From Fimbriiglobus ruber (GTDB lineage: Bacteria; Planctomycetota; Planctomycetia; Gemmatales; Gemmataceae): a DNA stretch of 64,000 bases. Positions within the stretch are counted from its first letter, which is position 1; each line of letters begins with the position of its first letter. Below, piece by piece: positions 1 through 64,000 of this stretch. The translations under genes were made by a program, and so were the position numbers. The notes beneath the pieces are model-generated. The model saw nothing but the letters and a program-made list of their open reading frames with translations. It ran no database searches and had not been told where the DNA came from. The stretch is from NCBI RefSeq assembly GCF_002197845.1, contig NZ_NIDE01000008.1:310001-374000 (forward strand), written 5' to 3'.

Positions 1-599
1 AGAAAGAGTTGTGCTGTGCCAAGATTGCTAAATGACCTGCCAAGATCGGGGTGCGATACCGGCAATATTCTCCGCCGGATCTTCAGCGCGCTTTCGTTTG
101 CTTCCTTCGCCCCCATCGCATCATTCGTTCCCAAGTCGATTCGCCCGATCAGGTGCCAGATCCGAGCGACTTCCGGTGTTTCTTCCCCCAATAGTTCGCG
201 ATAGCCGTCGCGGGCCGTGTGAGCCAACTTGAGGGCGTCCTGAGACTTGGCCGTTTCCGCTTTCTTCGCCCGGGCTTCGGCTGCCATCACATCCCGCAAC
301 TTCTGTCGCTTGTCCGCGGGAAAACCCTCGGCTGTCTCCGCCAACTTCAGCCGCTGCTCGGCGTCGAACGTCCGCCAGTGCGTCGGGCCGTCGATCTCGC
401 GGAACAGCCACACGCAGGCGGTGGCCGGCTCGATCGCGTCGGCGAACTTGCCTTCCTGAATGAGGGCGTCGGCCTTGGCCCCCAACTCGTCCCGCTGTTT
501 GGCCTTCTCGGACAATGGTGGCTGCGTAAGTGCGGGCCGTCCACTTCCCGCGAGACTGACGAAGAGCACTAACCCGAACCAGAAGTGACGACGATTCAT
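1..599 (-). CDS. secreted TPR protein, N-terminal part (tandem paralogue of the TPR-CHAT protease), cut by window edge
   Basis: The reading frame opens at ATG 599 and stays open to base 1, so the 3' part lies outside the window. The translation begins MNRRHFWFGLVLF, a signal peptide, and then matches residue for residue the first ~200 residues of the neighbouring gene that starts at 4439: the KAKQRDELGAKADALIQEGKF block, the EVARIWHLIGRIDLG block and the first TPR unit (VSHPDLGRSFSNLGTAQ). The two genes are in the same direction, 82 bp apart, so this is a tandem duplicate. By homology the missing part should carry TPR repeats and probably a CHAT peptidase domain; that is inference. Export to the periplasm or cell surface is suggested by the signal peptide. 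Confidence 0.8.
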   Translation of the reverse strand, partial: MNRRHFWFGLVLFVSLAGSGRPALTQPPLSEKAKQRDELGAKADALIQEGKFADAIEPATACVWLFREIDGPTHWRTFDAEQRLKLAETAEGFPADKRQKLRDVMAAEARAKKAETAKSQDALKLAHTARDGYRELLGEETPEVARIWHLIGRIDLGTNDAMGAKEANESALKIRRRILPVSHPDLGRSFSNLGTAQLF

Positions 600-681
600 A
601 GTGGCAACTCCAGGTCGAGAGGGCAGAACTTTATCGAATACAGTTGGCGGGCCGCGGGAAAAATCGAACGGGCAAGCCGTT

Positions 682-2871
682 TCACCGCCAGTCGCCGGCG
701 AGGACGAAAGCGGCCCAGACGTGAGGCGCCAGGGGGCCCTTGACCTCGGGCGGCTGGGCCCCGCGCTTCCGGTTGGCCAGCATCCACAACTGAGCCTGCC
801 TCAGCGCCTCGGCCCGAGGCATCGGGTTCTTGACGTCCCACAGGCGGCGGTAGAACTCCCGCATGAGTTGGTGCGTCTCCTCGTCCGGGACCTTCCACAG
901 ACTGGCCACCGTGGTCCGCGCCCCGGCCACCTGGAACGCCCGCTGGAGGCCCAGCACGCCCTCTCCCCCGGCCACCCGCCCGCGGCCCGTCTCACACGCG
1001 CTCAGGACCACCAACTCGGTCCGCCCGAGGTCCAACTCGCCCGCCTCCAGGGCCGTCAGGACGCCATCCTCTTTGGGCCGGTCGGGGCGGTTCACCCCGG
1101 CGAACACGACCCCCGACAGCAGGCCCGGGTTCCGCCCCACGACCACTCGGTCCATCTGGAAGTCCCGGAGGGACCGCTCCAGTGGGCTCGGGCCGAGGAC
1201 CGACTTCTCACTCTCCTGAGCGAAGAAGCCGTGCGTGGCCAAGTGGATGTACGGATACCTGGGGGCGTTCTGGAGGAACGCCGCCTTGGTCGCCCGGTCC
1301 TTCCTGAGAACGGTGGGTGGCGGGGCGTCCGGGAAGGCGTCCTCGAACTGGGCTCGCAGGTCGTTGACCTCGCTGTCCGTGCCCTCCAGGGCGTTGAACC
1401 GGGGGACCGGCGGCAGTTTGGACGTGCTCGTAGGGAGCGAGGGGTCCGGGCCGTCGCCGAACGCGATGCCGCCCATCAGGAGCAGTGGACCTGCCCCGAG
1501 GGGAGCAGGCTTTTTCTCCAGCATCTCGGGCAGGAGGACCGGGACCGGGACGACGGCGAAGGCGTATTCGTGAAGCAAGAAGGTGTCATCTTTTGACCCG
1601 GGTAGAGCCGCGAAAGGTAAGTCGTGCAACGGGCCGTCGGGCGAGATCAGGACGGTCCGGACGTCCTTGCCGAGGTGCGTCTGCAGCGGCTCCCAGAGTG
1701 CTTTCCGCAACGCGACCGCCGGGTCGGGCTCGTCGGCCGCGGGCATACGGCCGATGCTGTAGCTGGCACGCCATCGCTCGACCAACGTGGCGATCGGGGC
1801 CGAGCGACCGAAGGGGACTAGGACCATCTTCGCGGTCCCGGGCTTGACTACGAACGCGATCAGGCGATCTTCAAACACCGGGTCGTCCGTGCCCTTCGGC
1901 GGTGGGCCGACTTGCTTGTAGTCCCGGAAGTCGATCAGACAGGTCCCGGCGGGTAGAGCGGCACGAATTTCGCCGCCCCCAATCTTCGCCTTGGCCAGGA
2001 ACACGCGATACGCTTCGCTGTGTGCGGTTAGTTGCCGCTCCAGGTCTTTCCGCTGTTCCTGCAGTTCCGTCAACCGCTTCCTCGGATCGATCGATTCTGG
2101 CGAGCGACCAGCGGACGGAACGGACAGCGATGACCCGAGTAATTCGCGATCGACAATCGTGAGCTTGCGGAGGAGTTCAGCGGTAATGGCATCCTTCGGA
2201 TTCCGAACTTCGCGTGTCCAGTGCTGGTGAGCCGTGACGGCTCCTTTGAAACTCGCCGTCTGATGAAAAACCGGCGTGGCGTCCCGACCGGGATCTAAAG
2301 TGGCTGAGAGATACAGGTCAAGAGTGGACCGGGCATCGCTGGCCGTGGCGAATTGTTCGGCTTCGGCCTGAAGGCTGGCTAATCGCACATATTCCGCTCG
2401 TTTGATGGTTAAGGCTTCGCCGAGGGACTCGATCGTTGCCGCAGATGTCCCGTTTGAACATAATTCCAGAAGTCCCAGATTGTTCAGGCTCCTGGCGATG
2501 TCGGGGTGGTCTCTGGGGAGAGCCTTCTGGTTGATGGCGAGGGCTTCGGTGTAGCTCTGTCTAGCCGCCTCGAACTCCCGCAACGCATGCTGTACGTTCC
2601 CCAGGTTGTTCAGGCTCATGGCGATGTCGGGGTGGTCTCTGGGGAGAGCCTTGCGTTTGATAGCGAGAGCGTCGGAGTGACTCTGCTTGGCCGCCTCGTA
2701 CGCCCGTAACGAGTACTGCACGCTCCCCAGATTGTTCAAGCTGTCGGCGATGGTTGGGTGGTCTCTGGGGAGAGCCTTCCGGTAGATGGCGAGGGCGTCG
2801 GTGTAGCTCTGCTTGGCCGCCTCGTATTCCCGCAACGACTTCTGCACGTTCCCCAGATTGTTCAGGCTCAT
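682..2871 (-). CDS. TPR-CHAT protease, C-terminal half (CHAT peptidase domain) of a frameshifted gene
   Basis: 729 codons in the -1-base frame relative to the upstream half (2868-4439). It opens with about four 42-residue TPR units (SLNNLGNVQ...LREYEAAK type), then a ~150-residue linker, then a CHAT (caspase HetF associated with TPRs) domain ending AFVLAGDWR. The family's catalytic dyad is visible: His547 in HLATHGFF and Cys626 in LSACETG. CHAT proteins are caspase/separase-fold cysteine peptidases. The first Met here is inside a TPR repeat and has no reason to be a real start; the true gene is the pair of halves, one nucleotide short in a C-run near 2881-2892. Either the gene is inactivated or the base is a homopolymer sequencing error. 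Confidence 0.85.
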   Translation of the reverse strand: MSLNNLGNVQKSLREYEAAKQSYTDALAIYRKALPRDHPTIADSLNNLGSVQYSLRAYEAAKQSHSDALAIKRKALPRDHPDIAMSLNNLGNVQHALREFEAARQSYTEALAINQKALPRDHPDIARSLNNLGLLELCSNGTSAATIESLGEALTIKRAEYVRLASLQAEAEQFATASDARSTLDLYLSATLDPGRDATPVFHQTASFKGAVTAHQHWTREVRNPKDAITAELLRKLTIVDRELLGSSLSVPSAGRSPESIDPRKRLTELQEQRKDLERQLTAHSEAYRVFLAKAKIGGGEIRAALPAGTCLIDFRDYKQVGPPPKGTDDPVFEDRLIAFVVKPGTAKMVLVPFGRSAPIATLVERWRASYSIGRMPAADEPDPAVALRKALWEPLQTHLGKDVRTVLISPDGPLHDLPFAALPGSKDDTFLLHEYAFAVVPVPVLLPEMLEKKPAPLGAGPLLLMGGIAFGDGPDPSLPTSTSKLPPVPRFNALEGTDSEVNDLRAQFEDAFPDAPPPTVLRKDRATKAAFLQNAPRYPYIHLATHGFFAQESEKSVLGPSPLERSLRDFQMDRVVVGRNPGLLSGVVFAGVNRPDRPKEDGVLTALEAGELDLGRTELVVLSACETGRGRVAGGEGVLGLQRAFQVAGARTTVASLWKVPDEETHQLMREFYRRLWDVKNPMPRAEALRQAQLWMLANRKRGAQPPEVKGPLAPHVWAAFVLAGDWR

Positions 2872-3745
2872 GGCGATGTCGGGGGGGCCACGGGGAGAGC
2901 CTTCCGGTAGATGGCGAGGGCGTCGGTGTAGCTCTGCTTGGCCGCTTCGTATTCCCGGAATGACTTCTGCACGTTCCCCAGACCGTTCAGGCTCATGGCG
3001 ATGTCGGGGTGGTCTTTGGGAAGAGCTTTACGTCGGATGGCCAGGGCTTCGGTGTAACTCTGATTGGCCGCCTCGTAATCCCGCAATGAATACTGCACGT
3101 TCCCTAAGTTGTTCAGGCTAGCGGCAATCTTCTTTTGGTCTTTGGGGAGAGCCGTGCGGAAAATGTCGAGGGCCTCGGTGTGGTTCCGTTTGGCCGCCTC
3201 GTACTCCCGTAACGAATCCTGCACGAGCCCCAGGTTGTTCAGGCTCATGGCTATGTCGGGGTGGTCTTTGGAGAAGGCTTTGCGTCGGATGTCGAGGGCT
3301 TCGGTGTGGTTCCGTTTGGCCGCCTCGTACTCCCGCAACGCATGCTGCACGAGCCCCAGATTGTTGAGACTCGTGGCAACGTAGCTGCGGTCTATAAGTG
3401 GAACCTTGCGTCGGATGTCGAGGGCTTCGGTGTGGCTCTTCTTGGCCGCCTCGTACTCCCGCAACGCATACTGCACGACCCCCAGATTGTTGAGACTCGT
3501 GGCGATGTTTGGATGATCCTTGCGGTAAGCCTTGCGGAAGATGTCGAGGGCTTCGGCGTGGCTCTTCTTGGCCGCCTCGTACTCCCGCAACGAGTTCTGC
3601 ACGTCCCCCAGATTGAAAAGGCTTTGGGCGATGTCGAGGGGGTCCTTGGGCAGTGTTTGTTGTCGGATGGCAAGAATTTCAGTATAGCTCTTTTTCGCCT
3701 CCTCGTACTCCTGTATTGAATTTTGGAATGCAGCGAGGTTGTTCA
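2490..3745 (-). repeat. tandem 126-bp repeats encoding TPR units
   Basis: About ten direct repeats with a 126-bp period (42 codons) run through the TPR-coding part. The unit is seen as gatgtcggggtggtct recurring at about 2498, 2624, 3001 and 3252, with variants between. Neighbouring units are very similar at the DNA level, which suggests recent expansion by recombination. The frameshift that splits the gene lies inside this array. Confidence 0.85.
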
Positions 3746-4439
3746 GACCCATCACTATTAATGGGTCATTCGCACTTAGACCCGCTTTCCAAATGCGAAT
3801 CGCCTTTTGGTAGTTATCGATGGCACTTGTCTTGTCGCCTAGATTGGATTGCGCGAATCCAAGATTGTTGAGTGACCTGCCAAGATCTGGGTGTGTTACC
3901 GGCAGACTTTTCCTCCGAATCTTGAGGGCACTTTTGTTTGCATCCTTTGCCCCGTTCGCATTGTTCATTCCCAAATCGATTCGTCCGATCAAATGCCAGA
4001 TCCGAGCGACTTCCAGCGTCTCTTCCCCCAGCAGCTCACAATAGCGGTCGCGGGCCGTTTGAGCCAACTTGAGGGCGTCCTGGGGCTTGGCCGTTTCTGC
4101 ATTCTTTGCCTCGGCTTCGGCCGCCATCGCATCCCGCAACTTCTGTTGCTTGTCCTCGGGAAAACCCTTGGCCATCTCCGCCAACTTCAGCCGCTGCTCG
4201 GCGTCGAACGTCCGCCAGTGCTTGGGTCCGTCGATCCCGCGGGATAACCGCGCGCACGCGTCGGCTGGCTCGATCGCGGCGGCGAACTTGCCTTCCTGAA
4301 TGAGGGCGTCGGCCTTGGCCCCCAACTCATCCCGCTGTTTGGCCTTCTCGGCCAATGGCGGCTGGGCCGCAGATGGTCGCTCGCTTACCCAGAGAGTGCA
4401 GATGAGTACCAGCCCGAACCATAGCTGATGACGATTCAT
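2868..4439 (-). CDS. TPR-CHAT protease, N-terminal half (signal peptide plus TPR array) of a frameshifted gene
   Basis: The start is taken at ATG 4439 (MNRHQLWFGLVLICTL), because the paralogue at 599 begins with the same residues and a signal peptide follows; an upstream in-frame start at 4490 adds only unconserved residues. A ~170-residue N-terminal region precedes about eight TPR units of 42 residues of the NPHP3/kinesin-light-chain type. The frame ends in KALPVAPPTSP where every other repeat reads KALPxDHPDIA: one base is missing, and adding a C restores KALPRGPPDIAMSLNNLG, continuous with the half at 682-2871. The restored protein would be about 1,250 residues, exported, with TPRs for partner binding and a C-terminal CHAT peptidase. 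Confidence 0.85.
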   Translation of the reverse strand: MNRHQLWFGLVLICTLWVSERPSAAQPPLAEKAKQRDELGAKADALIQEGKFAAAIEPADACARLSRGIDGPKHWRTFDAEQRLKLAEMAKGFPEDKQQKLRDAMAAEAEAKNAETAKPQDALKLAQTARDRYCELLGEETLEVARIWHLIGRIDLGMNNANGAKDANKSALKIRRKSLPVTHPDLGRSLNNLGFAQSNLGDKTSAIDNYQKAIRIWKAGLSANDPLIVMGLNNLAAFQNSIQEYEEAKKSYTEILAIRQQTLPKDPLDIAQSLFNLGDVQNSLREYEAAKKSHAEALDIFRKAYRKDHPNIATSLNNLGVVQYALREYEAAKKSHTEALDIRRKVPLIDRSYVATSLNNLGLVQHALREYEAAKRNHTEALDIRRKAFSKDHPDIAMSLNNLGLVQDSLREYEAAKRNHTEALDIFRTALPKDQKKIAASLNNLGNVQYSLRDYEAANQSYTEALAIRRKALPKDHPDIAMSLNGLGNVQKSFREYEAAKQSYTDALAIYRKALPVAPPTSP

Positions 4440-4859
4440 GATGGCGTCTCCAGGTGAGTCGAGGCACATTATGAGTGAAATGCTTACCATCTTTTGTTAA
4501 CACTATCTTGTTCCACAATTTCGGCTCGTCAGCTTTCGACCGCGGAATGGCATCGAGCTTAATCTCGCCCGAGCGATCGGTCAACGGGGCGGACCGTGAG
4601 ACAGTTCACTGGGCCTTGGCCATAACGCCCACTCGCGCTTGCGCCCGCGATAAAGGAATCGCCAAAAGGTCTGCGAACCCGACCGTGCCGACCGAGAAGG
4701 GGGTCGACCACGGGAAACGCCACCTGTAGAATTGCAACGGCCACGGAAGGCTTGTTAAAGACTCTTTGCCGGAAAGCCTTGGCGCAATGCCCGTCCGATC
4801 CGGGTTTCCGCGGATTTCGCCAGCACTCATCGCGTCCTCATACCAGGACTCGATACGAA
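4440..4859. other. intergenic, no gene recognised
   Basis: Upstream region of the TPR-CHAT gene, ending at the IS701 insertion point. Short open frames on both strands look like chance: none has a recognisable motif or a good ribosome binding site. It should hold the TPR-CHAT promoter and, before the insertion, the promoter region of the ECF sigma factor gene now at 6272. Confidence 0.5.
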
Positions 4860-4863
4860 TTAG

Positions 4864-6233
4864 CAGTACAGCGCGTATTTTACGTAACACGTTTGTGCCG
4901 CTGCTTCTTATGAGATCGGGTGGCTTGCTTGTTTCGCCGCTGGTGGTATTGAATTACGTCGCTGGTATGTTGGGTGGCCCCGGTTCCCCGTCGCCGCCGG
5001 AACAGGATCGCGCACCGGACGTTGAGCGCCCGGCACACCTGCTCCATCGTCACGTCTGGGTTTTTCCCCCCGGAGCCGCTCCGTGTGGGCGGCGACGAAT
5101 CCGAGGACGACCACGGCCAGGGTCCGGTGCCGCATCAGCCCCGTGTAATCCCGCCCCTCGTCGTGCATCAGTCCGACTTCCTGTTTGGCGACCCGGAATA
5201 GATGCTCGACCGTCCACCGGCGGAAGGCGACGGCGAGAATCCGAGCCACCGGCTCGGCCGTGGCGTTCGTCAGGAAGTACTTGATCTCCCCGGTCGCGTC
5301 GTTGCGGGCGACCATCAGGGTGTGCTTGCGGTCGGCCACCCAGACGATGGCGGTGGCCACCCGCCAGACCGACGGGCGGGTCGTCTGGCGGGTCAACCGG
5401 TACACTCGCCCCCGCTCGGCGTGACCCCCGGTCAACCGCTCGTCGGCCCGCCGGGAGGGGCCCCCGGCCGCGTCCCGGACGGCGAAATTCGTCGGGATTT
5501 CACCCACGAACCGCTGTCCCATCACGCCCAACACGGTCAGGAGCGGGACGGCTGCCCCGTACCCTTCGTCGAACGTCGGCCCGTCGAACGTGATCCCGTT
5601 CGTGTTCGCCCGGAGGAGTTGGTCGAGGGCCAGCCGCCACTTCGGGTGGTGCCGGACGGTGTCCGGGATGCCGGCCGCCTGACACCGCGCGCGGTCCACG
5701 TCCCACGACTCGGGTAGGAACAGGTCGGCGTCCAACAGGGTGCGAAAGGTGCCGTGGGTGACCCCCACGTGGACGGTCACGATCCCATTGTCGACCTTGC
5801 CCACACACCCCAGGTACTGCCGTTGGACGCCCGGAGTGTGATCCCCCCACTTCCGGCTGCTCGTCTCGTCGATCACCCCGACCGTTCCGACGGGATCGGT
5901 CGGGAGATCGGCCAGCGTATCGGCCACGAATCGGTGCAACCGCGTCCGGGCCTCGTCGTACGACCACACCGAGGTCGTCACGAACAACTGGAGGGTACGG
6001 ACCGTCGTCCCGCTCGCCAACGCGATCGGTTCGATCGATTTCCGCGGCAGGTCGGATAACAGGCCCCGACAATACGTGTCGAAGTGGGCGGCCGTGCGGT
6101 CCTGCCGGAACACGTCCCGATACCGGCCCAGATACCGGGCGAACGCCGGGCCGACGCCCACGATTTCCTGCTCGGTCATGTGATTCCTCCTAAATCCTTC
6201 CCTCCCATCCTATTAAATTACTGCGCTGTACTG
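4864..6233 (-). mobile_element. IS701-family insertion sequence, complete, with TTAG target duplication
   Basis: 1,370 bp. The inverted ends read CAGTACAGCGC (4864-4874; complement at 6223-6233). The element is flanked on both sides by TTAG (4860-4863 and 6234-6237), which fits the YTAR target preference and 4-bp duplication known for IS701. It carries one transposase gene on the minus strand. The insertion lies about 35 bp before the start codon of the downstream ECF sigma factor gene. Confidence 0.9.
4908..6179 (-). CDS. IS701-family transposase (DDE), C-terminus frameshifted
   Basis: The protein has the IS701/DDE_5 layout: N-terminal YCRGLLSDLPRKSIEPIA, then the first catalytic Asp in VGVIDETSSRKWGDHTPGVQRQ, a second Asp in FDGPTFDEGYG, and the RRWTVEHLFRVAKQEVGL segment with the Glu. 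After TERLRGEKP the frame runs into Arg/Pro-rich sequence. Skipping one base near 5057-5066 restores a family-like tail (DVTMEQVCRALNVRCAIL) that ends at a TAA at 4880-4882, just inside the inverted repeat. The last ~60 residues are therefore frameshifted and the copy may be inactive. The shift needed is +1, and no slippery heptamer explains it. Confidence 0.88.
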   Translation of the reverse strand: MTEQEIVGVGPAFARYLGRYRDVFRQDRTAAHFDTYCRGLLSDLPRKSIEPIALASGTTVRTLQLFVTTSVWSYDEARTRLHRFVADTLADLPTDPVGTVGVIDETSSRKWGDHTPGVQRQYLGCVGKVDNGIVTVHVGVTHGTFRTLLDADLFLPESWDVDRARCQAAGIPDTVRHHPKWRLALDQLLRANTNGITFDGPTFDEGYGAAVPLLTVLGVMGQRFVGEIPTNFAVRDAAGGPSRRADERLTGGHAERGRVYRLTRQTTRPSVWRVATAIVWVADRKHTLMVARNDATGEIKYFLTNATAEPVARILAVAFRRWTVEHLFRVAKQEVGLMHDEGRDYTGLMRHRTLAVVVLGFVAAHTERLRGEKPRRDDGAGVPGAQRPVRDPVPAATGNRGHPTYQRRNSIPPAAKQASHPIS

Positions 6234-6271
6234 TTAGGTCGGGCCACTCCCCAGATCAGGTCACGAACCCC

Positions 6272-6904
6272 ATGACCACTCCCGAACCCACGCACTCGGT
6301 GACGGTGCTGTTCGCCCAGTTGCAAGCCCCCGATCCGACCGTCCGCGACCACGCCGCCCGGTTGCTGCTCGACCGCTACACCGACGACATCCTCGGCCTC
6401 ATTCGGCGGTCGCTCGCCGCCCGCTACAGCGGCCGCGTGGGAGCGGACGACGTAATGCAGGAGTCGTGGGTGTCGGCCATCGCGGGTCTGCAAGACGGGC
6501 GATTTCAACTGGAGAGCCGCACCGAGTTCCATAGCCTGCTCGTGACGATTGCGTTGAACAAGGTTCGCTCGCGGGTCCGGTTCGAGAACGCGGACAAGCG
6601 CGACGTCCATCGTGAACGACGGACCGGGACGGCCGGCGCGTACGGTTCGCCCGATGCAGAACCGCCGGACTTGCAGGCCGACGACCCCGGACCCGCCCAG
6701 CTGGCGGCCTCGGGCGAAGCAGTGGCGGAAATGCTCGCCGCGCTGCCCGACGACCTCCGCCCGGTGGCCGTCCTCCTCGCCCAGGGATACACGCAGGCGG
6801 AAATCGCGACCGTCCTGGGCGTCGTGTTGAGAACCGTGGAACGCCGACTCGCCCGCGTCCGCGAGCTGTGGGCGCCGTACGTCGACGGCACAAGCGACGG
6901 CTGA
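6272..6904 (+). CDS. RNA polymerase sigma factor, ECF type
   Basis: 210 residues with sigma-70 region 2 (LLLDRYTDDILGLIRRSLA ... GRVGADDVMQESWVSAI, ~27-70) and region 4 (LPDDLRPVAVLLAQGYTQAE followed by IATVLGVVLRTVERRLARVR, ~160-200), the helix-turn-helix that reads the -35 element. Such ECF factors are strongly expanded in Planctomycetota and often sit beside Ser/Thr kinases or secreted proteases. No anti-sigma gene is adjacent. The gene converges with the caspase gene, with 10 bp between stop codons. IS701 sits 35 bp upstream and has probably separated the gene from its native promoter; expression may now depend on the element. Regulon unknown. Confidence 0.92.
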   Translation: MTTPEPTHSVTVLFAQLQAPDPTVRDHAARLLLDRYTDDILGLIRRSLAARYSGRVGADDVMQESWVSAIAGLQDGRFQLESRTEFHSLLVTIALNKVRSRVRFENADKRDVHRERRTGTAGAYGSPDAEPPDLQADDPGPAQLAASGEAVAEMLAALPDDLRPVAVLLAQGYTQAEIATVLGVVLRTVERRLARVRELWAPYVDGTSDG

Positions 6905-6914
6905 GATCGCAGTC

Positions 6915-9218
6915 TCATTTCGCCGGAGCCGCCGCGGGTTGGCAGTTCCAGGCGATCACTTTCATGGTGTGCATCTTGCTGGCGTCGGGTGTAGCCCCTC
7001 GCGAGCCCCCGTTCCGGTATACGGCGTTTTCCAAAAGTTGAGCCAGGGGAGTTTGACTGACGTACCCCCGCTCCTTCAGCCCCGCCTGAGCCAATAAAGT
7101 GAAATCGACCGGCGGTTTCGCCCCGGCCATGGCGATCACGATCACTTTCTCCAGGCCGAACGGAGCGCGAACGGTCGCCGGAGCAGTCGTTACAGACTCG
7201 CCCGGCCCGAGAGCCTTGGGGACCTGCCCGCCTCTCAGCGGGAAAAATGAGGTAATCTGAAAGTCGGCGCCGACGATCAGAATCGAGACGTCAACACGAG
7301 TCGCTTCACTCGTATTGACTACCCGCAATTGCACTTTATCGCTGTCGCGCAACACCAGATTCGTCGCGGGCTGCTTGACGATTTCTACCGGTCCGACCCC
7401 TTTTCTGAGAATTACGATCTCCGTCTCGACCTTGACCGCCGGTTCAAAGCCCGCCACCCCGTTCGTCTCGTACCGTGAGGCCGCTTCAACGAAGTTTCTG
7501 GCACGAACTACTTTCTCAAGATTCTCCGCGAGTAACGATCCAAAGCGAGGATCGTTGGGCTTTAGCGAGATGGGATGCTTGACATCATCCACGGTCTTCA
7601 GATCAAGGTGTTGCCCATTCTCGTCGAGCCGGATCACCACGTCCGCCTGCCGGGGGTCTGGCACGAGATTTAATAGCCCCTTCCGGGATTTCTCGATTTC
7701 CCCGGCCATCTGCTTTACCCGGGCGACTTCAGCGGCTCGCACCGCGGCCGCCACGACGGCCACACGCAGGCCGCGCAGGGAGTAATCCAGAAACACGATT
7801 TTGGCATAGGCGGTCGCCGGAAGCTCCCGGACGGCTTCCTCGCCGGAGTACGCGCATGGTTCGACAACGGAATCGAACGGCAGCGATTCGACTATTCGGA
7901 CGTAGCCGACAGGATTGTTCGCGTCGCCAGACTTGTCCCCGTCATAAACGGCCAGGACGCTGCCGACCGTCACCCCGTGCATGTCACCACGGTCAGCGCG
8001 GTACTTACCCTCCACCTGGCGAACGGAGATCCCCGACCGGGCGACCGAGTCGGCGGCCAGCACCGCCCGGTCCTGGTCGGCGGCCTCGAGTTCGGGCGTG
8101 GGCGAGATCCCGAGGCGGCCGAGGTAGCGGGACTGAATGCGGTGGAGCAGCTCACGATAACTGAGCCGCCGCCCCGCGGCCGCGGCCCGGCCCAGTTCAC
8201 CGACCGTGGTGTAGGTCAGGAGCCCATAGGTTTTGGCGTCGCGGTCTTCCACTGGTTGCGCGCATTCCGGGGTCGTTTCGTAAGCCCGGCACGCGGAGAG
8301 TGCCACGAGGTAACCGGAATTGTCGCCGGGGACCGTCGGCGGCTTGGGCCGCGCGCCGGCTACCCCGTCCCCGGCGGCCACCGGGGGCCGTTGGGCAGCG
8401 GCCTGTTTCCGGGCGGCGTCAAACGCCGTCTGGGGCACCAAAAGGCCGGCCGGGATCCCGCGAGGAGTTTCCGGACGGTCTTTCAAGCTCCGGGTCATGT
8501 TGCCCGAGTGGCAGCAATCGAAAATGGCCCAGACATAAGCTTTTTTACCGGTCAAGCTGGTCAGCCAGGCGCCGATTTCGTTGTCGCGGATGGCCCCCGG
8601 TACGGTCTTTCGGTCGCTATCCCACTGGGCGACATCGGCCGGGAGAAAGATTTCGTCCAGGCCGTCGATTTCGGGGTTATTCGGGTCGTTCGGGTCCGGG
8701 ACCGGCTGTTGCGAGCCGTGGCCCGCCATCAGGATCACCACCTGGTCGCCTTCGCTGACTTTTCGGATGAGTTGTTCGAATTCACGGACGATGTTTTCTC
8801 GCGTTGGCCGCGCCTCCGGTTTGCCTTCGATCTCGCTCAGCGTCACGATTTGCTCGGGCAAGAACCCATACAAATTACGAAGGGCCTGGCGCATCAGGGC
8901 CACGTCGTTGGCCGGCCCGGTCAGGTGCCGCCCGGCGCCGAGGTGGTCGTATTTCGTGACTCCGATCAGTAATGCCCACCTGTGCTTCGCGTCAGCCGCC
9001 CCGCAAACGGGGGAGACTTCTTTGGGTACGGGTGAGACTCCGCTTGGGTCGTCGCCCGGAGGACGAGAGCGGATGGCCGGATCCTTGCTAGTGATGGCCA
9101 CCAGACCTACGGCTGATTCTTGCGATCGTTGCCACCACCCGTAGATCCAGCCGAGGCCGAGGCCGCCGAGCCCGAAGGAGATCAGGACAATGGCCGATGT
9201 CCGGATGTTGTACCACAT
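6915..9218 (-). CDS. membrane-anchored caspase-family (C14) protease
   Basis: 767 residues. One N-terminal membrane segment (~7-28), then a C14 caspase/metacaspase domain (~78-370). It starts HRWALLIGVTKYD, with the catalytic His167 in LMAGHGSQQ and the catalytic Cys in FDCCHSGN (Cys236). A long C-terminal part (~560-740) with a beta-rich stretch (VQLRVVNTSEATRVDVSILI) resembles the DUF4384-type domain often attached to bacterial caspases. The type of anchor suggests that the protease faces the periplasm. It converges with the ECF sigma gene and lies close to the CHAT proteases, so the locus is rich in caspase-fold enzymes. Substrate unknown; caspase-like proteins of this kind have been linked to regulated cell death and signalling in other bacteria, but nothing here proves it. 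Confidence 0.9.
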   Translation of the reverse strand: MWYNIRTSAIVLISFGLGGLGLGWIYGWWQRSQESAVGLVAITSKDPAIRSRPPGDDPSGVSPVPKEVSPVCGAADAKHRWALLIGVTKYDHLGAGRHLTGPANDVALMRQALRNLYGFLPEQIVTLSEIEGKPEARPTRENIVREFEQLIRKVSEGDQVVILMAGHGSQQPVPDPNDPNNPEIDGLDEIFLPADVAQWDSDRKTVPGAIRDNEIGAWLTSLTGKKAYVWAIFDCCHSGNMTRSLKDRPETPRGIPAGLLVPQTAFDAARKQAAAQRPPVAAGDGVAGARPKPPTVPGDNSGYLVALSACRAYETTPECAQPVEDRDAKTYGLLTYTTVGELGRAAAAGRRLSYRELLHRIQSRYLGRLGISPTPELEAADQDRAVLAADSVARSGISVRQVEGKYRADRGDMHGVTVGSVLAVYDGDKSGDANNPVGYVRIVESLPFDSVVEPCAYSGEEAVRELPATAYAKIVFLDYSLRGLRVAVVAAAVRAAEVARVKQMAGEIEKSRKGLLNLVPDPRQADVVIRLDENGQHLDLKTVDDVKHPISLKPNDPRFGSLLAENLEKVVRARNFVEAASRYETNGVAGFEPAVKVETEIVILRKGVGPVEIVKQPATNLVLRDSDKVQLRVVNTSEATRVDVSILIVGADFQITSFFPLRGGQVPKALGPGESVTTAPATVRAPFGLEKVIVIAMAGAKPPVDFTLLAQAGLKERGYVSQTPLAQLLENAVYRNGGSRGATPDASKMHTMKVIAWNCQPAAAPAK

Positions 9219-9389
9219 GATCCCAGCTCGCTAGAAAGGGTTGAAATGGATCGTTCATAATATAGTGAAAGAATTAAACTCTACACGCGCGAGATACTTC
9301 CGCGGGTAACGCCATGCAGGTCATCGACGTTTACTATGTAGACGTCATTAACGCACAAAGTAAATAATTATAATTATATATATTAGTCA

Positions 9390-10340
9390 GAACCTGTCCG
9401 GGAAGACTATTTTGATGCAACTCTATATTTAAACGGGGGATAACGCTCTTGTGGGTCCATGCGATTGAGGATCAGCTGGATTGACCGCACACGGATCATG
9501 GATTCGCTGGAACTATTCAGTCGCTCATAATTACGACTCAACCGCCGGGCCCGCCCGAGCCACCCGAACGTCCGCTCGACGACCCACCGCTTGGGTAACA
9601 GGGTGAACCCCTTCACCCCGTCCGGTCGGCGGACGATGACGAGTTCCCATCCGAGTTCCGGGTGGCCGTCCTTCCACCCGTTCAGGGTATGGTTGTGATA
9701 CTTCCCGTCGGCCCACACGACCTTCAACCGCGGGTACGCCTCCCGGTCCAACGATTCGAGTACGGTCGGGGCCGCGGCCGCGTCGTCGACGTGCCCGGCG
9801 GTCACCGCCACGACCATCAACAGGCCCAGCGTATCGACCACGATCGACCGCTTCCGGCCCTGGATTTTCTTGCCCGCGTCGTACCCGTTCCCGCCCGCGT
9901 GTTCGGTCCCCTTGACCGACTGGCTGTCGATGCTCGCGGCGCTCGGGGTCCGCTCGTGGCTCGGGGCGTGGACTTCCCGATACCCCTCCCGGAGGACATC
10001 CAGGAGTTCTTGCCAGGTACCGTCGTCCCGCCACTGGGAGAAGTACTCGTACACCGTACTCTTGGCCGGGAAGTCGTGCGGGAGCATCGACCACTGACAC
10101 CCCGACCGGTTCACGTACACGATCGCGTTCAGCACCTCCCGGAGGTCCACCGACCGGGGGCGTCCTCCGGGTCGGGCGGCCGGCAGGACGACCTGGATGA
10201 TCTCCCATTGGAGGTCGGTCAAATCGGTCGGATACGGTTTGCGAACGGTCACGTCCATGACTTCGCTCCTCGAGTATGAAGGAGCGACTAACTTAAAAGA
10301 GACGCACAACTTACAGCAAGGTCACTTTTCGGACAGCCTC
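9390..10340 (-). mobile_element. IS5-family element, copy 1, TCA target duplication
   Basis: 951 bp. The inverted ends are GAACCTGTCCGGGAAG on the left and the complement of GAGGCTGTCCGAAAAGT on the right. TCA occurs on both sides (9387-9389 and 10341-10343), a TNA duplication typical of one IS5 subgroup. It is very similar to the copy 136 bp further on. Confidence 0.9.
9407..10258 (-). CDS. IS5-family transposase, copy 1
   Basis: 283 residues from ATG 10258 (MDVTVRKPYPTDLTDLQW); a longer in-frame start at 10309 would run back towards the inverted repeat and is not shared by copy 2. The N-terminal DUF4096-like segment is followed by the DDE core: Asp in SIDSQSVKGTEHAGG, Asp in VVWADGKYHNH and Glu in KRWVVERTFGWLGRARRLS. 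All catalytic positions are present and the frame is intact, so it looks functional. It is nearly identical to copy 2 at 10495-11346 apart from scattered substitutions. Confidence 0.92.
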   Translation of the reverse strand: MDVTVRKPYPTDLTDLQWEIIQVVLPAARPGGRPRSVDLREVLNAIVYVNRSGCQWSMLPHDFPAKSTVYEYFSQWRDDGTWQELLDVLREGYREVHAPSHERTPSAASIDSQSVKGTEHAGGNGYDAGKKIQGRKRSIVVDTLGLLMVVAVTAGHVDDAAAAPTVLESLDREAYPRLKVVWADGKYHNHTLNGWKDGHPELGWELVIVRRPDGVKGFTLLPKRWVVERTFGWLGRARRLSRNYERLNSSSESMIRVRSIQLILNRMDPQERYPPFKYRVASK

Positions 10341-10476
10341 TCAGTATGCCGCTCTGGGTGAGCGGCCACTGTGGGCACGCCATCTAACTCGCCGGCATTC
10401 GTTTCCTTCGCGATGCGTGAACAGTGTAGCCAAAGCAGATAACTTGCCTAATATACGTAATAAAAATTAAATCTAA

Positions 10477-11428
10477 GAGCCTGTCTGGGAAGTACTATTT
10501 TGATGCAACTCTATATTTAAATGGGAGATAACACTTTTTGGGGTCCATGCGATTGAGGATCAATTGAATCGACCGCACTTTAACCATAGATTCACTAGAA
10601 CTAGTATTTCGTTCGTAGTCCCGACTTAGCCTGCGGGCGCGACCGAGCCACCCGAAGGTCCCCTCCACCACCCACCGCTTGGGCAACAGGACGAACCCCT
10701 TCGCCCCGTCCGGCCGGCGGACGATGACGAGTTCCCATCTGAGTTCCGGATGACCGTCCTTCCACCCGTTCAGGGCATGGTTGTGGTACTTCCCGTCGGC
10801 CCATACGACCTTCAACCGCGGGTACGCCTCACGGTCCAACGATTCGAGCACGGACGGGGCCGCGGCCGCATCGTCGACGTGCCCGGCGGTGACCGCCACG
10901 GTCATCAACAACCCGAGCGTGTCGACCACGATCGACCGCTTCCGGCCCTGGATTTTCTTGCCCGCGTCATACCCGTTCCCACCCGCATGCTCGGTCCCCT
11001 TGACCGACTGACTATCGATGCTCGCGGCGCTCGGGGTCGGCTCGTGACTCGGAGCATGGACCTCCCGATACCCCTCCCGGAGGACATCCAGGAGGTGTTG
11101 CCAGGTGCCGTCATCCCGCCACTGGGCGAAGTATTCGTACACCGTACTCTTGGCCGGGAAATCGTGCGGGAGCAGGGACCACTGGCACCCGGTCCGGTTC
11201 ACGTACAGGATCGCGTTCATCACCTCCCGGAGGTCGACCGACCGGGGCCGCCCTCCGAACCGGGCGGCGGGCAGAAGGGGCTCGATGGTCTCCCATTGGA
11301 CATCGGTCAAATCCGTCAGATACGGTTTACGAACGGGCGCGTCCATGACCTCGCTCCTGAATGATGAAGGAGCGACTAACTTAAAGGAATCTCACGACTT
11401 ACAGCAAGGGCACTTTTCGGACAGCCTC
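10477..11428 (-). mobile_element. IS5-family element, copy 2, TAA target duplication
   Basis: 952 bp. The ends are GAGCCTGTCTGGGAAGT (10477) and the complement of GAGGCTGTCCGAAAAGT (to 11428). The flanks are TAA at 10474-10476 and 11429-11431. The different duplication from copy 1 shows an independent insertion, not a tandem duplication. Confidence 0.9.
10495..11346 (-). CDS. IS5-family transposase, copy 2
   Basis: 283 residues starting MDAPVRKPYLTDLTDVQW. The layout and DDE residues are the same as in copy 1: SIDSQSVKG, VVWADGKYHNH and KRWVVEGTFGW. In copy 1 the last motif reads KRWVVERTFGW, so the Glu is kept but the following Arg is Gly here. The frame is intact. The 130-bp spacer between the two copies (10344-10473) is AT-rich and has no gene. 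Confidence 0.92.
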   Translation of the reverse strand: MDAPVRKPYLTDLTDVQWETIEPLLPAARFGGRPRSVDLREVMNAILYVNRTGCQWSLLPHDFPAKSTVYEYFAQWRDDGTWQHLLDVLREGYREVHAPSHEPTPSAASIDSQSVKGTEHAGGNGYDAGKKIQGRKRSIVVDTLGLLMTVAVTAGHVDDAAAAPSVLESLDREAYPRLKVVWADGKYHNHALNGWKDGHPELRWELVIVRRPDGAKGFVLLPKRWVVEGTFGWLGRARRLSRDYERNTSSSESMVKVRSIQLILNRMDPKKCYLPFKYRVASK

Positions 11429-11431
11429 TAA

Positions 11432-11852
11432 ATATTATATGTAGGCGCAGTTGACTAGTTTGCCCGTTGTGGTCCTTCGGGAGTCATTTCGAACTCCCGA
11501 CAAGTGAAAGTCGCCACCAAATACCCATTCGAAGCAGGGCTAGCTGACATCTATCCCATCACATCTTGCCTGGGTGCGGCTTTTCCGCTTCGTTTAGCTG
11601 CTCGCTTAAGGCCTTTCGTCAGTTCCTCGTATGGAACGAGAATCCCGGCCGGGAGCTGGCGAAACTCCTCTCCAGTCCGGTCGACTACCCGCGAACAAGT
11701 TCGCGGTGTCGGAAAGCCAAGCCATCAAGTACCGGGAACTGGTGCGAGCGATCCCGAAATGGCTCGCGCCAGTGTTTCGCCTGTTCATTCTTGAGGACTG
11801 TGTTCCGAAGGTCGTGCTCCCCGCCCCACCGATCAGCCGTGGCGGTTCTTTG
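11432..11852. other. 421-bp stretch without a convincing gene
   Basis: Lies between IS5 copy 2 and the end of the CHAT remnant. On the minus strand a short open stretch reads GEEFRQLPAGILVPYEEL and ends at TAG near 11563. It could be the tail of a degraded gene, but I do not recognise it. The plus-strand open frames here look random. Confidence 0.35.
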
Positions 11853-13272
11853 TCACCGCCAATCACCAGCAAGTGTGAATGCGGCCCACGCGAAGGCAAA
11901 GACCGGATCGTCGGGGCCAACCGGAGTGTCTTCGGGAACCAACCCCGAACGCAACCGTTTCTGAAATTTCTCGTCGGTTGCAATTTGCTTCTGAAGCCAC
12001 AACTGTGCCTCGCGTAATGCCCGTGCGCGGCCCATTGGCGCGACCTTCTTTCCGTCCCGTTCGCACCCCCACAGGTTTTCGTGGAAGCGGATCATGAGCA
12101 ACTGAGTCGCCTCGTCGGGTACGTTCCACAAGCTTCCAATCACGGTTCTTGCCCCCGCCAGCGCGAAGGCCCGTTGCAACCCGAAGACGCCTTCACCCGC
12201 CTGCGGCTGTCCCAAACCCGTGCCACACGCACTTAAGACGACGAGTTCCGTACGTTCCAGATCAAGATCCCCCACTTCCAGAGCGGTCAGGAATGCGTTT
12301 CCCGCGCCGACCGTTTTCGACCAGTTCGCGCCTGCGAAGATGAGACCACTCCTCAAGCCCGACTGCTGGTCGAGTGCCGTTTCTGGGTGCAACCATCGAA
12401 CGACGGGATCTCTTTTTCCCGTGCGGGCAGGCTCCCCTTTTGGTGCTTCAAGATAGAATCCGTGCGTGCCAATCAGGACGTATTGTTTGCCCGGAAGTGA
12501 TTTGACGACGGACGGCTTATCCGCTGCGCTGCCTCGGAGCAATTCCACGGTCTCGCTGCGGAACGCTCGCTCGAATGTAGTCCGAACGGCTTCGATCTCC
12601 TTGAGGGTGCCCGGCAAGGTCACGAATCGGCGAACCAGTTCGCCCCTGGATTTCGGTCCGGGCCCCTGGTCGTAGTCGATACCACCCACGAGTAGTGCTT
12701 TAGGGTCCCCAACGAGTCTTGGGTTATTCTTGAGTAGAGTCGGAAGATGCTGGGGAACGGCGACGTGGGCAAACATATAGTGTTCTAGAAGAATCTTCCC
12801 GTCGTTCCCCTTGAGTGTTTGTAAGGGGAAACCGGCGAGAGGTCCGTCGGGCGACACCAACACGACTGGAACCGCACCGATGGGGGCTTTCAGATTCTCC
12901 AGCTGCGGCGCCAGTTTGTCCCAGACCAGTTTCTGGAGTTCGACGGCTGGGTCTGCCTGGTTGGCCCCAAGGCGATACCCGCGCCCGTAACTGGCACGCC
13001 ACACCTCGACCTGTTTGGAGATTATCTCGCATTTCCCCAAGGGAACGACAACAACCTCGCGATCGCGATCCACGATGAATGCCACCAAACGCTTCTCCTC
13101 CTCTCCCTTATGATTGGGTTTCAGGTCCGGGACCGAGCGGTGTGTGTACTCGAAGAAATCGATCAGCACCGTACCAGGCGGCAAACTTTTCTGGAGATCG
13201 GCAACTGTGACTTGACTTTGGAGGATGAATTCCCGATAGGCCGGGCTTGTGGCGAGGAGTTGTTGCTCTAGT
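11853..13272 (-). pseudogene. 5'-truncated CHAT-domain protease remnant
   Basis: From about 13272 the frame reads LEQQLLATSPAYREF and continues as a complete CHAT domain to AFTLAGDWR and a stop at 11853. The dyad is present (His in IGTHGFYLE, Cys in LSACGTGLG). The homologous point of the gene at 682 lies in its linker (DLERQLTAHSEAYRVF), so everything before it, including signal peptide and TPR repeats, is missing. A TAA stop lies directly before the junction. The first internal Met (13184) follows the KSLPPG segment, so a free CHAT domain of 443 residues could be made if translated from there. A deletion linked to the neighbouring insertion sequences is the likely cause. Confidence 0.75.
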
Positions 13273-13298
13273 CCTTAAACAAGCGAGGGCGATTGCGA

Positions 13299-13373
13299 TC
13301 ACGATGTAGGCAGTGTCGCTCTGGTAAATTGCATATCATCTCTGGCCCCACTCATGAGAGTGGGCTTCTTCAT
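13299..13373 (-). CDS. possible 24-residue peptide with a strong ribosome binding site
   Basis: ATG at 13373 is preceded at good spacing by GAAGGAGATATAACA, a near-perfect Shine-Dalgarno site. The frame reads MKKPTLMSGARDDMQFTRAT... and stops after 24 codons at 13299. It could be the 5' end of the gene whose remainder was lost at the CHAT junction 30 bp further on, or a chance site. No family is recognised. Confidence 0.25.
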   Translation of the reverse strand: MKKPTLMSGARDDMQFTRATLPTS

Positions 13374-13481
13374 TGTTATATCTCCTTCAACAACCCGAGT
13401 ATTCAGCCTCCGTTTCGCGCGATCGCTTTCGGCGCCGTTGCGGATCGGGACATCCAGATCCCGACTTCGGGTTGCCAGGCC

Positions 13482-15011
13482 TCAACAGTTCAACGTCTCG
13501 ACCAGTCGGAAGAAGACCCGTAAATGAGGGTTCCAACTCAACAGACGATAAACTAGCTTGCGGCCCGTCCGGAGAACCTGGCACGGCAGCCCGACGAATG
13601 CGTGGACGAAACTCCGGAACTCCAAACCCAACACCCACCGCTTCTCCTGACGATACTTGTCTCGCCAGCGGCCCGGCGGTTCCGGCAACGACAACGCCCA
13701 CCACGCCTTCACGTTCCAGCCCAGTGCCGTCATCACCATGTACGCCCAGTTGCTTTCCAGCGTGTCCACCGGCGCCCGCAACGCCCGCACGCCGCTCTTC
13801 AACTGGGCGTGCAGGTTCTCCTGGTGGCACCGGTCGTTGGCCGAGAACACAATCGCGTCCGCCGACCACTCCCGCTCGTTGGTGATGTAAAAGAAGTAAC
13901 GCACGTCATCGAACAGCGCCGCCTCGCCTTTCGCGCGGGTGATGTTCTTGCGGATCACCACCATCCGGTACTTCTGGCGGCAGGCGGTGGGCCGATACTC
14001 GAACTCGGCGATGTCCTCCGCGTCCAAACGGAGCGTCTCGTACTCCCGCTCCGTCACGATCCTGGCCTTGACGTTTTCCGGCGTCCGCCGCGGTTGCGTG
14101 TTCACGTGGTAACGGGCGGGGCGGGTCAGCCGCCGCCACGCGTGGTCCGGGAGTTCCTCGGCTTTCCGCACCAGAGTGGACACGGCATCGTAGCCGAAAA
14201 GGAACCGCGTCTTGTGGATGGCGTTCCAGCCATCCAGATACTGGGTCTGCGAGAAATCGGTGTCGCCCCGCAAGAGGACCGTGCGAAAACCGGCCTCGAG
14301 GCACAACACCAGCGAGCGGTTGACTTCCCGGGCCGCGCCCTCGTGCGACGGGCGATTCCCCGGACGATTCACGATGCTGAGGACCTCCCCGGTCTCGGCC
14401 AGCGAAACGACCAGCGGGTGATAACCCCAGGTGCCGTCGTAGGCGATGTCCATCCCGTCCTTGCACGGACCGGTGGTCCCGACGAGGGTACCGTCCATGT
14501 CGATCGTCGCGCAGTCGAAGAACGACTCGGGTTGCTCGGCCCAGACGCGCCGGCGAACCTCGTTAATCGCGTCGATCAGCGCTTCGACGTCGGACGCCAA
14601 GAAGCGGCGGCAGAAGTCGCCGGCGGTGGTGGGGTCGGGGATGCGTCGCGCGTCCAGGGCGTTGAGGAAGGTCTCGTCGTTGCGGAGGAGTTCGAGGTCT
14701 TGAAGGCAGGTGCCGCCGCAGAGCGGGTTGTAGGCGAGGGTGAGGACGTGATCGGATTCGTGATACGGGACGTGGAATTTGAGCAGATGAAGTTTTTGGT
14801 CGATGGTCTTGGCGAGCCCGAATCGTTGACCCAGCGCGTGGATGAGGCCGATGCCACCGCAGTGGATGGCCTGGGCTTTGTCGGAGACCTCATAGTGGAT
14901 GTTGCGGGCTTTGAGCACGGGCTCGGGGCTGAGCGGATTGCGCGTTTGATCGAGTCGGCGAGCGATGCGGGCCTTGCCTTTTTGGAACCAGCGGCGGAAG
15001 ATAGGTTTCAC
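13482..15011 (-). CDS. IS1380-family transposase
   Basis: About 509 residues from GTG 15011 (VKPIFRRWFQKGKARIARRL). This start is preferred over TTG 15086 because AAGGA lies six bases before it. IS1380 features: IHCGGIGLIHALGQRFGL, the first Asp in CATIDMDGTLVGTTG, the second in LLRGDTDFSQTQYLDGWN and the Glu in RCHQENLHAQLKSGVRAL. The frame is open throughout. The stop codon lies within the presumed left inverted end. The start codon and ribosome binding site sit in one arm of a long hairpin (15011-15087), which should restrict translation from read-through transcripts. Confidence 0.88.
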   Translation of the reverse strand: MKPIFRRWFQKGKARIARRLDQTRNPLSPEPVLKARNIHYEVSDKAQAIHCGGIGLIHALGQRFGLAKTIDQKLHLLKFHVPYHESDHVLTLAYNPLCGGTCLQDLELLRNDETFLNALDARRIPDPTTAGDFCRRFLASDVEALIDAINEVRRRVWAEQPESFFDCATIDMDGTLVGTTGPCKDGMDIAYDGTWGYHPLVVSLAETGEVLSIVNRPGNRPSHEGAAREVNRSLVLCLEAGFRTVLLRGDTDFSQTQYLDGWNAIHKTRFLFGYDAVSTLVRKAEELPDHAWRRLTRPARYHVNTQPRRTPENVKARIVTEREYETLRLDAEDIAEFEYRPTACRQKYRMVVIRKNITRAKGEAALFDDVRYFFYITNEREWSADAIVFSANDRCHQENLHAQLKSGVRALRAPVDTLESNWAYMVMTALGWNVKAWWALSLPEPPGRWRDKYRQEKRWVLGLEFRSFVHAFVGLPCQVLRTGRKLVYRLLSWNPHLRVFFRLVETLNC

Positions 15012-15087
15012 TTGAAATCCTTCGTGTTTTCCGGTGGTTGTGGACTCTGCAACCCTACAAACACCGGAAAACACGAAGGATTTCAAG
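15011..15087 (-). promoter_or_regulatory. 26-bp perfect hairpin covering the transposase ribosome binding site
   Basis: The arms are 15011-15036 and 15062-15087, perfect over 26 bp, with a 25-nt loop. On the minus-strand mRNA the 3' arm contains AAGGA and ends with the first base of the GTG start. A transcript entering from outside would form the stem and hide the start; one starting inside the element between the arms would not. This resembles the anti-read-through hairpins known in IS10 and IS50; its action here is inferred. Confidence 0.7.
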
Positions 15088-15136
15088 CTTTTCGTTTTTC
15101 TCCAACGTCAATTTGCCAATGGCGACGCTTGGTTAA

Positions 15137-15427
15137 GGCCTAATTCCAAAAGAGATTTATTTTGAATCGCTCACCGAGTTGATTCGGGAACAGGGGAAGT
15201 CAGTCAGTTACGACGAGTTCATGAGTTGGCAAAGTGGTGCTGGGTTACACGAAAAAATAATGTTCTCAAAACGCGTGGAGCGCTGGCTGGAAAGCCTTGA
15301 TGTGATTATTCCCGGCAAGGCTACAATAATGGAAAAGGGAGTTGAAAAAGTTAATGTTGCGGACATCAAAACTGAACCATTGCTTGCTTTGGTAGGCTAC
15401 ATTTCCGTGCTTTTGGGCGGAAAATAA
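15137..15427 (+). pseudogene. 3' remnant of an unrecognised gene cut by IS1380
   Basis: The open frame begins right at the element's right end and has no start of its own for the first 14 codons (IPKEIYFESLTELIREQGKS), then continues DEFMSWQSGAGLHEKIMFSK to a stop at 15427, 96 codons in all. A TTG at 15179 could start a shorter product, but it has no ribosome binding site. Base composition is clearly lower in GC than the surroundings and the protein is rich in Lys, Glu and Ile, which suggests transfer from elsewhere. Family not recognised. Confidence 0.5.
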
Positions 15428-15526
15428 CGTCTGACTATTTTCTTTCGAGTTGGTTATTTCCTTAACGGTCTGGAGCCAAACAGCTTGATAAACCATTATC
15501 CGTTTGCCAAGAGTAAAGAGATCGCC

Positions 15527-15967
15527 ATGAGCTTGAACGACGAACTGAAGGCCCGCGTCACCGCCGCAATGAAGGGTGGAGACACGTTGACCCGTGATAC
15601 GTTGCGGACCGTCTTGGGAGAGGCCCAGATGGATGCCCTTCGGCGCAAGGGTGAGATCACCGACGACTCCATCCTCGGAGTCGTTCGGAAGGCGGTCGCC
15701 GGTCTCAAGGAAACGATTCCGCTGGCCAAGAAGGACGGGCGGGACACGACTCACCAGGAGGCCGAGTTGGGTCTGCTGGAGGCTCTTCTGCCCAAGGTGT
15801 GGGAGCGGGATGCCATCGCCACCGCACTCGCAGCACTCCGTGAAGAACTCCGTGCGGCCAAGAGCGACGGACAGGCGATAGGGGTCGCCATGAAAGCCCT
15901 CAAAGCACTTGGGGCGGCGACCAACCCGGACGATGTGAAGGCGGTTGTCAGCGCGGCGCGGGCTTAA
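15527..15967 (+). CDS. YqeY / GatB-YqeY domain protein
   Basis: 146 residues from ATG 15527, preceded by AAAGAG; the upstream in-frame start at 15485 adds unconserved residues. The sequence [40 protein letters not shown] and the C-terminal [19 protein letters not shown] follow the YqeY family, whose usual length is about 148. YqeY resembles the tRNA-binding tail of the GatB amidotransferase subunit; its cellular role is unsettled. The next gene starts 14 bp downstream with its own ribosome binding site, so the two probably form an operon. Confidence 0.9.
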
Positions 15968-15981
15968 CCCTGGAGGAGTTC

Positions 15982-16473
15982 ATGTCAACCGATACCCCCA
16001 AAAGCCTCCGCGAGCATGTGCTCTACCTACTTCAAGGCGGTGGCGCGCACCTCTCGTTCGATAAAGCGGTTGAAGGCGTCCCGCCGCACCTTCGGGGGGC
16101 GAAGGTCGAGCCCGTTCCTCACACCCCGTGGCGGCTCCTCGAACACCTTCGCATCGCCCAGTGGGACATCCTTCAGTTCACCATCGACCTGAACCATAAG
16201 TCGCCGGATTGGCCCGCCGGGTATTGGCCGAATGGAGATGCACCACCCGATGATGTGGCCTGGGACCGTGCCGTGGAGGCCTATCGGGCGGACAACCAAG
16301 CGATGCAAACACTGGTGGCAGATCCGGCGACCGATTTGTTCGCCCGCATCCCGCACGGGGACGGCCAGACGGTACTGCGGGAAGCCTTGCTTGTGGCCGA
16401 CCACGCCGCGTACCACCTTGGCCAACTTGTCGTCGTTCGCCGGCTTCTGGGGTGCTGGCCCGAGGACGCGTGA
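15982..16473 (+). CDS. DinB-like (DUF664/DinB_2) putative metal-dependent protein
   Basis: 163 residues; GGAGG lies eight bases before ATG 15982. The four-helix DinB pattern is suggested by the His positions in [19 protein letters not shown] and [20 protein letters not shown], which in the family bind a divalent metal. Members include thiol-S-transferases and proteins of unknown role; nothing here fixes a substrate. The gene follows the yqeY-like gene at 14 bp. Length fits the family. Confidence 0.85.
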
Positions 16474-16626
16474 GGGCCGACTCTGACGACTTCCTTGGAG
16501 CTGACTTGGTGATTCAGCACAGTTCTTTTAGAACTGAACGCTTGGGACGTGGGAAGGGCTTGCACTTTCATCCCTAGAGTGCCAAACCCATCCCTCATTT
16601 CCCTGCTCACGTCCTCAAAGAAGCCA

Positions 16627-17670
16627 TCATTCGTCCTTCGGCGGCGTGAAGTCCGCGATCCACAACTGCGTCGGACTGCGGCCGTCGCGGCTGCTGGTCC
16701 ACATCACCTTCTTGTAATCGGGCGAGAACACCGGCAGCACGTCCTGGCCCGGGGCAAAGGTGACGCGGGCCGTTTTACCGCTGTCGATATTCATCCAGTA
16801 AAGGTCGTAGTTCGGCCTGGCTGTTTCGTCCGAGTGGTCGGCGGCGGTGTAGATGATGTGCTTGCCGTCCTTGTACCAGAACGGCGCCCAGTACACCCAC
16901 TTGTCGTTGTTCGTCAGCGCCCGCTCGCCGGTGCCGTCCGCGTTGATGACGTAGAGTTGCAGCCGGTCTTTTTCCTTGCGGTCCGAGCGGAAGACGATCT
17001 TCGTCCCGTCCGGGCTGAAGAATGGGCCGCCGTTGTAGCAGTTCAGTGCGGTCGTGATCTGCTTGGCGCCGGTGCCGTCCGCGTTCATCGTGTAGATTTG
17101 CACGTTCCCGGCGGACCCGGAGCTGTACACGATCCGCTTTCCGTCGGCCGAGTAGCTGCCCTCGGCGGTGTACACCTTGGAGTCCGGCGTCAGGCACTTG
17201 AGGTCGGTGCCGTCCGGGTTCGCCTCGTAGATCTTCATGTACTTGTCGAAGTCCCACGAGTACCGTCGGCGGACGCCCTTCTTGCGGTCCTCCTCGCGCT
17301 GCCGGAACTCGGCTTCCTGGTGGGCTTTCACGTCCGGGTCTTCGTGGCTGGACGCGAAAATCACCCGCTTGCCGTCCGGGCGGAAGTACGAACAGGTCGT
17401 CCGCCCGAGGCCCGGGCTAATCTTTCGGAACGCCCCGGTTTCGAGATTTTGCACGAAGATCTGGTAAAACGGGTTGCCGGTCCCCGCCTCCTCGGCCTGG
17501 AAGATCACTTGCTTTCCGTCCGGCGAGAAGTACCCTTCGCCCGCGCGGACGAAGCCGGTCGTGACCTGCTTGATGTTCGCGAGGTGGGCGGCCTCTTTTT
17601 GCGCCCAGTCCGGGGCTTGCGCCGGGTCGGCGCCGGGAACCAGGGCGAGGGCGAGAAACAACGGGGTCAT
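16627..17670 (-). CDS. secreted TolB-like beta-propeller (PD40 repeats)
   Basis: 347 residues from ATG 17670 (MTPLFLALALVPGADPAQAP, signal peptide). A longer open frame up to 18240 crosses the HNH gene and is not credible. PD40 repeats are plain: GYFSPDGKQVIFQAEEAG, SYFRPDGKRVIFASSH, FSPDGTKIVFRSDRKEKDR and VFSPDYKKVMWTSSRDGR. Such propellers bind partner proteins or peptides in the periplasm; unlike TolB itself there is no Pal/Tol gene nearby. The gene ends with FTPPKDE. It is divergent from the HNH gene about 100 bp away. Confidence 0.88.
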   Translation of the reverse strand: MTPLFLALALVPGADPAQAPDWAQKEAAHLANIKQVTTGFVRAGEGYFSPDGKQVIFQAEEAGTGNPFYQIFVQNLETGAFRKISPGLGRTTCSYFRPDGKRVIFASSHEDPDVKAHQEAEFRQREEDRKKGVRRRYSWDFDKYMKIYEANPDGTDLKCLTPDSKVYTAEGSYSADGKRIVYSSGSAGNVQIYTMNADGTGAKQITTALNCYNGGPFFSPDGTKIVFRSDRKEKDRLQLYVINADGTGERALTNNDKWVYWAPFWYKDGKHIIYTAADHSDETARPNYDLYWMNIDSGKTARVTFAPGQDVLPVFSPDYKKVMWTSSRDGRSPTQLWIADFTPPKDE

Positions 17671-17772
17671 CGGAAACCTCGGGAGGTGGGAATTCGGGGG
17701 TGGCAGCGCGAACCTTGCCCGGGTTAATTTATCAGAATGGTGTGCGTTTACCCCGGTCCAGGTGGGGCTGGC

Positions 17773-18078
17773 ATGCGACCGGCCGACGAACTCCCGATTC
17801 CGTGCGAGCTGTGCCTTCGGGGCTTCACCCGCCGGCAACTCACGCAGCACCACGGCAAGCCGAAATCCAAAGGCGGCACCCGCGAGCATGTCGAATTGCT
17901 CTGTTCGCAGTGCCACACCATGGTTCACGCGACGTTCACGAATGCGACCCTGGCGGCGCTGTACCCGACCGCCGAGCAACTTCGTGGGGCGCCGGAACTG
18001 GCCCCGTTCCTGAAGTGGGTTCGCAAACAACCCGCGTCCCGGCGGAAAGCCAACAAGCCGCGCCGCAAGAAGGTCTAG
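17773..18078 (+). CDS. small HNH endonuclease-like protein
   Basis: 101 residues from ATG 17773, preceded by GGTGGGG; an ATG at 17737 lacks such a site. Zinc-HNH pattern: CELC, then TQHHGKPKSKGG, then LLCSQCHTMVHATFT. The paired Cys and His residues fit a treble-clef ββα-metal nuclease. The C-terminus is very basic (PASRRKANKPRRKKV), consistent with nucleic acid binding. The protein is short and stands alone, with no modification methylase beside it, so a restriction role is not indicated. The following gene starts seven bases after its stop. Confidence 0.8.
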   Translation: MRPADELPIPCELCLRGFTRRQLTQHHGKPKSKGGTREHVELLCSQCHTMVHATFTNATLAALYPTAEQLRGAPELAPFLKWVRKQPASRRKANKPRRKKV

Positions 18079-18637
18079 GCCGCCCGTGCAATTACCGCCC
18101 GCTCCGGTCGTCCGCCCCATTCCCATCGCCCTCCTGGTCGCGGCCGCCGCCCTGCCGGCCGCGTTTACCCTCGCGCCGGCCCTCGACCACGATACGTGGT
18201 GGCACATCAAGGTCGGCGAACTCGTCTGCACCAGCGGCACCGTCCCGTCAACCGACCCGTTCTCTCGCCTGGGCCGAGAGCAGCCGACGCCATGGGTGGC
18301 ATACAGCTGGCTCTACGACATCGGGATTTACCAGGTGTATGCCCATTTCGGCGCGGCCGGGATATTGTGGGTGCGCGCCGCGCTCGGTGCGCTTTCGACG
18401 GCAGCGGTGCTGGGCCTCGCGGTCCGCCGCGGCGTGACCACCACGGCGTTGATTGCGGCAGGCATGGCCGCCGTCACTCTGATGCCGCTCATGCGCGAGC
18501 GGCCGTGGCATTTCAGCATCGCGTTCACTGCCGTGACGGCGGCTGTCGCGCAGGATTTGCGCGGGGGCGGATCGGTCCGCCGGGCCATGTGGCTGCCGCT
18601 CCTGTTCGCGCTTTGGGCGAACCTTCACATCCAATTC

Positions 18638-19917
18638 CAGTAGTTCAAAATCCCCGTGAGTGAAACCCTTTATTCTTTAAACAGTTATGTTCGCGTATCA
18701 GAAAGCGTTTCGTTGTCGTTATTTCCTTGAGCAAGTACGGCCAACATCCACCTGAACTGGAATCGTTTCGATGCCGCTTGCACTCGCGGGTGCCTGTCCT
18801 CCCCGAACCAGAGCGCCTGAAACCACACCCAAAGGTTTCGCAGCAACAGGGCCAGACCCACGAAGAACGATCGCAGGATCGGGTTCCGGGTACTGGTCCG
18901 GATTCGCGCCTGACCGAGTTGCCGATAGCTGCTTTCGATCCCGAACCGTGTGCGATACGCGTCACGCACGTCCCTCGGTGCACCCGACACACGCCAGCTG
19001 GCGAATACCAACGTCTTGGCCCGCCGCTTGTTCGTCCGGTGGTGGCGGTAGCTCTTGTAACTCACACAGACCCTCACGGTCACCTCCTCACCCTTGTGAC
19101 GGTGCGTGTGACGATACCAGCCGGCGGGCTTGCGCCGGAACATCCGCCATCCCGTGGACTTCTTCCCGCGACGCGGCTTCCGCCCGCGCATCACCACGGG
19201 CATCAGGAAGGGACAGTTGCGCTCCTGGAGAAACTGCATCACGGCGACGCTGAAAAACCCCCGATCCAGAAGCAGTTTGCGAATCCTCACGCCGCTGTTC
19301 CCGACCTCGGTCAGGAGTCGTTGCAGAACCTCGACCGTCGAGTCTTCCGCCCGGACCCACGTGTACGCCAGGGTATACCTGTGCCCATGATGAATCAGAC
19401 AGGCGGTGGCGTAGGTAAAAAACGTGGTCGTCCCCGAGCGTGGCTTGTTGCCCCGGACGTGATTCTTGGGACCGTGTCCGTGATACGGAATTTCGTGGTA
19501 ATCGATCGCCAGATCCCGAGACCGGCGGCGCGTGTTCGGCGGCAGCGGTTCGCGCAAGGCGTGGTTCAGCTTGGCTTCGAGCGGCTTGCGCTGTTTGGGC
19601 AGACGCGACTTCAATTCGCTGCGCGCCGTCTGATCGGAGATCGTACCCAGACGAAGGCAGGCCCCGAACAACGAGATGATGTTGGCCGCAGCCGTCAACA
19701 CGACCTGGAGCAGAACCGGCGCAGAACATTTGCGCGAACTCGATGGTCTGAAGATCGGAGAGATCAGTTCCGCAGCCCGATCTTGAATTTGCCGGGAACA
19801 CAGTTTAGGCTTCTTGGCAGAACGCATGTTTCGCCACTCCATGGCTAGGTCGTGCTAACCCACTATGGAGCCGAAACATGCGTTTTTTTCAAGACCACCT
19901 CCAATTTTGAACTACTG
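18638..19917 (-). mobile_element. IS4/ISH3-type element, complete, AATTC target duplication
   Basis: 1,280 bp. The inverted ends are CAGTAGTTCAAAAT (18638; perfect complement ending 19917). AATTC is duplicated at 18633-18637 and 19918-19922; 5-bp duplications are usual for ISH3. It is inserted inside a multi-TM gene, whose reading frame is restored by precise excision. Confidence 0.92.
18685..19842 (-). CDS. IS4/ISH3-like DDE transposase
   Basis: 385 residues. DDE motifs: Asp in LAIDYHEIPYHGHG, Asp in LLLDRGFFSVAVMQFL, and the Glu in TRFGIESSYRQLGQARIRT, followed by the LRSFFVGLALLLRNLWVW helix that is typical of ISH3-like enzymes. The frame is complete, start and stop lie within the inverted ends, and the element has an intact duplication, so it is probably mobile. 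Start could be ATG 19842 or the Met five codons later. Confidence 0.88.
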   Translation of the reverse strand: MEWRNMRSAKKPKLCSRQIQDRAAELISPIFRPSSSRKCSAPVLLQVVLTAAANIISLFGACLRLGTISDQTARSELKSRLPKQRKPLEAKLNHALREPLPPNTRRRSRDLAIDYHEIPYHGHGPKNHVRGNKPRSGTTTFFTYATACLIHHGHRYTLAYTWVRAEDSTVEVLQRLLTEVGNSGVRIRKLLLDRGFFSVAVMQFLQERNCPFLMPVVMRGRKPRRGKKSTGWRMFRRKPAGWYRHTHRHKGEEVTVRVCVSYKSYRHHRTNKRRAKTLVFASWRVSGAPRDVRDAYRTRFGIESSYRQLGQARIRTSTRNPILRSFFVGLALLLRNLWVWFQALWFGEDRHPRVQAASKRFQFRWMLAVLAQGNNDNETLSDTRT

Positions 19918-20889
19918 AATTCGTATTCGGCTGGTTAGTCCTCGGACTCGCGTGTTTGTTCCCCGGCCGGGCGAAGCGGTGGCCGCTCGTCGCGCTGGCC
20001 GCGGCGTGCGTGGCAGGCGTCGCGGTGAACCCGTACCACGTCCGGCTGTTCGGCGTGGTGTGGGAGTACGCGACACAGACCGGGCCGTTGCGGGGCGTGC
20101 AGGAACTTGCCCCGCCGGATCCGGCCGCGCCGTGGGCGTGGGTCGCCGGCGCGTTGCTCGCGTGGGCGGGGGTTGTCGTCGTCCGCCGGCGACCTGTCGA
20201 CGGGTTCGCGATCGCGCTGCTTGTTGGCGGATTGTTTTTCTCGTTGCGCATGCGCCGCGATGTCTGGTTCGCGAGCGTGGTCGCGCTAACTGTTCTGAGA
20301 GATTCGGGTGAAGTGATCGGCCCTCGGATGAGAACGCTCGCCGTCGTCGGCATCGTGGCCGCGACGTTCCTGGCACTACATGCGATCCAACTGGCCGGGC
20401 TCGGGCCGCCGGCCGACCCGGGCGCGGCGAACACTGAGATTTACCCGTCCGGGCGGCGGAATATGTTCGCTCGCGCGACCTGCCGGGGCCGCTGTTCAAT
20501 TCGTTCGACTGGGGTGGCTATCTCATTGCCGCACTCCCCGAGCATCCCGTCTCGATCGACGGGCGGACGAACCTGTACGGCAGCGCCCGCGTGACCCGCG
20601 CGATGGCGACCTGGAACGGCGAACCGGGCTGGGACGCCGACCCGGACCTCAAATCCGCGCGGCTCGTCATCGCGCCACAGGGCATGATGTTGACCGAGTT
20701 GCTGCGTGAACGCTTTGAGGAATGGCAGATGGTTTACGAGGATGCGACGGCTGTGGTTTTCTGTCGTCGGTAGAGAGAGGTGTGAGTTCGGCCGAGGAAC
20801 GTCACCCTCTCCAACAGAGGGTTCTTATCTGGATAATTTAATAAACTAATGTACACTATATCGGGCTTAGGGCGACCGGAACAATTACT

Positions 20890-21861
20890 TCACCCTTTGG
20901 CCGCACCCGAAACTCCTTGGCGTGGCCGGATGGTATAGTTCCAACTCGGACAGGTCTTATGCCGTCGCAAGCGCAACTTCCTCATCTCGTGATCCGTGAC
21001 CTTCAGGCCCCTCTCATAGTTTCCCCGCAACAACACGGCTTTCACCTGCAAGCCTGTTTCGGTTCTCGTGTCCTGAATATAGCCCAACAAGATCAACCAC
21101 GAACGCAAGGGCTTGCCGGCCCAGTTGATGCTGATAAAGCTGAACAGCCGATGCTCAATCGGGTTCCACTTGGAGCCACCGCGGGGGTAGTGGCACACCG
21201 TCACCTCCAGGTTGAAGGCGTCAGCCAGCCGTTCCTGCAACTGACGCTTCCACATCCGAGGCCGACAGCCATTACTGCCACCCGAGTCCGCCAGGATCAG
21301 GAGTTTGGTAGCGTCCGGGAAACGACGGCGACCGTGGCTCTTCCACCACGAGACAATCGCATCGACCGCAAACTCCGGCGTGTCGGCCGATTCGCCCACG
21401 TACACGTAACCGCGGTCGTGTTGTACCAGGTAGATGCCATACGGGGTGGCCCGGCCCTCGGCGTCACTGAGGAAGTCATAAGCGTTGACCTCGTCCGCCT
21501 CGTGGCACCAGGTCTGCCCATCCTGCTGGAAGTTGCCGATCAACTCTTTTTTCTTGGTATCCACGCTGATGACCGGCCTGCCCGCTTTCAGGAACCGCCG
21601 CTTCTGGTGGGCGATGTAGCGGAACTGACGATCCCGATCGGGGTGCGGTGGGCCGGTAAACCGTTTCCGATTCGCCTTCAACGAGTACTTGAGTTTGTGG
21701 AGCAAACGCCGGACGGTCTTGGGGTCGATGGCATGGCCTCGTTGGGCCAGCAGTTGGCCCAGTCGCTTCAGGCTCAGACGCACCCACCGCTGTTTCGTCA
21801 TCGGGTCGCCGCCGGTGTCATCGACCAGCAGGGCTACCAGGTCTCGCTCCAGGACCGGATC
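20890..21861 (-). CDS. ISAzo13-family transposase, orfB part (DDE domain, -1 frame)
   Basis: This frame carries the Rhodopirellula-type transposase DDE domain: Asp in PVISVDTKKKELIGNF, Asp in LLILADSGGSNGCRP, Glu in SKWNPIEHRLFSFISINWAG. It is open from the A-run at 21861-21868 to the stop at 20890 but has no good start; a Met at 21801 is inside the conserved region. Joining the upstream frame by a -1 shift on A_AAA_AAG (21861-21867) gives GKKDPVLERDLVALLVDDT and a protein of about 425 residues, the normal length for the family. Confidence 0.85.
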   Translation of the reverse strand, partial: DPVLERDLVALLVDDTGGDPMTKQRWVRLSLKRLGQLLAQRGHAIDPKTVRRLLHKLKYSLKANRKRFTGPPHPDRDRQFRYIAHQKRRFLKAGRPVISVDTKKKELIGNFQQDGQTWCHEADEVNAYDFLSDAEGRATPYGIYLVQHDRGYVYVGESADTPEFAVDAIVSWWKSHGRRRFPDATKLLILADSGGSNGCRPRMWKRQLQERLADAFNLEVTVCHYPRGGSKWNPIEHRLFSFISINWAGKPLRSWLILLGYIQDTRTETGLQVKAVLLRGNYERGLKVTDHEMRKLRLRRHKTCPSWNYTIRPRQGVSGAAKG

Positions 21862-22169
21862 TTTTTTTCCAAGGGCGGGCGGCCCGCTCCAGGGCGGCGG
21901 ACCCGTCCCGGCGGGAGGTTGGCAAAAGCCGACCCTAACTCTTGGCGTCCCCGGCGAATGGTCTGGACGTGGAGGCCTGTGATGGAGGATACCAGGCGGT
22001 CACCGCCGTGGCCGATGCGCTGGGCTTCCCAGGCCGCCAGCCAGCGTCGCTGTTGCTCGTTGAGCCGACTGAGGAGCAAGTTGAGTTGTCGGTGGACCTC
22101 CTTGTTGGGATGGTCTGTCGCCTGGAGGCAATCAGGACATCGACATTGGTGAAGCGGGGTAGGGTGCAT
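21834..22169 (-). CDS. ISAzo13-family transposase, orfA part (N-terminal helical domain)
   Basis: From ATG 22169 (MHPTPLHQCRCPDCLQA) the frame encodes about 100 residues with a helix-turn-helix-like segment (LVSSITGLHVQTIRRGRQEL) and a basic, Pro/Gly-rich linker, and it ends at a stop at 21834 shortly after GRPPLEKK. At PLEKK the DNA is A_AAA_AAG in the correct phase for -1 slippage into the DDE frame. Unusual for the family, which is mostly described with one open frame; a simple one-base indel in the A-run is the alternative. Confidence 0.75.
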   Translation of the reverse strand: MHPTPLHQCRCPDCLQATDHPNKEVHRQLNLLLSRLNEQQRRWLAAWEAQRIGHGGDRLVSSITGLHVQTIRRGRQELGSAFANLPPGRVRRPGAGRPPLEKKIRSWSETW

Positions 22170-22305
22170 GATGTGGTCTCCAGCTGACGCAACAAGCCAT
22201 GCAAGTGATTGTAGGGACAAGGGTGAAGTAATTGTTCCGGCCGCCCTTAGCGGGCAAACCGCTTCCCGGCAAACGGATTCAGTACACAGCCTCTCGGAGC
22301 AATCC

Positions 22306-22950
22306 ATGCCATCCGACTTCACGACCCACGATCTGGGTGACGGGCACCCGTTCCTGACGGGCACTCTCCCGGCGGATCTTGTCTGGGATGCCACGAAATT
22401 TGAACAGGTTTGGGTACTCCATCCCGCCGAGAGACATGTCATCCATATGCCCGGCGGTCCGGTTCAGACGCCCCGCTGGCAGCAGGCTTACGGCGCCGAT
22501 TACCACTACACCGGCCGGACCAACACGGCCCTGCCGGTTCCACCCGTTCTCGAACCGCTTCGCGAGTGGGTCCGGCAGTCGATCGATCCGCGGCTCAACG
22601 CATTGTTGCTGAACTGGTACGACGGCCCGGGTCACTACATCGGCCCGCACCACGACAGTACGAAAGACATGGTCCCCGACAGCCCGATCGTCACGCTCTC
22701 GTTCGGCGAGACCCGGGTCTTTCGGCTCACCCGTGGCCGTGGTGGGGAGAAAGAGTTGAGGGATTTTGAAGCCTCGAACGGGGTGGTGTTCGTGCTGCCG
22801 TTCGCAACCAATCTGGCGTGGAAGCACGCGGTCCCGAAGTCGGCCCGGTATTGCGGTCGGCGAATTTCCGTGACCCTTCGGGCATTCACATCGGGAGGGG
22901 TCGACGAGGTCGTCGAAGAGATCGCACAAAATCATTCCACGACGTGTTAG
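22306..22950 (+). CDS. AlkB-like 2-oxoglutarate/Fe(II) dioxygenase
   Basis: 214 residues from ATG 22306, with GGAG upstream; the longer open frame from 22168 runs through the ISAzo13 end and is not native. Core motifs: the iron ligands in IGPHHDSTKDM (His-x-Asp) and in WKHAVPK (His), and the Arg-rich end CGRRISVTLRAF that binds 2-oxoglutarate. The NALLLNWYDGPGHYIGPHHD block is typical of AlkB-like proteins. The family removes alkyl groups from nucleic acids or proteins by oxidation. Because the ISAzo13 element ends 55 bp upstream, the original promoter has probably been displaced. Confidence 0.88.
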   Translation: MPSDFTTHDLGDGHPFLTGTLPADLVWDATKFEQVWVLHPAERHVIHMPGGPVQTPRWQQAYGADYHYTGRTNTALPVPPVLEPLREWVRQSIDPRLNALLLNWYDGPGHYIGPHHDSTKDMVPDSPIVTLSFGETRVFRLTRGRGGEKELRDFEASNGVVFVLPFATNLAWKHAVPKSARYCGRRISVTLRAFTSGGVDEVVEEIAQNHSTTC

Positions 22951-23042
22951 GTTTTTCATCCGCCGGTCGAACTGTGTGATGTCTGGGGGGCGGGGTCGAG
23001 AAGCCCGCTCGCACCTGCTTCATTCACACAAGAGAGCCGCCG

Positions 23043-23930
23043 ATGAAACGCCCGACTTCGACCCGCCGGAACCGTTCTCGCACGGGTTTCACGTTGATCG
23101 AGTTGCTGGTGGTGATTGCCATCATCGCGATCCTGATCGGACTGTTACTGCCGGCCGTTCAAAAAGTCCGCGAATCCGCCGCCCGGATGAGCAGTACAAA
23201 CAACCTCAAGCAGATCGGTCTCAGTTTCCACAACTACGCCTCGGCCAACGGGGACAACCTGCCTCACTGCGCGAGCGGGCCGACGCTGACCGGGTACGGC
23301 TGGACCGGGTACTACCCCGGAGCTTTCTATCAACTCCTGCCGTACCTTGAGCAACAAGCGGTGTACGACCAAGGTGCCGCGGGCGGTACGACCGTTATCA
23401 AGGCGTTCGTCAGCCCGGCCGACAACTCGAATCCGAGCCCGATCGCGACAAACCTTGCCAATCTCGCCCTGACCAGTTACGCGGCGAACGGTAACCTTGT
23501 GGCGGTTACTGCCGGATCGTATCCGGTCACAACCAACCTGGGCCGGGTGCCGGACGGCACTTCGGGCACCATACTCACGTCCGAGCAGCGGATGAACTGC
23601 AACGCCACACCGACGCAGCTAAACACGTGGATGCATTTCTACCCGTATCAAGGGCTGATCGCGGGCGGCCCGGCCGCGAGTCCGTCTACTTTGGTCGCGA
23701 ACGCCCCGCCGCCGCCGGCCGGGAATCTGGGCGGTCCCACGGCAACGTGTCTCCAGTCGGCCCCGAGCGGCTCACATACCGGCATCATCCTGACCGGGAT
23801 GCTCGACGGGAGTGTCCGTGGTATCACGCAGACCGGGGCCTCGGCCGCGATCAGCGGGTATCCGGCCGCGACCAACTGGGCCGCCGCCATGACGCCCGCG
23901 GGCGGCGAGATTCCCGGGGCGAACTGGTGA
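23043..23930 (+). CDS. DUF1559 type II pseudopilin (H-X9-DG)
   Basis: 295 residues. A basic leader is followed by the prepilin motif [17 protein letters not shown] and [18 protein letters not shown], then the DUF1559 body with [15 protein letters not shown] and the C-terminal signature [12 protein letters not shown] (His, nine residues, Asp-Gly). These pseudopilins occur in tens to hundreds of copies in planctomycete genomes and are processed by a prepilin peptidase; their assembled structure and function are not well known. The gene converges with a second DUF1559 gene, with a strong hairpin between them. Confidence 0.95.
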
Positions 23931-23966
23931 CATCGAACTCGCGGATGCCGCCAAGATCCGGAAACG

Positions 23967-23999
23967 ACGCGGCCCCCGATACGATATCGGGGGCCGCGT
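23967..23999. terminator. bidirectional hairpin terminator
   Basis: Perfect 14-bp arms ACGCGGCCCCCGAT / ATCGGGGGCCGCGT with a 5-nt loop, located between the convergent pseudopilin genes. No T-run is needed for the shape, but the position and stability fit a shared terminator. Confidence 0.8.
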
Positions 24000-24029
24000 G
24001 GCGTTTGACGAACAAGGTCCGAGACGGGG

Positions 24030-25031
24030 TTAGTAGCTGGCCGTAATCACTTCGCCGTTCGACCGGGTGACGAGTGCCGCGAAAGTTCCGACGTCGACAG
24101 ACGAGGCGATGAAGCGGACCGACCCGTCGCCCATCAGCGTGTTGACGCCGCCGGTGTGGAAGGAGTACGGGGCGCTGCTGCCTTCGGTGCCGAACGTCGC
24201 GTTATTGTAGCCGCCGTACTGGGTGTAGTAGTCGAACCCGTTGGTGCAACCGACGGCGCAGGTGCCGGGGAAGCTGGTGCCGTCCGACGTCGAGGTGTAG
24301 AAGTCCAGGTCGGACGCGGGCCGGGACCACCCGCCGCCGTTGACTTGGACGGCCGTGGGCGTGCCGAAGGGCTTGTTGATCCGGAAGATCTGCGGGCGAC
24401 CGGCCGATTCCGTGACCATGACCGTGTTCGAGAGGCCGTCGGTCACCGAAGCCACGCGGATCTGGATCAGTTGGCCGGCCACGGTACTCTTCTGCATGAT
24501 CCCGGGAAGGTCCGTGCCGGTCGCGTTCACGTTGGTAGCGAGGTGCGAAACGCTGGTCGAGGCCGCGTAGTCAGTGAGCGCCACGATATTCCAGGTGTTC
24601 GTGGAGGGGTCGCCGTCCAGGGCGGTCGGGTGCTGGGCCGAGGGGCAGACGAAAATTTTGATCGTCTTCGACGTCACCGACAGGTTGGACGCGCCCGAGG
24701 TGTTCGTGGTGTTGTCGAACCAGTTCTTGGTCGGGTCGTAGATGTTGCGGATGTTGCCTTGCTCGATGAAAGGCAACACGCCGATCGTCCAGCTGATCCG
24801 CGGCCCGGTCGCCGGCCGCACGCTGTTCGGGAAATACTGGTAGGCGCTCTCGTAGTTGTAGATCGACAGCCCGATTTGTTTGAGATTGTTGGAGCAGGTC
24901 GACCGGGCCGCGGCCTCGCGGACTTTCTGAACGGCCGGGAGCAACAATCCGATCAGAATGGCAATGATGGCGATAACCACAAGCAATTCGATCAGAGTGA
25001 AACCACGGCGAGTTGGGCGGGTCGATGTCAC
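24030..25031 (-). CDS. DUF1559 type II pseudopilin (H-X9-DG), second copy
   Basis: 333 residues from GTG 25031, which has GAGGA eight bases upstream; a longer open frame to 25115 has no such site. Prepilin motif [19 protein letters not shown], then [20 protein letters not shown] and the signature [20 protein letters not shown] (His, nine residues, Asp-Gly). It is only distantly similar to the neighbouring copy after the leader, so the two are old paralogues, not a recent duplication. The prepilin leader is the shared targeting signal. Confidence 0.93.
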
Positions 25032-25340
25032 GTTCGTGTCCTCGTTTAAAGCCCGAAAGATCCTTGCGTCTAGCGGGCTCAGCATGTGGGGAAAAAACTC
25101 GACTTTGAAGAGCAACTTGGTCGTGTTGAAAAAGATATCGACATAATCACGACTTATCCAGTCGTAAAAGTCGTGTTTTATGGTTTCAAAATCACAAAAT
25201 CATATTTAATAAAGACTTAAAATTTTCATAAATAACAATGGCTCAGTTCCTGACGAATTGGGTTCGTTTTGCAAAAATCCATTTTCCAGACCATGCACCC
25301 GCGAAAGCGACTCAAAATCTGACATCGGATCGTGTGATAA
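25032..25340. other. AT-rich upstream region of the pseudopilin gene
   Basis: Upstream region of the pseudopilin gene at 24030-25031. It contains an AT-rich block (about 25130-25240) that is unusual for this GC-rich window and may hold its promoter. No gene is seen. The remaining 25591-25797 holds the second direct repeat of the palindromic element and the leader of the next gene. Confidence 0.45.
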
Positions 25341-25388
25341 GATTTGGCGCAGTGGGAGACGGGAAAATGACTTCGGGAAAAAAAGCTC

Positions 25389-25590
25389 GGCTCATGAAGC
25401 GTCAGAAGTGGAAGCATCACGACGTAATGAGCGCACCGGCGCTCGGCGCGGGTCTCCGACCCCGCCGTTCGACCCGACCGCAGGTCTCCCGTCCCACGGC
25501 TCGTGCCCATCCGGTCGGTGTCTCGTGCGGCGTGCGTCGGGAGACCTGCGGTCGGCCGAATGGCGGGGTCGGAGACCCGCGCCGAGCGCC
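25389..25590. repeat. palindromic hairpin repeat, copy 1
   Basis: Arms 25438-25491 and 25538-25590, nearly perfect over about 53 bp, with a 46-nt loop. It starts with ggctcatgaagcg, also present in copy 2, and ends gccgagcgcc. Direct repeats of about 48 bp (25341 and 25591, beginning gatttggcgcagtg) flank it, 250 bp apart. Lies in the intergenic region before the 25798 gene; no coding frame is credible. Confidence 0.85.
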
Positions 25591-25797
25591 GATTTGGCGC
25601 AGTGTGAGACGGCAAAATGACTTCGGGTAAAAAAGGCTCTTCCTTGCCCGCTCCCAGCCGTTCAGATGCTGTGCTTCTTCGCTCCTTGGATGAGTTACCG
25701 AGACGTGGTTGCCGGATTCGCGTATAAGTTGCCGATGTAACCCCCGTGGCTAATCCCGATATCGGGCCGAACCATTCGTTGCGAACGGGAGAACGAC

Positions 25798-26904
25798 GTG
25801 ACGGTCCAACCCCTCGACTTGAGCCGGCTCAAGGTCTTCCCGCTCGCCGAACGGAAGAGCCTGACCCGGGCGGACGACATCCTGATCGCCCCGGACGACC
25901 CACCCAAGCCGTGTCCGGAACCGATCGCCCGACTCGTCCGGGAGTGCGCCGAGCAGGTCGCGGCGGCCCGCGAGCGGGACGCGAGCGTGATGCTCATTTA
26001 CGGCGCCCATCTCCTCCGCAACGGGGCCGCCCGCGTGCTCGAACGCATGATGGCCCGCGGGTGGCTGACCCACCTCGCTACGAACGGGGCCGGCACGATT
26101 CACGACTGGGAATACGCCTGGTTCGGAGCCTCGACCGAGAGCGTCGAGATGGGCGTCGCGGGTGGGACGTTCGGCACCTGGCACGAGACGGCGACCAACA
26201 TCCACCTCGCGATCATGGTGGGAGCCGTGGACGGCCTCGGGTACGGCCGTTCGCTCGGCCGTCTGATCGCGGAAGACGGCGTCACACTCCCTTCGCCGGA
26301 GGATTTGGCGCGTCAGATCGCCGCCGCCCCAGCTGACCCGCTCGCCGGACCGCGGGTCGAACTCCTGCGGGCGATGCGCGAACACGGCTGGCCAGCCGGG
26401 CGCATGACCGTCTCGCACAACTGGAAGCACGCCTCGATTCTGGCCCAGGCTTACCACCACCAGGTTCCCGTGACCGTTCACCCGGGCATCGGGTACGACA
26501 TCATCTCGAACCACCCGATTTTTAACGGGGCGGTGATCGGCCGGGCCGCGGAGTGGGATTTCAAATTGTTCGGCGGTTCGGTGAACGGCCTCGATGGCGG
26601 AGTCGTTTTGTCCGTCGGGTCGGCCATCATGGGGCCGCAGGTGTTTGAAAAGAGCCTGAGTTGCGTGAACAACCTCCGCCTCCAGGCCGGTCGCGACGTC
26701 GTCCGCGGACACACGATTTACGTGGTCGATCTTCAGGACGGCGGCGGATGGGACTGGACGACTGGGGAACCGCCGAAGTCGAACCCGGCGTACTACCTTC
26801 GCTTCTGCAAAAGCTACTCGCGAATGGGCGGGGCGATGCAATACGTCCAGTGCGACAACGCGGCGTTCGTCCACAGCCTCTACCACGCCCTCTGCCGCGG
26901 TTGA
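25798..26904 (+). CDS. conserved protein, possibly deoxyhypusine-synthase-like
   Basis: 368 residues from GTG 25798. The pattern YGAHLLRNGAARVLERMMARG, then THLATNGAGTIHDWEYAWFG and VTVHPGIGYDIISNHPIFNG, is that of a Rossmann-like NAD-binding conserved family with some likeness to deoxyhypusine/homospermidine synthases. The Lys in MTVSHNWKHASIL could be the functional lysine, but I cannot verify this. Bacteria lack eIF5A, so the substrate would be different, perhaps a polyamine. The protein has no signal peptide or TM segment. It converges with the amidotransferase gene (32 bp between stops). Family assignment is tentative; existence of the gene is certain. Confidence 0.7.
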   Translation: MTVQPLDLSRLKVFPLAERKSLTRADDILIAPDDPPKPCPEPIARLVRECAEQVAAARERDASVMLIYGAHLLRNGAARVLERMMARGWLTHLATNGAGTIHDWEYAWFGASTESVEMGVAGGTFGTWHETATNIHLAIMVGAVDGLGYGRSLGRLIAEDGVTLPSPEDLARQIAAAPADPLAGPRVELLRAMREHGWPAGRMTVSHNWKHASILAQAYHHQVPVTVHPGIGYDIISNHPIFNGAVIGRAAEWDFKLFGGSVNGLDGGVVLSVGSAIMGPQVFEKSLSCVNNLRLQAGRDVVRGHTIYVVDLQDGGGWDWTTGEPPKSNPAYYLRFCKSYSRMGGAMQYVQCDNAAFVHSLYHALCRG

Positions 26905-26936
26905 GCGCGTGCGGAAATGGGCTCGCGGCGTAGTGG

Positions 26937-27677
26937 TTATCCACCTGCCGCCGAGACGAACGACGCGAACAGGCGGCGCATACACGGCTGGGTGCGGATC
27001 AACTCTTCGGGGTGCCACTGGGCACCGATCAGGAACTGATCGCCGGTTCCCTCGACGCCTTCGATGATCCCGTCCGGCGAAAACCCGGTCGCCCGCAAGC
27101 CGTCCGCGAGGTGCTTGATAGCCTGGTGGTGCAGGCTGTTTACCGGCACCACGCTCTCGCCCAGGATGTCCGCGAGCCGCGACCCCGACGAGATCGCGGC
27201 CTCGTGCGCCAGATAGGTCCGGTCGGTGTGCGACGGGGTGGTGAAGTAGTCGTGCTTGAGCGCGGCCGGGACCTCGGTGGCGATGTCCTGGTAGAGCGTT
27301 CCGCCCAGAGCGACGTTCAGGATCTGGATGCCGCGGCAGACCGCCAGGACCGGCAACCCGCGCCCGGCCGCGTGGTGAATCGCGGCGATCTCGACGTCGT
27401 CACGGGCCGGGTCCGTCGGCCCGCACGCGGCCGACTTCGGCTCGCCGTACCGGTCGGGGTCGATGTCCGCCCCGCCGACCAGGAACACCCCGTCGAGCCG
27501 GGCGAAGATCTCCTCCAGGCCCGCGGAGTCGTCCTGGAGCGAGGGAATGATCCACGGCACGGCGCCGACGGCCCGGAGCGCTTCGACGTACTTGTATCCC
27601 ATCATCCAACACGCGCTACGCTCGCCGGACACCTCGGCGAGGGTTTGCGTGATGAGCCCGATGACCGGTCGCCCCAT
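26937..27677 (-). CDS. class I glutamine amidotransferase-like gamma-glutamyl hydrolase (PuuD type, peptidase C26)
   Basis: 246 residues from ATG 27677, with GAGGT just upstream. The GATase-1 triad is clear: the nucleophile Cys in LAVCRGIQILNVALGG, and His and Glu in IGAQWHPEELI; NSLHHQAIK is also conserved in the C26 group. The fold suggests hydrolysis of gamma-glutamyl amides such as gamma-glutamyl-GABA in putrescine breakdown. The neighbour at 25798 may act on polyamines, which would fit, but that is inference. No puu operon partners are present. Confidence 0.88.
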   Translation of the reverse strand: MGRPVIGLITQTLAEVSGERSACWMMGYKYVEALRAVGAVPWIIPSLQDDSAGLEEIFARLDGVFLVGGADIDPDRYGEPKSAACGPTDPARDDVEIAAIHHAAGRGLPVLAVCRGIQILNVALGGTLYQDIATEVPAALKHDYFTTPSHTDRTYLAHEAAISSGSRLADILGESVVPVNSLHHQAIKHLADGLRATGFSPDGIIEGVEGTGDQFLIGAQWHPEELIRTQPCMRRLFASFVSAAGG

Positions 27678-27815
27678 GACCACCTCGCACCAATAAGTCC
27701 CACGTTCAGAAGACGACGGTCAGGGCGTAGCGACCCCGGATCGGCCGTCGAAACCGATCCGACCCGCGGAGAGGAATGCGTAAACGGGGCACGCGGAAGG
27801 GGGAACGTGGGCTAG

Positions 27816-28772
27816 TTACCGCCGCAGGAGCCACCGCGTCGGGGCGCCGTTTTTCGGCCCGTCGCTGACGACGAGTAACTCGTATTCCGTGCCGGACTGC
27901 TTGAGTACGGCCACGCCTTCGAGTTTCCCGGCGCTTTTCGGGGCTTTGGGGAATTCGGCCAGAAGGGTCGTCTTCCCGGGGTTTTCCGGAGCCAGGCCGT
28001 CTTTGCCGTCCCAGTGGTAGAGGCGGGTCGAGGCGTCCCCGTCTCCCATCGGACCGGCCAGAACGAGAAACCCGTCCGCGACGGCGACCAGATCGCGGAC
28101 GCCGCGGCCGTCGAGATTAATGTACCCCACGTTCGCCGTCCCCGCGGGGTCGGCGAACGTGCAGTTGAGGACCGGCACCCAGTTGTCGCGGAGGACCGGC
28201 CCGCGGAAGCCGAAATACAGTCGCCCGGCTTTGAATGCAAGCCCTTCAATGTCAATTCCGTTTTCTTTACTCGCCTGCACCGCGAACGGGCCGAGAACCT
28301 TGTGATTCTTCAACACGTCCCGGAGCGAGGTCGTCTTCACCTCGCCCGGCTTCCCGTCATCTCCCAAGGTGAACTGGAACACCTGTGCACGGCTCGGCTT
28401 GTCGTCCACCGAACCCACGCCCCCGCCGCCCTTCTGGCCAATGTTTCGAATCCGGTTGTGCGACCCGGAGACGTAAACCGTGGCCCCGTCCGCCGCGACC
28501 GCCTCAATGTCGATTTCCATGTCGGGCGGCCCGAGTGGGAGCGTGTAGGCGACTTCATACCCGCCCTCAATCTTCCTCATCACTTCGACCGTCGGGGACT
28601 CGTCCGACACCACGACGCGAAAATCCCCGGCCACGGCGGCGCCGCTAACATCGTTCGGCCCGCCGATCTCGCCCTTAAATTCGACCGGCCCGATCGGGGT
28701 CAGCCTGGGTGCGTTGTCGTCAGCGAGGGCGGTGGCGGCGAACACGCACAGTAAAATCGCAACGCGGGGCAT
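27816..28772 (-). CDS. secreted DUF3616-like protein
   Basis: 318 residues: a signal peptide (MPRVAILLCVFAATALA) and a beta-propeller-like body with SDESPTVEVMRKIEGGY, DIEAVAADGATVYVSGSHNR and EGVAVLKQSGTEYELLVVSDG. The EIDIEAVA and GIDIEGLAF motifs are those of DUF3616 proteins. No catalytic residues are known for the family, and a role in binding or in an esterase-like reaction remains open. The gene stands alone, between an amidotransferase gene and an unrelated small gene. Confidence 0.75.
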   Translation of the reverse strand: MPRVAILLCVFAATALADDNAPRLTPIGPVEFKGEIGGPNDVSGAAVAGDFRVVVSDESPTVEVMRKIEGGYEVAYTLPLGPPDMEIDIEAVAADGATVYVSGSHNRIRNIGQKGGGGVGSVDDKPSRAQVFQFTLGDDGKPGEVKTTSLRDVLKNHKVLGPFAVQASKENGIDIEGLAFKAGRLYFGFRGPVLRDNWVPVLNCTFADPAGTANVGYINLDGRGVRDLVAVADGFLVLAGPMGDGDASTRLYHWDGKDGLAPENPGKTTLLAEFPKAPKSAGKLEGVAVLKQSGTEYELLVVSDGPKNGAPTRWLLRR

Positions 28773-28879
28773 GGTGTATCTCTGAGAAAATCGACCCGGC
28801 GACGAGTTATTATAGTCCCACTAACAAGTGTACTGCCCCGGTGGATTATGAAAACATCGATAATTTTACTGTTGTAATC

Positions 28880-29374
28880 CTATTTTATGTTCCCGGAATC
28901 GGCTTCCCCAAAACATATCAACCAGTCCGGAATCACGCCCGCGGCGGCTTGCGTTTCTTGATCGGTGGCGGACGGCTCGAGAACTTCACGAACAACGATC
29001 ACAACTGACGAGACACCGGCGGGGCACCACACGTTCGCGGCTTCGCTCAGGCGGGCGGCCAGCCATTCTTCCTCCGCAAACTGCCGCCTACCGCGGTCTG
29101 CCAGTTCAGCGGTTTCTTCTCGCGAAAGGCATGTGGCCTGGTAGTGCTGGCCGTCCACGCTACCGGGGCCGGGCACCTCGTCGCCCATGAGCCAACGGTC
29201 GATCCATTCGCAATAGTAAACAAGGGGCAAAAGCGGGGCGTTGGCGCGAAGCGTAGTACAGAAACGATCGACCCCGGGCGGGTCGGGCTGCGAAGCCCAC
29301 GAACGGAAAAGCGTAGCTGCCAGATCTGCCGATTGACCGATCAGCGTCGCGACCGTCAACCGTTGTGTAGCCAT
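28880..29374 (-). CDS. hypothetical protein, 164 residues
   Basis: Starts MATQRLTVATLIGQSADLAA. No motif is recognised; the protein is mainly helical by eye, with an aromatic-rich stretch (LVYYCEWIDRWLMGDEVPG) and no TM segment. Codon use matches the surroundings. Divergent from the DUF4291 gene 110 bp away; the two could share a control region. Function unknown. Confidence 0.55.
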   Translation of the reverse strand: MATQRLTVATLIGQSADLAATLFRSWASQPDPPGVDRFCTTLRANAPLLPLVYYCEWIDRWLMGDEVPGPGSVDGQHYQATCLSREETAELADRGRRQFAEEEWLAARLSEAANVWCPAGVSSVVIVVREVLEPSATDQETQAAAGVIPDWLICFGEADSGNIK

Positions 29375-29485
29375 GGCTCATTGTCCAATTTGTTACCGGC
29401 TCGAATTGCGGCGAACCTCGCACCTGGTCAAGCCGTCGTACCTCTCAGCTGCCCGCTTCCCCCATGCGAACAGAGAATTGTTCCC

Positions 29486-30133
29486 GTGCTGCTGACCGAA
29501 CTGTACGCCGATCAGGTCAAGGTTTGGCCGAAAGCCGGCCGCCACATCCTCGCGCAGTATGACGACGAGACGGTCGTAGTCTACCAGGCGTATCGCGCGT
29601 CGATCGGCCGGTTCGCCGTCGAACACGGGCGATTCGGCGGGGATTTCCGTTACTCGCGCATGAGCTGGGTCAAACCCAACTTCCTCTGGATGATGTACCG
29701 TTCGGGCTGGGGAACAAAAGTGGACCAGGAAGTGACCTTGGCCCTGCGGATCAGGCGCACGTTTTTTGACGCGGTTTTAGCCGAGGCAGTTCCTTCCACC
29801 TGGGACCGGGAACAGTTCGCCACCGCTGACGAGTGGGAGCGGGCGGTCACCCGTTCGTCGGTGCGCTTGCAGTGGGACCCGGACCATCATCCGTCGGGGG
29901 CCAAGCTCGAACGCCGGGCCGTCCAACTCGGTTTACGAGGCGAGGTGTTGGAAGCGTTCGGCCAGCGGGAGTTGGTGGAAGTAATTGACCTGTCGGAGTT
30001 CGTCGCGGCTCAGCGGGAGCAGTTGGCGGCGGACGGGGTGGCGGCACTCGTCACCCCGCGCGAGCGTGTATACCGTCCGGCCGATCCGGCGGTCGCTTTA
30101 CGGTTGGGCCTCGCGGACGTAGAGATTGGATGA
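29486..30133 (+). CDS. DUF4291 family protein
   Basis: About 215 residues from GTG 29486 (VLLTELYADQVKVWPKAGRH); a longer frame back to 29144 overlaps the divergent gene and lacks conservation. DUF4291 hallmarks: HILAQYDDETVVVYQAYRAS, SRMSWVKPNFLWMMYRSGWG and RLQWDPDHHPSGAKLERRAV with the QLGLRG segment. The family is widespread in bacteria and fungi and its biochemical role is unknown. The ribosome binding site is weak, so the start is uncertain. It converges with the chitinase-like gene, with a hairpin between. Confidence 0.88.
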   Translation: MLLTELYADQVKVWPKAGRHILAQYDDETVVVYQAYRASIGRFAVEHGRFGGDFRYSRMSWVKPNFLWMMYRSGWGTKVDQEVTLALRIRRTFFDAVLAEAVPSTWDREQFATADEWERAVTRSSVRLQWDPDHHPSGAKLERRAVQLGLRGEVLEAFGQRELVEVIDLSEFVAAQREQLAADGVAALVTPRERVYRPADPAVALRLGLADVEIG

Positions 30134-30136
30134 ATT

Positions 30137-30176
30137 CGACCGGGCCGCCGGAAATCCCCTCGATCCGGCCCGGTCG
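30137..30176. terminator. bidirectional hairpin terminator
   Basis: Arms CGACCGGGCCG (30137-30147) and CGGCCCGGTCG (30166-30176), perfect over 11 bp, 18-nt loop. It begins four bases after the DUF4291 stop and lies between that gene and the convergent GH18 gene. Confidence 0.65.
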
Positions 30177-30198
30177 TGAATACCCACCGGCTACGAGG

Positions 30199-32238
30199 TC
30201 AGCCCACGAATGGTGCAAACGTGTCTACAAACTCGTATTGCGATTGAATCAAACTGCTGGAATTCGTGTCCACGTAACTGAGCGCCCCCGCCGGGCTTTG
30301 TTGGTCGCGGTTCAGTGACCACATCGACAACAGGCCGATTCCGTGCTGGGCGGCCCACGCTTCCAACTGCTGGGCGTCTGCGACCGTGAATGTTTCGGTC
30401 GTCAGGTCGTTCAACCCGATCATCGGGGTTACGCCGATCATCGCCCACCGTTGGGTCGCGGTGGTACTCGACCCGTACAGCGTGGTGAGCTGGCCGTATA
30501 AACTGGTCGCGGCCTCGATCGCGTAAGTGCCCATTTGGCCGGCCGGGTTCGGGGCCGCGTTGTCGCCGTAGTCCATCGCCATGATGTTGACGACGTCCAC
30601 CCGCGCACCGTATTGCTTGGCCGATTGCAGGACGTACAGGCCGTTCGCGTCGAGACCGGTCGGGAGGACCGGGAGGGTAAACCGAACGTTCAAATTGATG
30701 CCCGCGGCGGCCGCTTCCTTTTCCACGATCGCGATGGCCTGGGACCGCCGATCGATCGAGGCCTTGTCGGCCACCGCCGCCCCTTCGATGTCGAAGTCGA
30801 TGTGGGTCAGGTTGTACGTCTGGATCACTGACCAGTACGCGGCGGCAAGACTGTTGACGTTGGTGATGACCTGGGCCAACTCCAGCCCGCTCGCCCCGCC
30901 GAACGAGACCGCCACGTCTCCACCCAGAGCCCGCAGGGCCGTGATTTGCGATTGCAGCTGGGTGCTGAAAGTCGTACCGGCGGTTTCGTAAGTCGAGTAC
31001 CCGCCCCAGGCCGGCTGGCCTGATGGGTCAGCCGTGATGAACGCAAGGGTGAAGAACTTGTCTCCGGTTGCCTTCGCCGCCGACACGAAATCGTAAGTCG
31101 GCCACGCCGTCGCGTCGACGTAGGGGGCAACCACGTGGGCGGGCCAGGCCGGAGCGATCGGCGGGCTGACCGGTGCGGGATTCACCTGAACGGAGACGGT
31201 CGCCTGGGACGTGCCGCCGCGCCCGTCGGAGATGGCGTAGGTGAACGTGTCCGTCCCGGTGAACCCGGCGGCTGGGGTATACGTCACCGTCCCGTTGGTG
31301 TTCACGACGACCGACCCGTGGGCCGCCGGACCGGCCGAGGTGACCGACAGCGGGTCGCCGTCCGGGTCGGTGTCGTTCGCCAATACCGAGATCTGGACGG
31401 CTTGCCCGGCCGTGGTGACCGCCGAGTCGTTTACGGCGGTTGGGGCGTGGTTAACCGGCGGGACGGGCGGGGCGACCGGGGGTGGAGAAAGAGTGGTGCC
31501 GCCGACTGTGACTACCAGATCAGAGGCCGACACCCCGCCGGGGGTGGCGCCAAAGCCGATGTCCGCTGACCCGCCAGCCGGGATGGTCGAGTTCCAGGAC
31601 GCGGCGCTTACGGTGTAGCGATTACCAACGTGGCTCACAATCGTTCCGTTCCAGATCGAACTGATTTGGCCTGGGAAGTTAAACGAGACCTGCCAGTTCG
31701 ATGCGGCGGTGGCTCCGGTGTTTTTGAGTGTGATGTCGCCGTTCAGACCGCTGCCCCAGTCGCTCGTGGTGGCATAAGTCGCCTGAACGGAGGCGACCGG
31801 CGGGGGCACCGGGGGAGAGACTGGCGGGCTGGCGGGGGGAGAGGTCGCACCGCCATTGAGGGCGACCCCATCGAGGACGAACCCGTTCGCCGTGGTGGAA
31901 CCTGCCGCGGTCGCACCAACCGCGGTGGCGATGAAGCCGAATGACACCGACCCGCCGGCCGGGATCGAAGCGTCCCATCCGCTGTTCGTCACCGTGTAAT
32001 GATTGCCGGTGTGCGACACCATATTGGCGTCCCAGATGGACGTAATATTCGCCGACAAGGAAAACTGCAGATTGCTGAAGGCGACCGCGGCGGTGCCGTC
32101 GTTGGTCAGTTCGACCTGGCCCTGGAATCCGCTTCCCCAATTCTCCGTGACGGAGTAAATGGCGTGGGCGGCCGGGACCGAGCGGTCTTCCAGCCTATCG
32201 ATGTCGAGCCGGGAACGATGCAAGGGAGAGCGAGACAT
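30199..32238 (-). CDS. exported CBM2 / Ig-like / GH18 chitinase-like protein
   Basis: 679 residues from ATG 32238 (MSRSPLHRSRLDIDRLEDRSVPA), with AAAGGG upstream; the frame extends to 32475 but that part is not conserved. The LEDRSVPA motif is a common N-terminal feature of planctomycete surface proteins. Next are two cellulose-binding-like CBM2 modules (each with W-G-S-G and IPAGGS), Pro-rich linkers (PPVSPPVPPP), an Ig/cadherin-like module (NDTDPDGDPLSVTSAG) and a GH18 domain with the catalytic DxDxE in HIDFDIEGAA. It should be a secreted polysaccharide-binding enzyme for chitin-like or cellulose-like substrates. Confidence 0.88.
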   Translation of the reverse strand: MSRSPLHRSRLDIDRLEDRSVPAAHAIYSVTENWGSGFQGQVELTNDGTAAVAFSNLQFSLSANITSIWDANMVSHTGNHYTVTNSGWDASIPAGGSVSFGFIATAVGATAAGSTTANGFVLDGVALNGGATSPPASPPVSPPVPPPVASVQATYATTSDWGSGLNGDITLKNTGATAASNWQVSFNFPGQISSIWNGTIVSHVGNRYTVSAASWNSTIPAGGSADIGFGATPGGVSASDLVVTVGGTTLSPPPVAPPVPPVNHAPTAVNDSAVTTAGQAVQISVLANDTDPDGDPLSVTSAGPAAHGSVVVNTNGTVTYTPAAGFTGTDTFTYAISDGRGGTSQATVSVQVNPAPVSPPIAPAWPAHVVAPYVDATAWPTYDFVSAAKATGDKFFTLAFITADPSGQPAWGGYSTYETAGTTFSTQLQSQITALRALGGDVAVSFGGASGLELAQVITNVNSLAAAYWSVIQTYNLTHIDFDIEGAAVADKASIDRRSQAIAIVEKEAAAAGINLNVRFTLPVLPTGLDANGLYVLQSAKQYGARVDVVNIMAMDYGDNAAPNPAGQMGTYAIEAATSLYGQLTTLYGSSTTATQRWAMIGVTPMIGLNDLTTETFTVADAQQLEAWAAQHGIGLLSMWSLNRDQQSPAGALSYVDTNSSSLIQSQYEFVDTFAPFVG

Positions 32239-32503
32239 GTGAAGCCCTTTCGATCCAAAGTGTGAGAAAGAGTCGTACTCGGTGAACGGTCCGAGGAGCA
32301 TGTGGACAGTTCGGAAGAATGGGTGCGGACCTAACACCGCGATCGAGAATTTTTTCAGCCACTTCGCGGTCGTTTTTGAGTTGTGGATCGCACGGAAAAT
32401 GATCGGGTAGCAATAGCCACAGAAAGGCGTCGATCGTCGTGGGCAGGCGGTCTCATTCCCGTGCGTAAAATGCACTTCTGGTCAGAACCGCACGGGGTTT
32501 TTC

Positions 32504-33769
32504 ATGCACGTTTTGCTCAACCCGGTCGGGAGCCACGGCGACGTTCACCCGTTTATCGGTCTCGGCCGGGCACTGGCGGCCCGCGGGCACCAGATAACAC
32601 TCATCACGGCGGCGCCGTTCCGCGGCCTGGCCGAAGCGAACGGGTGGGCGTTTGCCCAGGTCGGGACGGATGATTTCTTCGAGACGATGATCGGCAACCC
32701 CGATCTCTGGCACCCCCGCAAGTCGATCAGCCTGTTGTTCTCGGACTCCGGGATTCCGCAAACCCTTCGCGAGTCATTCGCGCACATCCAGTCCCGGTAC
32801 GTCCGCGGCGACACGGTTTTGGTGGCCGGGTCACTCGGGATGGCCGCCCGAATTGCCTACGACGCCCTGGGCATCCCGCTGGCTACCGTCCACCTTCAAC
32901 CGTCCCTGTTCGCCAGCGTCGAGGCTCCGCCGGTGTTCGCGACCGTCCGATTCCGTGGGTGGTGGCCCAGCTGGTTCCGGCGGTTCTTGTACTGGTTCGG
33001 AGACCGGGCGCTCGTCGACCCGAAACTCGGGCCGCACGTGAACGCATTTCGGCAGGAACTCGGGCTCGCGCCGGTCCGGCGGATTCTCGGCCGCTGGCTC
33101 CATTCGCCCCAACGAGTGATCGGATTCTTTCCCGATTGGTACGGGTCGGCCGGGGACTGGCCGCCGCAGGTTCGGACGACGGGATTTGTGTTCTATGACC
33201 GGGAAGAGAATCAGGAATTGCCGCCGAACGTCCGCTCGTTTTTGGATGCGGGTACGCCGCCGGTCGTGTTCACGTTCGGCTCGGCCATGCGGTTTGCCGG
33301 GCCGTATTTTGCGGTCGCGGTCGAAGCCTGTCGGCGGCTGGGTATTCGCGGGTTGCTGCTGGGTAAGGGACGTGACGTGGTTCCGCCCGACCTGCCGGCG
33401 AGCGTCCTCCACGCGGAATACGCCCCGTTCAGCCTGGTCCTACCACGGGCCGCAGCGGTTGTTCACCACGGCGGGATCGGGACGAGCGCGCAGGCCATGC
33501 AGGCGGGAATACGTCAGCTCATCGTCCCGTTCGCGTTCGACCAGCCGGACAACGCCGACCGACTCGCCCGGCTCGGAGTCGCGCGGGTTGTCTATCCGCG
33601 GGCGTTTAATACCACGAATGTCGCCACCGAACTCAAGACCCTGCTGACCGCGCCCGAGGTTGATCGCGCGTGTCAGGTCGTAGCGGCGAGATTCGCTGGG
33701 ACCGACCCGTTGGAGGAGACTTGCCGACTCGTTGAGGAACTTCGCGGCACCGACCGCCCGGTCGCGTAA
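32504..33769 (+). CDS. GT1-family glycosyltransferase (UGT/MGT-like)
   Basis: 421 residues. N-terminal acceptor-side motif NPVGSHGDVHPFIGLGRAL and C-terminal donor-side motif VVHHGGIGTSAQAMQAGIRQLIVPFAFDQPDNADRL are those of sterol or macrolide glucosyltransferases (GT-B fold). A nucleotide-sugar donor is likely; the acceptor may be a lipid or sterol. It has no signal peptide. It is a single gene between the exported GH18 protein and the kinase, with no clear operon partner. The start is at ATG 32504; the divergent GH18 gene begins 266 bp upstream. Confidence 0.88.
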   Translation: MHVLLNPVGSHGDVHPFIGLGRALAARGHQITLITAAPFRGLAEANGWAFAQVGTDDFFETMIGNPDLWHPRKSISLLFSDSGIPQTLRESFAHIQSRYVRGDTVLVAGSLGMAARIAYDALGIPLATVHLQPSLFASVEAPPVFATVRFRGWWPSWFRRFLYWFGDRALVDPKLGPHVNAFRQELGLAPVRRILGRWLHSPQRVIGFFPDWYGSAGDWPPQVRTTGFVFYDREENQELPPNVRSFLDAGTPPVVFTFGSAMRFAGPYFAVAVEACRRLGIRGLLLGKGRDVVPPDLPASVLHAEYAPFSLVLPRAAAVVHHGGIGTSAQAMQAGIRQLIVPFAFDQPDNADRLARLGVARVVYPRAFNTTNVATELKTLLTAPEVDRACQVVAARFAGTDPLEETCRLVEELRGTDRPVA

Positions 33770-33800
33770 TGTGGAGCTATCCGGTCCGCCCGACAACGGA

Positions 33801-35240
33801 TCACTTTGGGGTCAGTAGGCGAGACGCTTCCTGTACCCACTTGGTCGCCTTGGGTGCGACGATCTGTGCGGCGATCATCGTCACGATGAGAATCCCGAGG
33901 CCGACTAATCCGGTCCGGATGCGCTGTCGCATCTTGCCGCTGGTTGGTTTCGGCGGCGCGACAGACACCCAGCCTTTGCGGGAGCGCGGGCGTTTCATTT
34001 TGGGCAACTGCTTTTCAACACTTTCCAGTACTGTCAGCACATCCCGGATCGACCCGGGCCGACCGTTCGGGTGCCTTACGAGGAGCAGATCGACCAACCC
34101 GGCGAGCGGGAGCGGCATGCGCGGGTTTTCTGCGACCAACTTTCGAGCCGGCCCGAAAGTTGGCTTTTCGTCCAGAGCCGGGAAGGGAGCAACCCCGGTA
34201 AAAAGGGCATGGATCACACACCCGAGGCTGTACAAATCGGCCCGGTGGTCAATGGCCCCGCCGGAGGCTTGCTCGGGCGACGTGAACCCCGATGTGCCGT
34301 CCGTGCGGATGAGCCCGAACTCGAGCAGTTTGACGCCTCCGTCACTTTCTTCGAGCCAAATGTTCGCGGGCTTCAAGTCGCGGTGGGTGAAACCGTGGTC
34401 GTGGATCGCGGCCAAGCCGGTAGCCACCTGCTTGGCGATCTGAACCGCGTCGTACAGATTCAACCGGGCTCCACGCTTTAACCGCGCGTTCAGGGTTTCC
34501 CCGCGAAGGAACTGCGTGGCCAAAAACGGAACCCCATTGTCTTCCACGACTTGATAGACGGGAACGACGTTCGGGTGGTTGAGGGCGGCGATGGCCTGGC
34601 CCTGTTGGATGAAGTGGCGTCGGACCTCGGGATCATTCGCACTTGTCGGCGGCATTATTTTGAGGGCGACCATTCGCCGCAGGTATACGTCCTCGGCCTG
34701 AAATACGACTCCGACCGAACCGACTCCCAGCTTTTTCAGAATGCGATACGGCCCGATCCGCCCGATTTCGTCTGGCGACTGAGCCGGTCGTAGCCCCGTG
34801 CTCTGATTCGCGGGGACCAACGTCAGGACCGGCAGGTCGATATCCGCGACCGTCCTGGCGGAAGCTCGGGTCAGTGTCTGGTCGTCGGGAGATAAGCCGA
34901 TGGAGCGGTCGGTCGCACCGGGGAGGAAGGGTATCGTCGCCGATAATGGGCGGGTCGGGTTCGGAGCCGCCAGACGATCGGCCGCACAGGGCGTATCGTC
35001 CTCTCGTTCGTGGAGCGCAGACTGAAGGGATGCCAGGAGTGGTTCACGCCGGCCGAGGACGGACTCGACGGAACTGAGGACGCTTGCTTCGGCTCGCAAC
35101 GACCGGACCGCGAGCACGCATTTCGGGCATTCGGCGACGTGGGCCGCCCACCGGCGGACGTCGTCGGGAGCGGCAGCGGTGTCGGCCAACTGCCGGAACG
35201 CGTCGAGAGTCAGACACGGGATCGTGGCAGCGGTGGCCAT
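33801..35240 (-). CDS. zinc-finger, membrane-anchored Ser/Thr kinase, probably a pseudokinase
   Basis: 479 residues from ATG 35240; the longer frame to 35444 overlaps the next gene. N-terminal anti-sigma-type zinc finger (His34, Cys38, Cys41 in AAHVAECPKC). Hanks kinase domain ~160-430: glycine loop LGVGSVGVVF, Lys194, catalytic loop THRDLKPANI (286-295). Two key positions are altered: DFG is EFG (307-309) and the alphaC Glu is Gln (FIQQGQAIAALNHP). A TM segment follows near the C-terminus (GLVGLGILIVTMIAA). Either low activity or a signal-sensing pseudokinase; the finger suggests a partnership with an ECF sigma factor. Confidence 0.9.
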   Translation of the reverse strand: MATAATIPCLTLDAFRQLADTAAAPDDVRRWAAHVAECPKCVLAVRSLRAEASVLSSVESVLGRREPLLASLQSALHEREDDTPCAADRLAAPNPTRPLSATIPFLPGATDRSIGLSPDDQTLTRASARTVADIDLPVLTLVPANQSTGLRPAQSPDEIGRIGPYRILKKLGVGSVGVVFQAEDVYLRRMVALKIMPPTSANDPEVRRHFIQQGQAIAALNHPNVVPVYQVVEDNGVPFLATQFLRGETLNARLKRGARLNLYDAVQIAKQVATGLAAIHDHGFTHRDLKPANIWLEESDGGVKLLEFGLIRTDGTSGFTSPEQASGGAIDHRADLYSLGCVIHALFTGVAPFPALDEKPTFGPARKLVAENPRMPLPLAGLVDLLLVRHPNGRPGSIRDVLTVLESVEKQLPKMKRPRSRKGWVSVAPPKPTSGKMRQRIRTGLVGLGILIVTMIAAQIVAPKATKWVQEASRLLTPK

Positions 35241-35296
35241 GCGAATTCCGGCGCCGGTGGGGGCAGCGTGGGGGGGAATAAGGGGCGGCGGCACGC

Positions 35297-35686
35297 TCAG
35301 ACGAAATCGAACACACGAAAGCCGAGTGACTTGGCCCGCACAAAGACGCCGCGGTCCGAAAGCATCAAACGGGCCTGGCTCTTGGCAGCCTGCGCGCGGG
35401 TGGTCGCGTCGTATCGCGTTTTGACCCCGGTAGCCGCCGACCAACCACTCGCACGGGGGCCGACACTGGTGGATGTTTTGGTCACGTCCTCGCGGGCAAG
35501 CAGATAGTCCCGCGTGACGAGGTGGAGTTTGTCCGCGTTGGATAACCAGTCGCGGTGCGTGCCGACGGGAACCCCCCGCTGGTCAATGACCGTGAGTTGG
35601 TGCAGGTTGGCGGTCATCCGCGGGTGTTCGACGAACCCCATCGCGACCGCACACGCGAGGTCGAAATCAATCGGAGGAGCAGCCAT
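35297..35686 (-). CDS. hypothetical protein, 129 residues
   Basis: From ATG 35686 (MAAPPIDFDLACAVAMGFVE). No family recognised. It has a beta-rich centre (LHQLTVIDQRGVPVGTHRDW) and an Arg/Lys-rich C-terminus (DRGVFVRAKSLGFRVFDFV). It lies 56 bp upstream of the kinase gene and in the same direction, so it may be co-transcribed with it. The in-frame extension up to 35776 is not supported by a ribosome binding site. Confidence 0.55.
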   Translation of the reverse strand: MAAPPIDFDLACAVAMGFVEHPRMTANLHQLTVIDQRGVPVGTHRDWLSNADKLHLVTRDYLLAREDVTKTSTSVGPRASGWSAATGVKTRYDATTRAQAAKSQARLMLSDRGVFVRAKSLGFRVFDFV

Positions 35687-35945
35687 GGTGTGCCTCGTCG
35701 TCCGTGCTAGGGAAGGCACCGGGCGAATTGTCCGGAGCGAACGAAAAACTTTAGGCCACCCATTCCGACCTGTCAAAGAAAGGTGATGTGGGAAAAGAGT
35801 TGATGTGTCGCATAAACTCTGGGAAAAGCGAACGGACCCGTTAAACTCGGGGTTTTGCGGGAAATGAAAGGGGATTCAGCTCATTCGACATTAACGCCAA
35901 GCATTCCTCCATCGAAAATGAACAGCCCGCGGCCCGAGGAATGTT

Positions 35946-36161
35946 GGCTCATGAAGCGACAGAGGTGGAAAAAGGGTATAACCATCCTGTCGCAATCGCC
36001 CCCCCCGCATTGGCGCTCGGCGCGGGTCTCCGACCCCGCCGCTCTTCGCGACCGCAGGTCTCCCGACGCTTGCCCCCTCGGACACCGCCGCCTGCGTCAG
36101 GCTGGCGTGGGAGACCTGCGGTCGCGAAGAGCGGCGGGGTCGAAGACCCTCGCCGAGCGCC
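35946..36161. repeat. palindromic hairpin repeat, copy 2
   Basis: Arms 36012-36066 and 36108-36161, with the same ends as copy 1 (ggcgctcggcgcggg / gccgagcgcc). The inner arm changes on both sides: ctcttcgcgaccg pairs with cggtcgcgaagag. It begins with ggctcatgaagcg like copy 1. Direct repeats of about 28 bp (35912 and 36163, tcgaaa(a)tgaacagcccgcgg) flank it, again 250 bp apart. The right direct repeat is part of the terminator at 36175. Confidence 0.85.
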
Positions 36162-36174
36162 GTCGAAATGAACA

Positions 36175-36214
36175 GCCCGCGGCCCCGAGGAAATCATCCC
36201 TCGGGGCCGCGGGC
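36175..36214. terminator. strong hairpin terminator after the metalloprotease gene
   Basis: Arms GCCCGCGGCCCCGAGG (36175-36190) and CCTCGGGGCCGCGGGC (36199-36214), perfect over 16 bp with an 8-nt loop. It lies 42 bp beyond the stop of the minus-strand protease gene. Its left arm is duplicated next to the palindromic repeat at 35920-35940. Confidence 0.75.
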
Positions 36215-36256
36215 GGAGATCGAAACCTGGCGGGCGTCGTTCGCCGCCGGGTCACG

Positions 36257-39037
<2,781 letters not shown>

Positions 39038-39326
39038 TTCGACACCTCGGCATCGCCAATATGGGTGACCTGGGTAACCTGTATAAACGGTTCCGGTCGG
39101 TTCCGCCAATCAGATCGCATCAAGTGGCGGGATTTTTACGGCGGGCTGCCGATATGATTGGTCGGATAGGTAAAGTGTACGGAATCTGTCAAGTCGGGCG
39201 GTTTGGGTTGCACCGGATGCGCCGATCACAGCAGATGCCGGGACTGCGATCGTCATCGTCTGAAAAACGGTACGAAAGAGAACGAAGAGCGAGGAGACAG
39301 TTGGGAGGCGGCGGCGAGAAGCGGGC

Positions 39327-40706
39327 TCAAGCCGACGGGTTGCCCATCAGGTACGCGCGGAGTTCGACGAACACTTTGCCGCAGCGGTCGCGCCACCCGT
39401 CGTCGCCCAGCAGTGGGGCGTGCGACGGGCGGAACATGACGTGAATCGAGAGTTTGTTTTCCTGCCGGGGGTCCGCCCGGTGCAGGTACAGTTCGATGTC
39501 CAGGGCACCGGTCGCCCGCTTGCCGAACCCGAACCACGACATGGACGTCGGCGTCCGCGTCTTGGTGAGGCGGACGCGGATCATCCCGGGGACGCTTTCG
39601 AGGACTTCGCCGCCGCAGTCGTGGACGAAGCCGCGGAGTTTCATGATCGCGATCTTCTCCGGCATCCAGGCTTCCATGTGGAATTGGAGTACGGATTGTT
39701 CGCGGAGCGCGACGTGGGTGCGCGAGGCTTGGCGGCCGGCCGTGGTGCTGAGGGCGAGCGGGATGACGTCCGACTCGTTCTCGGACGGCAGCGCGGGGAT
39801 CAGATACCCCGAACCACCGGTGCCGGCCGTGAGAGCATCTTGACCGATCTGGGCCTTCTGAACAGCCGCCGCGAACCGCTCGGCCAACTCCCGGGCCGAC
39901 TGCGGGCGGTCTTCCGGGGCCTTGGCCAGCAGGTCGAAGACCAATTCCTCGACGGCGGGCGGAACCCACCCGTCGAGGCCGATTTCGGCGAACGTCGGCG
40001 GCGATTCGGTCGCGTGGGCGAGCAACACGTCCATACCCGAGGCGCCCTGGAACGGCAGCCGGCCGGTCAGCAGCTCGTACATCATCACGCCGACCGAGTA
40101 GAGGTCGCCGCGGTGGTCCATCAGTTCGCCGCGGACCTGTTCGGGTGCGATGTACCCGGGCGTCCCGACGGCGAAGTCGACGTTCGTGTCCGTCACCTTG
40201 CGGGCGGCGCCCTCGGCGACGAGCTTGGCCAGCCCGAAGTCCATGACCTTGACCCGTTCCCGCGGGGTTTCCGGGTCGAGGATCATCAGGTTGGCCGGCT
40301 TCAAGTCCCGGTGGATGATGCCCTCATCATGGGCGGCCTGGAGCACCTCGCACAACTGGCCGATGATGCGATCGACCCGCGGGGCGGTCATCCGCCCGCT
40401 CTTGGCGAGCATCGCCTCCAGGTTGACCCCTTTGACGTACTCCATGACGATACACGGCCCGGCCGGGTCGTTCAGGGAGGCGTCGTACAGGGTGACGGCG
40501 TTGGCGTGCTGGAACCGGGCCATCAGCAGCGTTTCGCGCTGAAAGCGGTCCCGAAACTTCGGGTCTTCGGCGATGTGGTCGTGCATGACTTTCACGACCA
40601 CCTGGCGTCCGAGGTCGACCTGGCGGGCCAAATAGACCCGGCCCATGCCGCCTTCGCCGAGTAGGCGTTGAACTTCGTACCGACCTAAAAACACCCGTCC
40701 GATCAT
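39327..40706 (-). CDS. Ser/Thr protein kinase (Hanks type) with a C-terminal beta domain
   Basis: 459 residues from ATG 40706 (MIGRVFLGRYEVQRLLGEGG). All catalytic motifs are intact: LGEGGMGRVYLARQVD, Lys in VVVKVMHDH, HRDLKPANLMI, VMDFGLAKLV and GTPGYIAPEQVRGEL. The kinase domain occupies ~10-275. A region of about 170 residues follows (QSVLQFHMEAWMPEKIAIMK and later IELYLHRADPRQENKLSIHV), with no TM segment, unlike PknB-type kinases. It may bind a regulator or substrate; the domain is not recognised. The gene stands between the metalloprotease and the palindromic repeat. Confidence 0.92.
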   Translation of the reverse strand: MIGRVFLGRYEVQRLLGEGGMGRVYLARQVDLGRQVVVKVMHDHIAEDPKFRDRFQRETLLMARFQHANAVTLYDASLNDPAGPCIVMEYVKGVNLEAMLAKSGRMTAPRVDRIIGQLCEVLQAAHDEGIIHRDLKPANLMILDPETPRERVKVMDFGLAKLVAEGAARKVTDTNVDFAVGTPGYIAPEQVRGELMDHRGDLYSVGVMMYELLTGRLPFQGASGMDVLLAHATESPPTFAEIGLDGWVPPAVEELVFDLLAKAPEDRPQSARELAERFAAAVQKAQIGQDALTAGTGGSGYLIPALPSENESDVIPLALSTTAGRQASRTHVALREQSVLQFHMEAWMPEKIAIMKLRGFVHDCGGEVLESVPGMIRVRLTKTRTPTSMSWFGFGKRATGALDIELYLHRADPRQENKLSIHVMFRPSHAPLLGDDGWRDRCGKVFVELRAYLMGNPSA

Positions 40707-40944
40707 ATCGGGGGCACGCTCCAAACCGACTGGTGGGGGAAAAGTCGGCGTGCGGAAGTGTAGAGCGTATTCGGAGCGCTGCCAACTGGTTTCAATCCGG
40801 CCCAGGAGTTCGAGCGGGCCGGAAAGGTGCTACGGGAGCTGAAGTGGCGGGGGATGCCGATTGAGATGCCTGGTCGTGGGCGAGTTCTCGTCCGCAGCAT
40901 AAAATTCAGACCCAGACGGCTGCGGATATGCTCGTAAACATCTC

Positions 40945-41117
40945 GCGCCCGGCGCTCGGCGCGGGTCTCCGACCCCGCCGTTCGGCCCGACCGCAGGTCT
41001 CCCGTCCCACGGCGCGTACACATCCGGTCGGGGTCCCCGTGCGGCGAGCGTCAGGCGGGAGGAGACCTGCGGTCGGGCCGAACGGCGGGGTCGGAGACCC
41101 GCGCCGAGCGCCGGGCG
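40945..41117. repeat. palindromic hairpin repeat, copy 3
   Basis: Arms 40945-41003 and 41060-41117. The same outer sequence as copies 1 and 2 is followed by ttcggcccgaccg on the left and its complement cggtcgggccgaa on the right. The loop differs in length and sequence. I see no flanking direct repeats here and no ggctcatgaagcg start. Located in the 0.5-kb region between the kinase start and the MBL gene end; the rest of that region contains no gene I can support. Confidence 0.85.
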
Positions 41118-41214
41118 GCGCGCATCGGACGGGAGGCTGCCGCACGGTCAAAGAGTTCGTGTCGGACGGTGTTGCCGCCCGGCCGTGTCTATTCCCGGCA
41201 CCCACGCCGGCGGC

Positions 41215-42015
41215 CTATTTCTTCGGCGCCGCCGCTTCGTCTTTCTTCCAATTGAGGACGACGATGGTGTAGGTGGCTGCCTTCATGTCCGCCGGGATGA
41301 CGAGTTCGTTGGTCGTCGGCATCCGCTTGACGTTCGGCTGTTCGTCCAGAAATTCGTCCGCGGAAAGGAGTTCGTCCACGCCCGGCAAGCGGTAGTGCAT
41401 CGGGAGGACGTACAGCTTGGGTTTAATCTGGTCGACGACCTTTTTCGCCCGTTCGCCGTTCAGCGTAAAAATCCCGCCGACCGGAACCATCAGCACGTCG
41501 ACCGGGCCGATCGCCTTGACCTGACCGGGCGTGAGTTCGTGCGCCACGTCGCCGAGGTGGCAGAACGTCATCCCTTCCGCGTCGATCACGAACGCGCTAT
41601 TCTTCCCGCGCGTCATGCCGTCTTCCTGGTCGTGGAAAAGCGGCACGGTGCGGACGCGAATCCGCCCGACCTTCTCGTCGATACGGTTCCATTCGGGCGG
41701 ACGGCCCTTCTTGCCCTCTTCCAACCCCATGAACACCCGGGCGGACTTGGCGTTCTCGACGGAAGCAAGCTGGGTGTGGTCGTTGTGCAGGTGGGAGCAG
41801 ACCACGATGTCAGCCGGAACTTGCAGGCGGCCGAATTCGGGAATTGCGTGCGGATCGAATACGATCTTTTTCCCGGACGGCGTCTCGACCTGGAAAAACG
41901 ACTGGCCGAACCATCGGACGATAAATTTCTTCTCCGAATCCTGGGCGGCGACCGATCCGACGGTCAGGAAGAGGGTGGCTGAAGCGAAAAACGCGCGGAG
42001 AGACACTGACAACAT
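41215..42015 (-). CDS. MBL-fold metallo-hydrolase, secreted
   Basis: 266 residues with a signal peptide (MLSVSLRAFFASATLFLTVG). The metal motif is VCSHLHNDHTQL (HxHxDH), followed by FCHLGDVAHEL with a further His ligand and VLPMHYRLPG. The layout is UlaG-like, short and single-domain. Hydrolysis of a phosphoester or lactone is the family's usual reaction; the substrate cannot be told from sequence. Export is unusual for this group and suggests action in the periplasm. The gene stands alone with a MITE downstream of its start region. Confidence 0.88.
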   Translation of the reverse strand: MLSVSLRAFFASATLFLTVGSVAAQDSEKKFIVRWFGQSFFQVETPSGKKIVFDPHAIPEFGRLQVPADIVVCSHLHNDHTQLASVENAKSARVFMGLEEGKKGRPPEWNRIDEKVGRIRVRTVPLFHDQEDGMTRGKNSAFVIDAEGMTFCHLGDVAHELTPGQVKAIGPVDVLMVPVGGIFTLNGERAKKVVDQIKPKLYVLPMHYRLPGVDELLSADEFLDEQPNVKRMPTTNELVIPADMKAATYTIVVLNWKKDEAAAPKK

Positions 42016-42068
42016 GAGACACCGATTCCGGTTAAGACGACTTTGAGGCCACCTGGCTCGGGCTACTA

Positions 42069-42183
42069 GTGGTGCGTCAATCTTGGTTTGACAGGTGGGA
42101 CCACCGTCCCGGCGGTTTCTTGGACAGGCGAGACGCCTGCCCTACCAGCCATTTCACCTGACACTCGAAGATTGACGTATCAC
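42069..42183. mobile_element. 115-bp TA-flanked MITE-like element
   Basis: The inverted ends are CTAGTGGTGCGTCAATCTT (42066-42084) and the complement of CTAGTGATACGTCAATCTT (42168-42186), 17 of 19 positions matching. TA lies at both borders (42067-42068 and 42184-42185), as after IS630/Tc1-type insertion. No open frame is present. The same CTAGTGG start begins the IS630 element at 48602, although the inner ends differ. Confidence 0.7.
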
Positions 42184-42252
42184 TAGCTTCATGTTAACGC
42201 GAACGGCCAGTGCAGTCAGCCCACCGACCGCCTTGGGCGGGAACCGAGCCGA

Positions 42253-42882
42253 TTACTCCGCGGACTCCGGCGCCCCCCACCGGCGGAACAGATCGTGGCT
42301 GACGCCGAGTTGGTCGCAGATCCGGCCGACGACGAAATCGACCATGTCATCCAGCGTTCGCGGACGGGTATAGAACGCGGGCATGGCCGGCAGCACCACC
42401 GCCCCGGCCTCGGCGACCGCGGTCAGGTTCCGCAACTGGACGAGGCCCAGCGGCGTCTCGCGTGGCACGAGGACGAGCTTGCGGCGCTCTTTCAGGTGGA
42501 CATCGGCTGCCCGGTGGATGAGGTTGCCGGACGTGCCGTGGGCGATGGCCGCGACCGTCCCCATGCTGCACGGGCAGACGGCCATGCCCGCGGTCAGGAA
42601 CGACCCGCTCGCGATGCCGGCGCGGAAGTCGCGGAAGTGGTGGTAACTCAGTCGGTCGAGGTCGACGCCCGTCGCCCGCTCGCCGAGTAACACGTGCGGA
42701 TCGAACCGCGACGGATCGAGTTCGATGGTGCGGCCAACCTCGGTCGCGAACACCTCGCACGCGGCGGGGCTGATCGTCAGATGAACCCGTCTACCAGCGC
42801 GGAGGATGACCTCCAGGAGCCGGACTCCGTAAGGGGCACCACTCGCACCGGTCATTGCCACGACCAAATCGTCCGCTGCCAT
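42253..42882 (-). CDS. ubiX: flavin prenyltransferase UbiX
   Basis: 209 residues from ATG 42882 (MAADDLVVAMTGASGAPYGV), which fits the usual UbiX length; the longer frame to 43113 runs into the divergent gene. Motifs: TGASGAPYGVRLLEVI, the FMN-binding AVCPCSMGTVAAIAHGTSGN and LVLVPRETPLGLVQLRNL. UbiX prenylates FMN to make the cofactor of UbiD-type decarboxylases in ubiquinone or aromatic acid metabolism. No ubiD gene is visible. Divergent from the gluzincin-like gene 154 bp away. Confidence 0.92.
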   Translation of the reverse strand: MAADDLVVAMTGASGAPYGVRLLEVILRAGRRVHLTISPAACEVFATEVGRTIELDPSRFDPHVLLGERATGVDLDRLSYHHFRDFRAGIASGSFLTAGMAVCPCSMGTVAAIAHGTSGNLIHRAADVHLKERRKLVLVPRETPLGLVQLRNLTAVAEAGAVVLPAMPAFYTRPRTLDDMVDFVVGRICDQLGVSHDLFRRWGAPESAE

Positions 42883-43036
42883 TCTGATTCCCGTTCGTAA
42901 CCCAGAGCCGGGCCGGTCGCGTATTCCACTCCGCCCACACTTCGGGCACAATGAATAAATTGGGAATGCGTGCGGCCGGTACTCCATGCTTAGCCCGGCA
43001 ATGGGGTGTGCGGCCACGCGGGTCAACGGACACGTC

Positions 43037-44470
43037 ATGAAATACGGCAGATGCACCCGCCGCGTTTGGCTCGTCGCCGCGACGATTCTCGTGCTGACAC
43101 CGGCGGCGGCCACGGCTCAGCCCAAGCCCGTCGCTGGCGACTCCTGGGCGTTTGACGTAGTGACGCTCAAGAACGGGGCGACGTTCCCCGGCATGATCCT
43201 GACGGAAACGCCGACCGGGATCGAGTTCCAAATCGTCCGCCGGTGGGTCGGGCGGCCGGCGTACACACTGACCACGCGGTTCGACCGGCGGGACGTCGCG
43301 GACGTGAAGAAGCTTTCTCCCGCAGCCCGGGCAGCACTCCGGGAGAAAGTCGCGGACATCGACCCGATCAGCGAGCGGCGGCGGATGGACGCACTCGAAC
43401 TGGCCGCGACCGACTGGCTCGGGGCGCCCGGTGGGGCCGTGCGGTACGACGCCGAGCATTTCATCCTCGTGTCCGGCGCCCCGGACGAGGTGACCCGACA
43501 GGCGGCGGTCCGCCTGGAGCAGATTTTCACCGCGTTCGCGCGGGTGTTCCCGCCGCGCCACCAGGCCGCCCAGCCGGTGACGATTTACCTGGCCGCCCAG
43601 ATGGACGATTACCGTCGGCTCATCGGGCCGTCCGCCGGCTCGCTCCTCAACCTGGCCATCTACGACCCGGCCGCCAACCGGGTCGTGTGCGGGAGCGACC
43701 TCCGACGGCTCGGCGACAAACTCACCGCGACCCAGAAACAGAGCAAGAGCCAGCGGGCCGAGATCGCCAAACGCGAAGCCGAACTCCGGCAGCTCTACAA
43801 GAATTCCAAGCCCGACCTGGACCGATTTCTTCAGGACTTGAACCACAGTCGCGACCGCCTCCGTGAAGCGGACGCGGCCAACAACCGGCTCTTCGACCGC
43901 GCGACCCAGCGGCTCTTCGCGCTGCTCTACCACGAAGCCTTCCACGCCTATATTGGCACGTTCGTTTACCCGCCGTTGTCGCCCGCCGACGTCCGCGCGG
44001 GGAAGGGGACGGGCGAACTCCCGCGGTGGCTCAACGAGGGGTTTGCCCAGGTTTACGAGACCGCCCTCCTTGAAGCGAACGAGTTGCGGATCGGGCACGT
44101 GGACGGCGCCCGCCTGGATCGCGTTCGCAAACTTCTGGCCGCGAAAGACGGCCCCGGCCTCGTCCCGCTGGCCGACCTCTTACGAGCTGGGAAGGACACC
44201 TTTCTGGCGATGCACGCCGACCAGCGGGCGTCCGCCGACCGCGCGTATCTGACGTCGTGGGCGGTGACGTTTTACCTGACCTTCGGCGCCCGCACGATGG
44301 ACAAAACGACTGCGCTGGACGCCTACGTGACCACGGTCAGCGGCGGCGGCGACCCTGTGGCCGCGTTTCAGACGTGGACCGGCAAAGACACGGCCGCGTT
44401 CGATAAAGATCTGCGGGACTACCTCGCCCGGCTGCAACCGGACGGAACTGTCGCCGTGAAGCGGCCGTAG
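43037..44470 (+). CDS. secreted DUF1570-like putative zinc peptidase
   Basis: 477 residues from ATG 43037 (MKYGRCTRRVWLVAATILVL, signal peptide); an upstream start at 42986 adds 17 unsupported residues. HEAFHAY (in LLYHEAFHAYIGTF) is a gluzincin-type HExxH-like zinc motif, and the downstream LPRWLNEGFAQVYETALLE supplies the second Glu ligand. A helical segment (KREAELRQLYKNSKPDLDR) precedes it. The family is common in Planctomycetota and of unknown substrate. The frame is intact. Next downstream gene is the ABC exporter, 244 bp away, with no evidence of an operon. Confidence 0.85.
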   Translation: MKYGRCTRRVWLVAATILVLTPAAATAQPKPVAGDSWAFDVVTLKNGATFPGMILTETPTGIEFQIVRRWVGRPAYTLTTRFDRRDVADVKKLSPAARAALREKVADIDPISERRRMDALELAATDWLGAPGGAVRYDAEHFILVSGAPDEVTRQAAVRLEQIFTAFARVFPPRHQAAQPVTIYLAAQMDDYRRLIGPSAGSLLNLAIYDPAANRVVCGSDLRRLGDKLTATQKQSKSQRAEIAKREAELRQLYKNSKPDLDRFLQDLNHSRDRLREADAANNRLFDRATQRLFALLYHEAFHAYIGTFVYPPLSPADVRAGKGTGELPRWLNEGFAQVYETALLEANELRIGHVDGARLDRVRKLLAAKDGPGLVPLADLLRAGKDTFLAMHADQRASADRAYLTSWAVTFYLTFGARTMDKTTALDAYVTTVSGGGDPVAAFQTWTGKDTAAFDKDLRDYLARLQPDGTVAVKRP

Positions 44471-44714
44471 CATCGCTCTCGAAAACTCCCCGACGTAGTC
44501 GGGAGTCGGAAACGGAAGTGATCGACGACAGTACTCCACCTCTTCACGCCCCATTCTCGCAATCTGCATCCGGGGACTCGCCACCCCAATGGCACGCCTT
44601 TTGCCTGTTCCAGGACACTCGATGTGGTGCTCTCCCGCCATCCGTATCGAAAAGTCCTGGAGAAGCTGAGTCCACTCAACTTCTCCGGGAGAAGGCGGGT
44701 CCGAGGAGAGAGGT

Positions 44715-46556
44715 ATGTCGGCGAGATCGTCGGGGTTCGGTCGCTTCTTGCGGGAAATCCGTGAACTGATTCAAACCGGACGAGTCTCCTGGCAGATGAT
44801 CCCGCACGGCCAGCGGTACGCGCTGTTCGGCGCCATAGCCATCATGGTGTTAAGCGGTTTGGCCAACACTGCCCTGCCACTCTTATCGGGCCACTTGGTC
44901 GACCGCGTCCAGTCTGGGATCGAGGGAAACGAGGAACGGGGGGCGATCTACGAGTCCGTCGCGGTCGTACTCGCGTCGATCGCCGGTCTAGTTCTCCTTC
45001 GCGAACTCCTCGGCGTGTTGCGGCGCTTCCTCGTCGAAAATACGTGTACGCGGATCGAGCAACACATGACGGTGAAAGTCGTTGCTCACCTCGTGCAGGT
45101 CGACCTGTCCAATTTTACCCACGAAAAAGTCGGCACGCTTCACGGGCGGGTCTTTCGAAGCGTCGGCGGCTTCATGCGGCTCCTGCGGTTGTCGTTCCTC
45201 GAATTCTTCCCGGCTGTCCTCGTCGGCCTGTTCGCCGTCACGGCCGCGATCATCAAACAGCCGTGGATCGGCCTGGCGATGCTCGGCGTTATTCCGACCT
45301 CGTTCGGGCTGACCGTCTGGCAAGTCATTTCGCAAAAGCGCGTCAGGCTCAAGCTCCTCCGTGTGAGCGAGGAAATGGACGGTACGGTCGTCGAGCAACT
45401 CGGTGGGTTGGACTACATCCGGGTGGCCAACACTCACGCGCGGGAAATCGACCGGGTCGCCAAGGCGGCGGAACAGAAGCGGGAGAAGGAAATCCGCCAC
45501 CACGTCGCCATGTCGTTCTTCGGCGCGGGCAAGGCCGTCCTCGAAGGGTTGTTCCACGTCGGCGTTTTGGCTCTGGCCGCGTACCTGGCGATCACCGGCG
45601 TCATCAGTTTCGGCGACATCCTGACGTTCTCCATGCTCTACTTGAGCGCCCTCGCGCCGCTCAACGAAGTTCACCGGGTGATCGACGAGGGCCACGAGGC
45701 CAGTCTGCGGGTTCTCGACCTGCGCGACCTGCTGGCCCTGCCGATGGATACGTCCTTCGACGCCGCCTCTTCGCACACACCGCCGCAGTCCCCTGGTAAC
45801 TCGGACAAACTGGCGGTCCGCGTCGAAGGGCTGTGCGTGGAGTACCGGTTACCAAACGGCGGACACCGGCGGGCGTTGAACGGCGTCGGGTTGGACGTCC
45901 GCGTCGGAGAAACGGTCGGCGTGGCCGGGAAGTCCGGCTGTGGCAAATCGACGTGGCTCAAGGTGTTGATGCGACTCCTCCACCCGGCTGACGGCCGCGT
46001 CTGGCTCAACGGGGTGCCGCTGGAAAACGTCTCCCGGGAAATGATCAGCCAGCTCATCGGGTACGTCGGACAGAACCCGTTCACGTTTTCGGGCACGATC
46101 GAAGATAACATCACCTACGGCGCGACGAAGTGGGAGCCCGGGGCGATCGAGCGGGCCGCCCGGATGGCCTGCATTCACGACGAAATCATGGCCATGCCGG
46201 GCGGATACCGGGCCGCCGTATCGGAGCGGGGGTCGAACCTGTCCGGCGGCCAGAAGCAGCGGCTCGCACTGGCCCGCATTTTCCTCCGCAACCCGCCGAT
46301 CCTGATCCTCGACGAGGCGACCAGCGCCCTCGACACGATCAGCGAACGGCAAGTCCAGAAGGCGATCGGGACGGCGAGCCGGGACCGGACGGTGATTATG
46401 GTGGCCCACCGGCTGAGTACGTTCGTCGACGCGGACCGAATCCTCGTGTTCGACGACGGGCGGATCATCGAAACCGGGGCGTATGCCGAATTGATCGAGA
46501 AAAATGGCTTGTTCGCCGAGTTGGTCCGCTGCGCGGAAATGAACGCGATGTCTTAA
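44715..46556 (+). CDS. ABC exporter, fused membrane and ATPase domains
   Basis: 613 residues. The N-terminal six-helix membrane domain (~35-330, with IAIMVLSGLANTALPLLSGH as TM1) is followed by an ATPase: Walker A GVAGKSGCGKSTW, Q-loop GYVGQNPFTFSG, signature NLSGGQKQRLAL, Walker B PILILDEATSALD and switch His in VAHRLSTF. It is a half-transporter that would act as a homodimer; family members export lipids, peptides or drugs. The start ATG 44715 has GAGAGG upstream and a hairpin (GGAGAAGCTGAG / CTCAACTTCTCC) just before it. IS701 begins two bases after the stop codon. Confidence 0.93.
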   Translation: MSARSSGFGRFLREIRELIQTGRVSWQMIPHGQRYALFGAIAIMVLSGLANTALPLLSGHLVDRVQSGIEGNEERGAIYESVAVVLASIAGLVLLRELLGVLRRFLVENTCTRIEQHMTVKVVAHLVQVDLSNFTHEKVGTLHGRVFRSVGGFMRLLRLSFLEFFPAVLVGLFAVTAAIIKQPWIGLAMLGVIPTSFGLTVWQVISQKRVRLKLLRVSEEMDGTVVEQLGGLDYIRVANTHAREIDRVAKAAEQKREKEIRHHVAMSFFGAGKAVLEGLFHVGVLALAAYLAITGVISFGDILTFSMLYLSALAPLNEVHRVIDEGHEASLRVLDLRDLLALPMDTSFDAASSHTPPQSPGNSDKLAVRVEGLCVEYRLPNGGHRRALNGVGLDVRVGETVGVAGKSGCGKSTWLKVLMRLLHPADGRVWLNGVPLENVSREMISQLIGYVGQNPFTFSGTIEDNITYGATKWEPGAIERAARMACIHDEIMAMPGGYRAAVSERGSNLSGGQKQRLALARIFLRNPPILILDEATSALDTISERQVQKAIGTASRDRTVIMVAHRLSTFVDADRILVFDDGRIIETGAYAELIEKNGLFAELVRCAEMNAMS

Positions 46557-46557
46557 G

Positions 46558-48231
46558 TAGTTGGACAGCGCCACTTTTTCGGTGGCAACGTCATTATGCC
46601 AGTAAAGACAAGGCATTGAGTACAAATTAGCCATCCGACGGAGGCAGGCAACTTCGGATCCTGTCGGGGTCGATGCCAAGCTCTTTCAACCGCTTCTTTC
46701 GCGTTTTCGTGTGCGACAGACACGCCTGTTTCCGGCGCTTTTCGTAGTACCGCTGCTCGTTCAGTTCCTTCTGCAGACGCTCGGTTTTGCTCGTCGGCGT
46801 CGTTGTGGCTTGCAACCACGCGTTGACCGCTCGCCGCACGGCCTCCACCGAGAGTGGTTCCAACGAATCGTCGCGGGCGTTCTGAGCCGCGAACGTCTGC
46901 CGTAACCGGGCACAGAACAACTGACTCAGTTGCGTCAGGTAAAAATGACGATGCACGCACCGCCAACCGCGTACCTCGTAATGATCCAAGCCCAATTCCT
47001 CCTTGGCCTGGCGAAAGCAATCCTCCACCGACCAGCGACTCACCGCCACGCGCAGCAGGAACCGCAAGGAAATCCCCGGGTCTCCCGGCACGCGGTTCGA
47101 TACGAAGTATTTCACGTCCCCGGTCACGACGTTCCGGATCACCATCAGGCACTGCCGACGACTCGGTAAGCCGTCGTCGGCTTTCCGCCCGAACGCCGCC
47201 CATTTCACCTCCCAGACTTCCGGGCCACGGGTGGTATCCTTGACCCGATAACGCCGCCAGGCCTGTCGGCGAAACACCGGCGAATACCGCAGCAGATTTC
47301 CCACCTCGCACGACGAGGCCTTCGCCGCCAACCGCGGGTACGTTTTCGGGCGGCCCCGACGTGGGCGGGTCGGTCCCTTCCGAAGCACCCGCGGTTTCGT
47401 CATCCAACCGTGGAAATTCGTCGGCACTTCGGCCACGAACACCTGACCGCGTTGGTCCAGGCCATCCAGAAACGCCGACGTGCGTCCGTACAACTCATCA
47501 CACGTCCAGGCGCGGACGCGGACGCCGTTGGCCCGCGCGCGGTCGACCAGAGCGAGGGCGATTTCCGGTTTGGTGCGAAAGACCACCGCGTCCGGGACGT
47601 AGTGTTTTTTCGGCCCGTGGGATCCTCCGCCCAGTCCTGGGGGAGATAGAGTTCGCCATCGAGCAAGCAGCGAAACCCGGGGGTGGTGTAGCTCAGATGA
47701 ACCCCGACCACTCCGTTCTCGACCTTGCCACGACTTCCCAACCACTGTCGCGTTACGCCGACGGTGTGATGACCGCTCTTGGCGGTTCCCGATTCATCAA
47801 TGCAGCCAATCGCTTCGGGATGCGCATGTTCGTGGGCGATGAGTTGTTGGCAGCGGTCGCGAAGAGCGGGGCCGTCCCACCGGATCGATTCGAGCAAACG
47901 CTGAAGCGTTCGCGGTTTCGTACCGAATTTCAGGGCCATGGTTTCCGCGGTCTTGCGCCCCAGATCCGAGAGTAATCCCTGGACATAGACGCAACCCAGA
48001 GCGAACCCTGGCCGGGAACGAAAGCAGTCGCGGAAGAGTCCGAGAAAGGCGTGGAGTTCCTTGCCGATCCGTCGGATTTGGGGGAATGTCATCATGACGA
48101 TCCTTCGTGGTTCCGTAAGGAACTTTTTTGCACACGGAGGATCGTCACCTTTTCGATTCTTTGCAAGCCGAACTACATATTCCGCAACAGCTTGCCTCGA
48201 TTACTACCCAAAAAGTGGCGCTGCCCAACTA
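46558..48231 (-). mobile_element. IS701-family element, second copy type
   Basis: About 1.67 kb. The inverted ends are TAGTTGGACAGCGCCACTTTTT (46558-46579) and the complement of TAGTTGGGCAGCGCCACTTTTT (48210-48231), one mismatch in 22. No clean target duplication is seen. It lies directly after the ABC exporter stop codon. It differs from the IS701 at 4864 in both sequence and ends. Confidence 0.85.
46627..48095 (-). pseudogene. IS701-family transposase in two frames
   Basis: From ATG 48095 (MMTFPQIRRIGKELHAF) the N-terminal part shows VYVQGLLSDLGRKTAETMA, the first Asp in GCIDESGTAKSGHHTVGV and GKVENGVVGVHLSYTTPG. At 47604-47610 (A_AAA_AAC on the minus strand) the continuing protein moves to the -1 frame: HYVPDAVVFRTKPEIALALV, then LVDRARANGVRVRAWTCDEL and the Glu region SRWSVEDCFRQAKEELGL, ending at 46627. 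The joined protein is about 490 residues. The slippery heptamer could allow slippage, but a shift inside the DDE domain is more likely a one-base loss. Confidence 0.8.
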
Positions 48232-48368
48232 AGGACGGCCGAATAATTCCCCAGCGTTTTGGTCCAAGTTCATCCAGCGCCCGCGTCGAATGTGCCACTC
48301 GTCCGACTCTGGCTAGTGGGTGACACCTCTTTGTGTTCTGGGTTCGTCCCGCATGCCGGACATTGTGC

Positions 48369-48599
48369 CTACACGGGATTGGCGGCGAGGTACTCGGTTA
48401 ATCTGTTGTTCAGCTCGACAATGAATTCGTAGGTCTGTCTCTGGCGCACTCCCGACTTGTAACAGGCCACGGCATCAGCCGCACTGCGGAAGGCGGTCGC
48501 GAACACGCCGATGACCGACAGGAACTCGCCGCCGTGATTGATTCGGGAATCCAGAACGCCAAACCACATGGGTAGCTCGAATTCGTCGCTGCTCGGCAT
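48369..48599 (-). CDS. small hypothetical protein, paralogue of the gene at 51446
   Basis: 76 residues from ATG 48599 (MPSSDEFELPMWFGVLDSRI). The frame extends to 48677 only because the IS630 element begins upstream. Its C-terminal half (TAFRSAADA ... TYEFIVELNNRLTEYLAANP) resembles that of the gene at 51446-51685 (DAFQSADAE ... IYLLLVHINREMKQFLNDNP). Before the insertion the two genes were adjacent in the same direction, with the upstream gene's stop overlapping this gene's ribosome binding region. Function unknown; small, soluble, possibly paired. Confidence 0.6.
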   Translation of the reverse strand: MPSSDEFELPMWFGVLDSRINHGGEFLSVIGVFATAFRSAADAVACYKSGVRQRQTYEFIVELNNRLTEYLAANPV

Positions 48600-49197
48600 T
48601 CCTAGTGGGTCACTTGGGTCGAGCATATCCATTCGCGGCCTGGTATAATTGTTGTAATCGCCCGAAAGGGTCCCCATGCCGCGCCGTCAGAAGAACCCCT
48701 CCGCCCGCTGACCGCCGAAGAACGGGCGGAACTCACAGCGCTCAGCCATGCCCACTCGGCCCCGGCCATAGAGGTAACCCGTGCAACGCTTCTTCTGCTC
48801 GTGAGTGGTGGGCAAGCGTATCAGTGTGCGGCCGACACGGTCGGTCGCAAGAGCGGAGATGCAGTCGCCCACTTGGTCGCCCGATTCAACACGGACGGTT
48901 TGGCCGCCGTCACGCCCCGACACGGAGGCGGACGTGTATCGATCGACGACGCGGACGCCCGGAACCGCATCTTGCGAGAAGCACGGCGAACGCCGACCCC
49001 ACAACACGATGGGACCGCGACGTGGTCGTTGACCCTGTTGCGTAAGGCACTGCGGACCGCCCCCGATGGGCTCCCGCGGGTGTCGACGTACACCATCTGG
49101 CGGGTTCGGCATGACGCCAAGTTTACCTTCCAGCGAACCCGCACCTGGTGTCCCACGGGTCAGGCGATCCGTAAACGCAAAGCGGGGGTGGTGACGG

Positions 49198-50640
49198 TAC
49201 CGCTGTCACTATTGACTTTTGATGCGTCGTTGTTCGAGAACGCGGGCGGTCGCAGTGTGCGAGCCCTTGGGGGCTTTGGGCGTCTTGGGTCGCGCCTTGC
49301 GATGACCGCGTTTGCTCTTCGCATACCGCCCGTCAGTCAACCGGCGGGCCAACGTCTTGACCCACGCCCGCAACCGCTCCACCGTCCACGCGGGCGTGGG
49401 CATGTCGGGGTTCCCGTTCAGCGCGGTGGCGACACCCGCGGCGAACGAACGCACCTCGTGCCCCAACAGGACTGGGGACACCGGGTCCGGAATCGGCTCG
49501 CCCGACGCCACCGCGTGGTGCTCGGCTGCCCGTCGGACAACCTGCAAGAGGTTGTACACGGCGACCGCCAACCCGAACGCGAACAACGCGGCCTTCGGGT
49601 ACGCGAGCGTGTCGACCTCCCCGCGCAACCCGTCGGCCAATTCCTGGAACGCGACTTCGATCGTTCGCCGACGCAGGTACGTGGCCGCCACGTCCGGAGC
49701 CGGCAGGGTCTCGGCCGGGACATCGGTCAGTACTCCCACGACGGTGATCCCCTCCCGCGTCGGCTGACACAGTTCGATCTCGACGAGTCGGAGGACGAGA
49801 GCCGTCTGGGCGTATTGCACCCGCGTCTCGTACACCCGTCCGGTCGGGACCAACCCGTGGTCGATCCGGTCGCCGACCGGGGTCAACCCGACCCCACCGT
49901 GGTGGCGTACGACGGACGCCGCCCCCCGGGCCTGAACGCCCGTGAGGAACCCTTCGGTGCAGAACGAGCTGTCCGCAATGACCACATCCCCGGGCTCGAA
50001 TGCCGGCATCAATTGGGCGTGCAGGGCCCGCTCGTTCGCATGCCCGTCCTCGTGCAACAGGATGCGGACGAACACGCCGGTCGCTTGGTCCCGGAGAACG
50101 ATCGCCTGACCCGGGAGGGGAGCCGGCCGGCCAGCCAGGTCGGCCAACCGGTTCTGCGTCGCGGCCAAGTGATTCCCATCCAGAGTTCGGAACCGGAGGG
50201 GTCCGGTGGCCGGGGTGTCGAACAGTGGGCCGACGCGATCGGCGACGGCCCCGACGAGTGCGGCGACGGCGGCCGGCGGGGTCCGGTCGAGTCGCTCGTA
50301 GACGCACTTGAGTGTCGCCACGGCGTGCATGTGGGTCGCCTGTCGGTACGAGTGCCGAACCGAGGTCGCGGACCCGAAGACGACGGGCAATAGGATCTCC
50401 ACCAGATCCGCGAACGCGAGTTGGCGGGGGTTCGGGGACGCCGGCAGGTGGGGGGCGGCCGTTTGATCCAGGAACTCCGGGGACATACAGCTCTGGATCA
50501 GACCGTGGATCAAGACGGCAGCCGGAGCCTGTTCGACGAATCGCTGGTAGATGGCGGCCGCATCCATGCGGAACTCCGGGAAGTGTCTGGGTTTACTTCA
50601 CCCACGAGTCTACCAGAAAAAGTCAATAGTGACAGCGGTA
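49198..50640 (-). mobile_element. IS4-family element nested in the IS630 element
   Basis: 1,443 bp. The inverted ends match perfectly over 23 bp, starting TACCGCTGTCACTATTGACT (49198; complement to 50640). An 11-bp target duplication GGTGGTGACGG lies at 49187-49197 and 50641-50651, in the 10-13 bp range of IS4-type elements. It was inserted in the IS630 transposase gene, so it came later. Confidence 0.95.
49209..50567 (-). CDS. IS4-family transposase
   Basis: 452 residues from ATG 50567 ([20 protein letters not shown]). DDE core: first Asp in [16 protein letters not shown], second in [16 protein letters not shown], and the YREK-like segment with Glu in [20 protein letters not shown] basic tail ([18 protein letters not shown]) ends the protein. 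The frame is complete and the element has perfect ends, so it is likely active. It is the most recent arrival in this cluster. Confidence 0.9.
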
Positions 50641-51445
50641 GGTGGTGACGGTCACCGACCCGGAAACCGAGTCGAAAAAAAAGTGATCGAGGACGCCGAC
50701 ACCGTGGGCCAGTCGCTGGGTCTGGAGGTGTGGTGCGAGGACGAGGCCGGCCCGTTCCAGGCGATCCCCCAGCCCGGAGCGTCGTGGCAGCCGGAGGGCA
50801 GTCCCGCGAGACAACCACACGAATACATTCGCAACGGCACCGCCAAGATACTGACACTCTTCCACCCGGCGGATGGGCGGGTCCGGATCCAGGGGACAAC
50901 GACCTGTCCCAATACGGTGTTGCACCCATGGCTGGAGAGGGAGCGGACGGCCATTCTGGCCGCCTTGCCTCCACTGCTGCCGACGGTAGATCCGTCACGG
51001 GCCGCATGGGAACGATGGCTACGAGGGCTCCAGCAGCCGATCACGTTGCCGGCCGTCTTGCCGCCGCTGAGGGTCTTGTTGGTGCTGGACAATTTGGCCG
51101 GCCACAAGAGCGTGGCATTAGTGTTGTGGTTATTCGCTCATGGAATTATGCCCTTGTACACCCCCGTCAGCGGATCGTGGCTGAACATGGCCGAGAGTAT
51201 CCGGAGGGTATTAAAAAGTCGCGCCCTGGCCGGTCAAGATCCGACGAGTCCGTCCGAGATCATCCAGTGGTTTGAGGAGGTGGCGGCGCACTGGAACGCG
51301 AACCCGACACCGTTTGTCTGGGGCGGAAAGAGGGCCGCTCGACGGAAGCGACAACGCGACCGCAGTCACAGACTGGGTGGCTCCGGAGCAACGACCCGGC
51401 GGCCACTGCGCAGCCCGAAAGGCCACGCGCGACCCAAGTGACCCA

Positions 51446-51685
51446 CTAGCTCCCGATGGGGTTGTCGTTCAAGAACTGCTTCATTTCCCGGTTGATGTGG
51501 ACCAACAGGAGGTAGATGCCGTGCCGATCTTCTTCCGCGTCGGCGGATTGGAAGGCGTCTCCGGCGAAGTCGAAGTGGTTCACGTAGATGTCGAATTTGT
51601 CTAAAAACCCGTCGCCTCGCGCAAGGTGCGCCGCCAATTCGCGTTTCCGTTCGTCCAGATCAAAGCCATTTCTCTCGTTGCGCAT
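51446..51685 (-). CDS. small hypothetical protein, paralogue of the gene at 48369
   Basis: 79 residues from ATG 51685 (MRNERNGFDLDERKRELAAH). The stop TAG at 51446-51448 uses the TA at the IS630 border; the same stop existed before insertion. Acidic and helical, with FDIYVNHFDFAGDAFQSADA and a C-terminal HINREMKQFLNDNPIGS that resembles the end of the protein at 48369-48599. No family recognised. The two were neighbours until IS630 separated them. Confidence 0.6.
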   Translation of the reverse strand: MRNERNGFDLDERKRELAAHLARGDGFLDKFDIYVNHFDFAGDAFQSADAEEDRHGIYLLLVHINREMKQFLNDNPIGS

Positions 51686-51901
51686 TGCCGATTCCCCCCC
51701 CGAAACCCAAAAAAGTAAAACCGCCTCGGCTGGCGGTTGGGCGAGTGGGCGATGTCATCGTCGGTATCGGCATTTTAACCGCGAAAATCCATTAAAGCGT
51801 CACGTAACCTCCGTCATCGAATTTCCGGGTTCCCCCCGGAGACGCATTCACATTTGGTTGAGGGGACATGAGCCCAGACTTACGTCTCCCTCCCGCGCCG
51901 A

Positions 51902-53456
51902 GAGCGTGTGAATAAATCGGGCTAATTTCATTCAAGCGCTGGTCGTAGCTAATGAAATGCGCTAGATCCTTTTTATGAGTACGCCATCCCCTCCCGCGCC
52001 GCGCCTCCGTCTGGCCCAGCGCGATCAAATGCAGATCGACGAACGGTCGTTGAATCAACTGCTCCAACCCGATGACCACGCCCGCGTGATCTGGGCGTAT
52101 GTCGCGCAACTCGATCTGTCGCCGCTGCTCGTACGCATCAAGGCCGTTCACGGCCATGCCGGGTCCCCTCCGATCGACCCCCGCATCTCCTTGAGCTTGT
52201 GGATACTGGCGACCACCCACGGCGTTGGCAGCGCGCGGGAACTCGACCGACTGACCGCAACGCACCTGTCCTACCAATGGCTCTGCGGGGGCGTATCGGT
52301 CAACTATCACACCCTGTCGGATTTCCGCAGCCTCCACGGCGAGTTCCTCGACGGATTGCTGACCCAGACCGTGGCCACGTTGGTGAACGAAGGATTGGTC
52401 CCACTCCACGAAGTCGCTCAGGATGGGGTGCGGGTGCGGGCCCACGCGGGGGCCAACACGTTCCGGCGCGAGGCGTCGCTCCAGGAATGCTTGGCGCAGG
52501 CGCAGGCGCAGGTCGAGACGTTGCGTGGCCAGGTGGACGACGACGCGGGGGCGGCGAGCCGTCGGCAACAGGCGGCGCGGGAACGCGCCGCACGGGAACG
52601 GCAGGAGCGCATCGAGGACGCGTTGGCACAACGGCAGGAATGGGCGGATCGGCAGCGGGAGATGATCGCGGAGAAGGGGGCCAAGCGGAAGGAACCGCGG
52701 GCCTCGACGACCGACCCGGACGCCCGCACGCTGCGGATGGGAGATGGGGGCACCCGTCCGGCGTTCAACATCCAGTACGCGACCGATACGGACAGCGGCA
52801 TCGTGGTAGCGGTCGACGTGGGGAATGTGGGGTCCGATAGCGGCCAGATGCTGCCGATGGTCGAGCAGATCGACGAGCGGTACGAGCAGAAGCCGGCGCG
52901 GATGCTGGTCGACGGGGACTTCGCGACGCTCGCGGACATTGAGGCGGTGCAGACGCAGCACGGGATTGATGTCTATGCCCCGGTGCGGAACGCGGCGACC
53001 GAGCAAGCCAAAGGGAACGACCCGTATCGGCCCAAGCGGAACGACACACGGGGCGTCGCGACCTGGCGGGTCCGCATGGGGACGGAGGAAGCCAAAGCGA
53101 TCTATAAGCGACGGGCTTCGACGGCCGAGTGGGTGAATGCGCGGGTGCGGAACAACGGATTACAACAATTGTTGGTCCGAGGGTTGAAAAAAGTGCGGGC
53201 GACCGCGTTGCTCCACGCGCTGACGAGCAATTTGATGCCGACCATGCTGCTGCGAGCCCGGCGCGCGGCGGCGTGAGAGAGCCGGAGAGTGGGCGGAGGG
53301 CGAAAAACCGGCGATCGCGGTCCGAATTGTTAGGGCGATTGGGACCGATTGCCATGATCCGACCGGGAACAGGAGGGGTGTTCGGGAAAACGGGCTTCTA
53401 AAAATTCCTCCGGAATTTATCGGGAGAGCACGCTCCAGCGAATTTTTCACACGCTC
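51902..53456 (+). mobile_element. IS1182-family element
   Basis: The ends are GAGCGTGTGAATAAAT (51902-51917) and the complement of GAGCGTGTGAAAAATT (53441-53456). CGA flanks both sides (51899-51901 and 53457-53459), a possible 3-bp duplication. The limits are approximate to a few bases. Confidence 0.75.
51975..53276 (+). CDS. IS1182-family transposase
   Basis: 433 residues. N-terminal LDLSPLLVRIKAVHGHAGSP and YQWLCGGVSVNYHTLSDFRS with HEVAQDGVRVRAHAGANTFR (first Asp), a long charged coiled-coil insert (~165-245, ARERAARERQERIEDALAQR), the second Asp in ARMLVDGDFATLADIEAV, and the Glu in RRASTAEWVNARVRNNGLQQ. This is the IS1182 layout. The frame is complete. The opposite-strand open frame over the same region is a shadow. 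Start at ATG 51975. Confidence 0.92.
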   Translation: MSTPSPPAPRLRLAQRDQMQIDERSLNQLLQPDDHARVIWAYVAQLDLSPLLVRIKAVHGHAGSPPIDPRISLSLWILATTHGVGSARELDRLTATHLSYQWLCGGVSVNYHTLSDFRSLHGEFLDGLLTQTVATLVNEGLVPLHEVAQDGVRVRAHAGANTFRREASLQECLAQAQAQVETLRGQVDDDAGAASRRQQAARERAARERQERIEDALAQRQEWADRQREMIAEKGAKRKEPRASTTDPDARTLRMGDGGTRPAFNIQYATDTDSGIVVAVDVGNVGSDSGQMLPMVEQIDERYEQKPARMLVDGDFATLADIEAVQTQHGIDVYAPVRNAATEQAKGNDPYRPKRNDTRGVATWRVRMGTEEAKAIYKRRASTAEWVNARVRNNGLQQLLVRGLKKVRATALLHALTSNLMPTMLLRARRAAA

Positions 53457-53509
53457 CGAGCGCGGAGGAAGATAAGATCGAGAGGATCGTGACTTCCCCA
53501 AAACGCACA

Positions 53510-53535
53510 CACCCGGCCCTTTTCAGGACCGGGTG
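53510..53535. terminator. hairpin terminator after the small secreted protein gene
   Basis: CACCCGGCCCTTTTCAGGAC and the closing CGGGTG form an imperfect stem (ACCCGG / CCGGGT) with a 10-14 nt loop. It lies about 30 bp beyond the stop of the minus-strand gene at 53566. Confidence 0.6.
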
Positions 53536-53565
53536 CGCGGGTCGCCCTTCAACGACAGGGGGCGG

Positions 53566-54138
53566 CTAGTATTTCGTCAGTTCGAGCAGCGTGTCCCGTT
53601 GGGTGTCCGGGTTCGGGCCGACGTACAGGTGGAGGTGGTCCTTGTCGATGTACACGACCTGGACCCGCTTCTTCTGGAGGTACGTCGGGAACGGCTGGGA
53701 CGACTGAATCGTTTCGTCGTAGTACACCGCACACTCCCAGTGGCAGTGGTGCAGTTGGGCCATGCCGACGAGCGGGAAGAAGCGCGGCGGGTCGATCTTG
53801 TCGACGATCCGGCTCTTCGTGATCACGATGTTGTCCCAGAACTCTTCGTACACGAACGGCACGCCGCGGGGCCGCTTGGGCAGCGACCGCATGACTTCGC
53901 GGTCGGCCGGCGGGTCTTCACACAACGGGGCCGGGTACCCGTCCCGGATCGGCGGCATGATCGGCGTGCGGTGGTCGTCCTTGTGCAGGTACTTTTCTTC
54001 CATCCGCTGGGCCACCCACGGCTGCGTGGGAGCCGCCCCGGTCGCGAGGAACGCGAACGGCACACACCCGCCCGCGCTCGCGGCGGCGGGCAGCACGGCG
54101 GCCGCCAACAGCCAAACTTTACACCGATTCCACGACAT
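53566..54138 (-). CDS. secreted protein of unknown function, 190 residues
   Basis: From ATG 54138 (MSWNRCKVWLLAAAVLPAAA), a clear signal peptide ending near ASAGGC, which could be a lipobox-like site. The body has the repeated aromatic/His-rich segments KYLHKDDHRTPIMPP and VGMAQLHHCHWECAVYYDET, and a C-terminal VQVVYIDKDHLHLYVGPNPD. No family recognised. AGGGGG lies upstream of the start. A hairpin (CCGAACTCC / GGAGTTCGG, 54219-54244) lies in the 5' region and may influence expression. The longer frame to 54393 is not supported. Confidence 0.75.
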   Translation of the reverse strand: MSWNRCKVWLLAAAVLPAAASAGGCVPFAFLATGAAPTQPWVAQRMEEKYLHKDDHRTPIMPPIRDGYPAPLCEDPPADREVMRSLPKRPRGVPFVYEEFWDNIVITKSRIVDKIDPPRFFPLVGMAQLHHCHWECAVYYDETIQSSQPFPTYLQKKRVQVVYIDKDHLHLYVGPNPDTQRDTLLELTKY

Positions 54139-54513
54139 GACTTCCCCCTGCGTGCTGAAGGCGGCTCCAACTTGTCCACTGCGGCGACGACCGGGAAGTT
54201 CCCCCCAACCCGGCCGAACCGAACTCCTGAAGGGGGGAGTTCGGGACGGTTGAACCGCGCCTTCCGTGGCTACGTCCTGTATCGGTAGTCCGGTGGGGCG
54301 AGTTAAATGAAATCCTCCCAACTTGTGGACGATCGCGCTGATTTCGTGACCGCGCGAGGCTGATTCCGGCACACCAGTGCTTAGAATGCACAAACTGCGG
54401 AACCTGGGACTGGTACTGATTCACCGATCCGCCGCCGTTTTGTGGTGACACACTTCACTCGTGACGAAACAGCCCGCGGCCCGACCCCAACCCCTTTTTC
54501 GGACTCCACCCAA
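54139..54513. other. intergenic region between divergent genes
   Basis: 375 bp between the small secreted protein gene and the PduO-type gene. Apart from the hairpin at 54219-54244 and ordinary GC-rich sequence I see no gene or repeat. Promoters for both genes must lie here. Confidence 0.5.
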
Positions 54514-55092
54514 ATGGTGTTTCTTTCCCGGATTTACACGAAGGGCGGCGACCGCGGGGAAACGGGCCTCGGGGACGGCACCCGCGTCGCCAAGGACCAC
54601 GCCCGCGTCCACGCATACGGCGAAGTGGACGAGTTGAACGCCGTTCTCGGGTTGCTCGTCGCGTACTGCCCGGAGGCACCGGCCGTCGGGCTACTCCGCG
54701 CGATCCAGAACGACCTGTTCGACGTCGGCGCGGACTTGTGCGTCCCGCCCGGTGACAACGACTTCGCGACGCAGGCTCTTCGCGTCGCCCCGGCGCAGTA
54801 CGAGCGACTGGAAAAGGCGATCGACGCGGCGAACGAAGCGCTGGAACCCCTGCACAGCTTTATTCTGCCGGGCGGGACGCCCGCGGCGGCCTGGCTGCAC
54901 CTGGCCAGAACCGTCTGCCGCCGCGCCGAGCGGGCCGTGGTCACGTTGATGAAGACCGAACCGGTCAACCAGCACGTGCTGATTTACCTGAACCGCCTCT
55001 CGGATTACTTGTTCGTGCTAGGCCGCGTGGCGAACGAGAACGGCAAACAAGACGTGTTGTGGGTACCCGGCCAGTCGCGCGGGGCGGATTGA
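54514..55092 (+). CDS. PduO-type ATP:cob(I)alamin adenosyltransferase
   Basis: 192 residues from ATG 54514 (MVFLSRIYTKGGDRGETGLG), the usual start; the in-frame ATG at 54442 adds unconserved residues. Motifs: YTKGGDRGETGLGDGTRV (ATP binding), YGEVDELNAVLGLL, LPGGTPAAAWLHLARTVCRR and RLSDYLFVLGRVAN. The enzyme adenosylates cob(I)alamin to make coenzyme B12. No other B12 genes are nearby. The gene lies between a secreted protein gene and a convergent yceH-like gene. Confidence 0.92.
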   Translation: MVFLSRIYTKGGDRGETGLGDGTRVAKDHARVHAYGEVDELNAVLGLLVAYCPEAPAVGLLRAIQNDLFDVGADLCVPPGDNDFATQALRVAPAQYERLEKAIDAANEALEPLHSFILPGGTPAAAWLHLARTVCRRAERAVVTLMKTEPVNQHVLIYLNRLSDYLFVLGRVANENGKQDVLWVPGQSRGAD

Positions 55093-55147
55093 CGCCTCGG
55101 TTTCTCCGGAGCGGTACGAGACCACTCCGGACAAAATTCGCGCCAGT

Positions 55148-55858
55148 TTACGGCTGTCGTTTCCGCAATTCCTCGACTTGCTGTTCCAACCGTGCGACGG
55201 TTTCCTTGAGTTTCGCAATGTCGTCGAGGGCGGTGGCCAGTCGTGTGTCGGACACCGGAACGGCAGTCGCGCGGGGCGGGGCAGGGTCGTTGTCGAGGGC
55301 GATGCCGGCGTGCCGGGCTTTCTCGCGCGTGAGTTCCTCCGGCGTATGAAAGCCGTGCGTGACCACGGTCCCGCGGCGGTCGGGCGGCGTGACGAACACG
55401 ACGAGGTTGCGCGAAGCCAAGTCTTTCAGGAGAGCCCGGAGTTCTTCCAGATCCTTGATTTCGTCCATGCGGCTCGCCCGACCGCGGAGGTCGCCTTCGG
55501 TCTGCGGCCCGCGGAGGAGTAATTCGGCGAGGATCGCCATCTCGACTTTCGTAACCTTCCACGCCTCGTACAAGAGGTGTCGCCACCGGTCGGTCCGCCC
55601 GCCGGTCATCTTCATGACCAGCCCGCGCCCCTGGACTTCGTCCAGCGTCTCCTCGACGTCGACCTCGTCCAGTTCGTACACCGGATCGCGGTTCGACTTC
55701 TGATTGCAGCCGGTCGTGATGGAGTTCAACGTCATCGGGTAAGCGTCGGCCGACTTGGACGTTTTTTGCTTTTCGATTAACACCCCGAGAACCCGCCGCT
55801 GATACGGCGGGACAGGCTCCCAATTCGTCGGCGCGGGAGAGGATTGGGCGTCGGACAT
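55148..55858 (-). CDS. YceH family protein (DUF480)
   Basis: 236 residues from ATG 55858 (MSDAQSSPAPTNWEPVPPYQ); an upstream TTG/ATG start at 55883-55888 lies in the inverted repeat of the neighbouring element and is not favoured. Family hallmarks: RRVLGVLIEKQKTSKSADAY, MTLNSITTGCNQKSNRDP and VEMAILAELLLRGPQTEGDL. The C-terminus is a coiled coil (DIAKLKETVARLEQQVEELR). YceH-like proteins have two winged-helix domains, with no settled function. No operon partner is apparent. Confidence 0.92.
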   Translation of the reverse strand: MSDAQSSPAPTNWEPVPPYQRRVLGVLIEKQKTSKSADAYPMTLNSITTGCNQKSNRDPVYELDEVDVEETLDEVQGRGLVMKMTGGRTDRWRHLLYEAWKVTKVEMAILAELLLRGPQTEGDLRGRASRMDEIKDLEELRALLKDLASRNLVVFVTPPDRRGTVVTHGFHTPEELTREKARHAGIALDNDPAPPRATAVPVSDTRLATALDDIAKLKETVARLEQQVEELRKRQP

Positions 55859-55880
55859 TCCGTAACTCCGTGAAGAAGAA

Positions 55881-56272
55881 GTCATCAAGTCGTCAGGTCA
55901 TCAAGTCTTCAAGTCAACAGCCGCAATGCGGAACTCCTCATGGCACCCGGGTACCCGGGTGCATTTTTTGCATTTATTGCGCTGAAACCCCCGTTTTGGG
56001 ACCGCACAGCGCCGCGACTGCCGAGCCGCGGCGCCTGGGAGCATTTTTTGCATTTATTGCGCTGAAACCCTTGTTTTAGGACCGCGTCAACCAGATGGTC
56101 GGGATGGATCAAGAATTTGCTACCGAACACCTTACGGGTAACCCGCGGTTGATTGCAACAAGGATGCGAGTTCGTTCGGGGTTCTCCGTTTCCACCACAA
56201 CGTTCAAGTCTGAGGCCACCGACGACTATCGCCTCGGTGACCTTAGACTTGATGACCTGACGACTTGATGAC
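55881..56272. repeat. non-coding element with 28-bp terminal inverted repeats and internal direct repeats
   Basis: A 28-bp inverted repeat starts GTCATCAAGTCGTCAGGTCA at 55881-55908 and has its exact complement at 56245-56272. Inside are an 18-bp palindrome CACCCGGGTACCCGGGTG (55944-55961) and a 45-bp direct repeat (gcattttttgcatttattgc...) at about 55961 and 56041. No gene. It lies between the yceH-like start and the peroxidase stop. Confidence 0.75.
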
Positions 56273-57810
56273 TAATTCTTTGGGTACCAGTTCGGGTCGG
56301 CCACCGTCGGGTCGATCGGGTCGCCTTCGAGGGCTTTGAGGAACAGCACCAGGTCGGCCTTCTCGGCGGCGGTCAGGTTGAGCTTGAAGGGGATGATCGG
56401 GCGGCCGCCGCGGGTGAAGATCGTGGGCTTCGGGCCGGTGTACGTCGTGCCATCGGCCTTCGCCTTGAGGAACGCCCGCTCGGCGTCCGTGTCCCGCATC
56501 TTCGCGTCGAGGAACTCGTTCGCGTTGCCGCCGCGGTCGTACAGGTCGATCACCGCTTCGAGCGTCTTTTCGTCGCCGCTGTGCATGTACGGCCCGGTTC
56601 CGACGAGCGCACGCAACCCCGGTGTCTTGAACGCGCCGACTTGCGTCTCGTCTTTATCCCCGGTCGGGAGCCGTGTCCACCGGCCGTACTCGCTCTCCGG
56701 CAGGCTGCCGTCCTTCGCGCCGACGCCCAGGTTGTGGAAGGCGTGGTCGGTGAAGTTGTCGCCGACGTGGCAGTTCGAGCAGCGGGCCTTGCCGAAGAAC
56801 AGGGTCCGGCCGTTAACCAGTTTGGCGCCGACCGCGGCCGCCTTGTCGGCGTCGGCCGCCGGGTCGAGGCCGAGCGCGGTCAGGGCGGGCGCGTCCTTGG
56901 CGGCGAACGCGGCCTTGACTGCCGCCGCGTAGTCTTCGGCCTTCAGGTCGAACTTGCCCGACTCCTCCTCGGCCACCCGCTTCCGCATGAGCAGGTCGGC
57001 GCGGTCGTGGACGCTGTTCCCAGAGAGGACCGTCCGCTCGTACGCGGCGATCGCCTTGGAAGCCGCGTCGCGGGTCGGGCCGTGGCCGAAGACGGCGCGG
57101 AACGCCTTCACGTACTCCGGGCTCTTGCGGAGCCGGACGACGGCTTCTTCCCAGTGGTCGCCTTTGCCGGCGAACATTTCGAGCGGGTTACCGACCGGCC
57201 CCTGGGCCTGCTCTTCGAGCGACGCCGCCCGGCCGTCCCAGAACTGAAACTGGTTGTACGCACTGTTGATGACGGTCGGGGCGTTGACGCCGCCGAGGTT
57301 GTTCGCGATGCCGATCGAGACCTTGCGGGCGTCGCCGTAACCCTTGCCCGGTTGGTGGCAGCTCGCGCAGGCCACGGTGTTGTTGGTGGACAGAATCTTG
57401 TCGAAGTAGAGCCGCTTGCCGAGTTCCCACTTGGCCACGGTCATCGCGTTCCGCGGGGGGACCGTCGGGAACGTACCGAGGCCGAGCGGCACCTTGATCT
57501 TCACCGCCCGGCGGGTCGCCTTCTCCCCAGTGATGGGGTCAGTTGCCTGTTCGGTGGTTTCGTTCCAGTACGCCGGTAGCTTGGCCCACTCGGCCGCGCC
57601 TTGATTCCGGGTCACGAAGATGATCGGTGCGGTGTCCTTGAACGGCGCCTTGAGGGCGTCGTTCGGGATGGCCGCGTCGTGCGGGTCTTTGACACCCGCT
57701 GGCGGGTCGTGTGGTTTGTCCTGGGCGAACGACGCGGTCCAGGCGAACGCGAACAGCCCGACCGCGAGGGCCGGGACGGCGACTGAAGAGAAGCGCCGCG
57801 TGGTGGGCAT
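56272..57810 (-). CDS. di-haem cytochrome c peroxidase / MauG-like protein
   Basis: 512 residues with a signal peptide (MPTTRRFSSVAVPALAVGLF). Two c-type haem sites are visible: CASCHQPGKG at about residue 150 and CSNCHVGDNFTDHAFHNLGV near 350, the latter with a nearby His. The arrangement KRLYFDKILSTNNTVACASC and FKTPGLRALVGTGPYMHSGD fits the CcpA/MauG family, which reduces H2O2 or oxidises protein residues in the periplasm. The stop codon overlaps the end of the 28-bp inverted repeat. No electron donor gene is adjacent. Confidence 0.92.
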   Translation of the reverse strand: MPTTRRFSSVAVPALAVGLFAFAWTASFAQDKPHDPPAGVKDPHDAAIPNDALKAPFKDTAPIIFVTRNQGAAEWAKLPAYWNETTEQATDPITGEKATRRAVKIKVPLGLGTFPTVPPRNAMTVAKWELGKRLYFDKILSTNNTVACASCHQPGKGYGDARKVSIGIANNLGGVNAPTVINSAYNQFQFWDGRAASLEEQAQGPVGNPLEMFAGKGDHWEEAVVRLRKSPEYVKAFRAVFGHGPTRDAASKAIAAYERTVLSGNSVHDRADLLMRKRVAEEESGKFDLKAEDYAAAVKAAFAAKDAPALTALGLDPAADADKAAAVGAKLVNGRTLFFGKARCSNCHVGDNFTDHAFHNLGVGAKDGSLPESEYGRWTRLPTGDKDETQVGAFKTPGLRALVGTGPYMHSGDEKTLEAVIDLYDRGGNANEFLDAKMRDTDAERAFLKAKADGTTYTGPKPTIFTRGGRPIIPFKLNLTAAEKADLVLFLKALEGDPIDPTVADPNWYPKN

Positions 57811-57988
57811 GGGAAACCTTTCGTGCGAGAAAAGAGCGGGCGGAAGCCCGCGGGCGGGTGTGGAGTGGGGACTCGTAAAGTCGTGTACCGTAATCGATAG
57901 TCCGACCCCGCGGGTGCGTCAATGCGGCGGGCACAGGCTCGCGCGTGAACGCGCCGCCGTCGCGTGGCAAAACGGCGCCCGCGGGACG

Positions 57989-58714
57989 TTATCCCCGCGG
58001 CTTGGCGTCTTGCGGGAGCAAGCCTACGATCTTGCGGTAGAGGGGACGGAGCCAGTCCGGAAGGGACCGGGAGAAGCGGGACCGGCGGGTTTCCCCGATG
58101 TAGATCTGGTCGGACGGCTGGAGGACGAGGTTCGTCGCGGGGTCGTGATCGAGGACGACGGCCTCGACGTCCACGCGGAAGGTCTCCGGTTGGCCGCCGG
58201 CCGCGACGTTCGGGCGGACGACGGACACGTCGTTCAGGTCGGTGCAGCCGCGTTTGACGGCCCCGACCCGCCACAGGAACTCGACGACCGGCTCCGGCCC
58301 GCGGTACGGGACCACCCGCTGGCGGCCGTTTTCGGGACCGGTCAAGTACACGCGGGCGGCCCGCGCGTCGGCCAGACGGACGTCGACGCGGTCCGGGTCG
58401 ACAACGGTCACGCGGGCGACCGCCACCCGGGCGTCTTCGACCGTGCCGCCCTCGACGAGCGGCACACACCCGGGCGCGACCGGCAGCCGTCCGTCGATGC
58501 CCACGCACGCCAGGCAATCCCAGTCCGGGTGGTCATTGAAGGTGACCCGCAAGACGTCCGAACACCCGACACGGTAGACCGGTTCGGCGGGTGGCGCAAC
58601 CGGTGTGTACGCGGCGCGAACGACCTCCGCGTCGCGCGGCATTCGGAGCGGCCGAAGGTCGGCGCAGCCGGCCGGCAGGACCGCAATCACGAGCAGCGAG
58701 ACGGATCGGTTCAC
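57989..58714 (-). CDS. Wza-like polysaccharide export lipoprotein
   Basis: 241 residues from GTG 58714 (VNRSVSLLVIAVLPAGCADL), which gives a lipobox LPAGC and so an outer-membrane lipoprotein; the longer frame to 58828 is not supported. The poly-export domain begins VYRVGCSDVLRVTFNDHPDW, with LACVGIDGRLPVAPGCVPLV; SLBB-like segments follow (ARVYLTGPENGRQRVVPYRG) and the end is IYIGETRRSRFSRSLPDW. Such proteins form the export channel for capsule or exopolysaccharide. The other export genes (Wzc, Wzx) are not in the window. Confidence 0.8.
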   Translation of the reverse strand: MNRSVSLLVIAVLPAGCADLRPLRMPRDAEVVRAAYTPVAPPAEPVYRVGCSDVLRVTFNDHPDWDCLACVGIDGRLPVAPGCVPLVEGGTVEDARVAVARVTVVDPDRVDVRLADARAARVYLTGPENGRQRVVPYRGPEPVVEFLWRVGAVKRGCTDLNDVSVVRPNVAAGGQPETFRVDVEAVVLDHDPATNLVLQPSDQIYIGETRRSRFSRSLPDWLRPLYRKIVGLLPQDAKPRG

Positions 58715-58797
58715 ATCGTTAAATATCGTCCGGCCGACCGGGGGACTTGAACGGTCATGCGGAAAGTAGCGGGTTTGTCCGTCGGTGTTCCTCCAAA

Positions 58798-58818
58798 GGA
58801 CCGCTGAGACGGCGGTCC
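58798..58818. terminator. short hairpin terminator
   Basis: GGACCGC / GCGGTCC arms (58798-58804 and 58812-58818) with a 7-nt loop, just beyond the stop of the minus-strand propeller gene at 58861. Confidence 0.5.
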
Positions 58819-58860
58819 CACGGGGCAAAGCATGATCGACAGGCCATTAAATTAGGACAA

Positions 58861-60849
58861 CTACTTCGCCAGGCCATCCGGGCGCACGACGAGGAAGACG
58901 GGCTTCTTGTCGGCCTTGGCCTGTTCGACGACCCCTTGATACCCGTCGAAGTCCGCGCTCGTGCCACACAGGAATGATTTCTTGGCGTTGGCCGGGTCGG
59001 GGACGATCCACCAGAGTTGTCCGTCGACCGGGTCGGCGTACTGAGCGGCATCACCCCCGGACGCGGTGCGAAGGTATGCACACGCCACGCGGGCCTCCGT
59101 GTCGTAAAGGATCGCCCCACTCCGCCCCACCCCAACGTACACGACCACGAGTTCGGGGCCGGCGAACGTGACGTCGACCGGTTCGCCGGCCGCGGTCGGG
59201 AGCGGCACGCTGATCCGCCCGTCGGGGTTGGACGGGTCGACGACGACCAGGCTACTCGTGCCCGGGGCACTCCCGCTGTAAGCGGCCGCGAGGCGCTTTC
59301 CGGTCGGGTCTGCCGCCACGGCCAAGACCGCTTTATTCATCGGATCGGCCGCGATCCCCGGCCGCGCGGCGCCTTTATCCACGTCGACCTGTAAGACTTC
59401 CCCGCGGCTCCCGACCGGTACCGTTCCGCCGGCAACTGCACCGGCAACGGCAGCCGCCGCTTTCGGGTCCGCCGCCCCGGCGGGCGTCCCGGTCACGACC
59501 CGGGCCTTGGTCCCCACGTCCCAAACGTCCACAGTCCCGGCCCGGTCGATCACCGCCAGGCGAGTCGGCGAAATGAACCGCGCGGCGACGGCCGGACCGC
59601 TGCGACCAGCGACGCCCGCGAACGGATCGATCCCGTCGAGTGGCTTCACCTTCTTGTCGAACTCGTAGACCGTGAGTTTGCCCGCTGGCAGTTCGAGAAC
59701 GATCCGGCTGCCGTCCGGGCTGATGTCGAACAGGCGGTCTCCGGTGACGCCGTCCGCCGGGAACGTGACCCGCTCGGCCCGGTTCTTGGTGGCCGTGCTG
59801 TACACGTCGACCGTGTCGATCGCGCCGGCCCCCTGGAACGCCGGCGTACTCTTCCACAAGACGGCCGCGACCGGCACCGCCCCGTGGGCGAACCGGACCG
59901 ACCGGACGGCCGCGACCGGCGCCTCCATCACGATCTTCACCTTTTCCCGGGCAACGGGTTGGACGGCCCCGGTCGGCGGTGCGGGAAGGGCGAAGACGAC
60001 CGGGGCTGCCGGGGCCGCCGGAGCGGGGGTCGCGACCGCCCCGGCTTTCATGGCGGCCGGCTTCATTTGCCGCGCGGCCGGCTTTTCGGGACCGGGTGCC
60101 GGAGGTGATGCGGCGTCCGTACTTAGGGGCTCGGACTTCGCGAGATCCTTACCTTTGGCGTCCGCCTTGCCTTCGGCTTTGTCTTTGGCCTTGTCCTTAC
60201 CCTTGTCTTTGGCTTTCCCCGCGTCGGCCACGCCACGGGCCGCGTCCGCTTTCGCCGACGGGGGAGCCTGCGCGACTTGCTGCGTTTTGCCGAAATAATA
60301 GGCGATCGCGCCCACGCCGCCCGCGCAGCCGAAAAACATGACGGCCGCGAGGCTACCCAAGATCAGAATCATCTTTCGGCCGGACTTTTTCGGCCCCTTG
60401 TCGTCGTGTGCGGGCGCCTTGTCGCCGTGGCCCGCGTGCCGCCGACGCGATTTGGAAGGCGAAGGCGGAGCCGCGTCGTCCGTACCGGCCAGAATCGGTG
60501 CCGGTCCCGATCCGCCGTCGAACGAAAACGGGTTACTCGAAGCCGCGGCGGCACCAGAAATAACCACGGGGGCGGCTGCCGCACCGGGCTCTTCGACGAG
60601 CCCGAGATCGTCCGGGGCGGGATTCGCGGCGGGCTTGGGGACGACCGGAGCCGGTTGCGCGGGCGGAACGACCACCGGCGAATCGATCGCGCTGAGCATC
60701 TGCGAATCGGCCAAAACGTCCAACACGATCTCGTCGCTGGGAACGTGGAACCGGTGGTTGCATTTTTTGCACCGTACTCGTTTTCCGATCGCTTCTTCCG
60801 GCGCGCGCAAAATCGACTGGCACTGCGGGCACGGGATCTCCAAAGCCAT
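58861..60849 (-). CDS. MJ0042-type zinc-ribbon membrane protein with WD40-like domain
   Basis: 662 residues. The N-terminus is an MJ0042-type zinc ribbon: PCPQCQSILRAPEEAIGKRV with CKKCNHRFHVPSDE (two CxxC pairs). A Pro/Ala-rich stretch, one TM segment (ILILGSLAAVMFFGCAGGVG, ~165-187) and a Lys/Asp-rich linker (KAKDKGKDKAKDKAEGKADA) follow. The C-terminal ~350 residues form a WD40-like propeller with TNLFDISPDGSRIVLELPA-like blades. The ribbon is likely cytoplasmic and the propeller periplasmic. Function unknown; a common gene type in Planctomycetota. Confidence 0.85.
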   Translation of the reverse strand: MALEIPCPQCQSILRAPEEAIGKRVRCKKCNHRFHVPSDEIVLDVLADSQMLSAIDSPVVVPPAQPAPVVPKPAANPAPDDLGLVEEPGAAAAPVVISGAAAASSNPFSFDGGSGPAPILAGTDDAAPPSPSKSRRRHAGHGDKAPAHDDKGPKKSGRKMILILGSLAAVMFFGCAGGVGAIAYYFGKTQQVAQAPPSAKADAARGVADAGKAKDKGKDKAKDKAEGKADAKGKDLAKSEPLSTDAASPPAPGPEKPAARQMKPAAMKAGAVATPAPAAPAAPVVFALPAPPTGAVQPVAREKVKIVMEAPVAAVRSVRFAHGAVPVAAVLWKSTPAFQGAGAIDTVDVYSTATKNRAERVTFPADGVTGDRLFDISPDGSRIVLELPAGKLTVYEFDKKVKPLDGIDPFAGVAGRSGPAVAARFISPTRLAVIDRAGTVDVWDVGTKARVVTGTPAGAADPKAAAAVAGAVAGGTVPVGSRGEVLQVDVDKGAARPGIAADPMNKAVLAVAADPTGKRLAAAYSGSAPGTSSLVVVDPSNPDGRISVPLPTAAGEPVDVTFAGPELVVVYVGVGRSGAILYDTEARVACAYLRTASGGDAAQYADPVDGQLWWIVPDPANAKKSFLCGTSADFDGYQGVVEQAKADKKPVFLVVRPDGLAK

Positions 60850-61139
60850 AACAAACCCCGACGTGATGTGCGAAAAGTGATGCGCGATTGATTAGAGCCT
60901 ACCCGAACGCAACGGCCGGTTCAACGGTTTGGTAACCTTCCACGTCGAATCGACCGAGAACCAGCTGTCCGAAAATTGGTCCCCCTGGCGCTCGGCATGC
61001 CAAACGGGGCGGCCCGCGATGAAAACTCGGTGATACATTTCGACCGGCGCTATTGCGTTCGGCTACTCTCATGATCTAAAATCTGTCACTCGCACTCTCC
61101 ACTACCCCGCGGCTCCCCACTGGCCCGGAGGTTCGTCCC

Positions 61140-63329
61140 ATGTCTCGCGTCGACGCGTTACTGGAATGTCTCGGCCGTTCGCTGTGTGAAAAAGCCCGGA
61201 CCTCGCTCGCGGGCGAGCGTCCGTTCGGCGACGTACTCCCCGACGTCGCCAAGGCGACGCTCGATCACGCCCGGCGGGAACTCCCGACGGAGGAACTCCG
61301 GTGCGCGATCGGGGAACTCGCCGCCCTCCCGCCGGACGCGTACGCCGACCGGCTCGCCCGGCAGGTCGCCTCGCTAACCCGGGCTCACCACGTCCCGTTC
61401 GCGGACGCCCTCTCCGCGTACCTCATGGCGTGGCCGGCCGCGGTCCGCCAAGTCCTCCGGCGCCCGTCCGACCCGGCCGGCCAGACGGCCCCGGAAGGCA
61501 TGCAGTTCTACAAGCCGGACGACCTGCTCATGTTTCTCCCGCCCCGGCCCCCGCGGTTGCGCCCGGGGGGTGATCTACCCGGCCTGGAGGACTGGCGGTT
61601 GGTCGAAGCCCGCGGGATGGGCGAGTGTTCGGAGGTCTGGGTCGGGACGAGTGAATCGCAGGCCGAACACTCGCCGGCCGCCCTCAAGTTCGCCACCGAC
61701 CCGGCGACGGCGGCCCAGGTGGTCGCCCGGCAGGATCTGCTGGTCAAGGTGTTCGACCTGAACGACGTGCCCGGGATCGTACCCCTGCGATCCGTCTACC
61801 TGGAATCGAACCCGCCGTGCCTGGACGTCGGGTACGTCCACGGGTATGACCTGACCGGGCTGATTCACGAGTGGCGGTGGCGGTACAACGCGGCCAAACC
61901 GGAGGCCGCGGCCCGCCTGATCCGGCGGATCGCCGAGATCGTCGCGGTGGCCCACGCGAAGGGGATCGTCCACCGCGACCTGAAGCCGTCGAACGTCCTG
62001 CTCCACCCGACCGACGGGGGCAAGTTCACGGTCTGGGTGACGGACTTCGGGTGGGGTCAGATCGCGGCCGCCCGGTCGATGGAACTCCACCGCGGGGGCA
62101 CGCCCCGGGGCGAACAGCAGCGGCTCGCCCTCCGCGGCGCGCACACCCCACTCTACGCCTCCCCGCAGTTGGCCCGGAAGGAAGCCCCCGACCCGCGGGA
62201 CGACGTCCACGCCCTCGGGGTGATGTGGTACCAGCTCCTGAAACGCGACCCACACGTCTCCGCGCCGGTCGGGTCCGATTGGGCCGACGAGTTCCGGTCG
62301 GCCGGGCTGTCCGACGACCACGCCCGGTTGCTGAGCGCGTGCGTGACGACGCGGGCGGACAAGCGGCCGGCCGACGCCGCGGCCCTCGCCGACGCCATCG
62401 CGAAGTGCCCCGCGGGCACGCCCCACCCGGCCCGGGTCGACGACGGCTCCCGCGTCGTCCGCCTCAAGTCCCCGTCCACCCAGTCCGGGGTGATCCCGGT
62501 CGCCCGGGGGAAGGCGGCGGGCGCGGTTGCCGCGGTCGCCCCCGCGCCGGCCCGCGGGGCCGCGAACCTGCCCCGGCTGGTGACGAATTCGGTCGGCCTG
62601 ACGTTCGCACTGATTCAACCGGGGACGTTTGCCATGGGGGCGCCGGACGACGAGCCGGGCCGGCGGTCGCACGACGGCCCGCTCCGCGACGTCAAGATCA
62701 GTCGCCCGTTCTACCTGTCCGTCTTCCCGGTCACCCAGAGTCAGTACGAGCAGGTCTGCCGGGCGAACCCGTCCCATTTCACCGCCGCCCGCGGGGGCGG
62801 TCCGGACCACCCCGTCGAGTCCGTTCGGTACCACGACGCCGAACTGTTTTGCACCGCCCTGGAAGGGTTATCGGAGGAAGAACGGTTGGGCCGCGCGTAC
62901 CGCCTGCCGACCGAAGCCGAGTGGGAGTACGCGTGCCGGGCCGGGACGAAGGGCCCGTTCTACACCGGCGAGCGGATGTCGCAGAAGGACGCCCACATCG
63001 CGGGGACCGGGCCGGGCGGGAAGGTTATCTCGCCGGAAAAAACCGCCCCGGTCGGGTCGTATTCCCCGAACCCCTGGGGGCTCTACGACATGTGCGGGAA
63101 CGTCCAGGAATGGACCCAGGACTGGTACGACGAGCATTACTACCACGACGCCCCGCGGTGCGACCCGCAGGGGCCCGACCGCGGGAAAGTGAAAACTACC
63201 CGCGGCGGGTGTTGGATGATGACCGCCGGCGACTGCCGGAGCGCGGCACGCCGCCCGCAGGGGCCGGACAACCCGTCGAACGTGGTCGGCTTCCGGGTCA
63301 TCCTCGTCGTCCCGCAGAGCGGGCGGTAA
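61140..63329 (+). CDS. Ser/Thr kinase fused to an FGE-like (sulfatase-modifying-factor) domain
   Basis: 729 residues. An N-terminal helical region (~1-140) precedes a Hanks kinase: DWRLVEARGMGECSEVWVG, Lys183, HRDLKPSNVLL (278-288), TDFGWGQIA (301-309). After a Pro/Ala-rich linker (~430-475) comes the FGE-sulfatase fold: FALIQPGTFAMGAPDDEPG, YLSVFPVTQSQYEQVC, RLPTEAEWEYACRAGTKGPF and GLYDMCGNVQEWTQDWYDE, ending with GGCWMMTAGDCRSAARRPQG. The two Cys near the end do not sit exactly as in true FGE, so oxidation of sulfatases is doubtful; kinase-linked FGE-like domains more often act as binding modules. Confidence 0.9.
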   Translation: MSRVDALLECLGRSLCEKARTSLAGERPFGDVLPDVAKATLDHARRELPTEELRCAIGELAALPPDAYADRLARQVASLTRAHHVPFADALSAYLMAWPAAVRQVLRRPSDPAGQTAPEGMQFYKPDDLLMFLPPRPPRLRPGGDLPGLEDWRLVEARGMGECSEVWVGTSESQAEHSPAALKFATDPATAAQVVARQDLLVKVFDLNDVPGIVPLRSVYLESNPPCLDVGYVHGYDLTGLIHEWRWRYNAAKPEAAARLIRRIAEIVAVAHAKGIVHRDLKPSNVLLHPTDGGKFTVWVTDFGWGQIAAARSMELHRGGTPRGEQQRLALRGAHTPLYASPQLARKEAPDPRDDVHALGVMWYQLLKRDPHVSAPVGSDWADEFRSAGLSDDHARLLSACVTTRADKRPADAAALADAIAKCPAGTPHPARVDDGSRVVRLKSPSTQSGVIPVARGKAAGAVAAVAPAPARGAANLPRLVTNSVGLTFALIQPGTFAMGAPDDEPGRRSHDGPLRDVKISRPFYLSVFPVTQSQYEQVCRANPSHFTAARGGGPDHPVESVRYHDAELFCTALEGLSEEERLGRAYRLPTEAEWEYACRAGTKGPFYTGERMSQKDAHIAGTGPGGKVISPEKTAPVGSYSPNPWGLYDMCGNVQEWTQDWYDEHYYHDAPRCDPQGPDRGKVKTTRGGCWMMTAGDCRSAARRPQGPDNPSNVVGFRVILVVPQSGR

Positions 63330-63917
63330 GCCACACGACCGGCGACCCCCTGATTCATTTCAGGGGCACCAGCGTCACACCGCGATGTTCACCTCGCCGG
63401 CCCCGCCATCCCGGGTAGTGTCCCGTGCGGCGGGAGCCCTACCCCGACAACTCAAGTCGTCGGTTCGCCCGGGACCATCAATCCATTCCGCGAGTCTCGC
63501 TCCCTTTCGACCGCGCCCGCGGGTGACTTGAATTGATCCGCTCTGGGGAGGATTTTTTCGTCCCCCACCCCACCCGACAGTGCGGGCTGGACGGTTTTCC
63601 TCACCCGAACCCGGGCTGGCGGCTGGCGCAGTTGCGCTCCCGGGGACGGTAATCCAAGATGGGCAATTCATTTCCACACCGACTCGGGGCCGGCTTCCGG
63701 CGCCTCCGCCCCCGGCATCGGCTATTCTCTGGGAAAGTTGGGAAGTAACAAAATCCGGTTCGGTTGGTTTACAGCGTACACGGCCGCGCCCGGGGACACT
63801 GATTCGGCCAGAATTACAACGTCGGACGCCGCGACCCCGCCGCCGGGATTGGCTCTCGTTTTGCCGCGGGGCGGGGTCCGCTATTTCGATATCTTTCTTG
63901 TTTGGGTGGGCACCAAG
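63330..63917. other. 588-bp stretch without a gene
   Basis: Follows the kinase-FGE gene. The open frames seen here have no motifs, poor starts and a composition that fits non-coding sequence. A GGGGAGGATTTTTTCGTCCC segment near 63545-63565 could form a weak hairpin. It presumably holds the promoter of the next gene. Confidence 0.45.
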
Positions 63918-64000
63918 ATGAACCTTTCGCGTTTCCTCCTCTCCCGCCCGATCGCCCCGCGGATCGCCCGCACCGAGCGCGGCCGTACCCCGGTGAAGAT
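63918..64000 (+). CDS. start of an unrecognised gene, cut by window edge
   Basis: ATG 63918 opens a frame (MNLSRFLLSRPIAPRIARTE) that continues to the end of the window. Its basic N-terminus could be a cytoplasmic leader. Only 27 residues are visible, so no function can be given. GGGTGGG upstream is a possible ribosome binding site. Confidence 0.4.
   Translation, partial: MNLSRFLLSRPIAPRIARTERGRTPVK

What the first reader, a model, noticed from the sequence alone, without database searches (positions are those of the whole stretch)
25389..41117. Dispersed hairpin repeat family with compensatory changes between arms
Three intergenic copies (25438-25590, 36012-36161, 40945-41117) share ~53-bp arms. 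Inner arm positions vary between copies, but each change is matched on the opposite arm: ttcgacccg, ctcttcgcg and ttcggcccg pair with their own complements or near-complements. Such covariation means the stem itself is maintained, by RNA folding or by a replication mechanism. I cannot match it to a known family; it could be a mobile hairpin (REP/MITE-like) or a structured RNA.
Basis: partly seen in the sequence, partly recalled or inferred. Interest (0 to 1): 0.65.

Follow-up and report, generated by a model that had tools for sequence, protein, structure and literature searches.

The report
Hairpin-cored MITE with REP-like units
The three hairpins are old copies of a small non-coding jumping DNA palindrome present about a hundred times in this planctomycete genome; its 50-letter building block, two tiny hairpins in a row, recurs in scattered planctomycetes and matches no repeat family I could find described.

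Summary
The repeats are real: three of roughly 100 copies in a 12.36-Mb Gemmataceae genome (250 arm hits; a reversed-pattern control gave 1). Window copies 1 and 2 are one-ended: TIR at one end, the other end at the hairpin base, flanked by imperfect direct repeats of 48 and 33 bp. Such long repeats abut 15 of 96 elements, against 0.4 by chance. The claimed point-by-point compensation fails: in the conserved arm parts, 68 changes hit one arm and only 3 both. Copy 2 simply belongs to a second palindromic subfamily. Real covariation sits elsewhere. Each arm is a ~50-nt unit holding two mini-hairpins (H1, H2). The H1 stem covaries between copies and genomes, and the H2 loop is almost always GNA. 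The unit recurs, patchily, across Planctomycetota. No unit lies within about 1.5 kb of any of 40 Y1 transposase genes examined, and no autonomous partner was found. Best reading: a MITE carrying an inverted pair of REP-like units; one-ended copies arose when DNA synthesis switched template at the hairpin (inferred). New variant of a known kind.

The parts
25341..25388 (+). left direct repeat (48 bp) flanking copy 1
   Evidence: (D15)
25389..25410 (+). TIR of copy 1 (GGCTCATGAAGCGTCAGAAGTG, 3 mismatches to consensus GGCTCATGAGGCGGCAGAGGTG)
25411..25435 (+). linker of copy 1 between TIR and hairpin (shortened)
25436..25591 (.). hairpin of copy 1: unit (H1+H2), loop, inverted unit; arms imperfect, right TIR missing; element ends at hairpin base
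25591..25639 (+). right direct repeat (49 bp) flanking copy 1
35909..35941 (+). left direct repeat (33 bp) flanking copy 2
35946..35967 (+). TIR of copy 2 (GGCTCATGAAGCGACAGAGGTG, 2 mismatches)
35968..36009 (+). linker of copy 2
36010..36162 (.). hairpin of copy 2 (subfamily GCTCTTCGC), right TIR missing
36160..36192 (+). right direct repeat (33 bp) flanking copy 2, overlapping the last 3 bases of the hairpin end
40946..41117 (.). hairpin of copy 3 (57-bp perfect arms), no TIR, no direct repeats detected
41115..41138 (+). probable remnant of the right linker of copy 3
   Evidence: partial linker match for L090

Best explanation
The three hairpins are decayed copies of a non-autonomous transposable palindrome (MITE). 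SHOWN: the intact element is ~273 bp. Its order is 22-bp TIR, linker, a ~50-nt unit (mini-hairpins H1 and H2), a loop of 45-55 nt, the same unit inverted, linker, TIR. It is flanked by 8-bp AT-rich duplications. About a third of the copies are one-ended: one TIR remains, in an insertion context typical of intact copies, while the other side stops at the hairpin base. About 15 elements are flanked by long imperfect direct repeats (22-87 bp) that abut both junctions. INFERRED: intact copies are inserted in trans by a DDE transposase that is absent, or too diverged at its ends, in this assembly. At a palindrome this strong, DNA synthesis stalls; the nascent 3' end, folded at the hairpin base, restarts on sequence upstream of the insertion. 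This loses the far linker and TIR and duplicates the flank. Arms look co-varying because subfamilies differ by whole blocks and each is palindromic, so both arms change together when a subfamily forms. The unit itself is a REP-like hairpin module older than this MITE, acting as single-stranded DNA (inferred from GNA loops).
For: Copy number and control. Intact elements with 8-bp TSD: 35 TIR pairs; 21 distinct with at most 2 mismatches in the TSD, 15 perfect. Element ends are bimodal: of 182 hairpin sides, 99 reach a TIR, 54 stop at the hairpin base, 29 partial. TIR junctions without a TIR partner, mostly one-ended elements, fit the target profile of intact ones (mean 3.1 against -4.9 background, p = 4e-22). 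Long direct repeats at both edges: 15/96 against 0.4 after shuffling flanks; in L128 the repeat includes a gene start, so it duplicates unique sequence. Extra arm copies in L098, L064 and L087 sit behind a few nt of the adjacent target, as template switching would leave. Conservation in intact copies: H1 0.006, H2 0-0.016 substitutions/site against TIR 0.05, linkers 0.10-0.16, loop 0.16. H1 covariation: score 0.243 against 0.137, 0/500; 0.152 against 0.045, 0/500. GNA loops.
Against: No autonomous element or transposase with these ends was found. No empty site in a relative was recovered: same-genus genomes matched only in coding sequence. Direct repeats have diverged by about 5-25%, so pre-existing repeats are hard to exclude at some sites, notably six with a GCATTTTTTGCATTTATTGCGC repeat. 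No clear microhomology at the switch points was seen by eye. Most one-ended copies show no long direct repeat. The low substitution rate of H1 and H2 is not explained by the MITE reading.
Confidence: 0.6

Rival explanations
1. REP/REPIN system: the inverted pair of units is a REPIN moved as single-stranded DNA by a Y1 (HUH) transposase; the MITE is a later passenger arrangement.
For: Inverted pairs of a conserved ~50-nt hairpin unit, high copy, patchy across the phylum. Unit base is a precise element end. H2 loop nearly always GNA. Class 3 Y1 proteins, mainly in Planctomycetes, are reported to be flanked by atypical high-copy structures (PMC6006769).
Against: None of 40 Y1 genes from 13 unit-bearing genomes has a unit within about 1.5 kb; the three in this genome carry a Y1 motif of the IS200-like type. 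GTAG/CGTC feet were not seen. Y1 systems are not known to make 20-90 bp duplications (own knowledge).
Confidence: 0.15
2. Target-primed retrotransposition: a transcript ending in the hairpin is copied into a nicked target by a reverse transcriptase, giving variable 5' ends, a precise 3' end and long target duplications.
For: Precise hairpin-side end, variable far end, variable-length long direct repeats, terminal stutter; 16 RT matches in this genome.
Against: Junctions at TIRs lacking a TIR partner fit the transposase target profile, which RT copying would not give. Only 3 RT matches in the genome richest in single units. Stutter units contain target bases, not only element bases.
Confidence: 0.08
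3. Structured RNA or regulatory hairpin (terminator, mRNA stabiliser) kept by selection, with mobility incidental.
For: H1/H2 conserved about 20-fold better than loop and linkers in the same copies; H1 covaries across genomes.
Against: No Rfam family. The three copies sit in different gene arrangements, one upstream of both neighbours and two between same-strand genes. Patchy occurrence.
Confidence: 0.12
4. The long direct repeats existed before insertion, and elements landed between them.
For: At six loci the repeat belongs to the dispersed GCATTTTTTGCATTTATTGCGC family, which also occurs as an unoccupied tandem pair at 55954-56085.
Against: The repeats abut both junctions in 15 of 96 elements with many unrelated sequences; in L128 the repeat is the start of a gene. 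Chance landing exactly between two copies that often is unlikely.
Confidence: 0.15

Closest known systems
Bacterial MITEs (NEMIS, ERIC, RUP, Bcr1 type)
   Same: Short, non-coding, TIR-flanked, fixed-length target duplication, high copy, intergenic, folds into a long hairpin.
   Different: Core is an inverted pair of a phylum-wide hairpin unit; about half of the copies are one-ended or hairpin-only, ending at the hairpin base, some with long direct repeats.
REP / BIME / REPIN elements
   Same: Small hairpin units, often in inverted pairs, many per genome, with arrays.
   Different: No GTAG or CGTC foot seen, two hairpins per unit, no Y1 gene near units; embedded in a TIR element in this genome.
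Structures flanking class 3 TnpA-Y1 genes (PMC6006769)
   Same: High-copy atypical secondary structures reported mainly in Planctomycetes and Acidobacteria.
   Different: A lead, not a match.

Membership tests
MITE | Terminal inverted repeats | tested here: met
   22-bp TIR; 35 facing pairs within 450 bp
MITE | Fixed-length target site duplication | tested here: met
   8 bp, 21 distinct copies with at most 2 mismatches, 15 perfect
MITE | No coding capacity, under about 500 bp, high copy | tested here: met
   ~273 bp, roughly 100 loci
MITE | Autonomous element with matching ends (helpful, not required: many MITE families lack a known one) | tested here: inconclusive
   None near single TIRs, ISL3 or IS1595 genes in this genome; could be lost, diverged or of another family
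REP/REPIN | Short hairpin unit, inverted pairs, high copy | tested here: met
REP/REPIN | GTAG or CGTC foot at hairpin | tested here: not met
   outer ends read GCTCGGC, TTCGGC, TTGTGG or GCTGTGG
REP/REPIN | Cognate Y1 transposase gene flanked by the units | tested here: not met
   0 of 40 Y1 loci in 13 unit-bearing genomes; not every Y1 gene was fetched
Retro-element by target-primed reverse transcription | Associated RT and RNA intermediate | not testable with these tools
   RT genes exist, no link shown
Rfam RNA family | Score above gathering threshold | tested here: not met
   best 47.6 bits against gathering 200

The most novel reading that the evidence does not exclude
The two-hairpin unit is a so far undescribed, phylum-wide family of single-stranded-DNA hairpin elements of Planctomycetota. 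It has its own dedicated enzyme, uses the hairpin base as its terminus, and integrates by a non-canonical route that copies 20-100 bp of the target. The MITE of this genome is a secondary capture of it.
Probability: 0.2. Interest if true: 0.75.

Novelty: new variant of a known kind. Interest (0 to 1): 0.45.

Why it matters
It adds what looks like an undescribed REP-like repeat family for a phylum with large, poorly annotated genomes, and shows it being carried inside a MITE. The one-ended copies with long flanking duplications, ending at the hairpin base, are a natural record of what a strong palindrome does at a replication fork, across dozens of independent sites. It also corrects a tempting inference: matched arm changes between a few palindrome copies need not mean selection on the stem.

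Tried and rejected
Rfam: only eukaryotic miRNA models below threshold. Y1 transposase near units: none. RT genes: present but unlinked. A 1,990-bp TIR pair at C5:430874-432863 holds an IS1182-like transposase gene (recognised by eye, no family search), read as an insertion into the element rather than its autonomous form. Inner sides of single TIRs: no partner. ISL3 and IS1595 transposases: no matching ends. Are targets hairpins? Plain folding energy showed no excess. Against shuffles, insertion sites are slightly more structured (z below -3 in 8-14% against 3%), as expected for AT-richer intergenic DNA; not used. Empty sites in same-genus genomes: only coding matches. Plasmids, phages and viral contigs: no unit found. 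Papers containing the core sequence: only unrelated primers and genes. Organism: size and family suggest Fimbriiglobus ruber (memory, not verified; the genome paper is not held).

Full report
1. The observation. The three palindromes are at the stated coordinates. Copy 3 has 57-bp perfect arms, copy 2 96% over 53 bp, copy 1 is broken into two blocks with an indel. The 22-nt arm core gives 125 + 125 hits in the genome with up to 3 mismatches and 1 for the reversed control. The window is G000:C8:310001-374000 of a 12.36-Mb assembly.

2. The element is larger than the hairpin. Upstream of copies 1 and 2 stands GGCTCATGAAGCG..., matching a 22-bp sequence found 100 times, often as facing pairs about 273 bp apart. 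I fetched 108 loci. Thirty-five TIR pairs lie within 450 bp; 21 distinct ones have an 8-bp target duplication with at most 2 mismatches, 15 perfect. The intact element reads TIR, linker, H1, spacer, H2, loop, H2', spacer', H1', linker, TIR'. This is a MITE.

3. One-ended and hairpin-only forms. Of 94 classified elements, 35 have two TIRs, 35 one, 24 none. Ends are bimodal: 99 of 182 hairpin sides continue to a TIR, 54 stop within a few bases of GCCGAGCG, 29 are partial. The 8 bases next to TIRs that lack a partner (43 sites, mostly one-ended elements) fit the target profile of intact elements (p = 4e-22), so that side was made by the same transposase. Direct repeats abut both edges of 15 of 96 elements against 0.4 after exchanging flanks between loci; lengths run from 22 to 87 bp (one search lists more by laxer criteria). 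Copy 1 has 48/49 bp, copy 2 33 bp, copy 3 none. In L128 the repeat includes a gene start, so unique sequence was duplicated. In another genus (G023) 3 of 19 such pairs show edge repeats of 14, 29 and 45 bp. The 29-bp one is itself a dispersed repeat there, so this support is weaker.

4. Stutter. In L098 and L064 the hairpin end is followed by about 4-8 target bases, then part of the arm again, then the target in full; L087 shows the mirror image. Many loci of a metagenome bin (JAUIGN) carry tandem arrays whose unit joins the element end to a locus-specific stretch. I read this as slippage seeded at the junction (inference).

5. Covariation. The spacer block matches within a copy in 49 of 76 against 16.8 expected, but this reflects two palindromic subfamilies; 8 copies mix them. 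In H1 and H2, 68 changes are one-sided and 3 two-sided. So the 53-bp stem is not maintained by compensatory point changes. In contrast H1, GGTC-TCC-GACC with an outer stem, covaries. Within G023, 96.6% of cells pair, with 14 two-sided cells against 3.8 shuffled. Across the bulged type, 16 against 4.0. Related sequences inflate such counts; the slid controls (b) are much lower in both. Over 82 distinct H1s, 5.9 outer pairs against 2.9 shuffled. H2 loops in the unit orientation are GCA, GAA or GTA in almost all cases. GNA triloops closed by C-G are exceptionally stable in DNA (own knowledge), which points to single-stranded DNA rather than RNA; this is inference.

6. Conservation. In intact copies H1 and H2 carry 0-1.6% substitutions, TIRs 5%, linkers 10-16%, loop 16%. 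Either the unit is homogenised between copies or something recognises it. This is not explained by the MITE reading.

7. Distribution. In a sample of 292 phylum genomes at no more than 1 mismatch it is essentially confined to this genome. Diverged forms occur in other Gemmataceae. Hence patchy.

8. Partner. No unit lies within about 1.5 kb of 40 Y1 genes. No TIR-bearing transposase was found. RT genes exist without linkage.

9. Context. Copy 1 lies between a DUF1559 gene (24030-25115, minus) and an ORF with a sub-threshold ArgZ-like match (25798-26904, plus). Copy 2 lies between a kinase gene (33801-35444, minus) and a met-zincin gene (36257-39109, minus). Copy 3 lies between a kinase gene (39327-40724, minus) and a beta-lactamase-fold gene (41215-42015, minus). 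No common arrangement.

10. Conclusion. A MITE with an inverted pair of REP-like units at its core. Ordinary in kind, unusual in its unit, its one-ended forms and its long duplications. Literature searches found no description, within an open-access library only.

Noticed in passing
window 55954-56085: Tandem pair of a dispersed AT-rich repeat (GCATTTTTTGCATTTATTGCGCTGAAACCCC...GTTTTGGGACC), 80 bp apart; the same repeat forms the direct repeats around six hairpin loci (L032, L058, L060, L093, L122, L127).
   Followed up: partly
window 20865-22251: ISAzo13-type insertion sequence: 33-bp inverted repeats around a DDE_Tnp_ISAZ013 gene (20890-21801, minus).
   Followed up: partly
window 46558-48231: Candidate IS with 31-bp inverted repeats around a truncated DDE_5 transposase ORF (46627-47745, minus).
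   Followed up: partly
window 48602-51449: 34-bp inverted repeats 2.8 kb apart enclosing a DDE_Tnp_1 ORF (49209-50567, minus) and an HTH_32 ORF (48801-50393, plus).
   Followed up: partly
window 682-3777: 126-bp periodic repeats in TPR genes; the ORF at 682-2871 is a TPR-CHAT protein.
   Followed up: partly
L142-L258 (JAUIGN contigs): Tandem arrays at the outer end of single units, each array joining the element end to a locus-specific stretch of about 8-12 nt; looks like a minisatellite seeded at the insertion junction.
   Followed up: partly
L333, L337, L344 (genome G023): Unit pairs flanked by long inverted, not direct, repeats, some built on another dispersed palindrome (TACCAGCCGCCTGACAGCGGCTGCT); probably a second MITE type carrying the unit.
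   Followed up: no
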